From contig JAETNY010000004.1 of the NCBI GenBank assembly GCA_021771915.1, positions 1 to 64,000 on the forward strand: a stretch of 64,000 nucleotides of DNA, written 5' to 3'. Position 1 is the first letter of the stretch; the number at the start of each line of letters is the position of its first letter. Positions 1-64,000 of this stretch are shown piece after piece. The position numbers and the translations under genes are program-made. This DNA comes from Bacillota bacterium. GTDB lineage: Bacteria; Bacillota; Dehalobacteriia; UBA4068; UBA4997. The notes under the pieces are model-generated. The model saw only the letters and a list, made by a program, of their open reading frames with translations. It was not told where the DNA came from and made no database searches.

Positions 1-546
1 GCTATTCTCATCGTAGCGCATACCTGGGATATTGTGATGGGAGTTTTTGATTTAGCCCAGCAGGTGGTTAATCAGGCGGCAGGAGTAATAATTGGCGATA
101 CGGCCATTGACATAACGGAAGTAATGGCAAATCTGGAAGAACGGCTTGGCGAGATGGATTTGGGGCCGCTTATTGGATTGTGGTTTCAAAGCCTGTTTGT
201 GGGCTTAACAATGTGGGCGTTGGTAATTTGTATCTTTATCATTGTGTATGGCCGGATGATTGAAATTTACCTTATGGCTTCAATGGCTCCGGTGCCTATG
301 GCGGCAATGCTGGGCAAAGAGTTTGGAAGTATGGGACAAAACTACCTGCGCTCCCTGTTTGCGCTGGGTTTTCAAGCCTTTTTAATAATGGTCTGCGTGG
401 CTATATATGCGGTGCTGGTGCAGCATATTGTGCTGGACGAAAATATATCCACCGCCATTTGGACGTGTATGGGCTATACGGTGCTGCTATGCTTTACCCT
501 GTTTAAGACGGGCAGTTTAAGCAAAGCGATATTTGGAGCACACTAG
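1..546 (+). CDS. VirB6/TrbL-like conjugal transfer membrane protein, C-terminal part
   Basis: The frame is open from the first base, so the N terminus lies before the window; the ATG at 34 is probably internal. The visible 181 residues hold several hydrophobic segments (near WFQSLFVGLTMWALVICIF, SLFALGFQAFLIMVCVAIYA and a last one near the C terminus). This agrees with the polytopic VirB6/TrbL channel subunit of clostridial ICEs (the CD1112-type family), which forms part of the inner-membrane pore for DNA transfer. Position just before PrgI and VirB4 supports this. Family assignment is by resemblance and gene order; no enzymatic motif is expected. Confidence 0.75.
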   Translation, partial: AILIVAHTWDIVMGVFDLAQQVVNQAAGVIIGDTAIDITEVMANLEERLGEMDLGPLIGLWFQSLFVGLTMWALVICIFIIVYGRMIEIYLMASMAPVPMAAMLGKEFGSMGQNYLRSLFALGFQAFLIMVCVAIYAVLVQHIVLDENISTAIWTCMGYTVLLCFTLFKTGSLSKAIFGAH

Positions 547-611
547 AAATTGCTTTATATTCTTGTCTGTGCTATACTTGATATATTAAAGATAATATAT
601 AAGGTGATTTT

Positions 612-815
612 ATGAAAGATGAACATTTGGCAATTTGTGATGAATGCGGCAGTGAATTTGTAAGGGCAACGTCGGCAATGACAAATTTATGCCCTGAATG
701 TGCGCATATATTGTATGGCTATCCAAATTGCAACCACGTTTTTAAAAACGGACGCTGCATATATTGTTATTGGAATGGGCAAAAAAGTGATTATATTAAA
801 GGTTTGCAAGAATAA
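612..815 (+). CDS. Small zinc-ribbon-like protein
   Basis: A 67-residue protein with three Cys-x2-Cys pairs (CDEC, CPEC, CIYC) plus a further Cys-Asn-His, spaced like a rubredoxin or zinc-ribbon fold, so it probably binds one or two zinc ions. A good ribosome site (aaggtgatt) lies before the ATG. It sits between the VirB6-like gene and the radical SAM gene of the transfer operon. I do not recognise a named family; a structural or regulatory role in the element is inferred only from position. Confidence 0.6.
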   Translation: MKDEHLAICDECGSEFVRATSAMTNLCPECAHILYGYPNCNHVFKNGRCIYCYWNGQKSDYIKGLQE

Positions 816-905
816 TTGTTAAAATCAAATTATAGCAAATATAACTGTTTTACTTTTATATGAGTAAAGCAGTTTTTTATTATGATTGGAGGTAATATAT
901 AGAAT

Positions 906-1805
906 TTGCGAGTTGGATTGGTTGATGTTGACGGCCATAATTGGCCGAATTTGTGCCTTATGAAAATATCTGCCTGGCACAGGAAGAAAGGAGATTTTGT
1001 TGAGTGGTGGCAGCCGGGCGGCAGATATGACGTGGTATATAAGAGCCGGGTGTTTACGGATATGTACTCAAAGGATAAGTATGTTATCCGAAATGCAGAT
1101 AAGATTATTTGCGGCGGCACCGGCTATGGGCTGGAAAATCGGCTCAAAGAAGAAGTTGAGAATATCTGCCCGGATTACAGCATTTATCCGCAGTTTGCCG
1201 GAGTTGCCTATGGTTTTCTGACAAGGGGCTGCCCCAGAGGCTGCGGTTTTTGTATCGTGTCCGGCAAGGAAGGACGGCATAGCTGTAAAGCAGCGGACTT
1301 ATCCGAGTTCTGGCAAGGTCAGAGAGAAATTAAGCTGTTAGACGCTAACCTGCTGGCCTGCCCGGAGCATAAGGAGCTGTTGGAGCAGTTGGCCGAGAGC
1401 GGCGCTTGGGTGGATTTTACGCAGGGTTTGGATATTCGCCTTATTACTTCTGAAAACGTGGAGCTGCTTAATAAGATAAAATGTAAAATGCTTCATTTTG
1501 CCTGGGATAATCCTAAAGAGGATTTGACTGTTTACTTTAAGCGGTTCAAAGAATTAAGCCGAATTAAGGATAAGCGACGGTTGTCCGTATATGTGCTTTG
1601 CAATTACAACAGCACATTAGAAGAAGACTTGTACAGAATTGAAACGCTGCGTGATATGGGTTTTAGTCCTTATGTAATGATATACAATAAACCGGAGGCT
1701 CCGCCTGTTATTCGCCAGTTACAACGTTGGGTAAATAACAAGCGGATTTTTAATGTAGTGCAAAGTTTTGCAGATTATAAAACGAGCTTGAAGAAATCGG
1801 GGTGA
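906..1805 (+). CDS. Radical SAM protein of the ICE transfer module
   Basis: A 299-residue protein starting at TTG 906 after a strong ribosome site (ttggaggt). The N-terminal part resembles the Rossmann-like region seen before the barrel in B12-type radical SAM proteins, and the motif RGCPRGCGFC (Cys-x3-Cys-x2-Cys, about residues 108-117) is the 4Fe-4S/S-adenosylmethionine site. Radical SAM proteins of this short type are found in clostridial ICEs and phages, with unknown substrate. There is no C-terminal domain I can name. Its place between the channel genes suggests modification of an element-encoded target, but that is inference. Confidence 0.75.
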   Translation: MRVGLVDVDGHNWPNLCLMKISAWHRKKGDFVEWWQPGGRYDVVYKSRVFTDMYSKDKYVIRNADKIICGGTGYGLENRLKEEVENICPDYSIYPQFAGVAYGFLTRGCPRGCGFCIVSGKEGRHSCKAADLSEFWQGQREIKLLDANLLACPEHKELLEQLAESGAWVDFTQGLDIRLITSENVELLNKIKCKMLHFAWDNPKEDLTVYFKRFKELSRIKDKRRLSVYVLCNYNSTLEEDLYRIETLRDMGFSPYVMIYNKPEAPPVIRQLQRWVNNKRIFNVVQSFADYKTSLKKSG

Positions 1806-1823
1806 TGTAAAATAAAAGAAAAT

Positions 1824-2267
1824 ATGAAAAAAAGACTGCAAGAGAAGCTGGAAGCCAATTTTACGGCTCAAAAGGCTAAATGGCAGAATATGCGAAAATC
1901 GGCGCTTATTAATAACGCCGAAGAAATTATGGCCGTTAAAGCCGTTTATTACTATCTGACCAAAGAATTTGAATTGAAGCGGAATACAGCCAAAGCCAAA
2001 ATGCTGATACAAATGGCCGATCCCCTGCAAACTGTGGCGGACGCTATGCTGGAGGCAGGCGAATTGAGCGATATATACGCCGTTATAGATAACCTGATGC
2101 AGACGGAACAGATTATGCAGGAAGAAGCCAGATTTCGGGCAATGGATTTTGCCGGGGAAAACAGAGAGTTTAAGCCGTCAATTCTGGCGAGATTGCAGGA
2201 CGGCGTTTCCGCTTTGACGGAGCCAAAAGCAAAGGCGGCCAGCCATAACCGAGGGGAGGAGCGATAA
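1824..2267 (+). CDS. ICE protein of unknown function, helical
   Basis: A 147-residue, charged, probably all-helical protein without signal peptide or membrane segment. It ends immediately before the PrgI start, so it belongs to the same transcript. The ATG at 1824 lacks a close ribosome site; a good one (cggggtgat) lies some 15 bases earlier and would fit an ATA codon at 1812 better, so the true start is uncertain. I do not recognise the family. A cytosolic accessory role in conjugation is the only thing the context suggests. Confidence 0.6.
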   Translation: MKKRLQEKLEANFTAQKAKWQNMRKSALINNAEEIMAVKAVYYYLTKEFELKRNTAKAKMLIQMADPLQTVADAMLEAGELSDIYAVIDNLMQTEQIMQEEARFRAMDFAGENREFKPSILARLQDGVSALTEPKAKAASHNRGEER

Positions 2268-2765
2268 ATGGCATATGTTAGCGTACCTGCGGATTTGGGC
2301 AGGGTGCGGAGTAAAATAATGTTTGGGCTGACTTTGCGGCAGCTGACGTGCTTTGGTAGCGGAGCGGCCATTGGCCTGCCCCTGTATTTTGGCTTGAAAG
2401 CCGGGCTTAAATGCAGCTCCAGCCTTTCGGCTATGGCAATGGTGCTTATTATGCTCCCCTTTTTCCTGCTGGCAATCTATGAAAAGAACGGCCAGCCTTT
2501 GGAAAAGGCGGCGGCCAACATTATCCGGGTTATCTTTATCCGGCCAAAAAAGCGGCCATATAAGATAGATAATTTCTATTCGCTGTTAGGCAGGCAGAAT
2601 ACTTTAGAAAGAGAGGTGGCGCATATTGTGGCAAACGGCCAGAAAAATCGGGAGCTGCTTTTACCGCCTGTTTGGGACGGCAGACAGGCCAGGCAATGCG
2701 GAGTCGGCAATAAGGACGGCAAAAAGCGGCGCAAAAAAATCAAAAAAGCTGTCAAGTGCAGATAA
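2268..2765 (+). CDS. PrgI family conjugation membrane protein
   Basis: A 165-residue protein with the typical PrgI start (AYVSVPADLGRVRSKI...), two central membrane segments (about residues 30-75) and a basic C-terminal tail. PrgI is a VirB3-like partner of VirB4 in Gram-positive type IV secretion systems. The start ATG follows the previous stop directly and has gaggggagg as ribosome site. The last 140 bases overlap the VirB4 frame, so the Lys/Arg-rich tail (GKKRRKKIKKAVK) is encoded over the VirB4 N terminus. Confidence 0.85.
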   Translation: MAYVSVPADLGRVRSKIMFGLTLRQLTCFGSGAAIGLPLYFGLKAGLKCSSSLSAMAMVLIMLPFFLLAIYEKNGQPLEKAAANIIRVIFIRPKKRPYKIDNFYSLLGRQNTLEREVAHIVANGQKNRELLLPPVWDGRQARQCGVGNKDGKKRRKKIKKAVKCR

Positions 2766-5121
2766 ACGGCAGATTGAAGCGGCTATTCAAAAAGCCAGAC
2801 GAAATAATGGCAAAGAATTATCCGCCCAGCAAAGTATTCCCTATGAGCGCATTTGGCCAGAGGGTATCTGCCGGGTTAAGGATAATTTCTATACCAAAAC
2901 GATTGTCTTTCAAGACATAAATTACCAACTTTGCCAACAGGAGGATAAGCAGGCGATTATCGGCGGCTGGTGCGATTTCCTTAACTACTTCGATAACTCG
3001 GTCAGAGTGCAAATTGGCTTTTTGAACCTACCCCTGTCGGGTGGCGTTCATCGGCAGATAAAGTTTTCTGCGCAAGAGCCGGAATATGAGGAGGTTTGTG
3101 ATGAATATTCCGAGGTTTTGCAAAAACAGCAGGCCAAAGGTAACAACGGCCTTAATAAAAGTAAATATATCACCTTTGGCATTGAGGCCAAAAATCTGAA
3201 AGAAGCCAAGCCCAGACTGGAGAGGCTGGAGCTGGATATTCTAAATAATTTCCGCCACTTGGGAGTTGTGGCGCAGCCCTTATCCGGCAAAGAAAGATTG
3301 GAACAGCTATTAAATATCTTTCAGCAGGGTACGGAGCAAAAGGCGGAGTTTCGCTTTAATTGGGATTGGCTGCCGGTAAGCGGACTATCCACAAAAGATT
3401 TTATAGCGCCCTCGTCTTTTGAGTTTAGCGGCAGCCAGTGGTTCAGAATGGGCAGTCTTTTTGGTGCGGTTTCCTTTGTGCAGATAATAGCGCCGGAATT
3501 AAACGACCGAATGCTGGCCGATTTTTTGGATTTGGACAGCAGCCAGCTGGTGAGCCTGCACATTCAGCCTGTCGACCAGACGGCGGCCATTAAGCAGGTG
3601 AAGCGCAAGATTACCGATTTAGACAGGCAGAAGATTGAGGAGCAGAAACGAGCGGTACGCTCCGGCTACGATATGGATATTATCCCCTCGGATTTGGCCG
3701 CCTACGGCGTGGAGGCTAAAAAGCTGCTGGAGGATTTGCAAAGCCGCAACGAGCGAATGTTTATGGTAACATTTTTAATCGTAAACATAGCGAACACTAG
3801 GCGGCAGTTAGATAATGATATGTTTCAGGCAGCAGGCGTGGCGCAGAAGCATAATTGCCGGCTGGTGCGTCTGGACTGGCAGCAGGAACAGGGCTTTATG
3901 AGCTGCCTGCCATTGGGTTACAACCAGATTGAAATTGAACGTGGTTTAACCACCGGCAGCGCCGCTATTCTGGTTCCCTTTACCACGCAGGAGCTGTATC
4001 AGGAGAGGCCGGAAGCATTGTATTATGGACTGAACGCCCTATCCAATAACCTTATTATGGCCGACCGCAAGCAGCTAAAAAATCCCAACGGTTTAATCCT
4101 GGGCACTCCCGGCAGCGGTAAAAGCTTTGCTGCCAAGAGGGAGATATTGAATGTGTTTCTGGCTACGGCAGACGATATATTGATTTGCGACCCAGAGGCC
4201 GAGTATTATCCGCTTGTGGAGCGATTGGGCGGTCAGGTGGTAAAAATATCCCCAGTGAGCAGGCAGTATGTAAATCCGCTGGACTTAAATTTGAATTATT
4301 CTGATGATGAAAATCCTCTTTCGCTGAAAGTGGATTTTATTTTGTCCTTTTGCGATGTAATTATCGGCAGCAATGCAAAGCAGGGTTTACAGCCGGTGGA
4401 AAAGACGGTTATTGACCGCTGCGTCAGGGCGGTTTACCGGAATTTTCTTGCGGAGCCAATACCGGAGAAAATGCCAATTTTAGAGGATTTGTATAACGAG
4501 CTTTTACAGCAGCCGGAGCCAGAGGCTAAAAGGATAGCGGCGGCTTTAGAGTTGTACGTTTCTGGCAGCTTGAATGTGTTTAACCACCGAACTAATGTTG
4601 ATATCAATAAGCGCATTGTCTGCTATGACATCAAGGAGTTGGGCAAGCAGTTAAAGCAGCTGGGAATGCTGGTTATTCAAGACCAGGTCTGGAACCGGGT
4701 TACAGTCAACCGGGCGGCAGGCCGGGCTACCCGCTATTATGTGGACGAGTTTCACCTGCTGTTAAAGGGTGAATTGGCTGCCTGGAGCGTGGAGATTTGG
4801 AAGCGGTTCCGCAAATGGGGCGGTATTCCGTCAGGTATCACGCAAAACTCGAAAGACCTCCTTGCCAGCCCGGAGATTAGCAACATTCTGGAGAACAGCG
4901 ACTTTATCCTGATGCTCAATCAGGCCAGAGGGGACAGGGATATTCTGGCTAAACAGCTTAATATCTCGCCCCACCAGCTGTCTTATGTAACCCAAAGTGG
5001 GGCTGGCGAGGGGCTGCTTTTTTACGGCAATGTAATCCTGCCCTTTATCGACCACTTTCCGCAGGATAACAGTCTGTATAGATTGCTAACGACAAAGTTG
5101 TCTGAAATGCAAGAACAATAA
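2626..5121 (+). CDS. VirB4-like conjugal transfer ATPase
   Basis: An 831-residue VirB4/TraE ATPase, the motor that energises assembly of the conjugative channel. Walker A is GTPGSGKS at residues 493-500 and the Walker B-like stretch is YYVDEF near 704-709. The family-typical N-terminal block (QQSIPYERIWPEGICRV, then FQDINYQL) is present. The longest start is TTG 2626, preceded by gagaggtgg at good spacing, giving a 140-base overlap with prgI. The first 45 residues are variable and may not be essential. It belongs to the CD1110-type group of clostridial ICEs. Confidence 0.93.
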   Translation: MWQTARKIGSCFYRLFGTADRPGNAESAIRTAKSGAKKSKKLSSADKRQIEAAIQKARRNNGKELSAQQSIPYERIWPEGICRVKDNFYTKTIVFQDINYQLCQQEDKQAIIGGWCDFLNYFDNSVRVQIGFLNLPLSGGVHRQIKFSAQEPEYEEVCDEYSEVLQKQQAKGNNGLNKSKYITFGIEAKNLKEAKPRLERLELDILNNFRHLGVVAQPLSGKERLEQLLNIFQQGTEQKAEFRFNWDWLPVSGLSTKDFIAPSSFEFSGSQWFRMGSLFGAVSFVQIIAPELNDRMLADFLDLDSSQLVSLHIQPVDQTAAIKQVKRKITDLDRQKIEEQKRAVRSGYDMDIIPSDLAAYGVEAKKLLEDLQSRNERMFMVTFLIVNIANTRRQLDNDMFQAAGVAQKHNCRLVRLDWQQEQGFMSCLPLGYNQIEIERGLTTGSAAILVPFTTQELYQERPEALYYGLNALSNNLIMADRKQLKNPNGLILGTPGSGKSFAAKREILNVFLATADDILICDPEAEYYPLVERLGGQVVKISPVSRQYVNPLDLNLNYSDDENPLSLKVDFILSFCDVIIGSNAKQGLQPVEKTVIDRCVRAVYRNFLAEPIPEKMPILEDLYNELLQQPEPEAKRIAAALELYVSGSLNVFNHRTNVDINKRIVCYDIKELGKQLKQLGMLVIQDQVWNRVTVNRAAGRATRYYVDEFHLLLKGELAAWSVEIWKRFRKWGGIPSGITQNSKDLLASPEISNILENSDFILMLNQARGDRDILAKQLNISPHQLSYVTQSGAGEGLLFYGNVILPFIDHFPQDNSLYRLLTTKLSEMQEQ

Positions 5122-5218
5122 AATGGAGGACAAAATTGCACTGACTTTTGCTAAAAGTAGAACTGTGAATATTTCCAAAAACAAAAAATAAAACACAGAC
5201 GTAGCGGAGGGAAAAAAT

Positions 5219-5368
5219 ATGGAAAAACAATTAAAATATCTGCTGCTTTTGGCGGCGAAACTCACAGATATTACCGAGGGGCTGGTTGAGATTTGCAGCC
5301 AACTGGCCGATGGAATATCTGGCGAGGCTGAAGATTATGAGCAGCCGGAGAATAACAGCTTTGACTAA
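5219..5368 (+). CDS. Small ICE protein (49 residues)
   Basis: An ATG with an excellent ribosome site (gcggaggga) opens a 49-codon frame beginning MEKQLKYLLLLAAKLTDITE, with an amphipathic/hydrophobic N-terminal helix and an acidic C terminus. It lies between virB4 and the NlpC/P60 gene and overlaps the beginning of the latter, so translational coupling is likely. Function unknown. The ribosome site and the tight overlap are the reasons to call it real. Confidence 0.55.
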   Translation: MEKQLKYLLLLAAKLTDITEGLVEICSQLADGISGEAEDYEQPENNSFD

Positions 5369-6599
5369 AATTCTCTTTGACGATGAATATGAGAGCGAGG
5401 ACGGACGCAGCGAATATGCAGCGACCAAAACAGTAAGTAATTATCTAAATAGGCGAAAAAAGCAAAACCAGAAAAGGAGCATTAAGAAAAAATATGCGAC
5501 GGCGCTTCGGCAAAAGAAAACGGCTGCGGCGCAAAAGGCGGCAGCCAGCCAAAGCAAAAGTCTGGCCGTTCTGCGCCAAAAATCTAAACGCAGCTTAACG
5601 CTGGCGCTGGCTATATTGCTGTTGGCCGGTTTTTGCCTAAACTGCGTAAACGGCTGCACAATGCTGCTGCAAGGGGGACTTTCCGCTTTGGGCGGCTCAA
5701 CCTATCCCAGCCGGGACGAAGATATGCTAAGAGCCGAGGCCGTTTATGCGGAAAGCGAAAGGGAACTGCAAAGCTATCTGGATAGTTATGAGCAAACACA
5801 TTCTTATGATGAATACCACTTTGAATTGGACGAAATCGGCCACGACCCTTATGTGCTAATCTCGCTGCTGACCGCTTATCGGGGCGGCGGCTGGCGATTT
5901 GCCGATGTGGAAGAACTAATCGAGGAGCTGTTCGACCGGCAATATCTGTTGGTGGAAAGTGTGGAAATGGAGATCCGCACCGACGCAGAGGGCAACAATT
6001 ACCCCTGGTATGTGTGCAATGTGGAGCTGCATAATCGGGATTTGGCGCAGCAAACGGCCATTTTGCCGCAGGACAGGCTGGAACTGTACGCTTTGTATAT
6101 GCGCACTTTGGGCAACCGACCGGATTTGTTCGACCGGGCGGAATACCCTAACGCTTTGGTAATTGAGCCGCCGCTGATTTACGAAATACCGCCGGAGGCT
6201 ATGGCCGACGAGGTATTTGCGGCGATGATTGCCGAGGCTGAAAAATATCTGGGCTATCCTTATGTTTGGGGCGGCAGCAATCCCAGCACCAGCTTTGATT
6301 GTTCCGGCTTTGTCTGCTGGGTAGTCAATCATACCGACGGTTTAGCCAATGTGGGCAGAACGACGGCTAACGGCCTGCGCAGTTTAACAACGGCGGTTGC
6401 ACCGTCTAACGCTCAACCGGGGGATTTGGTGTTTTTCAAGGATACTTACGCTAATGCGCCTGATGGGGCCAGCCACGTTGGCATTTATGTTGGAAATGGA
6501 ATGATGATACACTGCGGCTCGCCTATCTCTTACGCAGATATTACGGATAGATATTGGCAAAATCACCTGCTGGGGTTCGGCAAGTTAAACAGAAATTAA
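5337..6599 (+). CDS. NlpC/P60 wall hydrolase of the conjugation machine (CD1108-type)
   Basis: About 420 residues from ATG 5337. The N-terminal region is very basic, followed by one membrane segment (about residues 85-105), an extracellular middle part and a C-terminal NlpC/P60 peptidase: catalytic Cys in FDCSGF (residue 322) and His in SHVGIYVGNG (residue 380). It most likely opens peptidoglycan locally for the mating channel. Family alignment (the TKILFDDEY block near the start) would also fit a TTG at 5361, which overlaps the previous stop; TTG 5286 is less likely. It is followed by the DUF4315 and DUF4366 genes as usual for these ICEs. Confidence 0.85.
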   Translation: MSSRRITALTKILFDDEYESEDGRSEYAATKTVSNYLNRRKKQNQKRSIKKKYATALRQKKTAAAQKAAASQSKSLAVLRQKSKRSLTLALAILLLAGFCLNCVNGCTMLLQGGLSALGGSTYPSRDEDMLRAEAVYAESERELQSYLDSYEQTHSYDEYHFELDEIGHDPYVLISLLTAYRGGGWRFADVEELIEELFDRQYLLVESVEMEIRTDAEGNNYPWYVCNVELHNRDLAQQTAILPQDRLELYALYMRTLGNRPDLFDRAEYPNALVIEPPLIYEIPPEAMADEVFAAMIAEAEKYLGYPYVWGGSNPSTSFDCSGFVCWVVNHTDGLANVGRTTANGLRSLTTAVAPSNAQPGDLVFFKDTYANAPDGASHVGIYVGNGMMIHCGSPISYADITDRYWQNHLLGFGKLNRN

Positions 6600-6615
6600 A
6601 AATTTGGGAGGTTAT

Positions 6616-6906
6616 ATGAACGCAAATAAAAAGAAAATTGATAAATTGAATTTGGAGTATGCCAAAAATGATGAGAAGATTGCCTGGCTAATGGAGCGGC
6701 AGCGAGAGATTGAAAAGCAGCGCACCGAGCTGGAAAATCTGGATATTGTGAGAATGGTGCGAGGTCTGGGTTTGAGTTTTGACGATTTATCCGAACTCAT
6801 CAACGGCGAAAAGGCGGCGGCAGAACTCAAAAATGACGTTTCGGCAGCCTATGAAACCGCTGTGGAGGAATATGCCGAGGCCGAGGGAGGCGTTTGGAAT
6901 GGTTAA
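6616..6906 (+). CDS. DUF4315 family ICE protein
   Basis: A 96-residue protein starting at ATG 6616 behind gggagg. The first 45 residues form a charged coiled coil ([20 protein letters not shown]...) followed by [21 protein letters not shown], the signature stretch of DUF4315. The family is found only in conjugative elements, between the NlpC/P60 and DUF4366 genes, as here. Its function is unknown; a cytosolic scaffold for the channel is a guess. The stop overlaps the start of the next gene by 8 bases. Confidence 0.8.
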
Positions 6907-7627
6907 AGCCCGGCGCATTTCCGCCCTGCTGCTTGTTCTGCTGCTCTGCCTTAGCATTAACTGCTGCACAAAACCAGCTTATGCTTTGGTTATAGAAGAA
7001 ACACCGGAACAAACCGAGTTAAATGCAGTGCAGGACTGGAGCAATCCCAACGCCTTAACCCCGGAGGGAAATTTAACTCTGGTAGACGACGTGCAGCCGT
7101 TCAATTCTTCGGATAAAGAGTTTTTGACTGTTCAAACCAAAAGCGGCAATTACTTTTACATCATCATTGAGAGGGATAATGACGGCAAACAGAATGTGCA
7201 TTTCTTAAATCAGGTGGACGAGGCGGATTTGCTGGCTTTGCTGGAAGATGAGCCAAAAGCAGAAAAACCGCCTGCCTGCATTTGTAAAGGTCAGGATAAA
7301 TGCTTTGTCGGCTCCGTCAACACTGCCTGTGAGGTCTGTGCCGTCAGTATGCAGGATTGTCTGGGCAAAGAAATTGTCCAGGCGGAGCCGGAACAGGATA
7401 GCAAAGCCAAGCCAATGGCCGCTTTAGGCGTGCTGCTGGCATTGCTGGCAATCTTCGGCGCAGGCGGTTTCTATCTCTTTAAGAGTATTGCGGCCAGAAA
7501 CGCTAATAAGCAGCCTGCCCCGGATTTTGATGATGAAGATGACGATGATTATCTGGAAGACGACGAGGAGGTGGAAATGGAGAAAGATACGGAAAATGAC
7601 AGCGAGGGAGATGATGAAGAAACTTAA
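6899..7627 (+). CDS. DUF4366 (CD1107-type) membrane-anchored ICE protein
   Basis: A 242-residue protein from ATG 6899 (ribosome site gagggagg, overlapping the DUF4315 stop). It has a signal peptide (about residues 1-30), an extracellular middle part with a Cys cluster (CICKGQDKC, then CEVC and DC), a membrane segment near residues 175-200 and a strongly acidic tail. This layout is that of DUF4366 proteins, found in clostridial ICE transfer modules and presumed to be part of the extracellular face of the channel. No enzymatic motif is visible. Confidence 0.8.
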
Positions 7628-7677
7628 AAATCAATTTATGTTATGTGTATTTTATATAGAAGAAACAGGTTATGGTT

Positions 7678-7701
7678 TCCATTTGCCTAAAGGCAAATGG
7701 A
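7678..7701 (+). other. Perfect hairpin between the DUF4366 gene and the surface-protein gene
   Basis: The arms tccatttgcc and ggcaaatgga pair perfectly across a 4-base loop. No T-run follows, so it is not a standard terminator; an RNA processing, stabilising or attenuation element is possible. A second short hairpin (gccc/gggc) lies near 7727-7740, before the next ribosome site. Confidence 0.5.
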
Positions 7702-7777
7702 TTAATTCACACTAAATTCACTCTACGCCCTTTTAGGGCTTGAGTTCATTAAGTGTTCATTAAGAAAGGATGATTTT

Positions 7778-10700
7778 ATGGAACAAAATATCAGAAGCAA
7801 CTATAAGCGTCTGCTGGCCTTTGTGCTGATGTTTGCGGTACTGTTTGGCCAGTTTATGCCCTTTATGCCGCAGAATGTGGCCTACGCCGCCCAGCAGAAC
7901 AGCTATCACGACCCTGCCAAACATTGGACTACGGCCAGTAACCGCACCAATGAGCTGGACGCTAACTCGGTAACAAGCCAGGAAACTTTTTTGTGTTACA
8001 ACTGCGGCAAAGCCACCCAGTTTACGGTTTGGCGTACCCCGGAATATACCAGGGACGGCAACAGCGATTTAACGAGAAATGTTAAATATTCCGACGGCAC
8101 AATGGTGGACGGAGTAACCAAGGGCAATGTCAACGGCGGTAAACCCGGCGTAAACGCCTACTATACGCAGCACCATTGGACGAAAGCCGCCTGCTCCCAG
8201 TGCGGCAATTTCAACAGCCAGATGGACAACACCGAATATTGCTTTAACAAAAACGTCTACTGGCTCTATGACTGCGCCGCCGAATTTATGCAGGATTTGG
8301 ACGAGAAAGTCAGTTATGAGTATGCCGACAGTCAGTATCATAAGGAAACCAGAGAGGGCGGTAAATACTGCGCCTTTTGTTATGGCACAATTCATAAGCA
8401 AAGCAGCCGTCTGGTTCCGCATAATCTGGCTAAGGAGGTTCTGCCCCAGCTGGCAAACCAGAGGTTCGCTATCGTGTCCCACTGTACCGACTGCGACTAT
8501 GTAAAAACGGAATATGTGGCCGCCAAGGCAGTAATCGCCGATTATTACGGCGTGGTGGACGGACAGCCGCATACCATTACGGTCAGCGACCTTTCCGAGG
8601 CCGGCGTTCGGGCTTCCATACGCTACGGAACCAGCGCCAATAACTGCAACTTAACCAGCGCACCTAACTTTACGGAACAGGGACAATATACGGTCTATTA
8701 CAGTATTACCTACAAGCTGAATAGTGTTGAAATGATCGAGGACGGCGTAGCCTATGTGTGGCTGCACGAGGAGCGGGAGCCGGACGGAGACTGCGCCTGC
8801 GGCTGCGGCGATCCGAACTGCGATTGCCGCAAACCCAACTGTAACGGCGGTTGCTGTCATACCAGCTGTGGAGATAACCATAAGTTTTCTTTAATTGAAA
8901 GCATTAAACCCACCTGTCTGGCTCTGGGTTATGACCGCTATCTGTGTGTGAACTGCGGCAAAATTGAAAAGCGAGATTATGTGGACTCTCTGGGGCATTC
9001 TATGCAGCAGATTTTAATCCGGGAGGCTACCTGCGAGGTTGACGGCAAGGTGCTGAATATTTGCTCCCGCTGCGGTTTAACGGAGGTTGAATATACCCCC
9101 AAAGGCGAGCATAAATACAGCAGCTTCAATGTGGCTCCCTCCTGCACCAGTCCCGGCTATACGGTTAAGGAGTGCAGCGTTTGTGGAGATAGACATATTG
9201 TGGCTATGACCGAGGCTTTGCCGCATAATTATGAGGCGCACCCGGTACTGCCCACCTGCACCACCGGCGGACAAACGACCTACATTTGCGAGGGCTGCGG
9301 CAGCACTTTTATCGGCGACCATACGGAACCGCTTGGCCACACCTGGAATGATGGTGTTTATCTTGTGGAGCCAACCTGTGCCGAGGACGGCGTTATTGAA
9401 TTTACCTGCACCAGATGTGGAGCTACTAAAAGAGTGGTTGAGGAAAGCGGCCTGCACTCCACCTGCGCCGGAACTATCAACAATGCACATAAAATGGCAA
9501 TGAATACGGTTCTGGCAACCTCACAGGTTAAAGCGCCTATGTTGCAGGCAGGTAATATGGTTTTGGATAAGGCGACGACTGCCACTGCCACGGCGGCGGC
9601 CAGCAAAGCGGGCGGCGGCCATATTGTGGGCAGCCCGGCAACCTGCCTGAACCCTCAAACCTGCGTGGTGTGCGGAGCTGTTTTGGCGGAGGCCACCGGC
9701 CACCGCTACTGGCAGGAAACCACCGCCCCGACCTGTACCGAAATGGGCTACACTACCTACACCTGCATTAACTGTAACCAAAGCTACAAAAGCGATTATC
9801 TGAATGCTTTGGGGCATAATTATGCCGAGCAGGTAACCGCTCCCAGCTGTACCAGTCAGGGCTTTACCACTTACACCTGCCGCAAATGTGGGGACAACTA
9901 TGTGGGCAATTACCGGGAGATGACCGACCACGTTTGGGACAGCGGTACGGAAAAGGTAAATGCCACCTGCAATGGAGCTGGAATTACCGAGTATCACTGC
10001 AAAAAATGTGATGCGGTACGTCTGGAAACCGCTAACGCCGCCGGACATACGGCAGGAGCGGCGGCGGACTGCACCAATCCCCAGCTTTGCACCCAGTGTG
10101 GGGCAGTTCTCCAAAACGCCAAAGGGCACCGTCTGGAGCAGAAAGTAACCGCTCCTACCTGCGAAAGTATCGGCTACACCACTGTAACCTGCAAGGATTG
10201 TGGTCTGAATTACAAAACCGATTACACCGATCATTTGGGGCACAGCTATCAGCCGGAGGTTACAAAACCCACTTGTCTGGAAAGAGGTTATACTACTTAC
10301 ACTTGCGCCAGCTGTGGGGACAGTTACACTTCGGATTATACCGAGCCTGTCGGCCATATTTGGGATAACGGCAAGCTGGTGGTTAGCGCTACCTGCGGCG
10401 GAGCCGGGATTACTGAATATCACTGCCAAAACTGCGAGGCTACCAGACTGGAGAATGAAGCGGCGGCCGGTCATACGCCGGGCAAAGCTGCAACCTGCAC
10501 CGAAGCGCAAATCTGCACCGACTGTGGAGCCATACTTCAGCAGGCATTGGGGCACAGCTTCAAGGAGGAAGTAATCGCTGCAAATTGTCTGGATATGGGC
10601 TACACTACCGTAACCTGCCAAAACGAGGGCTGCGGTTACACCTACAAGACGGATTACACCAGGCCGCTGGGGCATAACTATCTGCCGGAGATTACGTCTG

Positions 10701-12961
10701 CCAGTTGCACCGAGGGCGGTTACACTACCTACACCTGCGAACGCTGTGGGGACAGCTATACTGCGGAATACACCGAGGCTGTCGGCCATAAGTGGGACGC
10801 TGGCAAAACGGTAGTTAATTCGGTCTGCAACAATGACGGTATGACGGAGTACCGCTGCGAAAACTGTAACGAAGTGCGTCTGGAGGCACAGTCCGCTTCT
10901 GGCCATACGCCGGGGGCAGATGCCAACTGTTTAGAGCCGCAGGTCTGCACCAAATGTGGGGCGATTTTGAATAAAGCAACCGGCCATAATTTCCAGGCAG
11001 AAGTAACCCCGGCTGCCTGTCTGGATATGGGCTACACCACTTTCACCTGTGCAAATTGTGAGTTCAGCTACAAAACGGAATATACCAAACCGCAGGGGCA
11101 TAATTACCAACCAGAGGTAACCGTTCCTACCTGTTTAGAGAAAGGCTTTACCACTTACACTTGTCAGAATGAGGGCTGTGAAGACAGTTATGTTGCCGAC
11201 TATGTTGAGGCCACCGGCCATAAGTGGGACGGCGGCAAAACGGTAACCGAATCGGTTTGCAACGGCGAGGGAATGACGGAATATCGCTGTGAAAGCTGCG
11301 GCCTGCACCGGCTGGAGGCTAAATCCGCCCTTGGGCATACGCCAGGAGCGGCGGCCACCTGCACCGAGCCGCAGGTTTGCACCAGATGTAACGCTATATT
11401 GAAAGCGGCCACCGGCCACGATTATGTGAGCAAGGCAACCGCTCCGACCTGTGAGCAAATGGGCTTTACTTCGCACACCTGCAAATACTGTGGAGATAGC
11501 TACAAGAGCGATTATCTGGACGCTGCCGGTCATACCTCCGGCGAATGGGTTGTGGACAAGCAGCCAACTTTAACTGCCGAGGGAAGCAAACACAAAAGCT
11601 GCACCAAGTGTGGCAAGGTTCTGGAAACCGAGGTTATTGAGCAAGTTTACAACCAATCTGTAACCGACGGTAAAGGCGAAGCCACCGTTGGCCAATATCT
11701 GGTAACGGTTGCGGATACCGAGAGTAAAAATCCCGTTGTTGGCGCTGTTGTGAACCTTAATACTGACAATTCTATTTCGGTAAATCTGCCCGGCAATAGA
11801 TTACTGGACTATGCGGTGCAAACTACTGTTAAGGTGCAGCTTAAGACGGATAACAGCCAGAATTGGCAGGTCGTATCGGCAATGGCTGTGTCTGTAACCG
11901 ACGTTAATAAGAACTATTCCGCCGGCAAAACCGACGCTAACGGCCAGCTTGTTGTGCCTGCCACTTCCGGCAACACCAACACCGACGGCGTGGTAACCAT
12001 TGGCAAAACTGACGACGGCGTTAAGCAAACGCTGACGGTCAAGGTGTTCAAGGACGGCACCAAGCGCCCGATTAAAGACGCTGCGGTGGATACCAATAAG
12101 GACGGCGACGTTAAGGTGCAGCTGCCCAAAGGCGTGGATATGGACGAGGAAAACCGTATCGGCGTTTTGGTGAGCGACCATAAGCAGCAGCCGCAGGATA
12201 AGGTCAATGTGGATATTAAGGGCGATTTAAAGCAGCAGGCCGAGGGAGCAACGGATAAGGACGGCGAAGTTATTTTGCCGGAAACTCCGGCAGAAACCGA
12301 GCGGCACAGCGCCTACATTGTGGGCTACACCGACGGCACTTTCCGCCCGGAGGCTCAGATAACCAGAGCCGAAGCGGCGGCTATCTTTGCCCGTCTGCTG
12401 GCCGAGGCTAAGAATGAGCATATTTCTCCGGCCAAATACACCAACTTTAGCGATACGACGGTTAGCGCCTGGTATGCGGATTATGTTAATTATCTGACCG
12501 GCTATGGGGTTATTGTAGGTGAAAAATCTACTTTCCGGCCTAACGAAGATATTACCAGAGCGGAACTGACGGCGATGGCAGTACGCTTCTTTGAAGTAAC
12601 CGGCAAAGAGTTGGAGAATGCGGACAGTAAAAACAAGAACAACACCAAGAAATTTAACGATGTTTCCAACAGCTATTGGGCGGCGGAATATATTGAGGAC
12701 GCTGCGCTTTATGGCTGGGTACAGGGTTATGGCAACGGAAGCTTCAAGAGCGAGGCCAAAATTACCAGAGCCGAGGCGGTAACCCTCATCAATAACCTGC
12801 TGGAACGTTCTGCGGACAGCGAATATATCTCGAACAATGGCCGCAGGCTTAACACTTTCAGCGATGTTTACGCCAAACATTGGGCATACGCCGCTATTCT
12901 GGAGGCAGCCAACAGCCATAATGCGGTGGTAGATAAGGAAACAGAAACCTGGAACAGATAA
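7778..12961 (+). CDS. Giant SLH-anchored surface protein with Cys-x2-Cys repeats
   Basis: A 1,727-residue exported protein. A signal peptide (about 1-38) is followed by a Cys-rich region to about residue 1,290 made of short units of the form C...GYTTYTCxxC...GH, then a Thr/Val/Asp-rich region, and three SLH domains (from about residue 1,508, each with GY/TFRP and ITRAE motifs) that bind secondary wall polymers. It is probably a large fibrous adhesin held in the S-layer. In related ICEs this place can carry a surface adhesin; here it may promote contact in mating or host binding. The many Cys pairs may hold zinc or disulfides. Ribosome site aaagga precedes ATG 7778. Confidence 0.85.
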   Translation: MEQNIRSNYKRLLAFVLMFAVLFGQFMPFMPQNVAYAAQQNSYHDPAKHWTTASNRTNELDANSVTSQETFLCYNCGKATQFTVWRTPEYTRDGNSDLTRNVKYSDGTMVDGVTKGNVNGGKPGVNAYYTQHHWTKAACSQCGNFNSQMDNTEYCFNKNVYWLYDCAAEFMQDLDEKVSYEYADSQYHKETREGGKYCAFCYGTIHKQSSRLVPHNLAKEVLPQLANQRFAIVSHCTDCDYVKTEYVAAKAVIADYYGVVDGQPHTITVSDLSEAGVRASIRYGTSANNCNLTSAPNFTEQGQYTVYYSITYKLNSVEMIEDGVAYVWLHEEREPDGDCACGCGDPNCDCRKPNCNGGCCHTSCGDNHKFSLIESIKPTCLALGYDRYLCVNCGKIEKRDYVDSLGHSMQQILIREATCEVDGKVLNICSRCGLTEVEYTPKGEHKYSSFNVAPSCTSPGYTVKECSVCGDRHIVAMTEALPHNYEAHPVLPTCTTGGQTTYICEGCGSTFIGDHTEPLGHTWNDGVYLVEPTCAEDGVIEFTCTRCGATKRVVEESGLHSTCAGTINNAHKMAMNTVLATSQVKAPMLQAGNMVLDKATTATATAAASKAGGGHIVGSPATCLNPQTCVVCGAVLAEATGHRYWQETTAPTCTEMGYTTYTCINCNQSYKSDYLNALGHNYAEQVTAPSCTSQGFTTYTCRKCGDNYVGNYREMTDHVWDSGTEKVNATCNGAGITEYHCKKCDAVRLETANAAGHTAGAAADCTNPQLCTQCGAVLQNAKGHRLEQKVTAPTCESIGYTTVTCKDCGLNYKTDYTDHLGHSYQPEVTKPTCLERGYTTYTCASCGDSYTSDYTEPVGHIWDNGKLVVSATCGGAGITEYHCQNCEATRLENEAAAGHTPGKAATCTEAQICTDCGAILQQALGHSFKEEVIAANCLDMGYTTVTCQNEGCGYTYKTDYTRPLGHNYLPEITSASCTEGGYTTYTCERCGDSYTAEYTEAVGHKWDAGKTVVNSVCNNDGMTEYRCENCNEVRLEAQSASGHTPGADANCLEPQVCTKCGAILNKATGHNFQAEVTPAACLDMGYTTFTCANCEFSYKTEYTKPQGHNYQPEVTVPTCLEKGFTTYTCQNEGCEDSYVADYVEATGHKWDGGKTVTESVCNGEGMTEYRCESCGLHRLEAKSALGHTPGAAATCTEPQVCTRCNAILKAATGHDYVSKATAPTCEQMGFTSHTCKYCGDSYKSDYLDAAGHTSGEWVVDKQPTLTAEGSKHKSCTKCGKVLETEVIEQVYNQSVTDGKGEATVGQYLVTVADTESKNPVVGAVVNLNTDNSISVNLPGNRLLDYAVQTTVKVQLKTDNSQNWQVVSAMAVSVTDVNKNYSAGKTDANGQLVVPATSGNTNTDGVVTIGKTDDGVKQTLTVKVFKDGTKRPIKDAAVDTNKDGDVKVQLPKGVDMDEENRIGVLVSDHKQQPQDKVNVDIKGDLKQQAEGATDKDGEVILPETPAETERHSAYIVGYTDGTFRPEAQITRAEAAAIFARLLAEAKNEHISPAKYTNFSDTTVSAWYADYVNYLTGYGVIVGEKSTFRPNEDITRAELTAMAVRFFEVTGKELENADSKNKNNTKKFNDVSNSYWAAEYIEDAALYGWVQGYGNGSFKSEAKITRAEAVTLINNLLERSADSEYISNNGRRLNTFSDVYAKHWAYAAILEAANSHNAVVDKETETWNR
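9607..11440 (+). repeat. Four ~430-bp super-repeats inside the surface-protein gene
   Basis: Segments beginning at the GHTPG-type motif and its downstream CGAIL block recur near 9,607, 10,037, 10,463, 10,900 and 11,330, a period of about 430 bases (about 143 residues). Each super-repeat contains four different Cys-x2-Cys units in the same order. Copies differ in sequence, so they are older than very recent slippage. Estimated by eye. Confidence 0.75.
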
Positions 12962-12990
12962 TTTTGAGTAAAGGAATATATTAAAATGAA

Positions 12991-13046
12991 ATAGCAAAAT
13001 GGCCGCCTTGCGATATGTTTTTTAATCGCAGGGCGGTCATTGCTAT
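12991..13046 (+). terminator. Long hairpin before topoisomerase III
   Basis: Left arm 12,991-13,014 and right arm 13,025-13,046 pair over about 21 positions (atagca/tgctat at the base, ggccgcc/gggcggtc in the middle, gcgat/atcgc at the top) with a two-base bulge and two mismatched or G-U positions. T-runs occur in the loop but not after the right arm, so termination would be weak; it separates the surface-protein gene from topB and may be an attenuator or RNA stop/processing signal. Confidence 0.5.
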
Positions 13047-13072
13047 ATCTAAATAAGAATGGAGGAATTTGT

Positions 13073-14866
13073 TTGAAAGAAAAACTAAAGTTAGTGATTA
13101 GCGAAAAGCCCAGCGTAGCAATGAATTTGGCGAAAGTGTTGGGCGCAAATACCAGAAAAGATGGCTATCTGGAGGGAGCCGGCTGGCTGGTTAGCTGGTG
13201 TGTTGGCCATCTGGCCGGGCTGGCTGCGCCGGAGGTTTACAACAAGGATTATGCCAAATGGCGCAGGGAGGATTTGCCGATTTTGCCCAGCGGCAGCTGG
13301 CGAATGACGGTTACGGAAAACACCAGAGGTCAGTTTGAAATCCTCAAAAAGCTGCTGCGTAGAAGTGATGTGGAATATGTAGTAAACGCCTGCGACGCTG
13401 GCAGGGAGGGCGAGTTAATCTTTAGGAGCGTTTATCACCTGGCCGGGTGCGATAAACCCATAAAGCGGCTTTGGATAAGCAGTATGGAAGAAGCCGCTAT
13501 CCGGGAAGGCTTTGCCAACCTCCGACCGGGCGAAGATTTTGCAGGGCTTTACCGGGCGGCTTTGTGTCGGGCAAAGGCGGATTGGCTGGTTGGAATTAAC
13601 GCCACTCGCCTGTTTTCCCTGCTCTATGGCCGGACTTTGCATATTGGCCGGGTAATGTCCCCCACGCTGGCAATTGCGGTGGAGAGAGAAGCGGAAATCG
13701 CCGCTTTTCAGCCGGAAACCTTTTACAGTGTGGAAATCCAGTGTGGCGATTTGAAGCTGACCAGTAAAAGAATGGCAGATAAAAAGGCGGCTGAAGATTT
13801 GGCAGAAGCTTGCGCAAATACTTCTGTTACAATTCAACAGGTTGAGCGTCAGGAGAAAAGCGAAAAACCGCCCCTGCTCTATGATTTGACCGCTTTACAG
13901 CGAGAGGTCAATCGCCGGGTTGGCTACACCGCCCAGCAAACGCTGGACTATCTACAAGCATTGTATGAAAAAAAACTGGTAACCTACCCCCGAACGGACA
14001 GCCGCTATCTGACCGAAAATATGCAAAGCATTGTGGCGGATTTGGTACAAACAGCGTCGGCAGTCTGCGGCCTTATCGCTCCGGCGGAAATTCTGGCAGC
14101 GCAGGTCTGCAATACCGCTAAAGTGAGCGACCATCACGCTGTTGTGCCGACTAAAACCTTAACCGCAGATAAAGTCAAAGATTTGTCCAAGGGGGAAAAC
14201 GCTATTCTGGGACTGGTCTGTTTTGGGCTGCTCCGAGCTGTGGCCGCCCCCTACCGTTACGTTCAGACTAAAGTTACCGCTGAATGTGCAGGAAAAATAT
14301 TTTCAGCCGGATATAAAGAAATTTTAGATTACGGTTGGCGGCAATATTACCCCAAAGATATAACTGGGGATAAATTTGACATTGAATTGAGCGAGGGGCA
14401 ACAGCTAGCCGTTGGGGCGGCAAACATTAAGCAGGGCCAAACCGAACCTAAAGCCCACTTCACCGAGGATACCATCCTAGCGGCAATGGAAAAGGCTGGC
14501 AATAAAGAAATGCCGCAAGATATAGAGCGCAAAGGCATTGGTACTCCGGCTACCAGAGCCGGTATTTTGGAAAAGCTGGTGAACGTGGGACTGCTGGAGC
14601 GCAAAAAGAGCAAAAAGGCGGCTAATCTACTGCCCACCAAGCTGGGTCAGGCTTTAATCACCATTCTGCCGGAGGAACTGCAATCTCCGCTGCTTACTGC
14701 TGAATGGGAGCAACGGTTGTTGGAAGTAGAAAACGGCAGTTTGTCCGAGGAAGAATTTATTCAGGGCATTGAGGATCTGATAAGCGGTCTGGTTAAGGAT
14801 TGCCGGGCGGTTCCCGGAGCCGAAGCTTTGTTTCCGCCTATACAGCGGAGGGCAAAGAATGGCTGA
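13073..14866 (+). CDS. topB: DNA topoisomerase III (type IA) of the ICE
   Basis: A 597-residue type IA topoisomerase that relaxes and decatenates single-stranded or gapped DNA. The Toprim domain begins LKLVISEKPSVA, with the acidic motif NACDAGREGELIF around residue 107; the active-site Tyr lies in TYPRTDSRYL (residue 305). The TTG at 13,073 follows ggaggaattt, so I use it and not the longer frame. Topoisomerase III is a regular part of clostridial ICEs and probably helps process the element during transfer. The stop overlaps the next gene by 8 bases. Confidence 0.93.
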   Translation: MKEKLKLVISEKPSVAMNLAKVLGANTRKDGYLEGAGWLVSWCVGHLAGLAAPEVYNKDYAKWRREDLPILPSGSWRMTVTENTRGQFEILKKLLRRSDVEYVVNACDAGREGELIFRSVYHLAGCDKPIKRLWISSMEEAAIREGFANLRPGEDFAGLYRAALCRAKADWLVGINATRLFSLLYGRTLHIGRVMSPTLAIAVEREAEIAAFQPETFYSVEIQCGDLKLTSKRMADKKAAEDLAEACANTSVTIQQVERQEKSEKPPLLYDLTALQREVNRRVGYTAQQTLDYLQALYEKKLVTYPRTDSRYLTENMQSIVADLVQTASAVCGLIAPAEILAAQVCNTAKVSDHHAVVPTKTLTADKVKDLSKGENAILGLVCFGLLRAVAAPYRYVQTKVTAECAGKIFSAGYKEILDYGWRQYYPKDITGDKFDIELSEGQQLAVGAANIKQGQTEPKAHFTEDTILAAMEKAGNKEMPQDIERKGIGTPATRAGILEKLVNVGLLERKKSKKAANLLPTKLGQALITILPEELQSPLLTAEWEQRLLEVENGSLSEEEFIQGIEDLISGLVKDCRAVPGAEALFPPIQRRAKNG

Positions 14867-15218
14867 AATATTGACAGAAAGCCAACTGCGGCAGGCCAGA
14901 CGCTTAATTAAAGGGCTTTGCGCCAACTATGATAATGGCCGCTGCCTGATTTTAGACAGCATTTGCCCGCAATATGTTTCCTATACCCTGCTTTGCAATT
15001 ATTTTCGGGAGGCAGTTTTACCGGAGGATAAGGAATTGACAACAGCTGTTTATGGGGAGCCTGTTGTGCGGAGCTGCCTTATTTGCGGCGAACCGTTGCA
15101 GGCTAAATCCAATCGGGCAAAATATTGTTCAAAATGCGCAATATTTATGCGGCGCAAAAGACAGGCCGGATATGAGCAAACACGTCGGGAAAATCAAGCG
15201 CAAAAAATGAGCTTTTAG
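14859..15218 (+). CDS. Cysteine-rich VLP domain protein
   Basis: A 119-residue protein, translationally coupled to topB. The stretch CANYDNGRCLILDSICPQYV followed by LLCNYF and AVLP is the pattern of the Cys_rich_VLP family, and the C-terminal CLICGEPL...YCSKC is a second zinc-binding set. The family is restricted to conjugative elements and is of unknown function; the zinc-binding appearance suggests nucleic-acid binding. The stop codon lies within the left arm of the inverted repeat described next. Confidence 0.8.
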   Translation: MAEILTESQLRQARRLIKGLCANYDNGRCLILDSICPQYVSYTLLCNYFREAVLPEDKELTTAVYGEPVVRSCLICGEPLQAKSNRAKYCSKCAIFMRRKRQAGYEQTRRENQAQKMSF

Positions 15219-15322
15219 AGGTTGTAAAGCCTTATCCCACAAGGTTTGGCAAGGTTAATTTTCGGCCTGTGCGTATGGGTTATCCTAAAAGCAGAAAACT
15301 GACCTTAAAAAGCTCATTTTTT
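15202..15322 (+). promoter_or_regulatory. Long inverted repeat enclosing a ~80-base leader
   Basis: The 21-base arms at 15,202-15,222 and 15,302-15,322 pair at 19 of 21 positions; the core is aaaaaatgagctttt against its complement, and the right arm ends in six T. Transcribed, this would be a long stem closing a structured loop just before the methylase/helicase gene. The T-run makes a terminator or attenuator controlling expression of the 7.6-kb gene plausible. Function is inferred. Confidence 0.5.
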
Positions 15323-15362
15323 AATTGAGATGACAAGTTTGAATTTGGAGGTGATATGGTTT

Positions 15363-18300
15363 ATGATAAATAAAGTACAAAGCTATGCAATGCTGTCCGG
15401 GCAGACCGCCCGGCAAATTACAGCCAGCCGGGAGCAGTGGACGGACTTCCTGCGCTTATCCGGCAGACTGTATAAATACCCTTTTGCGGAGCAGCTGCTT
15501 ATTTACGCCCAAAGGCCGGAGGCCAAAGCCTGCGCCGAGTACGATTTCTGGAACAGCCGAATGCAGCGTTATGTGCGGCGAGGCTCCAAAGGCATTGCCT
15601 TAATTGACGAGAGCGGCAGCCAGCCCCGGCTTAAATATGTGTTTGACGTATCCGACACTGGGGGCAGGCGCAAGCCCTATCTGTGGCAATATGATGAAAC
15701 CAAACATCAAGATGTTGTCGGAGCGGCGCTAGAACAAGAATACGGCGTGTCGGCAGAAAACGGTTTGGCCGGGCAGCTACGGAGCATTGCCGCCGGAATG
15801 GCGGAGGAATATTGGCGGCAAAATCAGGAAGATATTTTATCCGAAGTTTATGGCAGCGCCCTGTCCCGGCTGCCCAGAGAGGATATTGCAGCCGGCTATC
15901 TGGAGGCGGCAGAAGTAAGCATTGCCTACACACTGCTTTCTCGCTGCGGTCTGGAGGCGGACAGCTATTTTACACACGAGGAGTTTTTGAGTATCTTTGA
16001 CTTCAACACGCCGGCTACGGTGGCAACATTGGGCGCTGCGGTCAGCGATTGCAGCGAGCAGGTTTTACGGCAGATTGAAGTTGTGGTAAAGAATTATGAG
16101 CGAGAGCATATTTCAGAAAGGATTGAAGAAAATGACAAAATTGAATTACCAACAGGTGGGCGATTATCTGTTGCCGGAGTTGAGTATGAGCGAAGAAGCG
16201 ATGAAACCGCTGGGCAAATACGCACTGCTGCGGCGGGATTATCTGAAGAAGCACAGGCCAACTCTTTGGACGGCGCTGCAAGTGGAGGGTCAGTTGCACA
16301 GCCACCTGCTGGAGATCGAGGAAACGGCCAAACGCCGGTTGGAGCAGATAATGCAGGATTTGACGGAGGCCGCAGGAGCAGACGAAAACCTCAAAGCCGA
16401 AAATCCCCTGCAATGGGTGGGGCTGATGAACAGCCTGCACCAACAGGCGGAAGAGATAATTCTTCGGGAGCTGATATTAGCATAGGTTCGGCGGAAGTTG
16501 GATCGCAAACGGTACAATTAAGTTTATTTGACCTGTCCACTATTCCCAGTGAACAGCAGCAGAGAGCGGCCATTGCAAAGGCCGCTCCTGTTCTTTTTAA
16601 GCAGAAGTTCAGTCAGGAAGAAACAGACAATGTGCTGCGCTTTGGCTGCAATGAAAGAAATGCCCGAATGGAGATTGCCGCCGAATTCAGCAAACAAAAA
16701 CCGCTTGCAGATAAGGCGGCCTATCTGCAAAATCTTTTTGAGGGCGGCCACGGCTTTTTAAACGACGATGGTAATATTTCCGTCTGGTTCGCCGACGAGG
16801 GTATTCGTCTTATGCGAAACGGCAGCGTCAGATATGATAATCGTGCGCAAATTATCCCCTGGCAGCAGGCGGCAGAGCGAATAGACGAGCTGCTGTCTGC
16901 CGGGGAATTTGCCAGCGAGTTGGAAATTGCCGGGGCTTTGGGCTATGAAAGAAAAAGAATTGCCAGCGATTTGTGGGATATAGCCAGAGATTTAAGCGAC
17001 GAGGGAAAGAAACAGGGTTTGTTTTCTTTTATCAGGGTAGAGGTTGAAGCTGTTTCCGGCGGTTTTCCGGAAGAAGTAGAGAAATTATCTCAAATGTTAG
17101 CCGAGCCGGAGCAGTTGTCCCAAATTATTGCTGAATACAGTGGATTTGCGAAAGCCTATTCCCAAAATAGAAAGGTTATGCGTTTCCGGCCTAATACGGC
17201 TAAAGGAATGGCAGCCAGGCTGGCCGATTTACAACTTCCCCGGCTGGAGTACGGCAGCAAAATGCCGGAATTGCCGGATGTTGAACAGTTCATTACGGAA
17301 GATGAGCTTGCGGCGGCTTTAAGCTATTATAGCCGTTCTGACAGCAGCCGACACCGGATATATAGCTTCTTTAGAGAGCCGCACACTGCCAAAGAAAAAG
17401 CAGATTTTCTGAAAAAGGAATACGGCATTGGCGAGCGAAGCGGCGCTTTGCCGGGCAGCTTTTCATCTTTTGAGAATTATGACGCTAAAGGTATTAGGTA
17501 TAGCAAATCAAATTGCCCTGACGTTATGCTTAGCTGGAATAATGTGGTTAAGCGTTTAGATAAGCTAATTACCGATGGGCGATATATTAGCGCCGAGGAA
17601 TTGGCTCAATGGATGGAACAGGCAGAGCTAACACAACCTGCACCGGAGGCTGGACAAACGCCAGATATTGAAATCAGTAAATCGGAAATTATTGAGCCGG
17701 AAGCTGTGCAAATGCCGGAAGTTACCAAAGAACAAAAGCCGCTTACAGATACAAAAACGCAGTATAAGGTTGGCGATATGGTCTATTTGGAGAATACGGC
17801 TTTCGTCATAGAAAAGATTGACCAGTGGGACGTTAGCCTTTTGGATCATACGCTTATTTATCCAATCTTCCGCTCCGAAAATAAAGAAAACTTTGAGCGC
17901 CTTTTGCAGCAGGACGAGCGGAATAATTATCTTTTTAATATAGAAGAAACTGTTTCTAAAACCGCAGATATTGAAGTTGTGGAGCCGGAAGTTGAAGTTA
18001 TGCCAACTACTGCGTCTGTGGGTAACTATGCTATCTGGAACAGCGATTTAGGCGTTGGCGGCGTTAAAACCAAATATGCAATGAATGTGGCGGCAATAAA
18101 GACGCTGAAACAGATTGAGCAGGAAAACCGTCAGGCCACACCGGAAGAGCAGGAAATATTGAGCCAGTATGTGGGCTGGGGCGCATTGCCAGAGGTTTTC
18201 GACAGTACCAAAGAAAACTGGCAGACCGAATACGCCGAATTGAAAAGCCTGCTCACCGATGCTGAATATATTGCCGCCAGAGGCAGCGTTTTGAACGCTC

Positions 18301-21300
18301 ATTACACCAGCCCTACGGTTATTAACGCCGTTTACAGCGGTTTAGCCAGACTGGGATTTGCAAACGGCAAAATACTGGAGCCTGCCTGTGGGGTGGGTAA
18401 TTTTTTTGGCCTGCTGCCGGAGCCAATGCAGCAAAGTAAACTTTATGGCGTAGAGCTGGACAGACTGACCGGCAGAATTGCCAGGCAACTTTACCCAAAT
18501 GCTAATATCCAGATTAAGGGGTTTGAGCAAACCAACTTTAATGACAATTCCTTTGACGTGGCCGTTGGCAATGTGCCTTTCGGCAATTATAGCGTAAACG
18601 ATAAGCCATACAATAAGCTGGGGTTTAGTATTCACAACTACTTTTTCGCCAAGGCGCTGGATAAAATCCACCCCGGCGGTGTGCTGGCTCTGGTTAGCAG
18701 CCGCTACACTATGGACGCTAAAGACAGCAGGGTGCGGCGTTATCTGGCGGAGCGGGCGGATTTGCTGGGGGCAATCCGGCTGCCCAATAACGCTTTCAAG
18801 AAAAACGCCGGAACGGAGGTTGTATCGGATATTATCTTCCTGCAAAAGAGGGAGCAGCTACGAGATTTATCCGATAAAACGCCGGAATGGGTAGAGGTTG
18901 GCGAAACAGATAATGGTTTCAAGATAAACCAATACTTTATAGATAACCCGGAGCAGGTTTTGGGTGAAACAGCAGCCGTCAGCACTCAATACGCCAGTCA
19001 GGATTATACGGTCAATCCCCTGCCCGGCGTGTTTCTGGCGGAACAGCTGCCTGCCGCTTTGGAGAATATCCGAGGCCAATATATTCCTGCCGAACAGGAT
19101 ATTGAAGTTGAACAAACTGCCGAAACTTCTGATGTAGATTTAGCAGAAGTACAGCCTAAAAACTACTCTTTTGTTGTTGCCAATAATGAGGTTTACTACT
19201 GCCTTAACAATAATCTGGTAAAGCAGGATTTAAGCAATACCGCTAAAGAGCGGATTAAAGCATTAGTCCAGCTTCGGGATTGCACTCAGCAGCTTATCTC
19301 AATGCAGATGGACGAGGATATGCCGGATACTCCAATCCAAAACCAGCAGGCGGAATTAAACCGTCTTTACGATAGCTTTAACGCTAAATTTGGACTCATC
19401 AACGACCGGGCTAACCGGCTGGCTTTTTCCGAGGATAGTTCCTACTATTTGTTATGCGCTTTGGAAATTCTGGACGACGAAAATAAATTGAAATGCAAAG
19501 CGGATATGTTCACTAAACGCACTATCCGGCCATATAAAGCGCCGGAGCGAGTGGATACGGCGGCGGAGGCGCTGGCTGTTTCTATCGCTGAAAAAGCCAG
19601 AGTGGATTTGGCATATATGAGCCAACTTTCCGGTAAAACGATGGATGAGATTACCTCAGATTTGCGTGGCGTTATCTTCCAGAACCCGGCAAATAATTTG
19701 TGGCAGACTGCCGACGAGTACCTGTCCGGTAATGTGCGGCATAAGCTAAAGGTTGCCGAATTTGCCGCTGGGGATAATCCGGCATTTACAGTCAATGTGG
19801 AGGCTTTGCGTCAGGTGCAGCCCAAGGATTTGGAGGCGCAGGAGATAGAGGTACGGCTTGGCGCCACCTGGATAGATAAGGAATATTTCCAGCAGTTTAT
19901 GTGGGAGGTTCTGGAAACGCCGGGATATTTGCGAGATAAAATAACCATAGACTACTCTACCCATACGGCGGAGTGGCATATTAACAGCAAAAATGCCGTA
20001 TCCGGCAACGATGTGGCGGCTTACAACACCTACGGCACAGACCGGGCTAACGCCTACAAAATATTGGAGGACAGTCTTAATTTGCGTGACGTGCGGATTT
20101 ACGATACGGTTGAGGACGCTGACGGCAGCAAAAAGCGGGTATTCAACGCCAAAGAAACCACGTTGGCTGCTCAAAAGCAACAGGCTTTAAGAGAGGCTTT
20201 CAAGGATTGGATTTGGCGGGAGCCGGAGCGGCGGGACAAACTGGTGCGGCAGTACAACGAGGAAATGAATTGTTTTCGCCCCAGGGAATATGACGGCAGC
20301 CATATTAAATTTGTAGGAATGAACCCGGAAATAACCTTGCGGGAACACCAGATAAACGCTATTGCCAGAGTAATCTATGGCGGCAACACCCTGCTGGCCC
20401 ACGAGGTAGGAGCAGGCAAAACCTTTGAAATGGTGGCGGCGGCTATGGAGAGCAAGCGTCTGGGACTGTGCCATAAATCGTTATTTGTGGTGCCAAACCA
20501 TCTGGTGGAGCAATGGTCGGCGGAGATTTTGCGGCTTTACCCGGCGGCAAAAGTGCTGATAACCACCAAAAAGGACTTTGAAAAAAGCAACCGCAAAAAA
20601 TTCTGCGCCCGGATTGCTACTGGGAATTATGATGCGGTCATCATCGGCCAGAGCCAGTTTGAGAAAATCCCAATCAGCCCGGAGCGGCAAACAAATCTGC
20701 TGGAGGAGCAGATTGAGGAAATAACCCTGGGTATTGCCGAAATGAAAGCCAATAACCAGGAGCGTTTCAGTATTAAACAGTTGGAAATTACCAAAAAGCG
20801 CTTGCAGGATAAGCTGGAGAAAATACAGGCGCAAGCGGCAACACATAAGGACAGTGTTATTTATTTTGAGGAATTGGGCGTTGACCGAATGTTTGTGGAC
20901 GAAAGCGACAACTATAAGAACCTCTTTCTCTATACTAAAATGCGCAATGTGGCCGGTCTGTCCACTACCGACGCTCAAAAATCCTCGGATATGTTTGCCA
21001 AGTGCCGCTATCTGGACGAACTGACCGGCGGCAAGGGAGTTATCTTTGCCACAGGCACCCCAATTTCCAATTCAATGACGGAAATGTATACCATTCAGCG
21101 GTATTTGCAATATGACCGCTTGCAGGAAATGGGTATGGGGCATTTTGACTGCTGGGCTTCAAGGTTTGGCGAAACCACCACCACGCTGGAGTTAGCCCCG
21201 GAGGGTACGGGGTATAGAGCCAGAACCAGATTTGCCAAATTCTTCAATCTACCGGAGTTGATGTCAATATTCCGGGAAGTGGCCGACATTAAAACGGCTG

Positions 21301-22958
21301 ACCAGCTTAATCTGCCTACTCCGGAGGTGGAGTACCATACGCTGGCTGCCAAACCTACCGAACACCAGCAAATTATGGTGCAAGAATTATCTAAAAGAGC
21401 CGAGGCAATCCATAATGGAAGAGTTGAGCCGGAAATAGATAATATGCTTAAAGTTACTTCTGATGGCAGAAAGTTGGGCTTAGACCAGCGAATAATCAAT
21501 CCCAATCTTCCTGATGAGGAAAACACCAAGGTCAATATGTGCGTGGCGAACGTGCTGAAATACTGGCGTGAGGGCGAAAAGGACAAGCTGACGCAGCTGG
21601 TTTTCTGCGATATATCCACACCGCAGGCCGGTGTGAAATCCGATATAAACATAGACAATGAGCCTATTTTTAGCAATGTTTATGCGGATATTAAGCGCAA
21701 GCTAATTGTCGGCGGTATGCAGCAGGAACAGGTGGCGTTTATCCACGAGGCCAAAACAGATATTCAGAAAAAGGAACTGTTTGCTAAAGTACGCTCCGGT
21801 CAGGTTAGGGTTTTAATTGGCAGCACCGCCAAAATGGGAGCCGGAACCAATGTGCAGGACAGGCTTATTGCCAGCCACGATTTAGATTGCCCCTGGCGGC
21901 CACGAGATTTAATCCAGCGTGAGGGGCGTATTCGCCGGCAGGGCAATATGAATAAGCAGGTTCACGTTTGTCGTTATGTAACAGAGGCCACATTCGACGC
22001 TTATTTGTGGCAAACCATTGAGAATAAACAGAAATTTATCTCTCAGATTATGACTTCCAAAAGCCCTGTGCGCAGTTGTGAAGATGTGGACGAGGCTGCC
22101 CTCTCCTATGCCGAGATTAAAGCTTTATGCGCCGGTGATCCTCGTATTAAGGAGCGTATGGAATTAGACGTGGAAGTTAATAAGCTGAAAATTATGAAAG
22201 CCAGCCACCAAAGCCAGCAGTATCGCCTGCAAGACCGCCTGATTAAGTATTTCCCGGAGCAGATTGCCGCTAAAGAAGCGATTTTGGCTGCTTTGCAAAA
22301 AGACAAAACAACTGCAGAAAATAACCGGCAGCCCAAAGAGGGCTTTGTTGGTATGGAAATTGGCGGCGTAACATATCACGAGAAAGACAAAGCCGGAACA
22401 GCTTTGCTGGAAAAATGTAAAAGCTATGTCAGTCTGGAGGCAAGCAAAATTGGCAGTTACCGGGGCTTTAATATGTATCTCTCCAGAGAGGGTTTTCGGC
22501 AGGATTTAACGATAACCCTTAAAGGCGCTATGGAGCATAAGGTGGAGCTAGGCACAGATATTCGGGGCAATATTATCCGCCTGGATAATGCTTTAGCCCA
22601 GATAGATAAACGCATTGCCGATGTGCAGAATACTTTGGCTAATCTGCACCAGCAGCAGGAGGCGGCTAAAGCCGAGATTGGCAAACCCTTTGAATTTGAG
22701 GTCGAATTGAGCCAAAAAAACGCCCGGCTAATTGAATTGGATATGGAACTCAATATGGATATGCAGCCGTCGGAGCCGGAACAACAGCAGGAACAATCCG
22801 AGCCGCCAGAACCAACGGCGGAAATTAAGGAGCCGGAGCCAGCTTTAGCGCAAAGAGCCAGAACCTCAATTCTGGAGAGGCTGCGCCAACCCCTGCCACC
22901 CCGGCCGGAGATGACCGCTAAAGTTACTAAGCCAAAAAGTTACGCTATGGAGTTATAA
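15363..22958 (+). CDS. Giant N6-adenine methylase-like / SNF2-like helicase fusion
   Basis: 2,531 residues from ATG 15,363 (ggaggtgat at good spacing). The N-terminal block resembles ArdC-like/antirestriction N-terminal regions of ICE proteins. A methylase core has motif I EPACGVGNF (about 1006) and NVPFGN (about 1070) in place of NPPY. The helicase core has EVGAGKT (1681-1687), VDESDN as motif II (1845) and QREGRIRRQG as motif VI (2185). Such proteins are hallmark genes of clostridial ICEs, thought to protect or remodel incoming DNA; activity is unproven. Residues 257-374 are a low-complexity linker over which a second gene (tnpV) is encoded. The C terminus repeats the Glu/Pro-rich ILERL tail also seen in the next gene. 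Confidence 0.88.
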   Translation: MINKVQSYAMLSGQTARQITASREQWTDFLRLSGRLYKYPFAEQLLIYAQRPEAKACAEYDFWNSRMQRYVRRGSKGIALIDESGSQPRLKYVFDVSDTGGRRKPYLWQYDETKHQDVVGAALEQEYGVSAENGLAGQLRSIAAGMAEEYWRQNQEDILSEVYGSALSRLPREDIAAGYLEAAEVSIAYTLLSRCGLEADSYFTHEEFLSIFDFNTPATVATLGAAVSDCSEQVLRQIEVVVKNYEREHISERIEENDKIELPTGGRLSVAGVEYERRSDETAGQIRTAAAGLSEEAQANSLDGAASGGSVAQPPAGDRGNGQTPVGADNAGFDGGRRSRRKPQSRKSPAMGGADEQPAPTGGRDNSSGADISIGSAEVGSQTVQLSLFDLSTIPSEQQQRAAIAKAAPVLFKQKFSQEETDNVLRFGCNERNARMEIAAEFSKQKPLADKAAYLQNLFEGGHGFLNDDGNISVWFADEGIRLMRNGSVRYDNRAQIIPWQQAAERIDELLSAGEFASELEIAGALGYERKRIASDLWDIARDLSDEGKKQGLFSFIRVEVEAVSGGFPEEVEKLSQMLAEPEQLSQIIAEYSGFAKAYSQNRKVMRFRPNTAKGMAARLADLQLPRLEYGSKMPELPDVEQFITEDELAAALSYYSRSDSSRHRIYSFFREPHTAKEKADFLKKEYGIGERSGALPGSFSSFENYDAKGIRYSKSNCPDVMLSWNNVVKRLDKLITDGRYISAEELAQWMEQAELTQPAPEAGQTPDIEISKSEIIEPEAVQMPEVTKEQKPLTDTKTQYKVGDMVYLENTAFVIEKIDQWDVSLLDHTLIYPIFRSENKENFERLLQQDERNNYLFNIEETVSKTADIEVVEPEVEVMPTTASVGNYAIWNSDLGVGGVKTKYAMNVAAIKTLKQIEQENRQATPEEQEILSQYVGWGALPEVFDSTKENWQTEYAELKSLLTDAEYIAARGSVLNAHYTSPTVINAVYSGLARLGFANGKILEPACGVGNFFGLLPEPMQQSKLYGVELDRLTGRIARQLYPNANIQIKGFEQTNFNDNSFDVAVGNVPFGNYSVNDKPYNKLGFSIHNYFFAKALDKIHPGGVLALVSSRYTMDAKDSRVRRYLAERADLLGAIRLPNNAFKKNAGTEVVSDIIFLQKREQLRDLSDKTPEWVEVGETDNGFKINQYFIDNPEQVLGETAAVSTQYASQDYTVNPLPGVFLAEQLPAALENIRGQYIPAEQDIEVEQTAETSDVDLAEVQPKNYSFVVANNEVYYCLNNNLVKQDLSNTAKERIKALVQLRDCTQQLISMQMDEDMPDTPIQNQQAELNRLYDSFNAKFGLINDRANRLAFSEDSSYYLLCALEILDDENKLKCKADMFTKRTIRPYKAPERVDTAAEALAVSIAEKARVDLAYMSQLSGKTMDEITSDLRGVIFQNPANNLWQTADEYLSGNVRHKLKVAEFAAGDNPAFTVNVEALRQVQPKDLEAQEIEVRLGATWIDKEYFQQFMWEVLETPGYLRDKITIDYSTHTAEWHINSKNAVSGNDVAAYNTYGTDRANAYKILEDSLNLRDVRIYDTVEDADGSKKRVFNAKETTLAAQKQQALREAFKDWIWREPERRDKLVRQYNEEMNCFRPREYDGSHIKFVGMNPEITLREHQINAIARVIYGGNTLLAHEVGAGKTFEMVAAAMESKRLGLCHKSLFVVPNHLVEQWSAEILRLYPAAKVLITTKKDFEKSNRKKFCARIATGNYDAVIIGQSQFEKIPISPERQTNLLEEQIEEITLGIAEMKANNQERFSIKQLEITKKRLQDKLEKIQAQAATHKDSVIYFEELGVDRMFVDESDNYKNLFLYTKMRNVAGLSTTDAQKSSDMFAKCRYLDELTGGKGVIFATGTPISNSMTEMYTIQRYLQYDRLQEMGMGHFDCWASRFGETTTTLELAPEGTGYRARTRFAKFFNLPELMSIFREVADIKTADQLNLPTPEVEYHTLAAKPTEHQQIMVQELSKRAEAIHNGRVEPEIDNMLKVTSDGRKLGLDQRIINPNLPDEENTKVNMCVANVLKYWREGEKDKLTQLVFCDISTPQAGVKSDINIDNEPIFSNVYADIKRKLIVGGMQQEQVAFIHEAKTDIQKKELFAKVRSGQVRVLIGSTAKMGAGTNVQDRLIASHDLDCPWRPRDLIQREGRIRRQGNMNKQVHVCRYVTEATFDAYLWQTIENKQKFISQIMTSKSPVRSCEDVDEAALSYAEIKALCAGDPRIKERMELDVEVNKLKIMKASHQSQQYRLQDRLIKYFPEQIAAKEAILAALQKDKTTAENNRQPKEGFVGMEIGGVTYHEKDKAGTALLEKCKSYVSLEASKIGSYRGFNMYLSREGFRQDLTITLKGAMEHKVELGTDIRGNIIRLDNALAQIDKRIADVQNTLANLHQQQEAAKAEIGKPFEFEVELSQKNARLIELDMELNMDMQPSEPEQQQEQSEPPEPTAEIKEPEPALAQRARTSILERLRQPLPPRPEMTAKVTKPKSYAMEL
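16132..16485 (+). CDS. tnpV: TnpV-like protein, nested inside the methylase/helicase gene
   Basis: A 117-residue frame from ATG 16,132, with aaagga 8 bases before it. It reads LNYQQVGDYLLPEL, a KPLGKYALLRRDYLKKHRP stretch, then QWVGLMNSLHQQAEEI, which is the TnpV pattern known from Tn4451-type and many other clostridial elements (function unknown). It lies wholly within the larger gene in a different frame. The larger frame is a Gly/Ala/Arg/Gln-rich linker over the same bases, while the TnpV frame is an ordinary globular helical protein, so I take both frames as coding. Confidence 0.75.
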   Translation: MTKLNYQQVGDYLLPELSMSEEAMKPLGKYALLRRDYLKKHRPTLWTALQVEGQLHSHLLEIEETAKRRLEQIMQDLTEAAGADENLKAENPLQWVGLMNSLHQQAEEIILRELILA

Positions 22959-22980
22959 AGAATTGGAGGAATTTCAATAT

Positions 22981-23838
22981 ATGAAAGATATAAATGAAAT
23001 GAGTAATGAAGAATTAAATCAAGCCTTATCTGAAGAAATGCGAGCCGAACAGGATAAATTCCGGGAGTGGCTGGAAAGTCAGACGGCGGTGGAGGCGCTT
23101 AAACACGCCTATGAGTATATTATCCGGGAGGATATTCTTATAGCTTTAACTGATAGCGATTTGTCTCAAACGCAGGTTAAGGCACTGCTGCAAAATTCCT
23201 GTACTTTAGATGATATTTATAAGGATTGGGACAAACAGGAAACCGGCTTTATGCAGGATATTCGGGATACCATTGAAGAGCGGGCTAATATTTTTATTAA
23301 GCAGGAGCAGGAAAAGCTTATGCAGTATGCTAACGTGCCGGTATATAATCAGACATATGAATATGCTAAAATCCATAACGAATGCGATTGGTGCCTGCAA
23401 TCACATCAGGCGGATGTGGCCTGCGGTCAGGCCATAGAGGCGGCTATAAATAAAAATTATTCGGGTAGTTCTTTGGATACGGACGAGGCAATACGAGAGG
23501 TTCTGCCTCGCTTTGGCAGGGAACGATTAAATTTTGTGCTGGCTAATATGGTGCGTAATCTGGCTTGGGACGGCAGAATTTCTGAAGCCAATAAGGAATG
23601 GGCTAAAAGCGTTCCAGCGCCGATAGATGAGAAACGCAGTCGGAAATTTATTGCTTTTAAGGTTCACCCCGGTTTGCTGAATTTGTTTGCGGATGATGTT
23701 AGAAAGCTGGAGCCAGCAGTTAGGCAGGAACAGGTAAAAACCAAACCCTCCATTTTGGAGAGATTACAGCAGCCCAAGCCGCCGATACAACCCTCTAAAT
23801 CTACTCCCACTAAAAAGCGCAGAGAGCCGGAGTTATAA
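22981..23838 (+). CDS. DUF3848/DUF3849 domain protein
   Basis: 285 residues from ATG 22,981 (ggagga site). The N-terminal half (EEMRAEQDKFREWL, then REDILIAL and YKDWDKQETG) matches the DUF3848 pattern, and the second half (VPVYNQTYEYAKIHNE, SHQADVACGQAIEAAI) matches DUF3849. Both occur almost only in ICEs next to the methylase/helicase gene. The tail SILERLQQPKPP repeats the C-terminal tail of the preceding giant protein, suggesting a shared interaction peptide. Function unknown. Confidence 0.8.
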   Translation: MKDINEMSNEELNQALSEEMRAEQDKFREWLESQTAVEALKHAYEYIIREDILIALTDSDLSQTQVKALLQNSCTLDDIYKDWDKQETGFMQDIRDTIEERANIFIKQEQEKLMQYANVPVYNQTYEYAKIHNECDWCLQSHQADVACGQAIEAAINKNYSGSSLDTDEAIREVLPRFGRERLNFVLANMVRNLAWDGRISEANKEWAKSVPAPIDEKRSRKFIAFKVHPGLLNLFADDVRKLEPAVRQEQVKTKPSILERLQQPKPPIQPSKSTPTKKRREPEL

Positions 23839-23841
23839 TTT

Positions 23842-24183
23842 ATGGCTGAAAAAAGAGAGCGTGAAGTGCAGCTTAAATTCCGGGTAACGCCGGAGGAAAG
23901 AGAGCTTATTGAGCATAAGATGGCTTTGCTGGGAACCAATAATATGGCGGCTTATCTGCGGAAAATGGCCATTGACGGATACATTGTTAATCTTGATTTG
24001 CCGGAGTTAAGGGAGTTAATTTCCCTGCTCCGGCACTCCTCTAATAATCTAAATCAGCTGACGAAAAGAGTTCACGAAACCGGGCGTTTTTATGATGCGG
24101 ATTTAGAGGATTTGCGGCAAAGTTTTGAGCGCCTTTGGGATATGGCGGATAAGCTGTTAAAGGGGTTGGCAAAAATAAAGTGA
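23842..24183 (+). CDS. mobC: MobC-type relaxosome accessory protein
   Basis: 113 residues. The N-terminal part (VQLKFRVTPEERELIEHKM) is a ribbon-helix-helix DNA-binding fold and the rest (LRHSSNNLNQLTKRVHETG) is the MobC signature. MobC binds oriT and helps the relaxase to open and nick it. It starts three bases after the previous stop. In most elements of this kind the relaxase follows directly; here a 1-kb AT-rich gene is inserted between them. Confidence 0.85.
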   Translation: MAEKREREVQLKFRVTPEERELIEHKMALLGTNNMAAYLRKMAIDGYIVNLDLPELRELISLLRHSSNNLNQLTKRVHETGRFYDADLEDLRQSFERLWDMADKLLKGLAKIK

Positions 24184-24202
24184 AAAAAATTATAAACTAT
24201 TA

Positions 24203-24231
24203 TTTCATAAACAGAAAAAAAGTATTATAAT
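24203..24231 (+). promoter_or_regulatory. Sigma-A-like promoter of the AT-rich cargo gene
   Basis: A weak -35 (tttcat, 24,203-24,208), a 17-base spacer and a perfect -10 (tataat, 24,226-24,231) lie directly after mobC. It would allow transcription independent of the transfer operon. The region is AT-rich, so chance matches are easy. Confidence 0.4.
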
Positions 24232-24268
24232 TAAGTTAAAATATTAGCAGGATAAGGAGCAAATGTTT

Positions 24269-25291
24269 ATGGAGATAATGGAATGGGTTTTTGAAAATCT
24301 AAATTACAAGAACAAGTCAGGTAAGATAGCCATATTTGTATTATATGTAATATACTTTTTCAATTTACTATTTATGGTTTTAACTCAACAAAAGATGGAT
24401 TATGGTACATTTTTGGTACAGTTATTTTTTTTAATAATTATAACTATATGGATTTATATGGCACCTTATTTTTATAATGATATTTTAAGTTTGAAGAGTT
24501 TATTTACAAATAATGATGAATATAATAGTGAATATAACAAAATGAAAAATAAAATTTATCTATTTAAATTTAAGGACAACAGTTCTATTTGCAAAATAAT
24601 AAAGCTAGTTTACATTATAATTGGAATTGTTATTCTATTATATGAACTTTATTATTTTTATATATATTATGAATGTCAATTAAATTTTAATAATTTTTTT
24701 GCGATTGTTTTAGTGGTAGTGTCATTTTTGTTAAATTTTTCAAGTTATTATTTAAGTTTAGAATTAACTTATCTTATAAGGAATATTTCCAAATTAAGCA
24801 ATTTAAAATATAACATATTTATTCCATCTAGCACATATGAATTTGTAAAATTGAAAAAGAATGTTGATAATGCTTCAATCGTTTTTCTTATTATTGTTGT
24901 CCTTTATAATCTTTCTTATATAACTTTATTAATTGCTAGGACTAACCAAAACAATACATTAGAAATTTTATCTGCTTTATGCTTTCTAATATTTAGTATA
25001 TTTAGTTGTTTTTATGCTACGGTATTACCAAAATATTACCTTTATCAGCTTTTTTTTAATTGGAAAGAATTATCATTAAAGAAGTTTCAAGAAAAACTTT
25101 ATAATACAATGGAGAATAAAAGCTCTTATAAGCAAATTGAAAAAATAGTAAGAAAAATCAATCGATTGAATAATGATAAAGTAGAATTTGGCTTAGTAAG
25201 TAAATTTGGAACAATAGTTGGTTTAAGTACAATAATATATAATTTTATACAAATTTCTTCTTTGATAAAAGAAACGATAAATGGGTGGTGA
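24269..25291 (+). CDS. AT-rich multi-spanning membrane protein of unknown function
   Basis: 340 residues from ATG 24,269 (aaggag nine bases before; ATG 24,263 is too close to it). I see about six membrane segments in the first 270 residues and a last hydrophobic stretch at the C terminus, with a charged helical part (about 275-315) between. Two 60-base lines that I counted have 17% and 22% G+C, against 48% in a line of the relaxase gene; Asn, Ile, Tyr and Lys are abundant. It splits the usual mobC-relaxase pair and overlaps the relaxase start by 11 bases. I recognise no family. Exclusion, defence or toxin-immunity roles fit such a place, without direct evidence. Confidence 0.7.
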   Translation: MEIMEWVFENLNYKNKSGKIAIFVLYVIYFFNLLFMVLTQQKMDYGTFLVQLFFLIIITIWIYMAPYFYNDILSLKSLFTNNDEYNSEYNKMKNKIYLFKFKDNSSICKIIKLVYIIIGIVILLYELYYFYIYYECQLNFNNFFAIVLVVVSFLLNFSSYYLSLELTYLIRNISKLSNLKYNIFIPSSTYEFVKLKKNVDNASIVFLIIVVLYNLSYITLLIARTNQNNTLEILSALCFLIFSIFSCFYATVLPKYYLYQLFFNWKELSLKKFQEKLYNTMENKSSYKQIEKIVRKINRLNNDKVEFGLVSKFGTIVGLSTIIYNFIQISSLIKETINGW

Positions 25292-26699
25292 TGTATATAC
25301 GGCAACGACAAGGTTTATTCCCCTGCACACAGGCAAAGGCCGTAAAGCTGGTAAAGCCATAAGTGAAATTATTGATTATGTGGAAAACCCGGAAAAGACG
25401 GATAACGGCAAACTTATCAGCAGCTATGAGTGCGACAGCCGAATTGCCGACGCTGAATTTGCTCTATCCCAAAGAATTTACCAAACCAAAAGCGGCAGGG
25501 AACAAAAAGAAAACGACGTTATAGCCTACCAGATAAGGCAGTCCTTTAAGCCGGGCGAGATAACCCCGGAGGAAGCCAACCGACTGGGCTATGAATTAGG
25601 AATGCGCTTTACCAAAGGACAACACGCCTTTATTGTCTGCACGCATATTGACCGCTGCCATATTCATAACCATATAATCTTTTGTTCTGCCAGTTTGGAC
25701 TGCACAAAAAAGTTTACTAATTTTTGGAACAGCGGTAAAGCAATACGCAGATTAAGCGATATTATTTGTATCGAGAATGGCTATTCGGTTATTGAGGAAC
25801 CAAAACGCCGCCGGGGTTTAAGTTACAACCGCTGGCAGGAGCAGCAGGGAATTGAAAATAAGACCTCGCATAGAGATATACTGCGGCAGGCCATAGATAA
25901 GGCTCTATCTCAAAAGCCCAAAGATTTTGACAAGCTGCTGAAGCTGTTGCAAACAGATAATATTGAGGTTAATAAGCGAGGCAAAAACTGGCGTTTGAAA
26001 GCGGCAGACTGGCAGCAGTTTGTCAGGTTAGACAGCCTGGGCGCTGGCTATGCCGAGGCTGAATTAGCAGCGGTTTTGGCTACCGGCCAAGCGATTAAAC
26101 CAAAGGAAAAAATAAATCTGCTGGTAGATATTCAGCGGAAATTGGCCGAGGGTAAAGGCGGCGCTTATTCCCGTTGGGCCAGCGTATTCAACTTAAAGCA
26201 GATGGCAAAAACATACAACTATCTGAATGAAAATAACCTGCTCAGCTATGAGGAATTGGCTGTTAAAACTGCGGCGGCCAGCGAGCGTTACAATGAGTTA
26301 TCCGGTCTGATCAAGATTGCGGAAAAACGAATGGCGGAGATTGCCGTCTTGAAAACGCATATTATCAATTACGCTAAAACCAGGGAAGTATATGTGGCGT
26401 ATCGCCAGGCCGGCTATTCCAAAAAGTTTGCCTCCGAACACGAAAGCGCCTTGCTGCTGCATAAGGCGGCGAAGCAGTTTTTTGACGAGGCCGGTTTGAA
26501 AAAGCTGCCCACTGTTAAAAGCTTGCAGGCCGAATATTCCCGGCTGCTAACGGATAAGAAAGCGGCTTATGGAGAATACCGGCAGGCCAGAGAGGAAATG
26601 AAAGAGCTTTTAACAGTTAAGGCCAATGTGGATAGTTTGCTGGAGATAGACGCAAACAAAGAAAAAATAAATCAGCGAGAGCCGGAGGCAAATCGTTGA
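25281..26699 (+). CDS. Relaxase / mobilization endonuclease (HUH type)
   Basis: 472 residues. The N-terminal relaxase domain has the metal-binding HUH motif HIDRCHIHNH at residues 122-131 and the family start (RFIPLHTGKGR, IIDYVENPEKT). It nicks oriT and is carried covalently on the transferred strand. The C-terminal half is helical and charged. The only in-frame ATG (25,281) overlaps the stop of the upstream AT-rich gene, and it lacks a clean ribosome site of its own, so translation is probably coupled. The conserved block begins six residues later, which suggests that the original start was changed by the insertion. Confidence 0.9.
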   Translation: MGGDVYTATTRFIPLHTGKGRKAGKAISEIIDYVENPEKTDNGKLISSYECDSRIADAEFALSQRIYQTKSGREQKENDVIAYQIRQSFKPGEITPEEANRLGYELGMRFTKGQHAFIVCTHIDRCHIHNHIIFCSASLDCTKKFTNFWNSGKAIRRLSDIICIENGYSVIEEPKRRRGLSYNRWQEQQGIENKTSHRDILRQAIDKALSQKPKDFDKLLKLLQTDNIEVNKRGKNWRLKAADWQQFVRLDSLGAGYAEAELAAVLATGQAIKPKEKINLLVDIQRKLAEGKGGAYSRWASVFNLKQMAKTYNYLNENNLLSYEELAVKTAAASERYNELSGLIKIAEKRMAEIAVLKTHIINYAKTREVYVAYRQAGYSKKFASEHESALLLHKAAKQFFDEAGLKKLPTVKSLQAEYSRLLTDKKAAYGEYRQAREEMKELLTVKANVDSLLEIDANKEKINQREPEANR

Positions 26700-26836
26700 G
26701 TTGTTAGCGAAGCAATACCGATTTCTGGTCTGGCGCAAGCCGGACTAAAAGCGTTTCAACCAAAGGCTGAAATGCGCAGCCGCCCAAACAAAGTTTGGGT
26801 GTTCAAAGGGGTTCGGGGGCGCTGCCCCTAAAAAGC

Positions 26837-26877
26837 AAATAGCACATCTGTATTTACGGCAGATGTGCTATTTTTGT
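26837..26877 (+). terminator. Terminator after the relaxase gene
   Basis: Arms aaatagcacatctg and cagatgtgctattt pair perfectly over 14 positions, followed by T residues; the opposite strand also carries T residues past the stem, so it may serve the convergent gene as well. The 137 bases before it (26,700-26,836) contain small hairpins (cccaaac/gtttggg and ggggc/gcccc) but no gene. Confidence 0.85.
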
Positions 26878-26938
26878 GTTTGGGTACCCAAACACAGTGC
26901 TTGCTAATCTTTTGTTAAAGAACTTTTAGGGCGTAATG

Positions 26939-27985
26939 CTAGTTACGATGTTTGAGTTTGGGAAGATATTGACTGCGCTCCTGCTGTGGACTATTGAGAG
27001 CGTCCATAGCCTTTTCAGCGGATAAGCTTAATGTAGTGATTAAGCTTTGAATGTTTGCCAGCCTTTCTGCAAATCTACCTTTTTCAATGCCTTTTTCAAT
27101 ACCTTTTTCAATACCAATATCAATACCTTTAGCAATACCCTTATCTTCTATTGCCTGACTAAGATTACACATAATTTCAAACTCTCCTTTCATTTCTTTG
27201 CTCATAATAACGCCAAATTTCTCCTGTAAAATTCTTTCTCGTTCTTCACTTTCTATTTCGGTGGAAAGAATAACTTCCAGTAATTCTAAAATACCCTCAT
27301 GATTTTTATCTTCCCTGCGGCCAAGCCCAATTATGAAAACTGACAGCAAATCATAATGAGCCGGATCTTCTTTAGCGCTGCCAACCAGATTTTTCTCAGC
27401 TATATAATACTGATTTATTGTATTACGGCGTTCCTTTGTGGGATTTTTACAAACCCAAATAGATACCACTTTCTTTATCTGTTCATAATGTGATTTAGTA
27501 AATTCTCTGTTATATTGAGCTGAAATCATACGGCAGCAATAGAACAGACCACGCTTAGTCAAAGGATAACCGGGGTTCCATTGTGATTGAGCCTCCACAT
27601 TCACAATCAATCTGGTTAAGCCATCTCTTTTAGGAGCTGTTGCATAGAAACGAATATCGTATACAATAGTTCCCTCTTTGGCCAAAGTATCTTCATTGGC
27701 TGCGCCGTTGATGAGAATATTCTCATCGGGCAATACTGGCGTTGTGCTTATCTCCGGCTCGCCCTCAATATATTTTTCGGCAATATCATTTACATTACAA
27801 TCTTTATATTCTTCCATACAGCCTTTCATTATCCAAGCCAGAAAGATTTTGATAGATAATATTCTTTTGCAGGAAGAGTCAAAAAGAGTTTTCTGGTTAT
27901 CTTTAGTTCTGCTGTTTTCTGCGTTATGGATATTCTGTTCCGTTGCAGTACGGATAATTTGAGCGATGGGCGTTTCAGTCTTCAT
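26939..27985 (-). CDS. Rpn-type PD-(D/E)XK nuclease / recombination-promoting transposase family protein
   Basis: 348 residues, convergent to the relaxase. The nuclease core shows VYDIRFYA then LIVNVEAQSQW, the Asp...Glu-x-Gln pattern of the Rpn/PD-(D/E)XK family transposases, and the C-terminal region has the tandem GIEKGIEKG motif typical of these proteins. Related Rpn proteins are DNA endonucleases that stimulate RecA-independent recombination; some paralogues have been linked to phage defence. No inverted repeats mark it as an autonomous transposon. Ribosome site aaggagtag precedes the ATG on the minus strand. It is the first cargo gene after the transfer module. Confidence 0.8.
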   Translation of the reverse strand: MKTETPIAQIIRTATEQNIHNAENSRTKDNQKTLFDSSCKRILSIKIFLAWIMKGCMEEYKDCNVNDIAEKYIEGEPEISTTPVLPDENILINGAANEDTLAKEGTIVYDIRFYATAPKRDGLTRLIVNVEAQSQWNPGYPLTKRGLFYCCRMISAQYNREFTKSHYEQIKKVVSIWVCKNPTKERRNTINQYYIAEKNLVGSAKEDPAHYDLLSVFIIGLGRREDKNHEGILELLEVILSTEIESEERERILQEKFGVIMSKEMKGEFEIMCNLSQAIEDKGIAKGIDIGIEKGIEKGIEKGRFAERLANIQSLITTLSLSAEKAMDALNSPQQERSQYLPKLKHRN

Positions 27986-28231
27986 TAGCGCTACTCCTTT
28001 GTATTTATTTTAGCACAAGGCAAGCAAAAAGTCTATATTTTTTTGATTGACTAGCTATTTGAAATTTTATCATAGCGCTAAGAGAATTGCCAGCTTGACG
28101 AACTCTTTGCCATGAAAATAGGTTATTAAAAATATAGCTTATGGCATATTATTTTTATTGTCCAAAACTGTTATAATATATATAGCTAAAAATAATTTTG
28201 TTGAAAACTATAATATAACAGGTGATTTTCA

Positions 28232-28573
28232 ATGAAGTATAAATTGGATGAAGAGCTTAAACAAATATTGATTAGTAATATTGTGTTTTTCCGTGAAAAA
28301 ATTGGTATAACTCAATATGAGTTAGCCGATATGATAGGCATTACACAACCGTATATGGCGCAAATTAAAAGCGGCGAAAAGGAAATGAGCATAACTGTTT
28401 TTAATAAGTTATCTAACGCTTTGGGCGTATCAATGAATTCCTTGTTTAGCACTAATAGAAATGATGTCTGCATAAAAAATATTAACGCAATGTTGGCTGG
28501 TCAAACAAAAGAAAATTTAGAATCAATGGAAAGAATGACCAGATTTTATCTGAAAGAATTAGAAAGAAAATAA
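28232..28573 (+). CDS. XRE-family transcriptional regulator
   Basis: 113 residues with an N-terminal helix-turn-helix of the Cro/C1 type (ITQYELADMIGITQPYMAQI, about residues 30-49) and a short helical C-terminal tail. Ribosome site aacaggtgattt precedes ATG 28,232. The 246 bases upstream are AT-rich and hold no gene; a tataat hexamer lies at about 28,172. It may repress the neighbouring cargo, but no operator repeat was found. Confidence 0.8.
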   Translation: MKYKLDEELKQILISNIVFFREKIGITQYELADMIGITQPYMAQIKSGEKEMSITVFNKLSNALGVSMNSLFSTNRNDVCIKNINAMLAGQTKENLESMERMTRFYLKELERK

Positions 28574-28599
28574 GGCTAAAATAATGATTCTTGAAAGAG

Positions 28600-28628
28600 T
28601 TGGCAAAGCAAAGAAAACGTGATAAAAT
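28600..28628 (+). promoter_or_regulatory. Sigma-A-like promoter of the ECF sigma gene
   Basis: ttggca (28,600-28,605), a 17-base spacer and taaaat (28,623-28,628) form a good housekeeping promoter 56 bases before the sigma start. The sigma gene itself therefore does not appear to need the element proposed as the ECF promoter, which lies after it. Confidence 0.6.
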
Positions 28629-28683
28629 ATAGTTAGGCTAAAATATTCAAAGAAATTATTAAATCAAAATGAGGAATAATTGA

Positions 28684-29220
28684 ATGAAAGAATTGGAGCC
28701 AGAAAAGAAAAAATTTGTTGATAAATTATATAGAGAGCAGTATACATCTCTTTTAGATTATGCTAAAATATTTTTAGATGAGTCCAGTGCAGAGGAAGCT
28801 GTGCAAGATGTTTTTCGGGATGCTTGCGTAAAAATAGATAGTATTATGGCCAGTGAAAATCCAATAGGCTGGTTGGTTAACGCATTAAAGTTTTCTATCG
28901 GTAAAATTAAGCGAAAAAAAGAACAATATGCCAGAACGATAGTTTTAATGCCAGTATATCTTGACAGCGATGATAATGTGGAAACTAGTATTGAGGATAT
29001 TCCTGATACTAATCCGCCAGATGAAGATGTTGATTTTTTGTATTCTGATTTATCAGTACATAAAGAGTTTCAGTTAATGAAGCAATATGCTGTTGAAGAT
29101 AAATCCATTAAAGAGATAGCAGATGAGCAAGGTATAAGCATAAATGCCTGCAAACAGAAACTTTATAGGTGTAGATTGAAACTTAAAAAATTATGGGACA
29201 AACAAAATGAAAAAACTTAA
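28684..29220 (+). CDS. ECF-type RNA polymerase sigma factor
   Basis: 178 residues. Region 2 (YTSLLDYAKIFLDESSAEEAVQDVF, about 19-43) and region 4 (SIKEIADEQGISINACKQKLYR, about 139-160) are typical of extracytoplasmic-function sigma factors, which respond to envelope stress through an anti-sigma factor. The next gene encodes a single-span membrane protein with a cytosolic N terminus, the expected partner. Between the two lies the first of three copies of a 43-bp two-part motif, the proposed target promoter. Confidence 0.85.
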   Translation: MKELEPEKKKFVDKLYREQYTSLLDYAKIFLDESSAEEAVQDVFRDACVKIDSIMASENPIGWLVNALKFSIGKIKRKKEQYARTIVLMPVYLDSDDNVETSIEDIPDTNPPDEDVDFLYSDLSVHKEFQLMKQYAVEDKSIKEIADEQGISINACKQKLYRCRLKLKKLWDKQNEKT

Positions 29221-29226
29221 AAAATA

Positions 29227-29269
29227 GCGTTACCTTTTCCATTTGTGATGGTGTATATATAATAGAGGG
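29227..29269 (+). promoter_or_regulatory. Proposed ECF promoter, copy 1
   Basis: GCGTTACCTTTT, 12 variable bases, then GTGTATATATAATAGAGGG. The same two blocks with the same spacing recur at 30,755 and 32,873. It lies 12 bases before the anti-sigma gene, and its AGAGGGGAGG end also supplies the ribosome site, so the transcript would start with almost no leader. The two-part form and its place after the sigma gene suggest recognition by that sigma factor; this is inference. Confidence 0.65.
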
Positions 29270-29281
29270 GAGGTTTAGATT

Positions 29282-30166
29282 ATGTCAAAGGTCGAAGATA
29301 AAGGGCGTCAAAATTCAAAATACGATAAATTCGACAAGCTTGATACGGCTACTTTAGAGGCGATTCTGCGAGCTGATTTTGGCGCCCCAGAGGCTGAACA
29401 GCTGGCAGCGGAAGAAGTTTTGTATATTGCCAGTCTGGTTGCAGAACGTCGGAAATTTTCAAGGCCAGATATTGATAAAGCGCAGGAAGAATTTTATCAA
29501 TATTATTATCCGTTGGATAGGCCGATATATGATTTTGGTGATGAAGAAGATGATTCTCAAAACAAAATTCAAACCGAAACGACGCAATATAAAAATGACA
29601 AGAAGGTGCTGCCGTTTTATAAAAAGGCTTGGCGCAAATTTGCCAGTGTAGCCGCTGTTTTGGTTTTATTTATGTTTGTCGGTACTGTTACGGCATATGC
29701 CTTGGGATATAATCCTTTTCCGGTCAGGCCGGTATGGGATGAAGAACATTTTTGGTTTGAGAAAGATGTGCCAACCTTTGAAATGTTGCAAGCTGTATCA
29801 AAATATGAAAATATAGATAATTTGATTCCCCAATGGCTACCTAATGGCTATAAATTTGAAAAGATAGAAACATCTGAAAATGATTCAAGGATCAGTCTTA
29901 CTTCAAGCTATTATAAAGAAACAGAAAATAATACGGAAGTAATAAGTATTAGTTGTTTATATCTTAATGATTATAAAAATACTCTTTATGAAAAAGACGC
30001 ATATGATGTTATTACTTATCCAGTGCATAATACAGATTATTACATTATGACAGATAAAGAATATTTAACAGTTGCCTGGAACAGCGGTAACACTGAATAT
30101 TATATTACCGGCGAAATATCTGTCGACGATGCTAAAAAGATGATTGATTCTATTTATGATGATTAG
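29282..30166 (+). CDS. Membrane anti-sigma factor with DUF4367-like outer domain
   Basis: 294 residues: a cytosolic charged N-terminal part (1-118), one membrane segment (about 120-142, SVAAVLVLFMFVGTV) and an outer domain whose IPQWLPNGYKFEKIE motif is that of DUF4367, common in clostridial anti-sigma factors. It directly follows the ECF sigma gene and has a gggaggttt ribosome site. It should hold the sigma factor at the membrane until an envelope signal releases it. The N-terminal zinc-finger type of anti-sigma domain is not visible. Confidence 0.8.
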   Translation: MSKVEDKGRQNSKYDKFDKLDTATLEAILRADFGAPEAEQLAAEEVLYIASLVAERRKFSRPDIDKAQEEFYQYYYPLDRPIYDFGDEEDDSQNKIQTETTQYKNDKKVLPFYKKAWRKFASVAAVLVLFMFVGTVTAYALGYNPFPVRPVWDEEHFWFEKDVPTFEMLQAVSKYENIDNLIPQWLPNGYKFEKIETSENDSRISLTSSYYKETENNTEVISISCLYLNDYKNTLYEKDAYDVITYPVHNTDYYIMTDKEYLTVAWNSGNTEYYITGEISVDDAKKMIDSIYDD

Positions 30167-30177
30167 GAGTGAAAAAA

Positions 30178-30606
30178 ATGCGTAAAAAAATTGCCTTGTT
30201 GGCGTTGCTTTTATTTACTGTTTTTGGTATGGCAACAGTTGCTAATGCTGCTATTTATTCCAGTGATTACATAGCAGTTGCCCAATCTGATATTACTGCG
30301 AAACGTGATGGAAGTTTGGATATTAATTTTTCCATAAACGGTCGTAATGTGATGGAGCAGCTGGGCGTAAAAACTATTATTTTGCAGGAAAGAGCTAACT
30401 CAAACCAAAGCTGGAGCGAGGTTGAAACATTTACTTATGGTGATTATCCTAATATGATGGGTTATAAGACAAATTATCACGAATCTAAAGTAACTTATTA
30501 TAATGCAATATCTGGATATGAATATCGTGCAAAGGTATATTTTTATGCAGAAAATGGTGGTTATGATTCCCGTGAGTATATTACAGTAGCCGTTAGAGCA
30601 AAATAG
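30178..30606 (+). CDS. Small exported protein of the sigma regulon
   Basis: 142 residues from ATG 30,178 (taggag site). A clear signal peptide ends at NANAA (about residue 25). The mature part is Tyr-rich and probably all beta-strand, similar in feel to single fibronectin/Ig-like domains; I recognise no family. It lies 11 bases after the anti-sigma gene and is the last gene of the operon before a terminator, so it would be co-expressed with the regulator. Confidence 0.7.
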   Translation: MRKKIALLALLLFTVFGMATVANAAIYSSDYIAVAQSDITAKRDGSLDINFSINGRNVMEQLGVKTIILQERANSNQSWSEVETFTYGDYPNMMGYKTNYHESKVTYYNAISGYEYRAKVYFYAENGGYDSREYITVAVRAK

Positions 30607-30622
30607 TAAAAATTTAAGAATT

Positions 30623-30665
30623 AAAATGCTTTGTAAGTTTGTATTCAGCTTGCAAAGCATTTTTA
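30623..30665 (+). terminator. Terminator after the sigma/anti-sigma operon
   Basis: aaaatgctttg and caaagcatttt pair perfectly over 11 positions, with partial pairing continuing inward, followed by T residues. Confidence 0.8.
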
Positions 30666-30754
30666 CTATGTAAAGGTTGTTATTATTTTGTTAGAAATTT
30701 GCTGTTAATACTTTGAAATGAAGTATAGAAAAATTTTTGAAAAAATAAAAATAT

Positions 30755-30797
30755 GCGTTACCTTTTGGGGTTTTCGTGGTGTATATATAATAGAGGG
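30755..30797 (+). promoter_or_regulatory. Proposed ECF promoter, copy 2
   Basis: GCGTTACCTTTT, 12 bases, GTGTATATATAATAGAGGG, identical in both blocks to copy 1. The preceding AAAAATAAAAAT and the following GGTAAAA stretch are also shared with copy 3, so copies 2 and 3 share more than the promoter. It would drive the lipoprotein gene at 31,085 through a leader of about 290 bases. Confidence 0.65.
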
Positions 30798-31084
30798 TAA
30801 AAATTACAAACAAATTATCGAAAACTAAACTGGACAAGTTTATACAGGAGAAAGGAGGATAGATTGTTTAGTTGTGGAGGGCCACTCTGTGTGGCGATTT
30901 AGTAAAAAAAGAAAATTGCTTGTAATTATACTTCCTCAAAAGAATAATACGGGATAGATGAGATATTTATGTTTTGAATAATTGGGAAAGAAAGTGAAGC
31001 CAATGGATAATTAAACTATATATTTTGGAGTTAGAGTTGTTGAAAAGTCTGTCATATTAAAGATTCAGGAGGAAATTAACAGCT
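30798..31084 (+). other. Long leader of the lipoprotein gene with a possible 12-codon peptide
   Basis: No large gene lies here. The sequence has a strong ribosome site (aaaggagg) followed by a TTG and a 12-codon frame (MFSCGGPLCVAI) near 30,865-30,903. Parts of the leader (gaggatag and later a cttctcaaaa-like stretch) resemble the leader after promoter copy 3. It may be a regulatory leader; the peptide is not proven. Confidence 0.35.
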
Positions 31085-31924
31085 ATGCTTAAAAAAACTG
31101 TAGCATTACTTCTTTTAGTGTTAATTCAATTTGCCGTTTGTGCTTGTGCGGATAATAATACAGTTGCTAATACAGATGATAATACTGAAAGCAATAACCA
31201 ACCAACCTTTACCTGTGAGTTAGATAGAGAGCAGGCAGAATTGGTACTGACCTATGCGGACGGTCATACCGTTCGGTTTCCCATGACTGATAAGTTATTT
31301 TTAGGTGGTTGGGATAATGAGGAGTATGACTATGTAGCCCATGGTTTAAGTTGGGCTGTTTACGAGGATATCTCTGCAGTATTTATTCCGGCTTCTTTTA
31401 TGTTATCAGATAGAGACAGTGTTTTGGAGATTAGCCGGGATGCAGGCGAAACCTGGCAGGAGATGACGGTTCCGGCAGACAAGCATGATATTACTAAAAG
31501 TGTTATCGGTTTTACCTCACAAGATAATATTTGGTTACTGTTAGAAGGTGAATTGGGGGCAACTCAAGCCTGTTTGCGTTTTTATAAGTCCGAAGATGGT
31601 GGTAATACCTGGACGTATGAAGAGCTTGGGAAGCCGGTTATCGGAGGACAATTGGATTATATTGATTTTTTGTCTGAAGACGAGGGCTATCTTTCGGTTG
31701 CCGCCGGCATATTTGGGTCTGCTCCATTACTGTATAAGACGATTGACGGCGGTCAATCGTGGATTGAATGTACGGTAGAAACCAAGATAAAAGAAGGCGA
31801 TTATTTTCGCATTGTCAATATTCGTTATAATGACAATATTCTTATAATGTATGGTCATCTGGCACATAATGGCGGTGAAATTACCCTGACTTCTGAAGAT
31901 GGGCTGACTTGGATTCAACAATAA
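31085..31924 (+). CDS. Exported lipoprotein with Asp-box (BNR) repeats
   Basis: 279 residues. A lipoprotein signal ends near residue 21 (FAVCAC). Four Asp-box motifs (SRDAGETW, SEDGGNTW, TIDGGQSW, TSEDGLTW) indicate a beta-propeller like those of sialidase/YCF48-type proteins. Asp boxes are structural, and no sialidase catalytic residues are evident, so binding or assembly is as likely as enzymatic action. The ribosome site is aggagg. It lies behind promoter copy 2 with the DUF1906 gene following. Confidence 0.7.
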   Translation: MLKKTVALLLLVLIQFAVCACADNNTVANTDDNTESNNQPTFTCELDREQAELVLTYADGHTVRFPMTDKLFLGGWDNEEYDYVAHGLSWAVYEDISAVFIPASFMLSDRDSVLEISRDAGETWQEMTVPADKHDITKSVIGFTSQDNIWLLLEGELGATQACLRFYKSEDGGNTWTYEELGKPVIGGQLDYIDFLSEDEGYLSVAAGIFGSAPLLYKTIDGGQSWIECTVETKIKEGDYFRIVNIRYNDNILIMYGHLAHNGGEITLTSEDGLTWIQQ

Positions 31925-32003
31925 ATTGCTGTGATAGTTAATTATAAAACAATATCAAATTTTATTTAACTTTACGTTTTAAAAAATATGAGGAGTGATT
32001 ATT

Positions 32004-32651
32004 ATGACAAAAGGTTTGGATACTGTTCGTCAGCTTAGTCAAAGCATGCTTAATGCGGTACCTGCAGATCGTGAATTTATTGGTCGCTATTATAGTAGAG
32101 AAAAACCGGAAAAAAGGCTAACTGTTGCTGAAGCCGAGCGCATTTGCGATTCTGGGCATTCTATTTTCAGTATATATCAAGATGCTAATAATTACGCATC
32201 AGCATTTCACACTGAAAATGGTCTCTATGATGCTGATTATGCCTGGAAATATGCCCAATCTGTTGGACAACCCACCAATACTCCCATTTATTTTGCAGTT
32301 GATTTTGATGTAGATGATCCTGCTCCCGGTGAAACCAAAAAGGATACCCTAAAGCGAATATACGATTATTTTAAAGCAATACAAGGCCAATTTGCTATTT
32401 GGAATAACAAAGGCGCCCTTAATTACAAAATTGGCGTATATGGTTGCGGCGAAATATGCCAGTATATAAAACAAGATTGTGGACTCGCAACCTACTCTTT
32501 CTTGGCAAGATCCAAAGGTTGGTCGGGATATGATGATTATAATTATCCGTCAAAGTACAATCTCAAGCAGATTGCTCTAGTTTCTTATGGCGGTGTGGAT
32601 TTTGATACTGTTGAGAGCGGTAATGGTAGTTTCGGCAGTTGGAGAGTATAA
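32004..32651 (+). CDS. DUF1906 / Rv2525c-like glycoside-hydrolase-fold protein
   Basis: 215 residues from ATG 32,004 (gaggagtgat site). The whole protein matches the DUF1906 pattern: TKGLDTV start, EFIGRYY, YFAVDFDVDD and the C-terminal VDFDTVESG. The fold is a TIM barrel related to GH25 lysozymes, with acidic residues in FAVDFDVD at the pocket; wall or glycan binding/cleavage is possible. No signal peptide is visible, unlike its neighbours, so export is unexplained. Probably in one transcript with the Asp-box lipoprotein gene. Confidence 0.75.
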   Translation: MTKGLDTVRQLSQSMLNAVPADREFIGRYYSREKPEKRLTVAEAERICDSGHSIFSIYQDANNYASAFHTENGLYDADYAWKYAQSVGQPTNTPIYFAVDFDVDDPAPGETKKDTLKRIYDYFKAIQGQFAIWNNKGALNYKIGVYGCGEICQYIKQDCGLATYSFLARSKGWSGYDDYNYPSKYNLKQIALVSYGGVDFDTVESGNGSFGSWRV

Positions 32652-32752
32652 TAATAAAGAATATGTTATAGATAAGTATAACAATTATTCTTCAATTTTG
32701 TAGCCAAGTTGTAAAAATTATATTTATAAAATGAGCTGTAAAAGCAGCTTCT

Positions 32753-32796
32753 AAAAAGGCTTGGTATGTCGTATAAAGGCAGACCGAGCCTTTTTG
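32753..32796 (+). terminator. Terminator after the DUF1906 gene
   Basis: aaaaaggcttggt pairs with accgagccttttt (one mismatch or wobble) across a short loop, ending in T residues. Confidence 0.8.
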
Positions 32797-32872
32797 TATA
32801 AAAGAGTAAAGAAATTGCCAAACAAGGTAGCAAATGCTCTGATGTATTTTTTTTGAAAAAAATAAAAATTTT

Positions 32873-32915
32873 GCGTTACCTTTTGGGGTTTTAGTGGTGT
32901 ATATATTATAGAGGG
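32873..32915 (+). promoter_or_regulatory. Proposed ECF promoter, copy 3
   Basis: GCGTTACCTTTT, 12 bases, GTGTATATATTATAGAGGG; one base differs from copies 1 and 2 in the second block. It precedes the exported-protein gene at 33,072 with a leader of about 155 bases that carries a gggaggatag ribosome-site-like sequence without an obvious gene. Confidence 0.65.
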
Positions 32916-33071
32916 TAAAATTTACCAATAATTTGCTGAAAACGGTAAGCTTTTCATGTGCGGATTGAAAATTTATAGCCAGAGGGAGGATAGAGGTCGT
33001 TTAACCGTTATGAATGGTGAATTGATTGGAGTTTGCTTCTCAAAAAAATAATTATGAAAGAGGTAACTAAA

Positions 33072-33971
33072 ATGAAAAAATTCAGATTGTTGGGTTTGAT
33101 TTTAACACTTTGTATGTGCTTTGCGATTGCAATGCCGGCGCTGGCGGTTGATATTGCGGATAATTCTAACGAGCAAATTCCATATAGAATGGAGCCGAGT
33201 ACAGTTGTTTTATATGATTCGGATTGCAAAATGTTTGTAATAAATGATGGGGCTGATGCTCCCAAGCGTATGTATTCAAGAACTGCTAATCCGGCTAATG
33301 AATCTGTTGCGGGTATTGCAGAAGAAGAAGAAATAGTGGCTCAAATTCTGGAAGAATCTAAAAATTTATCTGATATTTATATGCCACATAATGATACTGT
33401 CAGACCTAATACTATGGTAATTTATGGCACAGATGGATATATAAATCACATTTATCCTATTACAGAAGAATACCTGAAAACGTATGCGTCAAGAAACTAT
33501 CAAACAATAGATGCAGTAACTGAATTAGGAGCTAATATAGAATATGGTGTAATGACGCTTGATGATATCTATGTTGATGATTCTGTGTATCCTCCATTAA
33601 AACGAGGGAAACGTTTGGCTCCAAATAATTACATTATTGACGATAATAATAGTATTCGTATAACATCGAGTTATGTTATGGGTACTGGAAGATTGACCAC
33701 TTTCAATGATCCTATAGGTGAAAACGGTGACAGTTATCCCAATAAGGCTGGTGATTGTGCTACAAGAAGAAATATAGATAATGCACCATTTCACCAAACT
33801 ATCCATGTACGTAATTTAGATAATAACATTGAAAAATATATGCGCAAAAATGATAATGGTGATTTAGACTATGCCGTGTTAGACATTTTTAAGTGGGATG
33901 GAATCCTTATGGGAGAAAAATATTCTTCTACTTTCACATTTGAAAATGGTAGATACTACTATGAATTCTAA
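33072..33971 (+). CDS. Exported protein of unknown function
   Basis: 299 residues from ATG 33,072 (aaagaggt site; the longer frame from 33,033 is unlikely). The signal peptide ends at PALAVD (about residue 25). The mature part contains no repeat or motif that I recognise; Asp/Asn-rich turns suggest a beta-rich fold. It lies behind promoter copy 3 and its stop overlaps the next start by one base, so the two products probably act together. Confidence 0.7.
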   Translation: MKKFRLLGLILTLCMCFAIAMPALAVDIADNSNEQIPYRMEPSTVVLYDSDCKMFVINDGADAPKRMYSRTANPANESVAGIAEEEEIVAQILEESKNLSDIYMPHNDTVRPNTMVIYGTDGYINHIYPITEEYLKTYASRNYQTIDAVTELGANIEYGVMTLDDIYVDDSVYPPLKRGKRLAPNNYIIDDNNSIRITSSYVMGTGRLTTFNDPIGENGDSYPNKAGDCATRRNIDNAPFHQTIHVRNLDNNIEKYMRKNDNGDLDYAVLDIFKWDGILMGEKYSSTFTFENGRYYYEF

Positions 33972-34984
33972 TGATAATATTGCAACGAAAAAGATATTTT
34001 GCTTTACTTTTATTAAGCATATGCATATTAGTATGTGTGTTAATATATTTTTCTAATCAGAATAAAGTTGTTTATAAAGAATACATCTCCATTACAGAAA
34101 CATATCAAAATAATAATGATGAGCTGATAACCAAATTGTCTGTATTCTTTCCTGATACAAAAGAAAGTGAAAATGTATTTGAGTTCCCTTATACTGCCCA
34201 GTATCCTTTGGGTGTTGTAGATTTAGCCGGTAATATGGTATATTTTTCTGCTGATGTTGATGGTGTTGGCGACCAAATATTTTCTTATAATTTAAGAACT
34301 AAGGAAACTGAACAACTAACTGATAATTTGTTTGCTATAAATTACATTATCCCAACCAGACATACTGTTTATTTTGCTGCCTGCAAATCAGGTACATCTA
34401 ATGTGTGTCTAGGTGCATATGATAAACAGACTGGTGAAATAAAATATTGGGGCGATGATAAAGATACAAATATTGAAGATATTTGTATCGATGAAGCAAA
34501 TAAGAAAATATACTTAATATCATATTCGGAAAAAGAAGATCGTTATAATTTACAACATCAGGATAATGGTTTTACCATTGCTAAGCATAGGGTAGTAGAA
34601 TTAGATTTTGATTTGCAAACAAGTAGAGAATTGTGCAGTATGGATAATGAATGGATTAGAATGCTTGTATTAAACAATTATAAACTATTAATTATATTTG
34701 ACCATCAATACAATAATTCTATTGTTCCGTCAGAAGCAATTTATTATGATTTACTGGATAATTCTCAAAATTCATTTTCTCTGCCACCGTACAGAATGCA
34801 GCAAGGTGGAGCTGCTTTCGCCGAAAATGGAGATATAATATATGTTACATCACAACTAGAAAACGGCGGTAAAAGAAATATTTACAGTTACAATCTGAAA
34901 ACACAAGAGTATGTTTTATTATATGAGGCTCCAGAATTAGGCAAAGGTTTTATTAATAACTGGCAACTCATAAGTGAAGAATAG
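33971..34984 (+). CDS. Membrane-anchored beta-propeller-like protein
   Basis: 337 residues. The N terminus has one hydrophobic anchor (about 8-27, FALLLLSICILVCVLIYF). The rest shows repeats such as MVYFSADVDGVGDQIFSYNL, TVYFAACK and YVTSQLENGGKRNIYSYNL, reminiscent of TolB/DUF5050-type propeller blades. Start and upstream stop overlap (TAATG), giving translational coupling. Probably an extracellular sensor or binding protein; no enzyme motif is visible. Confidence 0.65.
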   Translation: MIILQRKRYFALLLLSICILVCVLIYFSNQNKVVYKEYISITETYQNNNDELITKLSVFFPDTKESENVFEFPYTAQYPLGVVDLAGNMVYFSADVDGVGDQIFSYNLRTKETEQLTDNLFAINYIIPTRHTVYFAACKSGTSNVCLGAYDKQTGEIKYWGDDKDTNIEDICIDEANKKIYLISYSEKEDRYNLQHQDNGFTIAKHRVVELDFDLQTSRELCSMDNEWIRMLVLNNYKLLIIFDHQYNNSIVPSEAIYYDLLDNSQNSFSLPPYRMQQGGAAFAENGDIIYVTSQLENGGKRNIYSYNLKTQEYVLLYEAPELGKGFINNWQLISEE

Positions 34985-35010
34985 ATTATGTAAGTTTATA
35001 ACAGAATATG

Positions 35011-35083
35011 TAAACAGCTTTTAGGCCGGTGGTAATATTCATTTCCGTTAGCCAACCATTCCTGCCGGCCGCTAGGCTGTTTA
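35011..35083 (+). terminator. Extended hairpin after the propeller gene
   Basis: taaacagc pairs with gctgttta at the base, ggccgg with ccggcc in the middle and tggt with acca near the top. No long T-run follows. It is the only notable structure in the 188-base gap. Confidence 0.45.
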
Positions 35084-35172
35084 TCACTAATATAATATTG
35101 CATTAAGCAGTATTATAAAAAACCTGACAGAGAATACAGCATAGATATAATGCTACTGGAAAGGAAATAACA

Positions 35173-35361
35173 ATGCCTATTCCGTTGAAAGAAAGCAATA
35201 AAATCAAAAATTTGCACTGGCTTTGCTGCCCAAACTGTGGTGTTGGAATCAGTATCGGGGTTTATCATCAAATTACACTGGTATTCTTCTCTTTTTATTG
35301 CTCAAAATGCCAAACAGAAAAATTAATCAATATAATAAGATTGCAAATAAATAAAATCTAA
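35173..35361 (+). CDS. Cysteine-rich KTR family ICE protein
   Basis: 62 residues with two Cys-x2-Cys pairs (CPNC, CSKC) 25-30 residues apart, ending KLINIIRLQINKI, the pattern of the Cys_rich_KTR family of small zinc-ribbon proteins, which occur mostly in conjugative elements. It marks a return from the variable cargo to common ICE genes. Function unknown; a ribosome site (ggaaagga) precedes the ATG. Confidence 0.7.
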   Translation: MPIPLKESNKIKNLHWLCCPNCGVGISIGVYHQITLVFFSFYCSKCQTEKLINIIRLQINKI

Positions 35362-35405
35362 GAACCCGAATCGTAATATCAGAGGATTTGGGTTCTTTTT
35401 CTTTA
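35361..35405 (+). terminator. Terminator after the KTR gene
   Basis: agaacccgaatc pairs with gatttgggttct (one wobble), followed by a T-run through about 35,404. Confidence 0.85.
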
Positions 35406-35495
35406 TGCGGTTTCGTATTTATCTTGGCTGTCGTTCGCCTCCTTATTTTCAAGGTTTCTAAATTATAGAAATTTTGAGATTAAGGAGATTTTTTT

Positions 35496-35981
35496 ATGTA
35501 TAACAAAAAGAGCGATTATGCTTTAAATAAAAAGAATAAAGAAGCCATTGTGAGCAGAAATGCTGCCGGCGAATTTATTAAGTTGACTAAAGAAGAGTTT
35601 GCCAGCGAGGAAGAATTTGCTCACTGGAAAGAATGGTCGGATAATGAATACCGTCAGGAATATAACTCTGAACAGAGTTATAAACGCCTAAAAAATAAGT
35701 TGCAAAAGCAGGCGGAAAATGAAGCCGGTTCTTTATCTGTTGAGCAGCTTTTGTTAAATGATTTAGCTGATGAGGAAAGAAAAGCTTTGGTAAACAAAAT
35801 TAAATCTATTTTGACCGAAAAACAGTTTCGGCGTATATGGTTCTATTATGTCGATGGTATTTCTATGACAGAAATTGCCAAGCTAGATAATGTTTCCAAA
35901 GTAAGTATTCATTATTCCATTGAAGCAGCAAAAAAGAAAATTATTAAAAAGTTTTCTAAACTGCTTAATAAACAGCTATAA
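35496..35981 (+). CDS. Sigma-70 region 4-like ICE regulator
   Basis: 161 residues. The C-terminal part (LTEKQFRRIWFYYVDGISMTEIA...VSKVSIHYSIEAAKKKI) is a sigma region-4 helix-turn-helix; region 2 is absent, so it is not a complete sigma factor. Small sigma-like proteins of this kind are regular regulators upstream of the recombinase in clostridial conjugative elements. Ribosome site taaggaga precedes the ATG. It probably controls excision or transfer genes. Confidence 0.75.
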   Translation: MYNKKSDYALNKKNKEAIVSRNAAGEFIKLTKEEFASEEEFAHWKEWSDNEYRQEYNSEQSYKRLKNKLQKQAENEAGSLSVEQLLLNDLADEERKALVNKIKSILTEKQFRRIWFYYVDGISMTEIAKLDNVSKVSIHYSIEAAKKKIIKKFSKLLNKQL

Positions 35982-36059
35982 ACAGATGCTATTTATAGAG
36001 GAATAAATTTCCTGATAAAAATTATTTTGAAATAAAACAGTTCTTTGACAGTTTAATAT

Positions 36060-36375
36060 TTTATATTGCAGGCACAAAAGCTGCACCAGAGCGAAGCATA
36101 GTGCGCCGCCACGACTTCTATTTTGGAACGAGCGATAAGCACAAACTATGAAAATCAGTTTGGCAAACTGACCGCCATAACGGTGCGGTGTTGATAATGA
36201 TACTTGCTCACGCCTACCCACAGACTTGTGGTAGAACCCTGCGCTGTTCGAGAACAACGGTAGCGTGGAGTTATGACAGCCCCGCCAGGGGCGGCCTGTA
36301 GTATAAACCCTCGTATGAGGGCAATATATTTCCCGAATGGGGCAATATAATCTCCCGTATTAAGGCGGTATAACA
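36060..36375 (+). ncRNA. Hairpin-dense noncoding tract (possible structured RNA or origin)
   Basis: The 465 bases 35,982-36,446 hold no convincing gene. From 36,156 hairpins follow one another: cagttt/aaactg (36,156-36,170), accgc/gcggt (36,171-36,189), ccaca/tgtgg (36,218-36,231), gcccc/ggggc (36,279-36,291), ccctc/gaggg (36,308-36,321), ccc/ggg (36,332-36,341). The last part contains a near-tandem unit, gggcaatata followed by a ccc-hairpin. G+C is higher than on both sides. A structured RNA, an attenuator or a replication/transfer origin would fit; I recognise no known class. Confidence 0.4.
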
Positions 36376-36446
36376 AATTTACTTGAATTATTATATAGTT
36401 TATGCCATATATTATACTGTTAATTTTTAATTAGGAGGCTGATTGT

Positions 36447-36599
36447 ATGGCTGAAGAAAAAATACAATCTGAAAATAAGTTTTGTAAAAATATTTTTAGA
36501 ACAGTAGATGGTAGAATATCTAAGGCAGATTTTACACAAAAGTGGATAGAACTTATAAATGCTCAAGAAAAAAATAAGATGATAATCACTCACCAATAA
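36447..36599 (+). CDS. Small conserved-looking ICE protein (50 residues)
   Basis: A 50-codon frame with a good ribosome site (taggagg). The stretch IFRTVDGRISKADFTQKWIE suggests a compact helical domain and resembles small proteins seen next to recombinases in clostridial elements, but I cannot name the family. Its position just before the serine recombinase suggests a regulator or excision helper; this is inference. Confidence 0.55.
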   Translation: MAEEKIQSENKFCKNIFRTVDGRISKADFTQKWIELINAQEKNKMIITHQ

Positions 36600-36731
36600 A
36601 GTAATAGTAAAACAAAGCTGTTTTCATCAATAATTATCACAGTTTAATAAAAAATAGATGCACAAAACTTATGGCTGTGGTATAATTATTACATGAAAAC
36701 GGCTTGTTTTATCTCTAAGGAGAGATGAATT

Positions 36732-38285
36732 ATGAAAGCAGCTATTTACTGTCGTTTATCTGAAGAGGATAAAAACAAGCAATTTGCAACTGATGACAGC
36801 AACAGTATTCAGAACCAAAAATCAATGTTACTGCAATATGCGATGGAACAGGGGTGGGATATTTATAATATTTACAGTGATGATGATTATGCTGGTGCAG
36901 ATAGAAAACGTCCGGAGTTTAATAAACTTTTGTCTGATGCAGAGCAGCATAAATTTGATGTAGTGCTTTGCAAAACCCAATCTCGCTTTACCAGAGAGCT
37001 GGAATTGGTGGAAAAATATATTCACGGTTTGTTTCCAATTTGGGGAATACGCTTTGTCAGTATCGTTGATAATGCGGATACGGCAAACAAAGGCAATAAA
37101 AAATCTCGTCAGATAAATGGTCTTGTTAATGAATGGTATCTTGAGGATATGTCCGAAAATATTCGCAGTGTTTTGGATAACCGGCGAGCTAATGGTTTTC
37201 ATATTGGTGCGTTTGCGCTTTACGGATATAAAAAGGATCCGGAACATAAAGGTCATTTAATCATTGATGATGAGGCTGCGGCTGTTGTTCGTGAGGTTTT
37301 TACTCTTTTTGCACAGGGTTATGGTAAAAATGCCATTGCCCGAATGTTGAACGATCGAGGTGTACCAAATCCAACAGAATATAAACGTCTGCAAGGTTTA
37401 CGCTATCAGCAGCCTAAAACCAAAAATAGCACTCTATGGAAATATTTTGCGATTGCTAATATGTTACGCAATGAAATCTACATAGGTAATATGGTGCAGG
37501 GTAAATATGGCAGTGTTTCTTATAAAACCAAACAGAACAAACCAAGACCAAAAAGTGAATGGTTTGTGGTTGAGAGAACACACGAGCCGATTATTGACCG
37601 GGAGCTTTGGGAAAGGGTGCAGTTATTACAGCAGCAAAGAGCCAAGCCTTTTATCGTTGGGCAAATTGGCTTGTTTGCCAAAAAAGCACGTTGCGCTAAC
37701 TGTGGCTATATTATGCGTTCTTCTAAAAGTCAGGGGAAATATTATTTGCAATGTCCGAACAGGCACGTTGCCAAAGATGCTTGCGAGGGTGCTTTTATTT
37801 CTGTTGACAGATTGGAGCAAATGGTTATTGATGAACTGAATCGTTTGGCGGCTGAATATCTTGATAAAGACGAATTGGCTATGAAGATTGAGTTTTGTAA
37901 TAACTTGCAAGAACAGAAAAAAACCTTGCTTGCAGATAAATCTGTTTATGAGAAAAAACTTACGGAATATACCAAAGGCATTCAAGATCTTTATATGGAC
38001 AAAGTTAAAGGCTTGATTAGCGATAGCGATTTTATTGTACTGTCAAAAAATATTTCTCAGGAAAAAGAAAGAATGCTGCAACTGGTGCAGGATGCACAAA
38101 ATCGAATAATTGCTATTGATAATAAAATTGCCGCCGGTGATAATCGGCGTGAGTTGATTGAGCAATATACTAATCTGGAGCATTTGGATAGAAACATTGT
38201 TGATACGCTGATAGACTACATCACTGTGGATAAGCGCATTCAAGGAACCCGAAATGTGCCTATTGAAATTCATTGGGCATTTTAG
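36732..38285 (+). CDS. Large serine recombinase (site-specific integrase of the element)
   Basis: 517 residues. The resolvase catalytic domain starts AAIYCRLSEED, with the nucleophilic Ser at residue 10, and has the conserved TQSRFTRE loop; the recombinase domain (GYKKDPEHKGHLIIDDE, IARMLNDRGVPNP) follows, then a zinc ribbon (CANCGY...CPNRHV...C, about 319-352) and a coiled coil (about 395-470). Enzymes of the TndX/TnpX type both integrate and excise elements without tyrosine chemistry. It reads towards the interrupted cotJC 200 bases away, which it most likely targeted. Ribosome site aaggaga precedes ATG 36,732. Confidence 0.93.
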   Translation: MKAAIYCRLSEEDKNKQFATDDSNSIQNQKSMLLQYAMEQGWDIYNIYSDDDYAGADRKRPEFNKLLSDAEQHKFDVVLCKTQSRFTRELELVEKYIHGLFPIWGIRFVSIVDNADTANKGNKKSRQINGLVNEWYLEDMSENIRSVLDNRRANGFHIGAFALYGYKKDPEHKGHLIIDDEAAAVVREVFTLFAQGYGKNAIARMLNDRGVPNPTEYKRLQGLRYQQPKTKNSTLWKYFAIANMLRNEIYIGNMVQGKYGSVSYKTKQNKPRPKSEWFVVERTHEPIIDRELWERVQLLQQQRAKPFIVGQIGLFAKKARCANCGYIMRSSKSQGKYYLQCPNRHVAKDACEGAFISVDRLEQMVIDELNRLAAEYLDKDELAMKIEFCNNLQEQKKTLLADKSVYEKKLTEYTKGIQDLYMDKVKGLISDSDFIVLSKNISQEKERMLQLVQDAQNRIIAIDNKIAAGDNRRELIEQYTNLEHLDRNIVDTLIDYITVDKRIQGTRNVPIEIHWAF

Positions 38286-38495
38286 CGCAAAGATTCACAA
38301 GACTTATATAAGCCATCGGTGCGCTTAAAAATCAAATAGGGTATATAAATGTATCAAATTGATTTTCAGGGGCCTTACAGGGCATTTTTGAACGGAGTTT
38401 GTTCTTACAATATCGTACCCAGAAAAAGCATGTACAAACGAGAATGCTCTATTTATGCGGCTTTGAGGCACTATTTGTTCTTAGGCAATCGTACC
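38286..38495. other. Right end of the ICE and junction with cotJC
   Basis: Between the recombinase stop and the cotJC fragment there is no credible gene. The cotJC protein follows its family as far as the MAAE codons (ending at about 38,496) and then shows four unrelated residues and a stop, so the crossover is placed within a few bases of 38,495. A palindromic stretch (ggggcctt...gggcatt) lies around 38,370. The matching left junction is outside the window, so the repeated core cannot be read. Confidence 0.65.
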
Positions 38496-38903
38496 CTCTG
38501 CTGCCATATCCTCATGCAAATCGGTTATAATATCTCCTTTGGATTGGAAATAGGAAGCTGTGAACGGTACGCCGGCTGCTGAAGCAGGATAAATGCCTGT
38601 TGTGTGGTCAACGAAAAAGCTGTCAAAGCCTTGCTCTTTAATTTCTTCAATGCTTAAATCTTTGGTTAGCTGGAATACGATAGCGCTTATCATTTCCATG
38701 TGTGCCAACTCTTCAGTGCCAATATCTGTAAGCAGTCCGGCCACATCTCGATAGGGCACGCTATAACGCTGTGAAAGATAGCGTAAAGAGGCTGCCAACT
38801 CGCCGTCGGGGCCGCCGTATTGGCTGATGATAATTTTGGCAGCTTTAGCGTCGGGGTGTTTAATATTAACTGGGTATTGTAATTTTCTGTCATAATTCCA
38901 CAT
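38481..38903 (-). pseudogene. cotJC: Spore coat protein CotJC, 3' end removed by the ICE
   Basis: 140 residues are left of a protein that is usually about 190. The N-terminal part (MWNYDRKLQYPVNIKHPDA, QYGGPDGELAASLRYLSQRY, GTEELAHMEM) is standard CotJC, a manganese-catalase-like coat protein. After DLHEDMAAE the frame continues only GTIA and stops; the family continues with a helix containing further metal ligands. The lost part should lie left of the element, outside the window. Thus this copy should be inactive unless the element is excised or the truncated form is used. cotJB lies directly upstream. Confidence 0.85.
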
Positions 38904-38909
38904 AGCTGC

Positions 38910-39161
38910 TTATGCCTCCTTTTCCCATGGCCAGGGTTCTGCAATCCAGGTCCAGCCGTCATTGCTGTTGACGCCATAAACAGTTAAAGGACCAAATTTA
39001 TCCTCATACTCACTGGTTAGAGCAGTCAAAAGGTTGTTGTAATACTTAAAGTATTCTAAGGCTCCCTCACAGGTGGGGTGAGTGTCCAGAAATAATTGAA
39101 CGTCTTTTACCACGAAGGCAATGATTTGAATATCAAGTAATAACTGTTTTTTTTCATTCAT
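38910..39161 (-). CDS. cotJB: Spore coat protein CotJB
   Basis: 83 residues from the ATG at 39,161 (MNEKKQLLLDIQIIAFVVKD). The sequence FLDTHPTCEGALEYFKYYN is the family signature. CotJB is a small coat protein that works with CotJA and CotJC in the spore coat of Bacilli and Clostridia. The start overlaps the cotJA stop by 8 bases. The operon order cotJA-cotJB-cotJC is as usual; only the last gene is damaged. Confidence 0.9.
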   Translation of the reverse strand: MNEKKQLLLDIQIIAFVVKDVQLFLDTHPTCEGALEYFKYYNNLLTALTSEYEDKFGPLTVYGVNSNDGWTWIAEPWPWEKEA

Positions 39162-39324
39162 TTTGGCCACGCTCCCTTGCTTTTTTTCCGTAAAATGGCA
39201 AATTTAAGTCCGGAAAAATTGTACCGTTGATGAAAGCGTCCTCTGGCCGATAAGTTTCCGCCCAGGGTTGAATAGGCACGCTGGCAATGCCCAGCTGGGT
39301 GCAGGTGGTTGGTTGTTGAGTCAC
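39154..39324 (-). CDS. cotJA: Spore coat protein CotJA
   Basis: 56 residues, GTG start at 39,324 with a strong ribosome site (taaggaggt). It contains ASVPIQPWAETYRPEDAF and GTIFPDLNLPFYG, the CotJA family pattern. First gene of the cotJ operon, expected to be made in the mother cell; I could not identify a convincing sigma-E promoter. The 228 bases up to gerKA contain the divergent control regions of both operons and no further gene. Confidence 0.85.
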   Translation of the reverse strand: MTQQPTTCTQLGIASVPIQPWAETYRPEDAFINGTIFPDLNLPFYGKKARERGQNE

Positions 39325-39552
39325 TTTGCAGACCTCCTTAAAGTTTTTCTTATTTAGTATATTGGCCGTATATTGGTTTGGTGCAGCTGTTTATATTTTT
39401 AGTAAAAAATGATTGAGCATTAAATATTCAAAAAAATCAACTGTCACCAAAAAGTGATAGGCTTGGGTGAATGGCTTTATATTACGGGTATACTTATGTT
39501 ACAAAAGCTGCATACTAAAATTAATTTGAATTATGGCGGCGGAGGTAACAAT

Positions 39553-41067
39553 ATGGCCTTGCATAAAGCGAATAAGATTTTTTTTGGCTCATCTTTAGCC
39601 AAAAATTTGGCGATAATTGAGCAGTATGTTGGCGAATATGCCGATTTAATTATTCGGCCATTGGAGGTTAACGGGCAGGCGATAGCCGCTTTAGTTTACT
39701 TTGACGGCATGACTGATAAAAACGCTGTGTGTGAGTTTATCACTAAGCCTTTGTTACTGCATCCGGAAATGTTGCCAGGAAAAGGTCCGGAGGAAATTGC
39801 GGCAGCCTGTTTGTATGTGGCGGATTGGCAAAGCGCTGATAATGACCAGGATTTTATGAACAACATTTTTTCTGGTGATTGTGGCATAATTTTTGCCGGT
39901 TTTTCTGGCGCGTTGACTACTGATTTAAAAGGTTTTGAACGGCGTGGTATCAGTGAACCACAAACTGAGATTGTAGTGCGCGGTTCAAGAGAAGGTTTTA
40001 TTGAAAATATGAAAACCAATATGTCCATGCTGCGACGGCGAATTAAAACGCCTAACCTGTGTTTTGAAAATATGCAGCTGGGCACAGAAACAAACACCAA
40101 CCTTTGCGTGGTTTATATTCGGGGGTTGGCTGACCCGGAATTGGTGCAGGAGGTTAAAGACCGGCTTAACAGCGTAAAAATTGACGGAATTTTAGAGAGC
40201 GGTTATCTGGAACAGCTGATTGAAGACGAACCTTTTTCACCATTTCCTACAGTTGCCAACAGTGAGAAGCCGGATAAGGTGGTGGCTAAACTGTTAGAGG
40301 GGCGCGTGGGCATTATGGTAGATGGCACCCCCTTTGTACTGACGGTGCCGACACTGTTTGTGGAAAGTTTTCAAAGTGCGGAGGATTATTATTCCCGGCC
40401 ATACATGGTTAGTATGGTACGTTTTTTGCGCTTTTTTTCATTTTTAATTGCGGTTTATGCGCCGGCGCTTTATATTGCGATAACCGGTTTTCACATTGAA
40501 TTAATACCGGCTAATTTGATGTTGAATATGTGGCAGGCTGCTGGCAGCACGCCACTTTCTGCTGGCTGGTCGGTTTTCTTTTATGCACTGGTTTACGAGG
40601 TGGTACGAGAAGGAGGAATTCGTTTGCCGCGGCCGGTTGGTGCTGCAATCAGTATCGTCGGTGGTCTGGTTATCGGTGATATGGCGGTGCAGGCCGGGCT
40701 GATTTCAGCGCCGGTGGTAATTATTGTGGCTTTTACCGCTATTGCTATGTTTGTGGTGGATGCTTTGACAGATGCGGCTACAGTTTTACGTTTTGCTTTT
40801 ATTCTGCTTAGTTGGTGGCTGGGCTTTTGGGGGCTGCTGTTGGGTACTATGCTGCTTTTGTTGCATCTGGTTTCGCTGGAGTCATTTGGTGTGGCTTATT
40901 TTGCGCCGTTTGCGCCATTAATGCCTTATCAGCTGCGTGATACGTTTGTGCGCTTGCCTTTGTGGCTATTGGGACGGCGGCCGGATAATTTAACCATTGG
41001 CAGCAAATGGCGGCAGCGGCAATCTGTGCCGCCTACTACGGCGATTGACAGTGCGGAGGGTGAATAA
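39553..41067 (+). CDS. gerKA: Spore germination protein, GerA/GerKA family
   Basis: 504 residues from ATG 39,553 (ggaggt at good spacing). The soluble N-terminal half is followed by the conserved EGRVGIMVDGTPFVLTVPTLF block and membrane segments from about residue 290, as in GerA-type A subunits. With the C and B subunits it forms the nutrient-sensing channel in the inner spore membrane. The three genes are in the order A-C-B, tightly spaced (the C start follows the A stop directly). Confidence 0.93.
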   Translation: MALHKANKIFFGSSLAKNLAIIEQYVGEYADLIIRPLEVNGQAIAALVYFDGMTDKNAVCEFITKPLLLHPEMLPGKGPEEIAAACLYVADWQSADNDQDFMNNIFSGDCGIIFAGFSGALTTDLKGFERRGISEPQTEIVVRGSREGFIENMKTNMSMLRRRIKTPNLCFENMQLGTETNTNLCVVYIRGLADPELVQEVKDRLNSVKIDGILESGYLEQLIEDEPFSPFPTVANSEKPDKVVAKLLEGRVGIMVDGTPFVLTVPTLFVESFQSAEDYYSRPYMVSMVRFLRFFSFLIAVYAPALYIAITGFHIELIPANLMLNMWQAAGSTPLSAGWSVFFYALVYEVVREGGIRLPRPVGAAISIVGGLVIGDMAVQAGLISAPVVIIVAFTAIAMFVVDALTDAATVLRFAFILLSWWLGFWGLLLGTMLLLLHLVSLESFGVAYFAPFAPLMPYQLRDTFVRLPLWLLGRRPDNLTIGSKWRQRQSVPPTTAIDSAEGE

Positions 41068-42189
41068 ATGCTGGCAGGCAAAAACAAGGCGATGTTGAGG
41101 ATAGCTTGGTTGAATTGGCTGGTACTTTTTATTTTGCTGTTGGGATTGGGCGGCTGTGGTAATACCGATGTTTTGGACAGCGGAGATATGAAAGATGTGG
41201 AACTGGTAACGGCATTGGCGGTGGATAAGCCGGAGGGTGGAGCACAAATTTTGGCTACTGTGCAGCTGTTAAATCGGGATAAGGCGCTGGACAGACAATA
41301 TGCTGCAAGCTATTATACTTTGGCGGCCATGGAGATAAATTTGCCGGCGGCAATCGGAGAGTTGTATCATTATGGAGCGCGGCAGATGAATTTCTCGCAT
41401 ACTACGGTGCTTTTGTTGGGTGAAGCGGCGGCAGACTGCGACTATTGGTTGGATTATGCCTTGCGTTCCTCGGAGATACGCCCGACGGTTTATCCTATAA
41501 TCTGTCGGCAGCAAGCCGGGGAACTTATGGCTGGGGCGGCGGAGGATATCAGTCTGACCTATTTGCTGAATAATATTTTGGAGCCTTTGGGCAGTAGCCG
41601 TCCGGGAGCGGCTGCGATTACTCTGCAAAATTTTGTGGAAGAAATGATGCAGCCGGGTATAACACCTGCTTTGCCGTTAGTGGAGCAAAATGAGGCCGGA
41701 GTGGAATTTGCTGGTTTTGTATTGTATGATGATGCCGGACATGTGGCGGAGGTTTTGACAGCAGACGATGATGCGCAGGCCTGCGCCGGTTGGCTTTGGT
41801 TGCAGCGACCGAAATATTTGCGTGGTTATACGCTGGAATTGGACAATGATGTGGTTTTGCAGGTGGAAAGCGCTTCCGTACAGAAGCGGCTGCAAACGGG
41901 CGCCGATGTAGGAAAGCCTGATTTACAGTTTCGGCTGTCGCTGCGCGCTCAGGTTCTGAATAATCCGCAGGCATTGCCAGACGCTTATTTGCAGACATTA
42001 ACCAGACAGCGTTTGCATGATTTGGCTGTTGCAGCGCTGGCCGCCAGTCGAAAATATAATCTGGATTTTATTGGTCTTGGTCGTGAAGTGTATCGGCAGC
42101 AACCAGAACTTTGGGAAGAAATGGCCGAACAGGATTATTTAAATTTGCTGACGGTTAGTTTGGAAATTGAAGCGGATATTGAATCTTAG
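41068..42189 (+). CDS. gerKC: Spore germination lipoprotein, Ger(x)C family
   Basis: 373 residues. Lipobox LGGC near residue 29 after a hydrophobic signal; mature part starts as in GerC proteins (a D/E-rich VELVTALAVDKPEGG) and keeps the family length. It is attached to the outer face of the inner spore membrane and needed for receptor function. The start ATG directly follows the gerKA stop. Confidence 0.9.
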   Translation: MLAGKNKAMLRIAWLNWLVLFILLLGLGGCGNTDVLDSGDMKDVELVTALAVDKPEGGAQILATVQLLNRDKALDRQYAASYYTLAAMEINLPAAIGELYHYGARQMNFSHTTVLLLGEAAADCDYWLDYALRSSEIRPTVYPIICRQQAGELMAGAAEDISLTYLLNNILEPLGSSRPGAAAITLQNFVEEMMQPGITPALPLVEQNEAGVEFAGFVLYDDAGHVAEVLTADDDAQACAGWLWLQRPKYLRGYTLELDNDVVLQVESASVQKRLQTGADVGKPDLQFRLSLRAQVLNNPQALPDAYLQTLTRQRLHDLAVAALAASRKYNLDFIGLGREVYRQQPELWEEMAEQDYLNLLTVSLEIEADIES

Positions 42190-42240
42190 ATTGAATTATA
42201 AATAAATTTGGATAAATAAGAAGATGGGAGATAAGCGAAT

Positions 42241-43377
42241 ATGCAGGGTAAGATTGGCAAAATTGGCCGGGCAGAATTTTTTTCTCTGGCGTTGGTGCTG
42301 TGTTTGAACAGTTTAATGCTGTTGGGCAGCGCTGAAAAAACGGCTGCGCAACAAGCCTGGCTTTTAATTCTGTCGGCTATGCCGATTGGTTTGCTGCATT
42401 TGCTGCTGTTTTGGGGCTGGAACAGGCTTTATGCCGGACAAAGCTTTGGCGCTGCTCTGTATTATGCGTTTGGTCAGGCTGGCGGTAAAATAGTGCTTTT
42501 TGCTTACGCCTTGTTTTGGTTGTTGCTGACAGAATTATTTACGGGTTGTGTGGTGAGTTTTTGGGCTTCTCTGGGGGCGAATAATCTGCCGTTGTGGTTA
42601 TATGCCGCTTTGTTTCTGCTGGCTGCGGCTTGTTTCGCGGCTACTGGCGGTACGGCTTTGGCTCGTGTGGCTTTGCTGGTGGTGGTGCCAGCGCTGATTT
42701 TAACGCTGGCCAATCTTTGGCTTACTGTTTGGGGGGCGGATTTTGGCAATTTTCTGCCAGTTTGGCGCAGTAATGTGGATAGTATAATAGATTATAGCTG
42801 GCAGGGGTTATTGTTTGGTATATTGATTTTTGGCAGTTTTTCTGCTCTGCTGCCGCATCTGGTGCATGTGCGTGCGGTTAAGCAGCGCTTGAGAACATTA
42901 CTCTGGACGGTTATTCTGGCCTTGCTGCTTTGGCTGATTCTGGCTTTGGGCAGTCAGGTTGTTTTGGGTGCTTCGTTGATACTTTATGAGTTTCCGATTT
43001 TACAGGTTTTTCGTTTGGCGGAGTTTGGACATTGGTTTAGCCGTTTTGAAGTAATCGGTGCGGTTTTGCTTGTTATGTTGGCATTGCTGCGTGTTGCGGC
43101 TTTTTTATCGGCGGCAGTTTCTGGTCTTTGTGAACTTTGGGGCTTTTCAAATCAGCAGCGTGGTCGTATTTGGCTGGTTGCTTTGGGTTGTTGGCTGCTA
43201 CTGATGTCCTTGTTCTGTATTATGCCGGATTATGCCGGCTGGCTTATTGGGCATAGTTGGCTGATTTGGCTGGTTGCTGTTTTTTCAATGCTGCTTCCTG
43301 TTTTGGCGCTGATTTTTGGGGTGTTTAAATTTAAAAAGGAACATCAAAATATTATTGTGAAACATGAACAATATTAG
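42241..43377 (+). CDS. gerKB: Spore germination transporter-like protein, GerKB family
   Basis: 378 residues with about ten membrane segments, matching the GerAB/GerKB family of the APC transporter superfamily, the subunit that binds the germinant. The start KIGRAEFFSLALVLCL and a hydrophobic sequence throughout support this. Ribosome site gatgggagata precedes ATG 42,241. Last gene of the receptor operon, followed by a terminator. Confidence 0.88.
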   Translation: MQGKIGKIGRAEFFSLALVLCLNSLMLLGSAEKTAAQQAWLLILSAMPIGLLHLLLFWGWNRLYAGQSFGAALYYAFGQAGGKIVLFAYALFWLLLTELFTGCVVSFWASLGANNLPLWLYAALFLLAAACFAATGGTALARVALLVVVPALILTLANLWLTVWGADFGNFLPVWRSNVDSIIDYSWQGLLFGILIFGSFSALLPHLVHVRAVKQRLRTLLWTVILALLLWLILALGSQVVLGASLILYEFPILQVFRLAEFGHWFSRFEVIGAVLLVMLALLRVAAFLSAAVSGLCELWGFSNQQRGRIWLVALGCWLLLMSLFCIMPDYAGWLIGHSWLIWLVAVFSMLLPVLALIFGVFKFKKEHQNIIVKHEQY

Positions 43378-43382
43378 CTGAT

Positions 43383-43422
43383 TTTGGGCGTGGAAAATTT
43401 GCTGCGCCCAAATGTTTTTTTT
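43383..43422 (+). terminator. Terminator of the germination operon
   Basis: tttgggcg pairs with cgcccaaa and is followed by eight T with one G in between. Confidence 0.85.
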
Positions 43423-43589
43423 ATATCAGCAGGAAAAAGGAAAATTATGTAGAATAATTATTATTATGAATTAAGTTATATACGGATTGCAACCTTAGAA
43501 CATCTTTATAAGTTTATAAGCATTTTTAGCGTCGCTTGTCCGGTTTTTTGAAGACAGGCGAGTTATTTTTATTTTGGAGGGCAAAAGCT

Positions 43590-43928
43590 ATGACTTATAA
43601 AAGCAAACTGGCCAGTGCGGAAGCCGATTTGCTGTGTGACGCAGTTCTGGCACTGCAAAACCGAGAAGAATGCTATCGCTTTTTTGATGATTTGCTGACA
43701 ACAAATGAATTTATTTCTATGGGGCAGCGCATTGCGGTGGCTCGCATGTTATATGACGATGAAAAGTATATGGATATAACTTATAAAACCGGGGCTTCAT
43801 CAGCAACTATCAGTCGGGTTAAGCGTTGTGTGAGTTATGGGGCCGACGGTTATAATGTTGTGTTGCATCGTCTGGCCAAAGCACAGAATGAAAATTCGGA
43901 AATAAATTCAGATAAACAGTCAGAATAA
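43590..43928 (+). CDS. yerC: YerC/YecD family TrpR-like regulator
   Basis: 112 residues from ATG 43,590 (ggagg site). The TrpR-like helix-turn-helix ITYKTGASSATISRVKR (about 63-79) and the conserved FFDDLLTTNEFISMGQR identify the YerC/YecD group, whose exact target is unknown. In Bacillus it lies near pcrA, as here. An inverted repeat (cgcttgtc/gacaggcg, about 43,529-43,561) lies in its leader. Confidence 0.85.
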   Translation: MTYKSKLASAEADLLCDAVLALQNREECYRFFDDLLTTNEFISMGQRIAVARMLYDDEKYMDITYKTGASSATISRVKRCVSYGADGYNVVLHRLAKAQNENSEINSDKQSE

Positions 43929-43985
43929 AAAGTTATAATAAGGCAAGCCGCGGATAAAAAAGTTATTGGCTGAAAAGGTGAGAAA

Positions 43986-46238
43986 ATGGAAAAGAATATA
44001 TTACAGGATTTGAATGAGATGCAGCGTTTGGCTGTGCAGACCACTGAGGGGCCGGTTTTGGTTTTAGCTGGCGCCGGCAGTGGCAAGACCAAGGCCCTGG
44101 TTACAAGGGCGGCCTATTTGCTGCAGGAAAAGGCCATTCGTCCGGGCGAACTTTTGGCCTTTACTTTCACCAATAAAGCCGCCAAAGAAATGTGCGAGCG
44201 TATGGAAAAGCTGACCGGTCTTTCGGTGCGCAATATGTGGGTTGGTACTTTTCATAGTATTTGTCTGCGTATTTTGCGCCGGGAAATTCAAAATCTTCCT
44301 TTTGATACGCAGTTTATCATTTATGATGACGCTGACCAACAAACGCTGATTAAACGTATTCTTAAAGAAATGGGCTTTGCCAAGGATAAGGAATATCACC
44401 CCCGGGCGGTTGCGGCTGAAATCAGCAAATGTAAAAACCAGTTGTTAACGCCAGATGATTATTTAAAAGAAATCGGCACAGAATGGGAAAATATGGTGGG
44501 CAGAATTTATGCATCTTATCAGCAGCGTCTTTTGGCCGCCAATGCTATGGATTTTGATGATTTGATTATGTATACGTTGCGCCTGTTTGAAGAACAGCCA
44601 CAGGTTTTGGCCAAATATCAGCAGCGTTTTCGTTATATTATGGTTGACGAGTATCAGGACACCAACTATTCTCAGTACTATTTAATTCGTTTGTTGGCAG
44701 CTGGCAGCCAGAATATTTGTGCTGTTGGCGACCCGGACCAGAGCATTTACGGCTGGCGTGGGGCGGATATTGGCAATATCTTGAATTTTGAACAGGATTA
44801 TAAGGATTGCAAGCTGATTAAACTTGAGCAGAATTATCGCAGCACCAAAAATATTTTGGATGCGGCTAATAGTTTGATTGCACATAATACCCAGCGCAAG
44901 CCCAAAGACCTTTGGACAGACGCTGAAGCTGGAGAATTGATTGAATATCAGGAATTACCCGATGACCGTTCAGAGGGTATGTTTGCGGTTGAAACGATTG
45001 CCATGATGCGCGAGCAGGGCTATGAATATAAGGATTTTGCGGTTGTGTATCGCACACATACACAGGCGCGTGTGTTGGAAGAAGCGCTTTTGAAATATGG
45101 CTATCCTTATCATGTTTATGGCGGCATGAAGTTTTACGAGCGTAAAGAAATTAAGGATACGCTGGCTTATTTGCGTTTGCTGGTTAATCCTGATGATAAT
45201 TTGAGTTTGGCGCGTATTATTAATGAGCCAAAGCGCAGTATTGGTCTGGGCAGTTATCAGAAGCTGGAGGACGGCGCTGCGGAGTTGGGGCTTTCCGTGT
45301 TCCGGGTTTTAACAATGCCAGAGGTTTTGCAGACCTTATCACCAACCGCGCAGAAAAGTGTAGGTCGTTTTGTTGATTTGATTGCTCATCTGCGAGATTG
45401 GGCGCAGAAGCTGGATATTCCAGAACTTTTGGATATGGTTTGGTCTGAAACAGGTTATTTTGATTATCTGGAAAAGCAGGACCCAACTACGGCCGAAACC
45501 CGTATGGAAAATTTGCGTGAGTTTGCCGCCTCGGCGGTGGACTTTATGAATAATATGCAGGAGGCGCAGCAGTTGGCTGGCGATGATGAATTTGCCGATG
45601 CAGAAGATAATGCGCCGACTTTAGAGAATTTTTTGGCTCGTTTGGCTTTGATTACGGATACCGACAGTTATGACAGCGAAGACGGCAGTGTTACGCTGCT
45701 GACAATGCATGCCGCTAAGGGCTTGGAGTTCCCGGTGGTGTTTATGATTGGTCTGGAGGAGAAGATTTTTCCTCATGCCCGGGCGCTAACCGATGAGGAC
45801 GACATGGAGGAGGAGCGCCGTTTATGTTATGTGGCGATGACGCGTGCTAAAAAGCGCCTGTTTATCACCAGAGCCATGCGCCGCAATCTTTTTGGTCAAT
45901 ATGTTAATCTGCCGCCCAGCCGTTTTGTGAATGAAATTCCGGCAGAACTGGTTAATATGCATACCTTAAGCTATAAACGACCGGAAGTTAAACGAGAGGC
46001 CGCGCCGCCCAGTACTTCTCTGTATGTCAGCCGGGCTAAACATAGCTTTGAACCGCAGTCAACATCACAGGTACAGTTGATTAATATTGGCGATAAGGTT
46101 CAGCACACCAAATTTGGCCTGGGCGTGGTAGTGAAAATTGACGGCAGTGGGGAAGACGCATCACTTTCCATTGCTTTCCCCGGCCAGGGTATCAAGGTTT
46201 TAATTCAGAAATATGCTCCCTTAAAGCTGGTTAAATAA
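43986..46238 (+). CDS. pcrA: ATP-dependent DNA helicase PcrA (UvrD/Rep type)
   Basis: 750 residues, normal family length. Walker A GAGSGKT at residues 29-35, motif II VDEYQDTN at about 220, QSIYGWRGAD as motif III and VTLLTMHAAKGLEF as motif V. The C-terminal KVQHTKFGLGVVVKI block is the PcrA domain that touches RNA polymerase. It unwinds 3'-5' in repair and removes RecA from DNA; many mobile elements also use host PcrA for replication. Confidence 0.95.
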   Translation: MEKNILQDLNEMQRLAVQTTEGPVLVLAGAGSGKTKALVTRAAYLLQEKAIRPGELLAFTFTNKAAKEMCERMEKLTGLSVRNMWVGTFHSICLRILRREIQNLPFDTQFIIYDDADQQTLIKRILKEMGFAKDKEYHPRAVAAEISKCKNQLLTPDDYLKEIGTEWENMVGRIYASYQQRLLAANAMDFDDLIMYTLRLFEEQPQVLAKYQQRFRYIMVDEYQDTNYSQYYLIRLLAAGSQNICAVGDPDQSIYGWRGADIGNILNFEQDYKDCKLIKLEQNYRSTKNILDAANSLIAHNTQRKPKDLWTDAEAGELIEYQELPDDRSEGMFAVETIAMMREQGYEYKDFAVVYRTHTQARVLEEALLKYGYPYHVYGGMKFYERKEIKDTLAYLRLLVNPDDNLSLARIINEPKRSIGLGSYQKLEDGAAELGLSVFRVLTMPEVLQTLSPTAQKSVGRFVDLIAHLRDWAQKLDIPELLDMVWSETGYFDYLEKQDPTTAETRMENLREFAASAVDFMNNMQEAQQLAGDDEFADAEDNAPTLENFLARLALITDTDSYDSEDGSVTLLTMHAAKGLEFPVVFMIGLEEKIFPHARALTDEDDMEEERRLCYVAMTRAKKRLFITRAMRRNLFGQYVNLPPSRFVNEIPAELVNMHTLSYKRPEVKREAAPPSTSLYVSRAKHSFEPQSTSQVQLINIGDKVQHTKFGLGVVVKIDGSGEDASLSIAFPGQGIKVLIQKYAPLKLVK

Positions 46239-46262
46239 TTTCTGTAACAGAGAGGAATATGC

Positions 46263-46706
46263 ATGCAATATCAGGAGAAACAGCAGGATTTGTTTGCCAC
46301 GCCGCCAGAATATTATCTGGTGCATTGTATCAGTGCGGATTTTGCCATGGGCGCCGGTATCGCTGTGCAGTTTAATCGGCAGTTTTCCATGCGTGATAAG
46401 CTTAGGGCAGCTTTCCCGGATTATCTGGCTGATTGGCAGGTTCAGGGGCGTAGCTATGATTGTTTATTAGAGGAGCGAGTTTTTAATCTGATAACCAAAG
46501 AGCGATATTATCAGAAGCCAACTTACCAAAGCCTGGAGGGGGCGCTCAAGCTTATGCAGAAAATATGTCGGCAGCGGCATATTAGACTGTTGGCAATGCC
46601 GTTGATTGGCTGTGGTTTGGATAAGCTGCAATGGCCAGAGGTTTCTGCGATGATTAAGACGTTGTTTGCGCAAGATGATTTAGAGATATTGGTTTGTATA
46701 AAATAA
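46263..46706 (+). CDS. Macrodomain ADP-ribosyl hydrolase, TARG1/OARD1-like
   Basis: 147 residues. The sequence follows human TARG1 (OARD1) closely: HCISADFAMGAGIAVQF in the ADP-ribose loop, then NLITKERY with Lys79 and IGCGLDKLQWPEVSAMI with Asp120. The Lys-Asp distance (41) equals that of the catalytic Lys84 and Asp125 in the human enzyme. Such proteins remove ADP-ribose from protein glutamate or from DNA guanine. Position directly after pcrA suggests a DNA-repair context. The substrate in this organism is inferred. Confidence 0.8.
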   Translation: MQYQEKQQDLFATPPEYYLVHCISADFAMGAGIAVQFNRQFSMRDKLRAAFPDYLADWQVQGRSYDCLLEERVFNLITKERYYQKPTYQSLEGALKLMQKICRQRHIRLLAMPLIGCGLDKLQWPEVSAMIKTLFAQDDLEILVCIK

Positions 46707-46722
46707 ATTGAGCATTTTTTCG

Positions 46723-46772
46723 GCGCATCTCTCATATGCCTAAATATAAGGGCAGGGGAGGTGCGCTTTTTT
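46723..46772 (+). terminator. Terminator hairpin that contains the spmA ribosome site
   Basis: gcgcatctc pairs with gaggtgcgc (one G-U), with an inner tgcc/ggca stem, followed by six T. The spmA ribosome site (ggggaggt) lies within the right arm and its TTG start just after the T-run, so the hairpin would also hide the site in read-through RNA. Confidence 0.65.
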
Positions 46773-47343
46773 GGTTAATATAATCTGGCTGTTGCTGTTG
46801 CTGGCTGGTTTCGCTGCAGCGGCCTGGCAGGGTAATATTGGTATGGTAACACAGGCTGCTTTTGCCGGCGCGGCCAAGAGTGTTGATTTGATAGTATCGC
46901 TGGCCGGAGTTTTAATGCTTTGGCTGGGTGTTTTGGCTTTAATGGAAGCCAGTGGGCTTTTACAGAAGCTGGCCGGATTGCTTTCGCCATTGCTGCGCCA
47001 TTTGTTTCCGGAACTTCCGGCAGATAGCCCGGCTTTCAGCGGCATTGTGCTGAACTTTTGCGCTAATCTGCTGGGTTTGGGTAATGCGGCCACACCTTTT
47101 GGTTTGCAGGCCATGCAGGAGTTACAACAGCTTAATCCAAAACCAGATACCGCTTCTGACAGTATGATAACCTTGCTTTTGCTGAATACCAGCGCCATAA
47201 CTTTGTTGCCAACAACGGTTATTGCCTTGCGCAGTAGTGCCGGTTCGGCCAATCCCACCGAAATTTTACTGCTTTGCATATTATCTTCTGCTTTTGGTTT
47301 GTTGGTGGGACTGGTAGCGCATGCCGTTTTGCGGCGGCGTTGA
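46771..47343 (+). CDS. spmA: Spore maturation protein A
   Basis: 190 residues with TTG start at 46,771 behind ggggaggt. Five or more membrane segments and the conserved stretch NFCANLLGLGNAATPFGLQAM identify SpmA (nucleoside-recognition/gate-fold family). SpmA and SpmB act in dehydration of the spore core, possibly in metal or dipicolinate movement. spmB follows 30 bases later. Confidence 0.92.
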   Translation: MVNIIWLLLLLAGFAAAAWQGNIGMVTQAAFAGAAKSVDLIVSLAGVLMLWLGVLALMEASGLLQKLAGLLSPLLRHLFPELPADSPAFSGIVLNFCANLLGLGNAATPFGLQAMQELQQLNPKPDTASDSMITLLLLNTSAITLLPTTVIALRSSAGSANPTEILLLCILSSAFGLLVGLVAHAVLRRR

Positions 47344-47373
47344 GATTGCATAAGGGTTAAGGGGGCAAACAAA

Positions 47374-47907
47374 ATGTCTGCTGTGGTTCTGGCACTTTCA
47401 CAATGGGCAATACCGGTTTTTTTGATTTTTGCACCGATTTACGCACTTTTCAAGGGCGTTGATGTTTATAATGTGTTTTGTGACGGCGCAGCGAGAGGTC
47501 TTCGCTTATTGGTGCAAATTCTGCCGTTTTTGTTGGGTATGCTGGTAGCGATTGAAGTGTTTAACGCTAGTGGTGCTATGCAGTTGGCATTGGCACAGCT
47601 TCAGCCGATATGTAACCGCTTTGGTTTACCGGCAGATATTCTGCCTTTGGCTGTGTTGCGTTCGCTTTCTGGCAGCGGTGCCTTGGCTTGGTGCGCCCAG
47701 ATTATTGAAACAAATGGTCCTGACAGCTTTATTGGCCGTTTGGCTGCTACAATGCAGGGTAGTACGGATACAACATTTTATGTGTTAACGGTTTATTTTG
47801 GTTCTGTGGGCGTTTTGCATCATCGTCATGCATTGGTGGTTGGTTTGCTGGCCGATTTGGCAGCTTTTGCGGCGGCTTTCTTCCTCTGCACACTTATATT
47901 TAAATAA
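47374..47907 (+). CDS. spmB: Spore maturation protein B
   Basis: 177 residues, polytopic, with the family motifs FKGVDVYNVFCDGAARGL and LPLAVLRSLSGSGAL and the GSTDTTFYVLTVYFGSV block. Partner of SpmA; the two form a pair in nearly all spore formers. No separate promoter is seen. Confidence 0.92.
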   Translation: MSAVVLALSQWAIPVFLIFAPIYALFKGVDVYNVFCDGAARGLRLLVQILPFLLGMLVAIEVFNASGAMQLALAQLQPICNRFGLPADILPLAVLRSLSGSGALAWCAQIIETNGPDSFIGRLAATMQGSTDTTFYVLTVYFGSVGVLHHRHALVVGLLADLAAFAAAFFLCTLIFK

Positions 47908-47910
47908 AAG

Positions 47911-47939
47911 TTGATTTAAGGCATTTTCTTTGTTATAAT
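47911..47939 (+). promoter_or_regulatory. Sigma-A promoter of the pseudouridine synthase operon
   Basis: ttgatt (47,911-47,916), a 17-base spacer and a perfect tataat (47,934-47,939), 63 bases before the rluB ATG. It starts just after the spmB stop, separating vegetative from sporulation genes. Confidence 0.65.
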
Positions 47940-48002
47940 GAATTAGCTATAATTAGTTTATGCTAATTTTTGGTAATTCATTTGGACAAGCAGGATAAAA
48001 AT

Positions 48003-48737
48003 ATGGAGGAAAGATTGCAGAAAATTCTGGCGCAGCACAATGTGGCGTCGCGCCGGGCGGCAGAACAGCTGATTTTGGCTGGGCGCTTAAAGATAAATGG
48101 TCGGATAGCTCAGTTGGGTGATAAGGCAGACCCGAGGCTTGATGAGATTTTGTTGGACAATCAGCCGTTACCACCATTGGCTCAGTTGCGTTATCTGTTG
48201 CTGTATAAACCGGCTGGTTATATTACCAGTGTGCATGATGAACGTGGTCGCCGAACAGTTATTGATTTGTTTAAGGCTTCGGCAGAAAATTTTAAGTCCC
48301 AGCGTTTATATCCGGTGGGACGGCTTGATTATGCCACCTCTGGCGCGTTGCTGTTAACCAATGATGGAGAATTGACCAATGCCCTGTTGCATCCCAAGGG
48401 AGAGATAACCAAGGTCTACCAGTGTTGTTTTCGGGGGCGGCTGACGGCGGACAAGCTGAGTCAACTGGAGCATGGTGTTAAGCTGGACGATGGCTGGACG
48501 GCTCCGGCCAGGGTACGCCGCATTAATGACGCTGTGGTAGAGTTGGCTATTCACGAGGGGCGTAATCGACAGGTACGGCGTATGATGGCGGCCGTTGGTC
48601 TTGAGGTTATCTGGCTGAATCGTATCAGTTTTGCTGGTTTGACGTTGCAGGGTCTTAAGCCAAGTCAGTGGCGAGAATTGACTGCATCGGAGATTGAGCG
48701 CTTGTTGGCAATTAAAGAGAGCATATCAAATAAATAA
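48003..48737 (+). CDS. rluB: RluB/RsuA family 23S rRNA pseudouridine synthase
   Basis: 244 residues from ATG 48,003. An S4 RNA-binding domain (LQKILAQHNVASRRAAEQLI) is followed by the synthase core with the catalytic Asp in YPVGRLDYATSGALLLTNDG (about residue 108) and the C-terminal HEGRNRQVRRM. It modifies a uridine of 23S rRNA (RluB type by length and similarity). First gene of a vegetative run that leads to cobO. Confidence 0.9.
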   Translation: MEERLQKILAQHNVASRRAAEQLILAGRLKINGRIAQLGDKADPRLDEILLDNQPLPPLAQLRYLLLYKPAGYITSVHDERGRRTVIDLFKASAENFKSQRLYPVGRLDYATSGALLLTNDGELTNALLHPKGEITKVYQCCFRGRLTADKLSQLEHGVKLDDGWTAPARVRRINDAVVELAIHEGRNRQVRRMMAAVGLEVIWLNRISFAGLTLQGLKPSQWRELTASEIERLLAIKESISNK

Positions 48738-48764
48738 AAATATAAAATTGGGAGGCGAATTAAA

Positions 48765-49259
48765 ATGACTGGAATTAAGAAAAAGGGCAATTCCACAGAA
48801 GAAAGAATGGAAATGGCAGCAGAAAGCGCGCGCGGCTATTTTCGACAGGGGCTAAACTGTGCTGAGTGCGTGGTTAAGGCTTTTATGGAGGTTTACGATA
48901 CAGGTTTTCCGCCGGAAACAGTGGCTTTGTCCACTGGTTTTGGCGCTGGTTTGGGGCATACTCGTGAGGGTGTTTGTGGGGCTATTTCCGGCGCGGTTAT
49001 GGCGCTGGGTATGGTAAAAGGCCGCCGCAATCCTATGGAGGGCGAGGATATGGCTGAACGTGTGACCAAATTGCAGCAGGAAGTTTATCCGCTTTTTGGC
49101 GATTTGGTGCGAGAAATTCAGGCGTCTAATGAAAATCGTCTGATTTGCCAGGATTTAACCAATCCCTTTGAAGATTTTGACTGCAAACCGCGTAAAAAAT
49201 TCTGCATGCAGCTGATTGCCGATTGTGCGGCGTTGGCAGTTAAGCATGCCGATAAATAA
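48765..49259 (+). CDS. C_GCAxxG_C_C family redox-type protein
   Basis: 164 residues with the family motif: Cys in GLNCAECV, then REGVCGAISGAVMALG and C-terminal CQDL...CKP...FCMQLIADCA. Members are small cytosolic proteins of anaerobes, proposed to bind metal or take part in redox transfer; the function is not established. Ribosome site gggaggcg precedes ATG 48,765. Confidence 0.85.
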   Translation: MTGIKKKGNSTEERMEMAAESARGYFRQGLNCAECVVKAFMEVYDTGFPPETVALSTGFGAGLGHTREGVCGAISGAVMALGMVKGRRNPMEGEDMAERVTKLQQEVYPLFGDLVREIQASNENRLICQDLTNPFEDFDCKPRKKFCMQLIADCAALAVKHADK

Positions 49260-49282
49260 TAAAGTTAAGGAGTGTGAAAGTT

Positions 49283-49828
49283 ATGGAAACAGAAAGAACT
49301 CGTTTGCAGCAGGGCATGGTGCAGGTTTATACTGGCGATGGTAAAGGCAAAAGCACAGCTTCTTTTGGGTTAGCATTGCGCGCAGCCGGCTGTAATATGC
49401 ATGTGGTAATTATTCAGTTTATGAAAGTAAGTGGTCATTATGCCGAGGACGAGGGTATTCGTCGTTTGGGTGAAACTGTTGAACATTACTGTTTTGGTAA
49501 CCCCGGTTGGGTAAAAAAAGGCGAGGGCACTGAGGCTGATTATGCGCAGGCCAAGGCTGGCATGGAAAAGGCGCGTGAGGCTTTACAAAATCCTGATGTA
49601 GATATTGTTATTTTAGATGAAATTAACAATGCGCTTTATTTTGAGTTGGTGACCGAAGAAGAAGTTTTGGACTTGATTAAAACCAAACTACCGAATATTG
49701 AACTGCTGCTGACGGGGCGCAACGCGCCTGATGCAATTATTGAGGCGGCAGATTTAGTGACAGAGATGCGTGAAGTTAAGCATTATTATACTAAAGGTGT
49801 GCCGGTGCGTCGGGGTATTGAATTTTAA
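49283..49828 (+). CDS. cobO: Cob(I)yrinic acid a,c-diamide adenosyltransferase
   Basis: 181 residues from ATG 49,283 (taaggag site). P-loop GDGKGKST at residues 18-25 and the DEINNALYFELV segment identify the CobO/BtuR family, which adds the adenosyl group to cobalt of corrinoids. No other cobalamin gene is in the window and I see no B12 riboswitch in front, so it may serve salvage. Confidence 0.92.
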   Translation: METERTRLQQGMVQVYTGDGKGKSTASFGLALRAAGCNMHVVIIQFMKVSGHYAEDEGIRRLGETVEHYCFGNPGWVKKGEGTEADYAQAKAGMEKAREALQNPDVDIVILDEINNALYFELVTEEEVLDLIKTKLPNIELLLTGRNAPDAIIEAADLVTEMREVKHYYTKGVPVRRGIEF

Positions 49829-50385
49829 TGGATAAGCAATTATATTTTGATAATGATGAAGACGGTTTGAATATTTTAACAAGTCACCCTGTTTTTCGTC
49901 AGTTCTTTTCTGATGATTTGTATTATGATTGTGCGAACGAAGAAGCGCCGTTTGGTAATGACGAGGGCAGTGATACATTGTATGAATTGCAGGATTGTCT
50001 GCGCAATCGGCATACGGTGGATTTTGCTGATTTTCCGCGTTGGCTGATTGAAGAAGAATGGGAAATGACCTATTTGCCACCGCAAAGCGAGCAGACAGAT
50101 GAGCAACTGTGGCAGCAGGCCGCCCAAACTATTGATGGTTTGCCGGGTGAGCAGGGACTTTTGTTGGTTGACCAGGTTATTTTAGCAACGGCCTTTGGGC
50201 AACTGAAAATAACCGGTCAGCTAGATGATAAATTGCAAAACATGGCTTTTCAATCACTGGACAGACAGGAAAAAATGTGTCGATTGTTTTGGAATTGGCA
50301 AAAGGCCGAACCTCCAAATTCGCTTGCCATTATGCGACGCGATTTAACGGCATATGCAAACAGTTGCCAGACTGCAAAATGTTGA
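49828..50385 (+). CDS. Unknown acidic protein coupled to cobO
   Basis: 185 residues, strongly acidic at the N terminus (DKQLYFDNDEDGLNIL), no signal peptide, no motif known to me. Its ATG overlaps the last base of the cobO stop (TAATG), so the two are made together. A role in corrinoid use or adenosyltransferase partnership is possible but only by association. Confidence 0.65.
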   Translation: MDKQLYFDNDEDGLNILTSHPVFRQFFSDDLYYDCANEEAPFGNDEGSDTLYELQDCLRNRHTVDFADFPRWLIEEEWEMTYLPPQSEQTDEQLWQQAAQTIDGLPGEQGLLLVDQVILATAFGQLKITGQLDDKLQNMAFQSLDRQEKMCRLFWNWQKAEPPNSLAIMRRDLTAYANSCQTAKC

Positions 50386-50403
50386 GTCTGGGAGGTTGAC
50401 TGA

Positions 50404-51678
50404 ATGAGTACGGTTTTGGTGATTGGCGGTGGTGCGGCCGGTTGTATGGCTGCGATTACAGCAGCCAGGGCTGGCGCCTCTGTTACACTCTGGGAAAAAA
50501 ATGATTTGCTGGGGCGCAAGCTGGCTATTACTGGCAAGGGACGTTGCAATGTTACTAATGCCGCGCCGGTTGATGAATTGATTGCCAATATTCCTGGTAA
50601 CGGTCGTTTTATGCACAGTGCTTTTGCAGCTTTTGATAATCAGGCTGTTATGCAGTTTTTTGAAGAGTTAGGCGTGCCACTAAAAGTGGAACGAGGTCAA
50701 CGCGTTTTTCCTCAGTCAGATAAGTCAGCAAATGTGATTGCCGCTTTGGAGGGTGAACTTAAGCGTTTGAGAGTAGATGTTTGCCTGAAAACCACTGTTA
50801 AAAAATTATTGCTGGCAAAAGAAAATGATGGCACCCAGTGTGTAGTAGGGGCTGTTTCGGCCAATGGTTTGAAAAAACAAGTCGATGCGGTTATTTTAGC
50901 GACTGGTGGTGCTACCTATCGGGCAACAGGCAGTAGTGGGGACGGTTATGCTTTGGCTGCGATGGTTGGACATACGATAATTGAGCCATTGCCAGCATTG
51001 GTGCCGCTGGTGGCGGCGGAAAGCTGGGTTGGGGAGTTGGCCGGCCTTTCTTTGCGCAATGTGGAATTTAGTCTATACAGAAACGGTCAGCCAAGCAAAA
51101 AGAATTTGCTAGTTAAGCTTTTTGGCGAACTTTTGTTTACACATTTTGGGCTTTCCGGTCCTGTGGTGTTGACCGCTTCTCGGCCGGCTGCATTGTTTTG
51201 GCGTGATAATCCCGGCCAGCCCTTGCTGGCGCAAATTAATTTGAAGCCGGCTTTAAACCTGGAACAGTTACAGGAGCGTTGGGATAGAGAAATGCAGAGC
51301 GGTTCTAAGCGACATTTGCATAATGTTCTGACAGAATGGTTGCCCAAGTCTTTGATTATGCCGTTTATTCAATTGACTGGTTTAACGCCGGATAAGCCGC
51401 TGAACACCTTGCAGCATCGTGAACGGCAGGCTTTATTGGCAACCATGCAGGCATTTCCGTTAATGTTGGTGGGTACTCGGCCGCTTAATGAGGGGATTGT
51501 AACCTGTGGCGGTGTGGCTGTGAAAGAGATTAACCCCAAAACTTTCGCCTCTAAACTGGCGGTTGGTTTATTTATTGTTGGTGAATTGCTTGATGTTGAT
51601 GCTTTTACTGGCGGTTATAATTTGCAGGTAGCATTTAGCACTGGGCATGCCGCCGGAATGGCAGCGGCTTTATTATGA
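50404..51678 (+). CDS. NAD(P)/FAD-dependent oxidoreductase, HI0933/BaiN family
   Basis: 424 residues. The FAD-binding GGGAAGCMAAITAARAG motif at the start, the family-typical LGRKLAITGKGRCNVTN and the C-terminal GVAVKEINPKTFASK and FIVGELLDVDAFTGGYN are all present. Such flavoproteins act on varied substrates (bile-acid, aminoacetone or unknown reductions). Ribosome site gggaggttg precedes the start. Last gene before a double terminator. Confidence 0.88.
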   Translation: MSTVLVIGGGAAGCMAAITAARAGASVTLWEKNDLLGRKLAITGKGRCNVTNAAPVDELIANIPGNGRFMHSAFAAFDNQAVMQFFEELGVPLKVERGQRVFPQSDKSANVIAALEGELKRLRVDVCLKTTVKKLLLAKENDGTQCVVGAVSANGLKKQVDAVILATGGATYRATGSSGDGYALAAMVGHTIIEPLPALVPLVAAESWVGELAGLSLRNVEFSLYRNGQPSKKNLLVKLFGELLFTHFGLSGPVVLTASRPAALFWRDNPGQPLLAQINLKPALNLEQLQERWDREMQSGSKRHLHNVLTEWLPKSLIMPFIQLTGLTPDKPLNTLQHRERQALLATMQAFPLMLVGTRPLNEGIVTCGGVAVKEINPKTFASKLAVGLFIVGELLDVDAFTGGYNLQVAFSTGHAAGMAAALL

Positions 51679-51692
51679 CAATAATAAAAAGA

Positions 51693-51720
51693 AGTTGTCG
51701 GATATAAGACAACTCCTTTT
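51693..51720 (+). terminator. Terminator after the flavoprotein gene
   Basis: agttgtc pairs with gacaact and is followed by cctttt. A first, weaker stop before the larger hairpin. Confidence 0.6.
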
Positions 51721-51725
51721 AGTGA

Positions 51726-51770
51726 AAATTAAATCAACCAGCTGCTAAGTAGCTGGTTGATTTAATTTTT
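51726..51770. terminator. Bidirectional terminator between convergent operons
   Basis: aaattaaatcaaccagct pairs perfectly with agctggttgatttaattt over 18 positions, loop gctaagt, with T residues on both strands. It serves the flavoprotein gene and the minus-strand rpsF-ssb-rpsR operon. Confidence 0.9.
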
Positions 51771-51776
51771 ATTTAC

Positions 51777-52043
51777 TTATTCAGCGGTGTAGGGCAACAG
51801 AGCCACAATGCGGCTGCGCTTGATAGCGTCAGTCAGCATACGCTGATGCTTGGCACAGTTGCCGGAAACACGACGAGGCAAAATCTTGCCGCGTTCGGTG
51901 ATATAGTTACGCAAGCGTGCGGTGTCTTTGTAATCAATATATTGTGCTTTATCAACACAGAAACGGCAGACACGACGACGGCTGCGGCGGCCACGGTTGC
52001 CGCGGAAGGGACGTCTTTCCTCCCTGGCTTTTTCTTCAGCCAT
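51777..52043 (-). CDS. rpsR: Ribosomal protein S18
   Basis: 88 residues. The core [20 protein letters not shown] and the terminal [11 protein letters not shown] are those of S18; it has a Cys pair and a further Cys in SGNCAKHQR, so it is probably the zinc-binding type. Last gene of the conserved rpsF-ssb-rpsR operon. Confidence 0.97.
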
Positions 52044-52093
52044 GAGTAATTCCTCCTTATATTATAGTCCTTTAGACTTTTTTTAATTTTTTG

Positions 52094-52567
52094 TTAAAAT
52101 GGCAAATCATCGCTGGTTAAAGGCATATTATCCTCAAATGTTGCAGCGGCCACACTTGGGCTGGGCGGTTCATATGTGTTAGCACCGCGCGAACCGGCAT
52201 TACCGCCATAACTGGAACTGCCGGTTTCATAGCTGTTGCCGCCCTCATTGCGAGAGGAAAGGAAACGAACATTATCAGCAATAACTTCAGTTACATAACG
52301 ACGTTGGCCGTCATTGCCATCATAGGAACGTATTTGTAAACGGCCGTCCACTGCGGCTAACCGGCCTTTGGCCAGATACTGGGCGCAGTTTTCACCCTGT
52401 TTGTTCCAAACCACGATGTTAATAAAATCAGCTTCCCTGTTGCCGTCCTGATTGGTAAATGGTCTATCCACCGCCAGGGTGAAAGAGCAAACCGCATGGC
52501 CATTTGGCGTGAAACGCAACTCTGGGTCACGGGTTAATCTGCCAATTAAAACAATTCGGTTCAACAT
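52094..52567 (-). CDS. ssb: Single-stranded DNA-binding protein
   Basis: 157 residues. OB-fold N terminus ([18 protein letters not shown]), a Gly/Ser-rich linker, and the acidic tail [12 protein letters not shown] that binds partner proteins. It is the chromosomal SSB by its place between rpsF and rpsR. Confidence 0.97.
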
Positions 52568-52579
52568 AAAAATTCTCCT

Positions 52580-52867
52580 CTATTCAGGCAAACGAGTGAC
52601 AAGATAACGCAGCACGCTGTCAGCAATTCGGAAATTGCGTTCCAGTTCCTGCGGCAATTCCGGCCCGGCCTTGAAAGTTACTAAAACATAGTAGCCTTCG
52701 CGAAGTTTTTCGATTTCATAAGCAAGCTTTCTCTTGCCCCAAATATCGGTTTTAACAACTTCGCCGCCATTTGCCTGAATTAATGCGTTGAACTTTTCCA
52801 CCGCAGCAGTATATTCTTCCTCGCTCATATCTGGGCGCAGAATATACAAAACCTCGTAATCACGCAT
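52580..52867 (-). CDS. rpsF: Ribosomal protein S6
   Basis: 95 residues, starting MRDYEVLYILRPDMSEEE and containing GEVVKTDIWGKRKLAYEI, typical of S6. Ribosome site gaagggaggtg precedes the ATG. First gene of the operon. Confidence 0.97.
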   Translation of the reverse strand: MRDYEVLYILRPDMSEEEYTAAVEKFNALIQANGGEVVKTDIWGKRKLAYEIEKLREGYYVLVTFKAGPELPQELERNFRIADSVLRYLVTRLPE

Positions 52868-52902
52868 TTCAGCACCTCCCTTCGGACATCTGGTCGCTAT
52901 AT

Positions 52903-52930
52903 ATTATAGCGGCAGGGATTAAAATTCAAT
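52903..52930 (-). promoter_or_regulatory. Possible promoter of the rpsF operon
   Basis: On the minus strand a perfect tataat (52,903-52,908) is preceded by ttgaat or attgaa at 15-16 bases. The spacing is short, so the -35 is uncertain. Confidence 0.45.
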
Positions 52931-53022
52931 TCATGGTCTTATAAAAAACCATCTTTATAATTATAGCAGATGATTTCGGAAAAAACAAGCCCTAAAAACC
53001 AAAAATTCTCACAAAAAAATAC

Positions 53023-53071
53023 TTGCAAATAAAACGAATGTTCGTTATAATATTTATGGAACATTTGTTTG
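53023..53071 (+). promoter_or_regulatory. SOS-type promoter with two LexA-like boxes
   Basis: ttgcaa, 17 bases and tataat (53,046-53,051) form a good promoter. The spacer contains the palindrome acgaatgttcgt (53,034-53,045), and ggaacatttgtttg (53,058-53,071), which agrees at 12 of 14 positions with the Gram-positive form CGAACATTTGTTCG of the LexA site, follows the -10. Damage-induced control of the polymerase behind it is the likely purpose. Confidence 0.65.
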
Positions 53072-53105
53072 TAATAATTGTTGGATTTTGTGCTGTGGGT
53101 GTGAG

Positions 53106-54383
53106 ATGATGATTGCTAAAAACAAAACATATCTATGCATTGATTTGAAATCATTTTATGCTTCTGTTGAATGCGTGGAGCGAGGTCTTAATCCTATGAC
53201 GACTAAGCTGGTGGTAGCAGACCCGGAGCGTGGCGAGAAAACTATTTGTTTGGCTGTAAGTCCTGCTTTAAAAGCTTTGGGCGTATCGAACCGTTGTCGG
53301 GTTTTTGAAATACCGCCCAGTTTAGATTATATTATGGCGCCGCCACGTATGCAGCTTTATATTAATTATGCGGCGGAGGTTTACGGTGTTTATTTGCAGT
53401 ATATTGCCAAAGAGGATATCCATGTTTATTCAGTTGATGAAGCTTTTTTGGATATTACGCCTTATTTGCATACTTATGGTCTGACGGCACGGCAGTTGGC
53501 GCAGAAGCTGATGCAAAAGGTTTTGCAACGAACCGGGCTGCGAGCAACCTGTGGCATTGGTAGTAATTTATATCTGGCGAAGATTGCTCTGGATATCATG
53601 GCCAAGCATGCTTCTGATTTTATTGGTTGTCTTGATGAAAACAGCTATCAGGAGAAACTTTGGGAACACCGGCCATTGACAGATTTTTGGCGAATTGGTC
53701 GTGGTACGGCGCAGCGTCTGGCGCGTTATGGTATCAGTACCATGCGCCAGATTGCACAGGCTGACGAAATGTTGATTTATCGATTGTTTGGTATAGATGC
53801 AGAGTTGTTGATTGACCATGCCTGGGGCAGAGAGTCGACGACGATTGCTGATATTAAGGCTTATCGTCCTAAAAGCAACTGCCTTGGCAGTGGTCAGGTT
53901 TTGATGCGTGATTATTCCTTTACAGAAGCAAAGTTAATCGTTAAGGAAATGATAGATACATTATGTCTTGAATTGGTGGATAAGGAAATGGTTACTTCCC
54001 ATATCAGCATGTATGTGGGTTACAGCAATAGTTTACATGCTGCTGCGGCTAAAGGTAATGCCAATTTATCAATGCCTGCTAATTCTGATTTGGTTTTAAT
54101 TCCGGCGGCTTTGGCTTTATTTGAACGGATTGTGGATGTCAGTCAGCCAGTGCGGCGTATCAATATCAGCTTTAATAATTTGCTGCCGGAGGGCAATCAG
54201 CAGTTAAATTTGTTTAATAATATTGATGCTGTGCTGCAAAAAGAGCGAGTTGTGCAGCGTACTGTTTTGCACATCAAACAAAAATATGGCCGAAATAAGA
54301 TTTTAAGAGGAATGAATTTTGCGCCTGGCGCTACCGGGAGAGAACGTAATCAGCAGATTGGAGGACATAAGAGTGGTGAATAA
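53106..54383 (+). CDS. Y-family DNA polymerase (UmuC/ImuB-like)
   Basis: 425 residues from ATG 53,106. Catalytic motifs LCIDLKSFYASVE and HVYSVDEAFLDI hold the metal-binding acids; thumb and little-finger regions follow. It is the Gram-positive UmuC/UvrX-type lesion-bypass polymerase by its association with YolD. A QLNLF motif (about 380) can bind the sliding clamp. The stop overlaps the start of the YolD gene. Confidence 0.9.
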   Translation: MMIAKNKTYLCIDLKSFYASVECVERGLNPMTTKLVVADPERGEKTICLAVSPALKALGVSNRCRVFEIPPSLDYIMAPPRMQLYINYAAEVYGVYLQYIAKEDIHVYSVDEAFLDITPYLHTYGLTARQLAQKLMQKVLQRTGLRATCGIGSNLYLAKIALDIMAKHASDFIGCLDENSYQEKLWEHRPLTDFWRIGRGTAQRLARYGISTMRQIAQADEMLIYRLFGIDAELLIDHAWGRESTTIADIKAYRPKSNCLGSGQVLMRDYSFTEAKLIVKEMIDTLCLELVDKEMVTSHISMYVGYSNSLHAAAAKGNANLSMPANSDLVLIPAALALFERIVDVSQPVRRINISFNNLLPEGNQQLNLFNNIDAVLQKERVVQRTVLHIKQKYGRNKILRGMNFAPGATGRERNQQIGGHKSGE

Positions 54384-54726
54384 GCCAAAAAACTCAATGT
54401 CACCAGCAGAAAGAGCCAAGCAATTTATGCCTTTTGCGGCTGTTAAGGGACTTAATGCAGCGTTGCGTCGCAAAGAACAGGAAATGGGTTTGGTTTCGCC
54501 CAAGCTTTTGGCTGATGAGGCTGCGGCGGAATTGGACGCTAAACTGCGGCAGTTGCAAAAGGGCAGTCTTGTTGCAGTGACATATTTTGTCAACGGTCAA
54601 TATTTGCAAAATAGCGGTCAGATACTGGTTTTGGATAAGATACATCGCTGCTTATTACTGTCTGGCGTTAGACCGTTGCAAATAGCTTTTGACGATATCA
54701 TAGATATAAAATCAGCGATAGATTAA
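54373..54726 (+). CDS. YolD-like family protein
   Basis: 117 residues from GTG 54,373 (ggagg 9-13 bases before); overlaps the polymerase stop by 11 bases. SPAERAKQFMPFAAVKGL is the YolD signature. YolD-like proteins are small partners encoded after UmuC-type polymerases in Gram-positive bacteria and probably regulate them. The stop overlaps the stop region of the convergent surface-protein gene by four bases. Confidence 0.85.
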   Translation: MVNKPKNSMSPAERAKQFMPFAAVKGLNAALRRKEQEMGLVSPKLLADEAAAELDAKLRQLQKGSLVAVTYFVNGQYLQNSGQILVLDKIHRCLLLSGVRPLQIAFDDIIDIKSAID

Positions 54727-57700
54727 TGTTGTGTGGGATAAATTTCCAGCCAGATTTCAGTATCATTTTCAATGATATAAGTATGCGTGTGGACAGCTTC
54801 CAGCAAATCTGCATAAAACCAGGCATTTTCAGGATTATCAGGCCAATTTTGATATATTGCAAGTTTGGTTATATCTGCCTGGCGGTTAAGCATATTGTTT
54901 AATATACTGACAGCCTCCGCCCGGTTGATTGGCTGGTTGGGAGCAAAGCTATTATCGGGATAGCCCTTAATCCAACCATGCATGGCTGCCTGCTTGATAT
55001 AAGTTTCAGCCCAATGGTTGGCAATATCATAAAAATTGCTTGTTGGTATATTTGATGAATAATTATTGCCTAAATTTGAGTTTGGACTGTTTAAATTATT
55101 AAAACGTATTAACATTGTGATAAATTCAGCACGCGTTAGATTTTGATTAGGTCGCAGGGTTCCGTCTGCATAGCCCTGTATCAGTCCATTTTGTTGTAAT
55201 ATAGCCAATTCTGTATAATACCAGGCGTTTGTCTGCACGTCTTCTGCTATGCAATAAAGTGGCTCCGTTTTGGCCGGCTCCGGCAGCAAGCGATAAAGCA
55301 TCACAACTGCTTCGGCGCGCGTAACATAATTTAGCGGCTTGATAGTGTTATCTTGGTAGCCTTGAATATATGCTTTGTGTATTAGGTTAGAAACCAGAAT
55401 TTCAGGTTGTGCTATTTCGACAATATCTTCATTGTCAGAGTTATCGTTGGGAGAATTTATAACAGGCTTTTCTGAGGGAGGTGGAAGTTGCCATACTGCA
55501 TATAGCGTTTGGCTTGGCTGATTTTGGGTTAAATGTAATTTATCGCCAGCCTGATAATCGCTTTGCAGGGCTTTGGGGTTTAGTGACCAGCCTGCAAAAA
55601 TATAACCAGGACGCTGTGGTTGTTCCGCCGTAATTTCAAAGATATGGCTGGTCGCAGAACTGTATTGAACCTGCTCGGCTGGTGTGTTATTGCCGCCGTT
55701 GCTGTCATAGTACAGTCCATAGGCTGTTTGTGGTAAATCCAACGGCGGTTTTGGTTCGACAATTGGTGGTTTGTCCGGATTGGCAGGGTTAAACTGCCAA
55801 ACAGCATAAAGTGTAAGTTTAGGTTTCTTGCTGCGCAGGATAATAATATCCTGGGGTTGATAAACTGGGTTTAAGGCATTTTGCTGTTTTGCCCAACCTA
55901 AAAAACGATAATTTGGACGTATGGGCGTTTCTTTGGGAATAACGAAAAGAAAGGTTTGGTCATAACTGGAAGCTGTTTGCGGAAATGGTGCATATTGACC
56001 ACCGTTGGAGTTAAAGATTAAGCTATAATTATAAATGGGCGGAATTTCTGGTTCTGGTGTATAAACGACCGGAAAACATGGCAGGTTTTGGTTATTTTTG
56101 CGCCAAATATTGGCTTTATGGTCATAAATCAGTTCAATATTTTGTTCGGCGTTGACATTTGCAGCTAATTTATGTGCGCCATAGCTGACTTGATAAGCGT
56201 TAATATATGGTTGTGATTTGAATGTAAGCTGGCAGGTATAACAATTTTGTTCATTAATCTGCACAGGGCCGATTTGTAAGCCATCGGACATAATACCATA
56301 TGTTATTGGATAATGTTCACGATGTTTATGTTCTGTTTCTATACATTTAACAGTAACCAGAAATGGGGTTTCCAAAATTTGCATTAAATCTGTGGTTGTG
56401 GGCTGACTGGGGGTAATGCAGGAAATATTAAAACTGGGCGCTGTAAAATCTGGTTGTAGTATCCATTTGGCATATTCTTCAACATAAAGCAAACTGAAAC
56501 TTTGCGGTTGTTGACTGGTGCTGGCAATTTGGTGGCCGTTTAGCTGTTCATTATAGGCCTTTAAATATAAATCTGGTTTAACGCTGAAACAGGCAATAAA
56601 ATGACCGTTAGTAGTTTGTGTAATATCATAGCTATAACTTTCTGACAGCAACGGCCAGCTGATAGTTTCATGACCGCTGGCTGAATTGGTGCAGATAAGT
56701 TTTACGGCCTGATTGCCTAAAAGCTGTTGTAAATCTGACAATGTTGGCGCTTGTGGTTGGTTGCGTTGCCAAACAGCATATAGAATTAAATGTTTTTTAT
56801 TGGTAAACATGGTTTGGCCCGGCAGACAATCCGGTTTTTCGGCATATGGCGTAAAGGCCCAGCCCAAAAAGGTGTAATTGAGGCGCTCTGGCTTTTCTGT
56901 TGCCAGTTTAAATAAACAGTTAGCATTATTACCATAAGCAATTTGCATAATCGGTGGATTTTGGCCGCCATTGGCGTCATAAATCAGCGTATATTTAACT
57001 GAATCGGTCGTTGATGCTGGAAGCCAGACGGCAAAAAGTGTATTGTCAGTATTGTTTGTCAAAAAGTCGTCGCCGGGTTGATATTCTGCATACGCATCGT
57101 CCGCAATTATGTTCCAGCCTAAAAATACATAGCCATCGCGTTGCGGTTTTTGGTCGGAAATTTTGAATGTATAAGTTGAGGCCGTGGAATAGACCAGCTG
57201 GGTTTGTGGTGCATTGCTGCCGCCGTTAGCTTGGTAGGTTAAGATGTAAAGTTGCTCAGGTTCTGGTGTAATTTGTTGTTGCCAAACGGCGTAAAGTGAA
57301 AGTTCTTTAGTTATTATGGTTAGTTCGGTGTTAGGCCTAAAATCTGGCGTGATAGCATGTGGATTTTGGCTCCAGCCTAAAAAAATATAGCCGGGACGTT
57401 GGGGTGTTTGCGCTGGAATGGTGAAAGTATAGTATTGTTCATGAGTTCGGGCGATTTGTGCAGGCGGTGCGTCACTGCCGCCATTTGCATCAAAATACAG
57501 GCTGTAAATAAATTGAGGCTGTTCCTGCCAAACAGCATAAAGCATAGTAAAGGTTTTTACGGTTTGTATCTTCTCTCCAGGCTGATATTCAGGTCGTTCA
57601 GCGTTTGGTGATTTGGCCCAACCCAGAAAAATATAACCTGACCGTTGAGGAATTTTATCAGATAGTTGAAAAATACAGCCGCTGATGCCTGATTCAATGC

Positions 57701-58346
57701 TTTGGACGGCTGGTATATTTTCCGCATCATCGGCATTGTAAACCAGCGTATAAACTAATTTGGGTTGTTCCTGCCAAACGGCATAAAGAATATTTTGTTT
57801 ATTAATAGTACTGAAAATATCGCCGGAAAAATATTCTGCCTCGGTGGCATCTGGGGTAAGACTCCAGCCAATAAAATCAAACCCGGGGCGATTTGGCTCT
57901 GAATCTGTGATTATGAATTGACAAAACAATACACCGTCAGGAGCAGTTTGGGCTGTAGGCGGATTGCTGCCACCATTAACATCATAAAACAGAATAAAAG
58001 TGGACTGTTCCGGACGCCATACAGCATATAATGCAAATACTTCGGCATTGGTTCTTAGATAGTCACCCGGTTGGTACTCTGCAATTTCAGCGTCTGGCTT
58101 GTGAGCCCAGCCAAAGAATGTATAGCCTGTGCGTTTGGGAATATCTCGTGGAATAATAAATTCTTGCATGTTTGTAAGCTGTTCTGTAAATATAATATCA
58201 CTGCCATCATTGATATATAAAATTAAATGTTGAGTAGTCAGGGGGGAATCTGGCAGTGGGATAAGTTCCGCAGCGGCATGGTTGGTAAAAAGAAAAATCT
58301 GCGTTGAGAGAACGCAGATAAATAGGAATGAGCGGAGTTGTTTCAT
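54723..58346 (-). CDS. SLH surface protein with InlB-type B-repeats
   Basis: 1,207 residues: a signal peptide (about 1-26), about nine units of 75 residues with DANGG...P.R.GY.FLGW...YAVWQ (InlB B-repeat, Listeria-Bacteroides repeat family) in two blocks (about 40-540 and 760-990), an unmatched region between them (about 545-755), and three SLH domains from about residue 1,020. It is a long fibrous cell-wall protein for adhesion or surface structure. Its C-terminal end after the last SLH domain is built like that of the ICE surface protein, so both use the same wall anchor. Confidence 0.88.
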   Translation of the reverse strand: MKQLRSFLFICVLSTQIFLFTNHAAAELIPLPDSPLTTQHLILYINDGSDIIFTEQLTNMQEFIIPRDIPKRTGYTFFGWAHKPDAEIAEYQPGDYLRTNAEVFALYAVWRPEQSTFILFYDVNGGSNPPTAQTAPDGVLFCQFIITDSEPNRPGFDFIGWSLTPDATEAEYFSGDIFSTINKQNILYAVWQEQPKLVYTLVYNADDAENIPAVQSIESGISGCIFQLSDKIPQRSGYIFLGWAKSPNAERPEYQPGEKIQTVKTFTMLYAVWQEQPQFIYSLYFDANGGSDAPPAQIARTHEQYYTFTIPAQTPQRPGYIFLGWSQNPHAITPDFRPNTELTIITKELSLYAVWQQQITPEPEQLYILTYQANGGSNAPQTQLVYSTASTYTFKISDQKPQRDGYVFLGWNIIADDAYAEYQPGDDFLTNNTDNTLFAVWLPASTTDSVKYTLIYDANGGQNPPIMQIAYGNNANCLFKLATEKPERLNYTFLGWAFTPYAEKPDCLPGQTMFTNKKHLILYAVWQRNQPQAPTLSDLQQLLGNQAVKLICTNSASGHETISWPLLSESYSYDITQTTNGHFIACFSVKPDLYLKAYNEQLNGHQIASTSQQPQSFSLLYVEEYAKWILQPDFTAPSFNISCITPSQPTTTDLMQILETPFLVTVKCIETEHKHREHYPITYGIMSDGLQIGPVQINEQNCYTCQLTFKSQPYINAYQVSYGAHKLAANVNAEQNIELIYDHKANIWRKNNQNLPCFPVVYTPEPEIPPIYNYSLIFNSNGGQYAPFPQTASSYDQTFLFVIPKETPIRPNYRFLGWAKQQNALNPVYQPQDIIILRSKKPKLTLYAVWQFNPANPDKPPIVEPKPPLDLPQTAYGLYYDSNGGNNTPAEQVQYSSATSHIFEITAEQPQRPGYIFAGWSLNPKALQSDYQAGDKLHLTQNQPSQTLYAVWQLPPPSEKPVINSPNDNSDNEDIVEIAQPEILVSNLIHKAYIQGYQDNTIKPLNYVTRAEAVVMLYRLLPEPAKTEPLYCIAEDVQTNAWYYTELAILQQNGLIQGYADGTLRPNQNLTRAEFITMLIRFNNLNSPNSNLGNNYSSNIPTSNFYDIANHWAETYIKQAAMHGWIKGYPDNSFAPNQPINRAEAVSILNNMLNRQADITKLAIYQNWPDNPENAWFYADLLEAVHTHTYIIENDTEIWLEIYPTQH

Positions 58347-58554
58347 TATTTTTTTCCTCTATACTAATTTTTTAGATTAATTCGTTAAAATTTTCATTTT
58401 AAAATAGTTTGTTGTGTGATTTTGCATAGGCTATTTATTAATAAAATGTCTAATTTTATCTATTATAATATATTTTTTGTACATCTGCAAGTATTTTGGC
58501 GATTTTTAGCATTGGTGGTTTAAAAAATTTTTCAGCAAATTTATAAAATAAATA

Positions 58555-58583
58555 TTTACTTAAGGCAAAAAAAAGTGTATAAT
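58555..58583 (+). promoter_or_regulatory. Promoter of gdhA
   Basis: tttact, 17 bases and tataat (58,578-58,583), about 73 bases before the start. The 309 bases between the SLH gene and gdhA hold only control sequence and no gene. Confidence 0.5.
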
Positions 58584-58595
58584 TATAAGATGTAA

Positions 58596-59990
<1,395 letters not shown>

Positions 59991-60000
59991 TTTGATAATA

Positions 60001-60030
60001 AAAAGGCGCTTTGTAAAGCGCCTTTTTATT
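60001..60030 (+). terminator. Terminator after gdhA
   Basis: aaaaggcgcttt and aaagcgcctttt pair perfectly, with T residues after the stem and A residues before it, so it can act for the convergent gene too. Confidence 0.9.
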
Positions 60031-61756
60031 ATCTATTTTTGTTGCTTAAATTACGATAAAGTAGGGTAACAATTTGACCGCGTGTACAGGTCTGTTGCGG
60101 TTCAAATGTGGTGGGCGTAGTGCCTGTAGTAATATTTTGTTCCACTGCCCAGGCAACGGCTAGATTATAGGCTGTATTAACAGGAACGTCCGCAAAGTTG
60201 GAAACTGTTTCCGGGGTTGGGCTGCCTGCGGCCAGCCACATATAGTTGACTGTCATGGCGCGAGTGCATGGTGTGTCACCAGCAAAGCGGTTGCCGGCAA
60301 CTATACCGTTTTCCACTGCCCAAAGCGCGGCATCATAATAGTAGTCACTTTTTTGCAAATCGCGAAAAGGATTGGGTATAGATGATTGAGGACTACCATA
60401 AGCACGCCAGAGTAGGGTAATAATTTGGGCTTTGTTACAGGTGTTATCCGGTTCAAAGCTGGTATCTGACGCTCCTTTTGTTATTCCTTTGGTTACTGCC
60501 CAAGCCACAGGTTGGGCAAAATAATCACTGCTTTGCACGTCAAGAAATGGTGTTTCAGTATATTCCGGTTGGATTGGCTCTGGATTTGGTTGGTCGGTTT
60601 GCGGTATCGCGGTATCAAATTCTCCAAGATTAAAAAATTCTACATCATAAGTTAAGGTAACTTTGCGCCCGTCAAGATATTGCAGGCCGCTGATGCTGAT
60701 ATTGTAGCTGCCCAGATATTCAGAAATATCATTTGGACGAAAAATAATGCAGTTGTTCATGCTATCTTTGGCTGTTTCAATCACATCTACATTAAAATAC
60801 TTACCACTGTCAGCAGCTTTATAGTTATCACCAGCAAAATGCCATTTCTCACCGTCCATTGCGCGCGTTACATTTATATGTATAGCATAAATATCCGGAG
60901 TTTTAAATTTATCTGGATTTAAAATTATACTCCAAGGCGTATCAGCGCTAAAAATGTCGCTGGGGAAATTGCCTGAGGACGGCCAGGCAATATAATCATA
61001 GTTATAAGCAGCATTGTTGGTTGTTTCCTGACCCAAAGCAGGGTTAAGCAACCAACGACGATGCATAACTGTAGCTATATTTTCGGATTGAAAATCGGCA
61101 ATCATTGCGTCTGGCCAGTCAGTAAACTGGTCAGCGCTATTTTTATCCAGTGTGACCGTTGGCAGACTGACAATTTGCCGCAGAGCATTCAGACGCGTTA
61201 AAGCTGCCTGCCAGGCATTGTTCTGATTTACAAAATCTTCAGCTGAAAAATCAAACTTGGGCGCTGCGGCCAGAATCTGCCGAATTTGTCCCTGACTTAA
61301 CTTGCTAACGACTTGACAGCCGCTTCCCTTATGTAATACTTCATCAAGGTTAGGGGTTATGGTCTGTCCATTCTGATTTTGCTCGCTTGTATTTACATCG
61401 TCAGTATTTACTGCCTGCGGATTGGAACGTCGCCAGGCGGCAATCTGATATTCAGAAACAGCCGGCTGCATACGTAATTTAATAGTTTTGCCACATGATT
61501 TGCAGGTATAAGTATATTCTCCCTCATTAGTCAAACTGGGAATAACAGTAATACGTCCGTCCCAATAATGTTGCCCCTCCGGGCGATTTGGGCAGTCGTT
61601 CGGCCCCAAATCCTGAATAAAAAGTTCATCAATGCTATATGCACGATTATATTCTGGCTGTTCGTCAGCCCAGACCGGATTGATGTTAAAACAGAATAGA
61701 CTGCTTAAAACCAGCAGCCAGGCAATTATTTGTAGATTAAAAAAATTTTTTTTCAT
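60029..61756 (-). CDS. CAP-domain surface protein with SLH anchor
   Basis: 575 residues from the ATG at 61,756 (gaggag site). A signal peptide (1-31), one Cys-x2-Cys unit (GEYTYTCKSCGKTIKL, about 75-90) like those of the ICE surface protein, a CAP-like domain (LTRLNALRQIVSLPTVTLD and HRRWLLNP, about 185-260), a beta-rich part, and three SLH domains from about 400. CAP domains are widespread exported proteins of unclear action in Bacillota. The SLH copies have the FEPDNTCNKAQIITLL form. Confidence 0.8.
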   Translation of the reverse strand: MKKNFFNLQIIAWLLVLSSLFCFNINPVWADEQPEYNRAYSIDELFIQDLGPNDCPNRPEGQHYWDGRITVIPSLTNEGEYTYTCKSCGKTIKLRMQPAVSEYQIAAWRRSNPQAVNTDDVNTSEQNQNGQTITPNLDEVLHKGSGCQVVSKLSQGQIRQILAAAPKFDFSAEDFVNQNNAWQAALTRLNALRQIVSLPTVTLDKNSADQFTDWPDAMIADFQSENIATVMHRRWLLNPALGQETTNNAAYNYDYIAWPSSGNFPSDIFSADTPWSIILNPDKFKTPDIYAIHINVTRAMDGEKWHFAGDNYKAADSGKYFNVDVIETAKDSMNNCIIFRPNDISEYLGSYNISISGLQYLDGRKVTLTYDVEFFNLGEFDTAIPQTDQPNPEPIQPEYTETPFLDVQSSDYFAQPVAWAVTKGITKGASDTSFEPDNTCNKAQIITLLWRAYGSPQSSIPNPFRDLQKSDYYYDAALWAVENGIVAGNRFAGDTPCTRAMTVNYMWLAAGSPTPETVSNFADVPVNTAYNLAVAWAVEQNITTGTTPTTFEPQQTCTRGQIVTLLYRNLSNKNR

Positions 61757-61970
61757 TTTGCGGCTCCTCAACTTAATTTTTTTGGTTAAAACACAACTAT
61801 AATCATAGATTAGCACGAAAAAAAGTATATGTCAACACTTTTGTGCAACTTTATGCATTTTAATTAAATACTTCGTTTCAGAAGTTACCATGACTGAGCA
61901 ATGAGCATAAGAAATATCTTTATATTGATATGGTATAGTATAGTGGGGTGCAGCACAAAGCCGAATAAAA

Positions 61971-61999
61971 CAAAAGCTGTCAAAATAAGACAGCTTTTG
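61971..61999 (-). terminator. Terminator downstream of tRNA-Gly
   Basis: On the minus strand caaaagctgtc and gacagcttttg pair and are followed by tttt. It lies 14 bases past the CCA end of the tRNA. Confidence 0.8.
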
Positions 62000-62012
62000 G
62001 TAATTATCAATA

Positions 62013-62086
62013 TGGAGCGAGTGAAGGGAATCGAACCCTCGCTAAAAGCTTGGGAAGCTCTTGTTCTGCCATTAAACTACACTCGC
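62013..62086 (-). tRNA. tRNA-Gly (anticodon CCC)
   Basis: On the minus strand the 7-base acceptor arms gcgagtg and cactcgc pair, the T arm carries GGGTTCGATTCCC, and the anticodon loop is TTCCCAA, giving anticodon CCC. The CCA end is encoded (62,013-62,015 on the complement). No mobile element is joined to it. Confidence 0.92.
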
Positions 62087-62213
62087 ACGGTGTTTGTATA
62101 TTATATCACTTTGGCGAGAGTTTGTAAAGGGTTTTTTGCTAAGTTTTGGTTGTAAATTTTAATATAGAGGGTAGGGGCTGCTATTGCAAGCCGCCCCTAC
62201 CCAGTTAGAGAAA

Positions 62214-63917
62214 TTATTTGTCAATTTCAGGATATTGCAGCGCAGCAAACCCTTCCTTGCCAGTGCGTACCTGAATAACATTTTTTACATCATAAACAAA
62301 AATCTTGCCGTCGCCATATTTTCCAGTATAAAGTACCTGGGTGGCAGCATGCACAATATCTTCCACTGGTACTTTGCTTACTACAACTTCCACCTTAACT
62401 TTTGGTAGCAGTTTTGTTTCCATGGCGATGCCGCGGTAAAATTCAGTAGCACCTTTTTGCAGACCGCAGCCCATAACATTGGTGACAGTCATGCCCGTAA
62501 CTCCAATGGCAGAAAGAGCATTTTTTAGAAGTTCAAAGTGGGTGCGTCGGGTGATTATAACTACTTTGCTGATATGCTGATTGTCAGCAGTAGAGTCAGG
62601 TGCGGTTGTAATAATTGGAACAGGCATATGGGCTACGTTGTTCTGGATATTTTCTTCGTCTTCATATATGTTATGTGTTACCGACATAAAATCTGCATAG
62701 GAGTTTACCAGTCCATGTTCAGTGATGTCCAAACCGGCAATTTCCTCGGCTGGAGTAACGCGCAGTCCAATCGTCTTATTGAGTATACTGAAGATGATGA
62801 ACATACTTATAACTACCCAGGCAATTACGCTGATTACGCCCAACAGCTGCACACCTAAAAATCGAGCGCCGTGTCCATAAAGCAAGCCCTCGTCCAGCGA
62901 TAAAAGACCAGGCAAGATAGTGCCGGCGGCTCCGCAGACTCCGTGTACGGAAATGGCGCCGACTGGGTCATCTATTTTCAAGACTTTATCAATAAATTCC
63001 ACAGCCAGAACAACTAAAACACCGCAAATTGCGCCGATAACAGCTGCGCCCAGTGGTGAAACAACATCACAGCCAGCTGTGATACCTACCAGACCAGCTA
63101 AAGCGCCATTTAAGGTCATGGAAACGTCAGGTTTGCCATAGCGAACCCATGTAAGCAGCATGGTTGTCAGTGTGGCCATTGCCGCAGAAAGATTGGTCGT
63201 GACAAAAATCGACGAAGCGGCAATAGCACTGACATTGGAAGATATGGAAACGGTTGAGCAGCCGTTAAAGCCAAACCAGGCAAACCAGAGAATGAACACG
63301 CCCAAAGCGCCCAGAGTTAAACTATGACCAGGAATGGCGTGGCTTTTCCCGTTGCTGTCATATTTTCCGATACGTGGGCCAATCATTGCTGCGCCAACCA
63401 GTGCAGCCACGCCGCCTACCATATGTACGGCAGTAGAGCCAGCAAAATCATGAAACCCCAGCTGACTTAACCAGCCTCCGCCCCAAATCCAATGGCCGGA
63501 AATGGGATAGATGCAGGCGCTGATTAATAGTGAGTATAAACAATAGGTAACAAATTTAGTGCGTTCAGCCATTGCACCAGAAACGATTGTTGCAGCTGTG
63601 GCGCAGAATACGGTTTGAAAAATGATGAATGCAAATGATGTATAGCTGCCATCTGCACTGTAATCACCGCGTATTAAAAAATCTGGTGCACCAATAATGC
63701 CCATAATGTCTGTACCAAACATTAAACCAAAGCCTAACAGCCAGAAGACAATACTGCCGATTGCAAAATCCATAAAGTTTTTCATAATAATATTACCAGC
63801 ATTTTTTGCTCTGGTAAAACCTGTTTCCACCATGGCAAAACCGGGCTGCATAAAAAATACCAACGCAGCGCCTAAAAGTACCCAAAGCGTATCCATACCA
63901 ATAATTAAATCTTCCAT
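62214..63917 (-). CDS. amtB: Ammonium transporter fused to a PII regulatory domain
   Basis: 567 residues. Residues 1-410 are an Amt/MEP channel with eleven or so membrane segments (start GMDTLWVLLGAALVFFMQPGFAMVE, ASTAVHMVGGVAAL). After a linker (about 410-450) a PII/GlnK-like domain follows: KVVIITRRTHFELLKNALSAIGVTGMTVTNVMGCG and TGKYGDGKIFVYDV, the latter with the usual C-terminal PII motif. The T-loop region (about 485-505) is somewhat changed and lacks the uridylylation Tyr motif as far as I can see. So the channel carries its own gate. Ribosome site caggagtga precedes the ATG. Confidence 0.92.
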   Translation of the reverse strand: MEDLIIGMDTLWVLLGAALVFFMQPGFAMVETGFTRAKNAGNIIMKNFMDFAIGSIVFWLLGFGLMFGTDIMGIIGAPDFLIRGDYSADGSYTSFAFIIFQTVFCATAATIVSGAMAERTKFVTYCLYSLLISACIYPISGHWIWGGGWLSQLGFHDFAGSTAVHMVGGVAALVGAAMIGPRIGKYDSNGKSHAIPGHSLTLGALGVFILWFAWFGFNGCSTVSISSNVSAIAASSIFVTTNLSAAMATLTTMLLTWVRYGKPDVSMTLNGALAGLVGITAGCDVVSPLGAAVIGAICGVLVVLAVEFIDKVLKIDDPVGAISVHGVCGAAGTILPGLLSLDEGLLYGHGARFLGVQLLGVISVIAWVVISMFIIFSILNKTIGLRVTPAEEIAGLDITEHGLVNSYADFMSVTHNIYEDEENIQNNVAHMPVPIITTAPDSTADNQHISKVVIITRRTHFELLKNALSAIGVTGMTVTNVMGCGLQKGATEFYRGIAMETKLLPKVKVEVVVSKVPVEDIVHAATQVLYTGKYGDGKIFVYDVKNVIQVRTGKEGFAALQYPEIDK

Positions 63918-64000
63918 TTTTAAATCACTCCTGTATTTTAAGGTTGATTAAGCTATATATAAAAAAGACGTGTATAATCAGGCGAAAACCTGAGTTAATA

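Follow-up and report, generated by a model that had tools for sequence, protein, structure and literature searches.

The gene at 7778..12961 (+) of the window, by which we mean the whole 64,000-nucleotide stretch of DNA analysed, encodes an exported, SLH-anchored Cys/His-repeat protein of 1727 residues. Taken as a whole chain of steps, the protein can with evenly balanced confidence be read as a zinc-stiffened stalk, held on the wall by its SLH repeats, that presents a conserved head, most likely for contact between donor and recipient cells. A sequence-only reading had described an exported, SLH-anchored product with more than 20 Cys-x2-Cys pairs, and each of these points holds: an N-terminal signal peptide is recognizable by eye, three SLH repeats are confirmed at E 8e-29 (99.8 bits against a Pfam cut-off of 20.8), and the ATG-initiated ORF specifies 92 Cys arranged to give 26 Cys-x2-Cys pairs, compared with 4.8 on average and at most 15 in 2000 residue shuffles of the same protein. 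A surface location is very likely. The layout of the protein is as follows.

7778..12961 (+): whole gene for the exported, SLH-anchored Cys/His-repeat protein, 1727 aa (ORF, Pfam, sequence)
7778..7888 (+): signal peptide, aa 1-37, with the cut between NVAYA and AQQN read by eye
7895..8518 (+): conserved head, aa 40-247, in which four Cys-x2-Cys pairs are invariant
8519..8773 (+): Ig-like domain, aa 248-332, from structure comparison of the predicted model
8774..8872 (+): Cys-rich linker, CxCGCGxPxCxC...CC, of low model confidence
8876..11644 (+): stalk of 24 His-Cys-CxxC units, aa ~367-1289 (sequence, ligand counts)
9698..11413 (+): four super-repeats (a-a-c-D) within the stalk, aa 641-1212 (spacing, label shuffles, model)
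11645..12301 (+): probable bacterial Ig-like/Big domains, aa 1290-1508 (Pfam, family C-termini)
12317..12778 (+): three SLH repeats, the wall anchor (Pfam)

The stalk units hold 71 of the 92 Cys, and the Cys-rich linker that precedes them is missing in the Monoglobus copy. At the opposite end, SLH is matched at E<=0.01 in 49 of 50 family C-termini (51 complete proteins minus L074, the split Monoglobus copy being represented by its second ORF), while Big_1 is matched at the same threshold in 37 of the 50, the window protein's own C-terminus lying outside these 37. Pyruvylated wall polymer has a role in SLH anchoring. The window's genome contains one polysaccharide pyruvyl-transferase match and no sortase match, which makes SLH the workable anchor in this host. 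Across 13 family-carrying genomes, pyruvyl-transferase is matched in 11 and sortase in 7, with no sortase match in the other 6; since sortase occurs in some carriers only, the family appears to use SLH regardless of host sortase. Other SLH proteins occur as well: the window's genome gives 78 SLH repeat matches, and the window itself encodes two more SLH proteins (54723-58346 and 60029-61816, both on the minus strand) near a tRNA at 62016-62086, one of them with seven Listeria-Bacteroides repeat matches.

In the proposed mechanism, the signal peptide would export the element-encoded protein and the three SLH repeats would hold it on the wall. The 24 small beta units, each probably built around one structural zinc coordinated by a His and three Cys (His2Cys2 in the last), would form a stalk that lifts the head and the Ig-like domain beyond the envelope. 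The head would contact another cell, most likely a recipient, and the adjacent type IV machinery would then transfer DNA. Zinc may serve to stiffen a long rod where an anaerobic host may hinder disulfides. The constancy of head and anchor on either side of a variable stalk suggests such a presenting role. Surface proteins in this position have precedent: the available part of a review describes wall-anchored adhesins as often used instead of pili in Gram-positive conjugation (PMC12857230), and CTn1-like elements carry LPXTG/CnaB surface proteins according to the available part of a further paper (PMC3158075).

The genetic setting bears directly on the proposed mating role. The window begins at a contig end, already inside a mobile element that includes the following genes.

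2626..5121 (+): VirB4-like ATPase, CD1110 family (NF045971, 1059 bits, cut-off 325)
5286..6599 (+): CD1108-family protein with NlpC/P60 peptidase (Pfam, NCBIfam)
6604..6906 (+): DUF4315 protein (Pfam)
6779..7627 (+): CD1107-like mobile element protein (Pfam), its start probably later than the ORF start
13040..14866 (+): gene directly downstream of the SLH protein gene (ORF), its product presumably a topoisomerase, as named from sequence
25281..26699 (+): MobA/VirD2-like relaxase (PF03432), probably belonging to the same element

Carriage by a conjugative element, already claimed from the letters alone, is thereby borne out by CD1110 VirB4, CD1108, CD1107 and relaxase genes; the element is of the CD1110/CD1108/CD1107 type, which we take to be the Tn1549/CTn4-type conjugative element. 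The CD1108-DUF4315-CD1107 block (window 5286-7627) also precedes the gene in L019, L020, L022 and L024 at 59-91% identity, so that the surface gene occupies a fixed slot in the window's genus. The CD1110 VirB4 model finds matches in 5 of 9 genomes of the genus, above cut-off in four. Of its six matches in the window's genome, those on contigs C13, C18 and C21 lie beside an intact copy of the family gene and that on C3 beside a disrupted one, while on C39 the match is cut off by the end of its 5.5-kb contig and on C46 it is a fragment with which the contig begins. The fragment on C46 is followed by a gene (L186 1275-7283, G000:C46) for a 2002-aa SLH protein without Cys-x2-Cys, which may be a distinct surface protein belonging to some other element. 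A further small feature of the window is a 12-bp tandem repeat of 5.3 copies at 27076-27139, inside a minus-strand ORF that gives a weak, below-cut-off PD-(D/E)XK transposase match.

The association with mobile elements extends well beyond this genome. A search with head profile A1 returned 72 loci in genome contigs, some of which derive from genomes of the window's genus (G003, G004, G005 and G007), and 3 in viral contigs; together with the Monoglobus plasmid and the four copies in the window's genome, these make up the 80 family loci. The surface Cys array had first been called unusual; it is not a one-off, but belongs to a family of 72 loci on several kinds of mobile element. By cluster labels, some of them assumed names, a conjugation or element gene neighbours 64 of the 72 loci and 53 of the 55 that are well flanked (>=5 kb on at least one side). 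Counting genes named by Pfam or NCBIfam, a conjugation or plasmid gene lies nearby at 56/72 loci (45/55 well-flanked), a transfer gene at 34/72 (29/55, two of which, L088 and L091, rest only on similarity to the CD1108-like NlpC protein) and a coupling protein at 26/72 (24/55). A rough figure, estimated from 53 coupling-protein matches in 17 family-carrying genomes (about 3 per 2.6 Mb), places 2-3% of random genes within 10 kb of a coupling protein, versus the 24/55 observed. All 165 of 165 named neighbours across the 80 loci share the gene's own strand. Placed in this way among transfer and replication genes, the protein most likely serves in contact between donor and recipient; the mating adhesin first suggested from the sequence agrees with both the position and the strand of the gene.

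At least four settings recur. The window's own is VirB4-CD1108-DUF4315-CD1107-[gene]-topoisomerase; the second is RepA-ParB-[gene]-DUF3801-T4CP, the third MobC-relaxase-DUF3801-[gene]-T4CP, and the fourth [gene]-SSB-ParB2-ParM, in which the names SSB and ParB2 are our assumption. Distances between heads follow those of some neighbours and not of others. Spearman coefficients reach 0.70 against VirB4 (11 loci; 0 of 2000 permutations as high) and 0.84 against relaxase (8 loci; 1/2000), compared with 0.11 against the coupling protein T4CP (15 loci; 325/2000), -0.08 against ParB (18 loci; 1366/2000), 0.15 against a VirB6-like protein (132/2000) and 0.19 against RepA (139/2000), the last two on 8-18 loci each. 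This mixed agreement suggests a module that has moved between backbones, recurrent on mobile elements rather than a fixed part of the transfer channel.

The same stalk and head could instead serve the host cell. As cargo, the protein would be an adhesin whose head binds a gut ligand such as mucus, a food glycan or other bacteria, and the element would gain only via its host; this is unlikely, though it carries real weight. The architecture fits it equally. It is opposed by the linkage to transfer and replication genes, and the strand shared with them, on different backbones, and by the finding that all four copies in the window's genome (4/4) adjoin element genes. Pulling the other way are the head distances, uncoupled from coupling protein and ParB, the presence in these genomes of other exported-looking proteins with similar units, and the G003 copy, which adjoins a ParB-like gene and otherwise sits among chromosomal-looking genes. 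The CTn1 protein CD0386 is likewise discussed among possible human-host-acting factors in the available part of its paper (PMC3158075).

Returning to donor-recipient contact, the family gene is itself interrupted by mobile DNA in some copies. In four assemblies, a mobile element breaks it at one Trp codon (head residue 11), the broken copies being L184 7411-10042 (G000:C3), L030 3147-3880, L231 1-816 / L016 (G007:C90) and L100 2424-3253. One left junction is followed by a serine recombinase ORF that matches the Monoglobus one at 44%, and at three right junctions the ends of the element agree at 86-88% identity across about 730 bp; we take the left and right ends to be those of a single kind of element. 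The family gene has the look of a site at which a mobilizable element integrates, and its disruption in several elements implies that it is dispensable, at least when the element is integrated. Two further copies, L230 584-781 and L099 2011-2409, are also interrupted, one about ten codons later and the other at a second His-Trp site, where the ORF that follows presumably encodes a group II intron maturase. Several observations speak against a strict mating role: the uncoupled history of head and T4CP, the 26 of 55 well-flanked loci with no transfer gene in the stretch examined, the disrupted copies and the stalkless ORFs described below.

The stalk is composed of units of 27-40 residues, each with four candidate ligands formed by a His, a Cys and a Cys-x2-Cys pair. 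Super-repeats of about 143 residues had been proposed, and four are found, starting at aa 641, 783, 925 and 1069 with lengths of 142-144 aa (GH-to-GH spacing); a degenerate first block is also present. Each super-repeat comprises units of 38-40, 38-40, 39 and 27 aa. The claimed fixed order is retained, with a mean within-class unit identity of 56.5% that none of 20000 label shuffles reached (best 51.5%). The accompanying claim of four different units is not, units 1 and 2 being nearly indistinguishable (A-A identity 50.5%, A-B 47.9%), and the formula a-a-c-D appears to describe the super-repeat better than four distinct units. Tandem Repeats Finder reports no repeat within the gene, which indicates that the copies have diverged at the DNA level.

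Among parsed loci, the aacD block is repeated in the window's genus, with L058 coming close, while other relatives have bbaacD...T in common and lengthen the stalk otherwise or not at all. The order in the window's genus is bbaacD, then (aacD)n, then the terminal unit; in L064, bbaacD is followed by (abD)n and the terminal unit, and in the Monoglobus-like group by runs of a, with the terminal unit last. The stalk therefore appears, from unit order, to grow between constant ends.

The ligand pattern within the units was recounted across all 80 family loci, 64 of which have units. A His lies 8-14 residues upstream of the lone-Cys position in 708 of 714 units, the six misses lying in the Cys-rich linker. 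A lone Cys without His(-3) is found in 660 units and His(-3) without a lone Cys in 53, whereas both occur together in 1 unit and neither in 9, of which two are real units (L021, L091) and the others belong to the Cys-rich linker or to out-of-register pairs. In 48 of 51 complete proteins the terminal unit carries a His in place of the lone Cys, with exceptions in L021, in L091 and in the Monoglobus copy, which is split and represented by its first half; being a single orthologous unit, the terminal unit does not provide 48 independent cases. Nor are the 80 loci independent, several of which come from one genome or are near-identical (e.g. L073/L075, L102/L103). The subset of 57 loci with the sequence motif used to anchor the unit count, which leaves out 23 of the 80 loci and 9 of the 51 complete proteins, leads to the same reading as the full count (upstream His 581/583; classes 540/43/0/4; terminal swap 40/42). 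In eight non-family proteins with similar units, the extra His is present in 0 of 14 lone-Cys units and His(-3) in 2 of 17 Cys-x2-Cys pairs without a lone Cys, several of these pairs not being clean units. The Cys-to-His swap is weak outside the family, and inside it belongs mostly to one orthologous unit.

Three Cys and one His per unit, with Cys exchanged for His, suggest a tetrahedral metal site, and zinc is the usual metal of such sites. The pattern points to a zinc-site rather than a disulfide signature, and a zinc stalk is, as a reading of its own, probable. Below-cut-off Pfam matches of one super-repeat are consistent with it, zinc fingers standing foremost among them (zf-AN1, E 2.6e-4, 21.5 bits versus a cut-off of 27.9). 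The only PDB-sequence chain to match the repeat region is 9qa6_A, the IgA protease of Thomasclavelia ramosa (E 1.1e-9 over the whole sequence, 1.7e-6 for the best stretch). In the available part of the corresponding paper, the ZBD1/ZBD2 stretches of this protease are described as putative zinc-binding domains whose putative sites combine either two His with two Cys or three Cys with one His, and the ZBD fold is itself only a prediction (PMC12237041).

Disulfides between the Cys pairs would turn the stalk into an EGF-like, metal-free rod. The extracellular location and the Cys-x2-Cys spacing, which is able to form disulfides, would allow this. The presence of three Cys, an odd number, in almost all units, the near-universal upstream His and the Cys-to-His exchange in the last unit stand against it and render it improbable. 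The IgA protease offers a parallel in that it contains 24 Cys, yet disulfides were neither seen nor predicted in it, according to the available part of its paper (PMC12237041). The original description of a metal or disulfide array is accordingly narrowed, with probability, to its first half, the clustered Cys with their His looking like metal sites.

Predicted structures are in keeping with small beta units. AlphaFold2, run with 29 family rows on a super-repeat extended by the unit that follows it, gives an all-beta model with three strands per full-length unit (mean pLDDT 86.6, pTM 0.59). Foldseek comparison of this model with the PDB returns 0 matches at E<=0.001 (best 0.077), and a second structure comparison gives one chain at Z>=2 (Z 2.3, rmsd 3.0, 36 aligned); this null result in the PDB is not taken as proof of a new fold. 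Together with the low pTM, the missing PDB fold match weighs against the proposed reading of the protein. The head is modelled at pLDDT >90 save for its first ~20 residues, and the Ig-like domain behind it reaches a best Z of 6.8 (rmsd 2.8, 77 aligned). The best structural rows for the head+Ig model cover mainly model residues about 209-296, the Ig-like part, and hence have little bearing on head residues 1-208; the top Foldseek row is an archaeal surface-layer protein (E 5.8e-4, TM 0.16), and matches in a viral library are weak and scattered, led by a phage SLH fragment (E 2.1e-5, TM 0.16). Neither head nor units match a Pfam family above cut-off, the head profile finds a single row among PDB sequences (E 0.87), and PHROGs give no match below 0.02. 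Phage records searched with the head give no match, while those searched with the super-repeat yield partial matches in 3 unannotated records.

The family falls among the surface proteins of Gram-positive mobile elements, a known kind. The IgA protease, in the available part of its paper, resembles it through the His...(Cys or His)...Cys-x2-Cys beta units of ZBD1/ZBD2 in a secreted, wall-linked protein (PMC12237041), yet has few such units among other domains and a sortase signal, in contrast to a 24-unit stalk and an SLH anchor; no protease domain was found in the window protein. PrgB/aggregation substance (pCF10-type) is likewise a surface protein whose gene accompanies a conjugation system of Gram-positive bacteria (PMC12857230, available part), and differs in its LPXTG anchor and polymer adhesin domain from the SLH anchor, uncharacterised head and putative mating role proposed here. 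No LPXTG/sortase motif is found at the window protein's C-terminus, which ends after SLH, and Pfam at E<=0.1 returns SLH alone, the fold lists inspected for a polymer adhesin domain being non-exhaustive. Proteins of the CD0386 type are repeat-stalk surface proteins on CTn1-like conjugative transposons of a Clostridia species (PMC3158075, available part), built of CnaB repeats with LPXTG where the window protein has zinc-type units and SLH; Pfam scans of the latter contain no Cna_B row. SLH surface proteins (Sap and others) share the three C-terminal SLH repeats, unlike the conjugative-element carriage and the head and Cys/His stalk without Pfam assignment.

In the available text of the review, Gram-positive mating adhesins are treated as LPXTG proteins, mostly of lactic acid bacteria, and a term search of that text returned no SLH (PMC12857230). 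Titles and abstract starts among the matches listed for the open-licence papers searched hold no description of the family. For gut Clostridia, of which some give no sortase match, the family is a concrete candidate for what brings donor and recipient into contact, and its long natural unit array would suit tests of a metal-binding fold so far only predicted. A broader proposal is more doubtful and is offered tentatively: that the family constitutes a widespread class of conjugation adhesin, the mating surface protein of gut Clostridia that rely on SLH and not on sortase, handed on from one element backbone to another, its zinc-knuckle stalk telescoping and its head having a new fold that recognises recipients.

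By record titles, the 72 loci are nearly all from Clostridia, mostly Oscillospiraceae and unclassified Clostridia, with Peptococcaceae and Avidehalobacter loci near the window's genus. A periplasmic protein of a diderm Negativicute was considered and dropped, the closest loci being titled Peptococcaceae, Bacillota and Avidehalobacter. Two copies (L074, L098) lie in MAGs titled Bacteroidales, through binning error or transfer. The longer head profile A5 matches 7 of 37 genomes of the window's class, with the head itself in five, all of the window's genus, and weak, short stretches in the other two; in a sample of the phylum 7 of 398 genomes give a match, three weakly. All unit matches of the window's genome fall within its four family copies. 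Elsewhere, non-family proteins with such units exist, some exported-looking and in the same genomes as the family, so the units by themselves say nothing about mating.

Variation among the copies bears on two further readings. Surface or entry exclusion, by which the donor would be made a poor recipient for related elements or be screened from phages, is quite improbable: the four copies in the window's genome do differ, as alleles of an exclusion factor could, yet they coexist in one genome, and their first ~290 mature residues (identity to the window copy 75.8-91.8%) vary less than does the Ig-like region next to the anchor (59.4-80.9%), the opposite of what a specificity domain would show. 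A reservoir or scavenger collecting zinc or other metals for the cell, suggested by 24 candidate sites per molecule of the window copy, is very improbable given that the 51 complete proteins range from 7 to 24 units behind a constant head and before a constant anchor, that every site is complete in its four ligands, as structural sites are, and that 0 of 23 recurring neighbour clusters, some of them unnamed, are metal-transporter-like. The metal-binding fibre first suggested from the sequence thus keeps its metal-like sites and loses its metal-collecting role, the knuckles with their terminal Cys-to-His exchange reading as structural zinc sites.

Shorter and split copies occur as well. In L066 (423 aa ORF) and L094 (358 aa ORF), the head is joined to SLH with zero stalk units, through either natural deletion or assembly collapse or error. 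Two-ORF copies are found at L024 (8151-10190 and 10307-13390) and L018 (11899-14508 and 14505-17696), attributable to sequencing error or decay.

Follow-up and report, generated by a model that had tools for sequence, protein, structure and literature searches.

Which regulator reads three nearly identical sites, each placed before a cargo operon of an ICE-type mobile element, is the question raised by a stretch of 64,000 nucleotides (the window) from a gut bacterium of the genus Candidatus Avidehalobacter, whose genome (G000) is 98.6% complete and is distributed over 47 contigs. The assignment of the locus to an ICE, made in the first-pass annotation, is borne out: a relaxase, NikA/MobC, a TraG-like protein, a topoisomerase, a helicase, a CD1107-like protein and a large serine recombinase are encoded, with the relaxase (25281-26699) upstream and the serine recombinase (36732-38285) downstream of the cargo, and a GerA spore gene sits outside the element. 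Within it are also found the gene of a PDDEXK_2 (PD-(D/E)XK transposase family) protein (26939-27985, minus strand; Pfam score slightly below the cut-off) and that of a sigma-region-4/UPF0122-like ICE protein (35496-35981), which recurs beside several related modules (L126, L139) and is probably the element's own regulator.

A 43-bp pattern occurs on the plus strand at 29227-29269 and 30755-30797 with no mismatch and at 32873-32915 with a single one (TATATAATAG replaced by TATATTATAG), and is absent from 100 dinucleotide shuffles. The copies had been described as identical and exactly spaced; the spacing is the same in all three, but only two copies have identical blocks, a single base being different in the other. 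Each copy does precede a group of cargo genes (29282-30606, 31085-32651 and 33072-34984), and T-run-tailed stable hairpins lie between the operons, so that the three sites probably begin separate transcription units. The two long blocks are replaced by a functional parse common to all three copies, GTTAC-N16-GGTG-TATA. In predicted promoter 1, that of the anti-sigma operon (29229-29265, plus strand; register by analogy with PMC3397946), the -35 element GTTAC (29229-29233) is followed, after N16, by the -10 element GGTG (29250-29253) and TATA (29254-29257); the same pattern places candidate promoters 2 (30757-30793, ahead of a leader of ~288 nt) and 3 (32875-32911) on the same strand. Since the register of the Thermoanaerobacter RpoE1 promoter is that of the window sites, transcript 1 would start near 29263-29265, and the other two at the equivalent bases; the predicted leader of transcript 1, ~17-19 nt long, would carry the ribosome site GAGGGGAGG before the ATG at 29282.

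To judge from the comparisons described below, the three sites are very probably promoters read by RNA polymerase with the ECF sigma factor whose gene lies at 28684-29220 (plus strand, 178 aa). This protein scores 42.1 bits with TIGR02937 (cut-off 42.9) and above the cut-off with Sigma70_r4_2, and its profile aligns over the full length with SigL, SigH and SigW; sigma2 and sigma4 are its sole promoter-binding domains, as in the current definition of ECF (group IV) sigma factors (PMC8103513). Directly downstream, as also in the intact modules of the genus, lies the gene of its putative partner, a membrane anti-sigma factor (29282-30166, plus strand) with four helices predicted N-terminal to a single transmembrane helix, in the part where a cytoplasmic class I sigma-binding domain would lie, and an extracytoplasmic DUF4367 domain. 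In fold searches, which took in residues 163-293 only, the predicted DUF4367 domain resembled the C-terminal domain of RseB (Z 9.3 over 92 residues, 3.0 Å), a lead, and no proof, towards envelope sensing. The operon ends with a small exported protein (30178-30606), a conserved partner in these modules, for which generic FnIII/Ig-like beta-sandwiches alone were returned. The second operon encodes a putative lipoprotein with BNR/YCF48-like repeats (31085-31924) and an Rv2525c-like glycoside-hydrolase-like protein (32004-32651; PF08924, formerly DUF1906), and the third an exported protein whose signal peptide is like that of other modules' targets (33072-33971) and a membrane-anchored protein with no Pfam match (33971-34984), all on the plus strand.

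A circuit can thus be proposed, in which a separate promoter would supply the sigma factor and the membrane anti-sigma factor would hold it until an envelope signal, sensed by the outer DUF4367 domain of the anti-sigma protein, sets it free. Sigma4 would then read GTTAC (-34 to -30) and sigma2 GGTG (-13 to -10) followed by TATA; the free sigma factor would transcribe the genes of the anti-sigma factor and the small exported protein, in a self-limiting negative feedback, along with two more operons of surface or secreted proteins, and the module's own -35/-10 version would keep its regulon apart from those of paralogous modules.

Paralogous modules are numerous. Approximately eight sigma/DUF4367-anti-sigma modules are present in G000, where a protein search gave nine sigma matches, two being halves of one broken gene and one a truncated copy. 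The broken sigma gene (L126; contig C31, 52500-59644) now falls into two frames and has kept its sites, and the truncated one (L027; contig C3, 32111) lies next to an intact module. When the genome was scanned allowing three mismatches, the full window version was found at the three copies only, the two further matches each lying between a paralogous sigma gene and that of its DUF4367 anti-sigma factor; the -10 version GGTG was not found in G000 outside the window module. As the window version is not found elsewhere in G000, the regulon seems to be self-contained on the element. By protein search, relatives of the sigma factor are present in six of eight congeners, and the motif was not found where the sigma gene is missing, the remaining two (G001 and G008) having neither sigma nor site. 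G002 and G004 do have the sigma factor but gave no match to the genus-scan pattern, because their site versions, GTTACCAAA and GTAACCAAA, fall outside it; the reversed pattern, used as a control in the genus scan, gave zero matches. When 84,980 species genomes were scanned for exact matches, 15 stretches were found, of which four lie in sigma/anti-sigma modules and 11 had no related sigma gene within the flanking sequence retrieved, as chance predicts. Related sigma factors were found in 40 of 250 genomes of the family sample (G109), in 1 of 249 of the order sample (G233) and in 10 of 398 of the phylum sample, and a search of viral contigs with the window sigma factor gave no match. Several sister modules adjoin ICE-type genes, others lie in plain chromosome, and many members of the family are not on ICEs.

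In nearly every intact module of the genus and of other Clostridia, a site of the form GTNNC-N18-NRTA is found between the sigma and anti-sigma genes. Where the genus junctions, when read, have the site, it always consists of GTNNC (AAAAC in one), 18 nt and then a -10 element ending in TATA or similar. Among 56 non-redundant sigma/anti-sigma junctions, GTN[AC]C-N18-N[AG]TA occurs in 30, against 2.8 in shuffles (maximum 9), while spacings of N14-N17 and N19 give 1-3 and secondary peaks at N20-N24 stem from a TATATA run; with the fixed N18 rule, ~20 of the 56 junctions have no site, some of them showing N17 by eye and others none. The version of the site is specific for each module. The -35 block differs by 0.47 mismatches within modules and 3.08 between them, and the -10 block by 0.32 and 2.98, respectively, none of 5000 permutations being as good in either case, whereas matching of the spacer within modules is much weaker. 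Downstream targets carry the same version as their own module or a closely similar one, and in three cases such a site lies on a different contig from the module (G003 C26, G007 C37 and G000 C16:85334), as expected for a trans-acting regulator. In three modules (L125, L127 and L129), MacB-like ABC-transporter permeases take the place of the small exported proteins.

Which part of the sigma factor follows the version of the site was addressed by ranking 161 sigma columns, with no residues chosen beforehand, by their covariation with promoter bases. Base numbers are those used for SigW; in the work on Thermoanaerobacter, the positions of this -35 element carry numbers smaller by one in magnitude. 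Base -33 covaries best with Q158 (z 9.7) and Y161 (z 8.3), the next column being at 5.2. For the first variable -10 base the best column is K74 (z 11.4, against 4.0 for the next one), and K74 also comes first for the second variable -10 base. In all 20 cases of K at residue 158, base -33 is C, and in both cases of M it is G; with Q, it is T or A, and once C. The predicted DNA-contact residues of the window sigma factor are K74 in sigma2 and K157, Q158, Y161 and R162 in sigma4. A HMMER alignment to solved sigma factors places Q158 and Y161 at T171 and H174 of SigW (S172 and F175 of sigmaE), positions that touch -34 and -33/-32 in crystal structures (PMC6713349), and K74 at N92 of Mycobacterium tuberculosis (Mtb) SigH, which contacts the -11 pair (PMC6411747). 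Part of the covariation is due to phylogeny. When disjoint sister pairs were compared, a test that removes most of the shared ancestry, the link between K74 and the -10 element was the sole pairing to stay significant (p = 0.005), and that between residue 158 and base -33 was borderline (p = 0.07); a link between residue 157 and base -30, strong in the column ranking, was dropped as unsupported in sister pairs (p = 0.22). From these outcomes, recognition of the sites by the sigma factor is strongly supported by sequence covariation, and the detailed residue-base code should be taken as provisional. The earlier proposal of a single regulator, the adjacent ECF sigma factor, thus gains from the like placement of the site across Clostridia, from its module-specific versions and from their covariation with sigma residues.

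The most serious competitor, to which an appreciable though clearly smaller weight is given, is that several of the paralogous sigma factors of G000 read the sites, in a shared, cross-reacting network with no private regulon. The -35 sequence GTTACC is indeed common to three G000 modules (those of the window, C16 and C31), ECF sigma factors of Bacillus subtilis overlap (PMC3817407), and sister modules of similar version could cross-react. However, the window module is alone in G000 in having GGTG, and the residue covarying with the -10 element is K in the window, N in C16 and R in the broken sigma factor of C31. Far less probable is that the sites are sigma-A promoters under another regulator, which would bind GTTACCTTTT: TATAAT is present in copies 1 and 2, and TTTCCA-N16-TATAAT at 29236 matches the consensus at 10 of 12 bases, but TATAAT gives way to TATTAT, TATAGT or TATACA in other modules, the TATA part of the Thermoanaerobacter RpoE1 promoter is dispensable (PMC3397946), and the bases that vary between modules are those at the GTNAC and GGTG/GACA/TACG positions, tracking the sigma residues.

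Equally slight is the probability that the copies are alike only through duplication of promoter-leader-signal-peptide segments, their likeness being no sign of function. Leaders and signal peptides are alike across modules too, but the leader is 76-85% identical between modules while the promoter core has changed, and has done so in step with the sigma factor. This conserved leader follows promoter 3 (32911-33071, plus strand), with that identity in four other modules (L123, L132, L133 and L134), where ~155 nt are kept while promoter cores and mature exported proteins differ. It had no Rfam match and is possibly a structured RNA; it can be folded, but a conserved structure is not claimed, as both sides change in only three of 40 pairs (four sequences), and a small conserved peptide was dropped, since its reading frame differs between modules. 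A signal peptide of the type MKKxRLLGLILTLCMCFAIAMPAWA is shared by targets in the window (33072-33971) and in L123, L130, L132, L133, L134 and L138, the mature parts of which mostly have no detectable similarity to one another; that of the window protein has no recognizable relatives among other modules' targets. Least credible is a role of the sites as operators, bound by the XRE/Cro-cI protein (28232-28573) encoded upstream or by the sigma-region-4-like protein (35496-35981), since, although both genes are close by and in many modules sigma follows an XRE gene, no XRE gene of at least 110 aa lies directly before sigma in the site-bearing L124, L131, L132, L133 and L137, genes like the second adjoin few modules only, and neither protein explains the fixed -35/-10 geometry or the covariation with ECF sigma residues.

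With the adjacent sigma factor as the preferred reader of the sites, the control of its own gene can be considered. A separate, ordinary promoter had been suggested for it, and a possible sigma-A-type promoter, TTGGCA-N17-TAAAAT, is found by consensus match at 28600-28628 (plus strand); the suggestion is plausible, but the match is weak evidence because the AT-rich sequence here holds many of the kind (61 against 38 expected). No site of the module's own version was found upstream of sigma in the 37 modules checked; L017, outside this set, does have one. The feedback would therefore act on the anti-sigma gene only, i.e. as damping, the autoregulated gene predicted from site placement being that of the anti-sigma factor and not of sigma. 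The positive autoregulation counted as an early hallmark of ECF sigma factors is thus not seen in the window module; it is common in reported ECFs (~55%) but non-defining (PMC8103513). Such an arrangement suggests that ECF promoter searches limited to the region upstream of sigma would miss sites between sigma and anti-sigma genes.

A broader picture, offered tentatively and with some doubt, is that of a family of ECF modules, insulated from one another and in part borne by ICEs, with a constitutive sigma factor and feedback on the anti-sigma factor only, in which the -35 and -10 elements have changed in step with a few sigma residues, and a constant leader precedes the genes of secreted proteins that change fast, share a signal peptide and may serve in competition or host contact. 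If this is true, the family would be a natural collection for reading a sigma-promoter specificity code. With promoter versions differing among so many sister modules, the pairing of residues and bases is open to test by single exchanges (K74N, or Q158K with Y161V, in the window sigma factor). The window itself would offer a self-contained regulon travelling with a mobile element, with start signals predicted at base level, in an uncultured gut genus.

Comparison with known systems helps to place the module. The early hallmark of ECF promoters, AAC at -35 and CGT at -10, is replaced by GTTAC and GGTG in the window and by GTAAC and TACG in other modules; it is no longer defining (PMC8103513), and GTTAC is also found with RpoE1 of Thermoanaerobacter tengcongensis, a proven ECF sigma factor (PMC3397946). 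The promoter of the latter, tGTTAC-N16-CGTC-TATA, was mapped in vitro and its bases tested (PMC3397946), and all three window copies have the same succession of GTTAC, 16 nt, a tetramer at -13 to -10 and TATA, with GGTG in place of CGTC. The anti-sigma gene is just downstream in both systems, but the RpoE1 promoter lies upstream of the sigma gene, for positive autoregulation, unlike that of the window, and the outer part of the anti-sigma factor is of the TolB type (Tt-TolB) instead of DUF4367. SigW/RsiW of B. subtilis is alike in the sigma2-sigma4 make-up, in the contact positions of the recognition helix and in a TTT tract after the -35 element, and differs in the latter (GAAAC versus GTTAC) and in the outer part of RsiW. 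SigW also autoregulates itself, which is not predicted for the window sigma factor. With RpoE/RseA/RseB of Escherichia coli the module would share the logic of envelope sensing and, in predicted fold only, the likeness of DUF4367 to the C-terminal domain of RseB, which is a separate protein in E. coli, whereas the RseB-like domain of the window is fused to the anti-sigma factor. The ECF sigma/anti-sigma module is, therefore, already known as a kind; it varies here in the position of the autoregulated promoter, in having a range of diverged promoter versions within one genus and in being carried on a mobile element.

Follow-up and report, generated by a model that had tools for sequence, protein, structure and literature searches.

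The spore-coat manganese catalase gene cotJC is split by an integrative conjugative element that is probably excised in the mother cell

In the 64,000-nucleotide stretch of a Bacillota genome analysed here (the window; positions 1 to 64,000 of contig JAETNY010000004.1, assembly GCA_021771915.1), the spore-coat gene cotJC ends early beside the gene of a large serine recombinase. Has the gene simply been inactivated, or is it split, like sigK by skin, by DNA that is removed during sporulation? The initial annotation had proposed a skin-like element with a complete conjugative element as the intervening DNA, and had named simple inactivation as the plain alternative. The coat locus comprises the following features:

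38467 to 38496, minus strand: element half of the attachment site (GGGTACGATTGCCTAAGAACAA...)
38481 to 38903, minus strand: cotJC ORF, 140 aa
38496 to 38903, minus strand: 5' part of cotJC, residues 1-136; the ORF continues to 38481 via four foreign codons
38497 to 38504, minus strand: recombination core GCAGCAGA, 8 bp, the chromosome/element junction beside the 5' part
38910 to 39170, minus strand: cotJB, whole (PF12652)
39154 to 39324, minus strand: cotJA, a short whole ORF read from the sequence by eye
G000:C41:2417-2424, outside the window: second copy of the core GCAGCAGA

As annotated, cotJA and cotJB are whole and CotJC is cut off at 140 residues. Residues 1-136 match CotJC and are followed by GTIA and a stop, and the match to the Pfam model Mn_catalase (E=5e-39) starts at profile position 1 and ends at position 150 of 284. 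A genome of the same genus (G007), which has an empty site, contains an intact cotJC of 200 aa with residues 1-136 identical to those in the window. Searching the window's own genome (G000) with the DNA located downstream of the break in G007 revealed the missing 64 codons on another contig, at G000:C41:2417-2620, as a single occurrence. The annotation had regarded a complete second cotJC or a naturally short CotJC in relatives as speaking against an interruption. Both were rejected, since no second or intact copy was found in G000 and intact relatives have about 190-200 aa. An assembly artefact was rejected as well, because in the sister genome G005 the same junction recurs and the recombinase is 91% identical.

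The two junctions, read in the orientation of cotJC, are gatatgGCAGCAGAgggtacgattgcctaagaac on the window side and tttgttctttcgtgattGCAGCAGAacaaaaagc on the C41 side, and the short core anticipated at both element ends is present in each. Joining the halves at this core yields 200 codons with the frame restored, codon-perfect across the core; the joined protein is identical to the intact CotJC of G007 in 199 of 200 residues, with 22 of 603 nucleotides differing. The best explanation is that attB consists of the codons for D-M-A-A-E-Q-K-A in cotJC and is the fixed target of the window recombinase. On the element side, positions 38467-38495 are identical in G005, and the same type of half-site is present in other loci. 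On C41, the 3' part of cotJC is followed by a transposase-like ORF (L034:3013-3627, identified by eye), where G007 has rfbB; the rfbB gene of G000 is located on contig C29 (212607-213814), and the region downstream of the cotJC 3' part has therefore been rearranged or separated.

The DNA between the two halves could be followed across three contigs. Contig C47 overlaps the first 116 bases of the window and, in reverse, the first 21 bases of C41, as determined by script. In the order reversed C41, C47, window position 1, the cotJC 3' part lies at the left end of the element on the minus strand, where the initial annotation had suggested looking for it. Provided that these overlaps reflect true joins, the element would be closed at 2,416 + 3,894 + 38,388 bases, about 44.7 kb. 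Its main features are:

1 to 38496, plus strand: body of the conjugative element, continuing leftward through contig C47 to C41:1-2416
34 to 546, plus strand: C-terminal part of a TrbL/VirB6-like protein, running into contig C47
2626 to 5121, plus strand: VirB4/TraG-type ATPase
5286 to 6599, plus strand: NlpC/P60 cell-wall hydrolase of the transfer module
6779 to 7627, plus strand: CD1107-like mobile-element protein
13040 to 14866, plus strand: element-borne DNA topoisomerase
25281 to 26699, plus strand: relaxase with MobA/VirD2 nuclease domain
36732 to 38285, plus strand: large serine recombinase, 517 aa, with Resolvase, Recombinase and Zn-ribbon domains

The VirD4 coupling protein and, following it, the N-terminal part of TrbL are encoded on C47. 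With relaxase, VirB4-like ATPase, VirD4 and channel protein all found, the element is an integrative conjugative element (ICE) by gene content, and its integrase and two attachment sites were found as well; the conjugative nature claimed before is thus borne out. The recombinase gene is transcribed towards the break and ends 211 bases from it, close by as annotated. A phage origin was rejected, as the recombinase is less than 60% identical to the proteins in all phage records. The element also encodes a 2542-residue SNF2-type helicase with a weak DNA-methylase match (15330-22958); very large helicase-methylases are typical of large clostridial ICEs. A 1727-residue protein with three S-layer homology domains (7778-12961) is possibly a surface adhesin for mating, and a Sigma-70 region-4 protein followed by a DUF4367 protein (28684-30166) is likely a sigma/anti-sigma-like pair carried as cargo.

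The window is not an isolated case. When 84,980 species genomes were scanned with the recombinase of the window, 80 loci emerged with recombinases of 74-91% identity, mainly from Lachnospiraceae, Oscillospiraceae, Anaerotignum, Blautia and other Clostridia. In 74 of the 80, the recombinase gene has a neighbouring cotJC fragment, between a few hundred bases and a few kb away, that breaks off at residue ~136. The halves were then sought in 79 genomes (G005, the 80th locus, was left out as already known); both were present in 61, and 59 of these 61 have no intact copy. Where both halves share one contig, the element measures 3.2-40 kb. The attachment half-sites of the window match those of the small elements, and GA may be the crossover dinucleotide, to judge by a variant junction in L126. 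Minimal elements, L085 (3.2 kb) among them, carry little beyond the recombinase, a small ORF and one cargo gene. The recombinase gene is located beside the 5' part of cotJC in some loci and beside the 3' part in others. Two opposite insertion orientations were considered and rejected: the half-sites keep a single orientation across loci, and therefore it is the position of the recombinase gene within the element that differs. Parablautia intestinalis carries two tandem copies of the cotJC-specific recombinase within one element (L065:4995-9154), of which the second seems to be disrupted by a frameshift or stop. Counted by eye, cotJC is interrupted in about 11 of the 39 genomes with cotJC in the window's class.

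Going beyond the initial annotation, we found breaks in cotJC at four different sites, across many species. In addition to the break at residue ~136, close relatives have the gene broken at site A, after residue ~31, and at site B, after residue ~64; a further position, site D after residue ~176, is used in some loci. In L084:6935 and L108:4725 the site D break follows HFQRFGEA, and a second serine recombinase is encoded on the opposite strand, about 1 kb away. Alignment with solved manganese catalases places all four breaks at metal-ligand motifs, the established ligands of the Lactobacillus enzyme being Glu35, Glu66, His69, Glu148 and His181. These motifs are the most conserved DNA of cotJC. 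Recombinases of the same site are 41-47% identical for site A, 42-69% for one site-B family and 65% for a second; between sites, identity is only 17-25%. The serine-recombinase families at three of the four sites are unrelated to one another. In 16 of the 79 genomes cotJC is in at least three pieces. G434 (Blautia sp. An249), G487 and G494 each have three collinear pieces on a single contig, and in G463 the gene is apparently in four. An assignment of G003 to site A only was rejected, since its recombinase and 3' fragment fit site B; a middle cotJC piece was looked for in G003 and not found.

Two candidate control features were identified ahead of the recombinase gene:

36406 to 36413, plus strand: -10-like box CATATATT, where relatives have the sigma-E-type promoter
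36447 to 36599, plus strand: conserved 50-aa ORF preceding the recombinase gene, a candidate recombination directionality factor

In 77 of 81 loci, among them the window, the recombinase gene is immediately preceded by a small ORF of about 50 residues. Its consensus is C-x-S-V-F-K-S-G-E-x-T-T-S-K...W-I-E-L-I-N-x-x-E-K, and it has no match to any Pfam or NCBIfam model. Upstream of it, the motif ATA-N16-18-CATANNNT occurs in 56 of 74 loci, counts that are not independent since the sequences are related; the mean was 1.1 in dinucleotide shuffles, and nine of 583 other ORFs in the same loci (1.5%) have it. In C. difficile, ATA at -35 with the same -10 box is the sigma-E form, and AC marks sigma-K (PMC3789822), suggesting that the motif is a sigma-E-type promoter. 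In the window the -10 box is good and the -35 is non-canonical, AAT instead of ATA; with the -10 part only, the promoter is uncertain for this copy. Unrelated site-B recombinases in G012, G015 and G017 likewise have a small ORF, with a conserved sigma-E-type motif upstream, ATA-N15-CATA(A/G)AAT. These small site-B elements (L046, L047 and L048) are kept in three species, and a short 3' flank inside the element is conserved.

The cotJ operon itself would be read later. A sigma-E promoter was rejected for it, the motif being present in one of 42 upstream regions, and a sigma-K-type motif fits better: the form AC-N15-17-CATANNNTA was found upstream of cotJ in 18 of 41 loci against 5% of controls (again related, not independent sequences). 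The strict motif is absent upstream of cotJA in the window, where a loose sigma-K-like AC-N17-AATATACTA can be seen by eye. In C. difficile, the homologous genes cotCB and cotD depend on sigma-K (PMC3789822). The genome of the window contains sigE, scoring above the curated cut-off, and spoIVA (SpoIVA), so that its host is, judged by gene content only, a predicted spore former.

Taken together, sporulation-specific excision is the best explanation, and the locus is probably a skin-like element that is excised in the mother cell. The large serine recombinase would insert the ~44.7 kb ICE into attB within cotJC, leaving vegetative cells with a split gene from which the whole enzyme could not be made. 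In the sporulating mother cell, the small element protein, expressed from the sigma-E-type promoter, would switch the recombinase to excision. The element would exit as a circle, and the parts of cotJC would be joined in frame ahead of transcription of the cotJ operon from its sigma-K-type promoter, excision thus coming first and cotJC transcription second. The chromosome of the spore would retain the element, because the mother cell dies. The skin-like reading of the initial annotation gains support from the position of the 3' part, the shared core, the empty site and the lack of a second copy, mother-cell excision being the part that we infer.

It might also be possible that this is an ordinary site-specific ICE with cotJC as a safe harbour, its excision rare and tied to transfer rather than to sporulation, and a dispensable cotJC simply inactivated. 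The full conjugation gene set and the incomplete promoter motif in the window would agree with this, as would the observation that in many pairs divergence is much lower for the recombinase than for the host cotJC (L062 and L069: recombinase dS 0.14, cotJC saturated). Because of this difference the element appears to move between species, which suggests that the recombinase family has been transferred between cells; many insertions would therefore be recent transfers, and their fragments may have had no time to decay. We nevertheless consider the safe harbour unlikely. Each of the 59 3' fragments examined stays open until it reaches its natural stop, site D or another break site, or the end of its contig. 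Fragments are under strong purifying selection where element and host were inherited together: in the trio L085/L105/L128, dS is 0.35-0.42 for the recombinase and 0.33-0.43 for cotJC, as would be expected of joint inheritance, and dN/dS of cotJC is 0.04-0.07. Among three species with a site-B element, the 5' fragments are identical in 63 of 63 residues at dS >1, and two of the three have identical 3' fragments at dS 0.87. A promoterless 3' fragment would be hard to keep so constrained unless it is rejoined. In addition, minimal cassettes of 3-5 kb, too small for transfer genes, retain an intact recombinase and the small ORF, the mother-cell-type promoter motif is conserved, and nearly all carriers are without another intact cotJC.

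A recent insertion that killed cotJC, with halves that will decay, is a much less probable explanation. The few nucleotide differences between the window pair and G007 (22/603) mean that this insertion could be young; however, cotJC was broken independently at four sites in many species and every fragment is open, dN/dS is about 0.04-0.07 or lower at unsaturated dS, and in L085/L105/L128 the insertion is old and vertically inherited, the 3' fragment being fully constrained. Simple inactivation is thus disfavoured, because fragments elsewhere stay open under strong purifying selection. That the halves function unjoined, for instance as two separately translated chains that assemble, is hardly credible: the 5' ORF does have a promoter and a start of its own, and in-frame codons could start some 3' fragments, but 3' fragments have no cotJ promoter, the break lies inside a metal-ligand motif, and the breaks in cotJC fall at four places and leave as many as four pieces.

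Excision in the mother cell would place cotJC beside a few known systems. As in the sigK skin elements of Bacillus subtilis and Clostridioides difficile (skinCd; PMC5025042), an element with a large serine recombinase splits a mother-cell gene, and precise rejoining restores the frame, for cotJC by joining the sequences. SkinCd encodes a small directionality factor, CD1234, under sigma-E control, and its recombinase is expressed constitutively (PMC5025042). The target of skin is a sigma factor and the element a prophage remnant, whereas here cotJC is hit by a conjugative element whose small ORF immediately precedes the recombinase gene; excision has been demonstrated for skin and is inferred for cotJC. 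SPbeta, which is excised from spsM during sporulation by its serine recombinase (PMC4191935), is likewise a complete mobile element within a spore-envelope gene; it is an active phage, unlike the cotJC ICE with its recombinase below 60% identity to every phage record. The elements gin in gerE (PMC5595907) and yin in yabG (PMC10747680) are also removed to rebuild sporulation genes, and gin resembles the 3-5 kb cotJC cassettes in not being prophage-like; gin comes from B. cereus ATCC10987 and yin from a single isolate, whereas cotJC elements are spread across hosts of many families and sit at four sites of one gene. In C. difficile, the phi027 prophage adjoins a spore manganese-catalase gene, the CotJC homologue cotG (PMC11222575, PMC12122855); in contrast to cotJC, cotG is downstream of attR and reported whole. 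We found no earlier description of an interrupted cotJC in the open-access literature searched, subscription journals being outside the scope, and as far as this literature goes the choice of target gene, an ICE as the element body, the four break sites and the host breadth appear to be new.

Extending mother-cell excision from this locus to the whole set, we lean slightly towards regarding cotJC as a gene with removable DNA introns. Unrelated recombinase families, each using a different metal-ligand motif, would have converged on mother-cell-controlled excision, with ICEs and 3-kb cassettes as the intervening DNA, and some species would have to excise two or three elements to obtain an active catalase.

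Only a handful of sporulation genes are, to our knowledge, rebuilt by excision (sigK, spsM, spoVFB, gerE, yabG), most of them known from Bacillus and from a few strains of Clostridium. With cotJC, ICEs as well as minimal cassettes split a single coat gene, in four places and in dozens of Clostridia from the gut. The set contributes a recombinase family whose target is broad and conserved, together with a candidate directionality factor, and opens the process to tests in cultured strains, the carriers including Anaerotignum lactatifermentans DSM 14214, Parablautia intestinalis D8-82, Blautia sp. An249 and Flintibacter muris DSM 110149. It is also a warning that annotation pipelines will report cotJC as missing or truncated in such species. 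More generally, it suggests that terminal differentiation of the mother cell is a general refuge for mobile DNA, because a broken spore gene would cost nothing if it is mended in a cell that is due to die.
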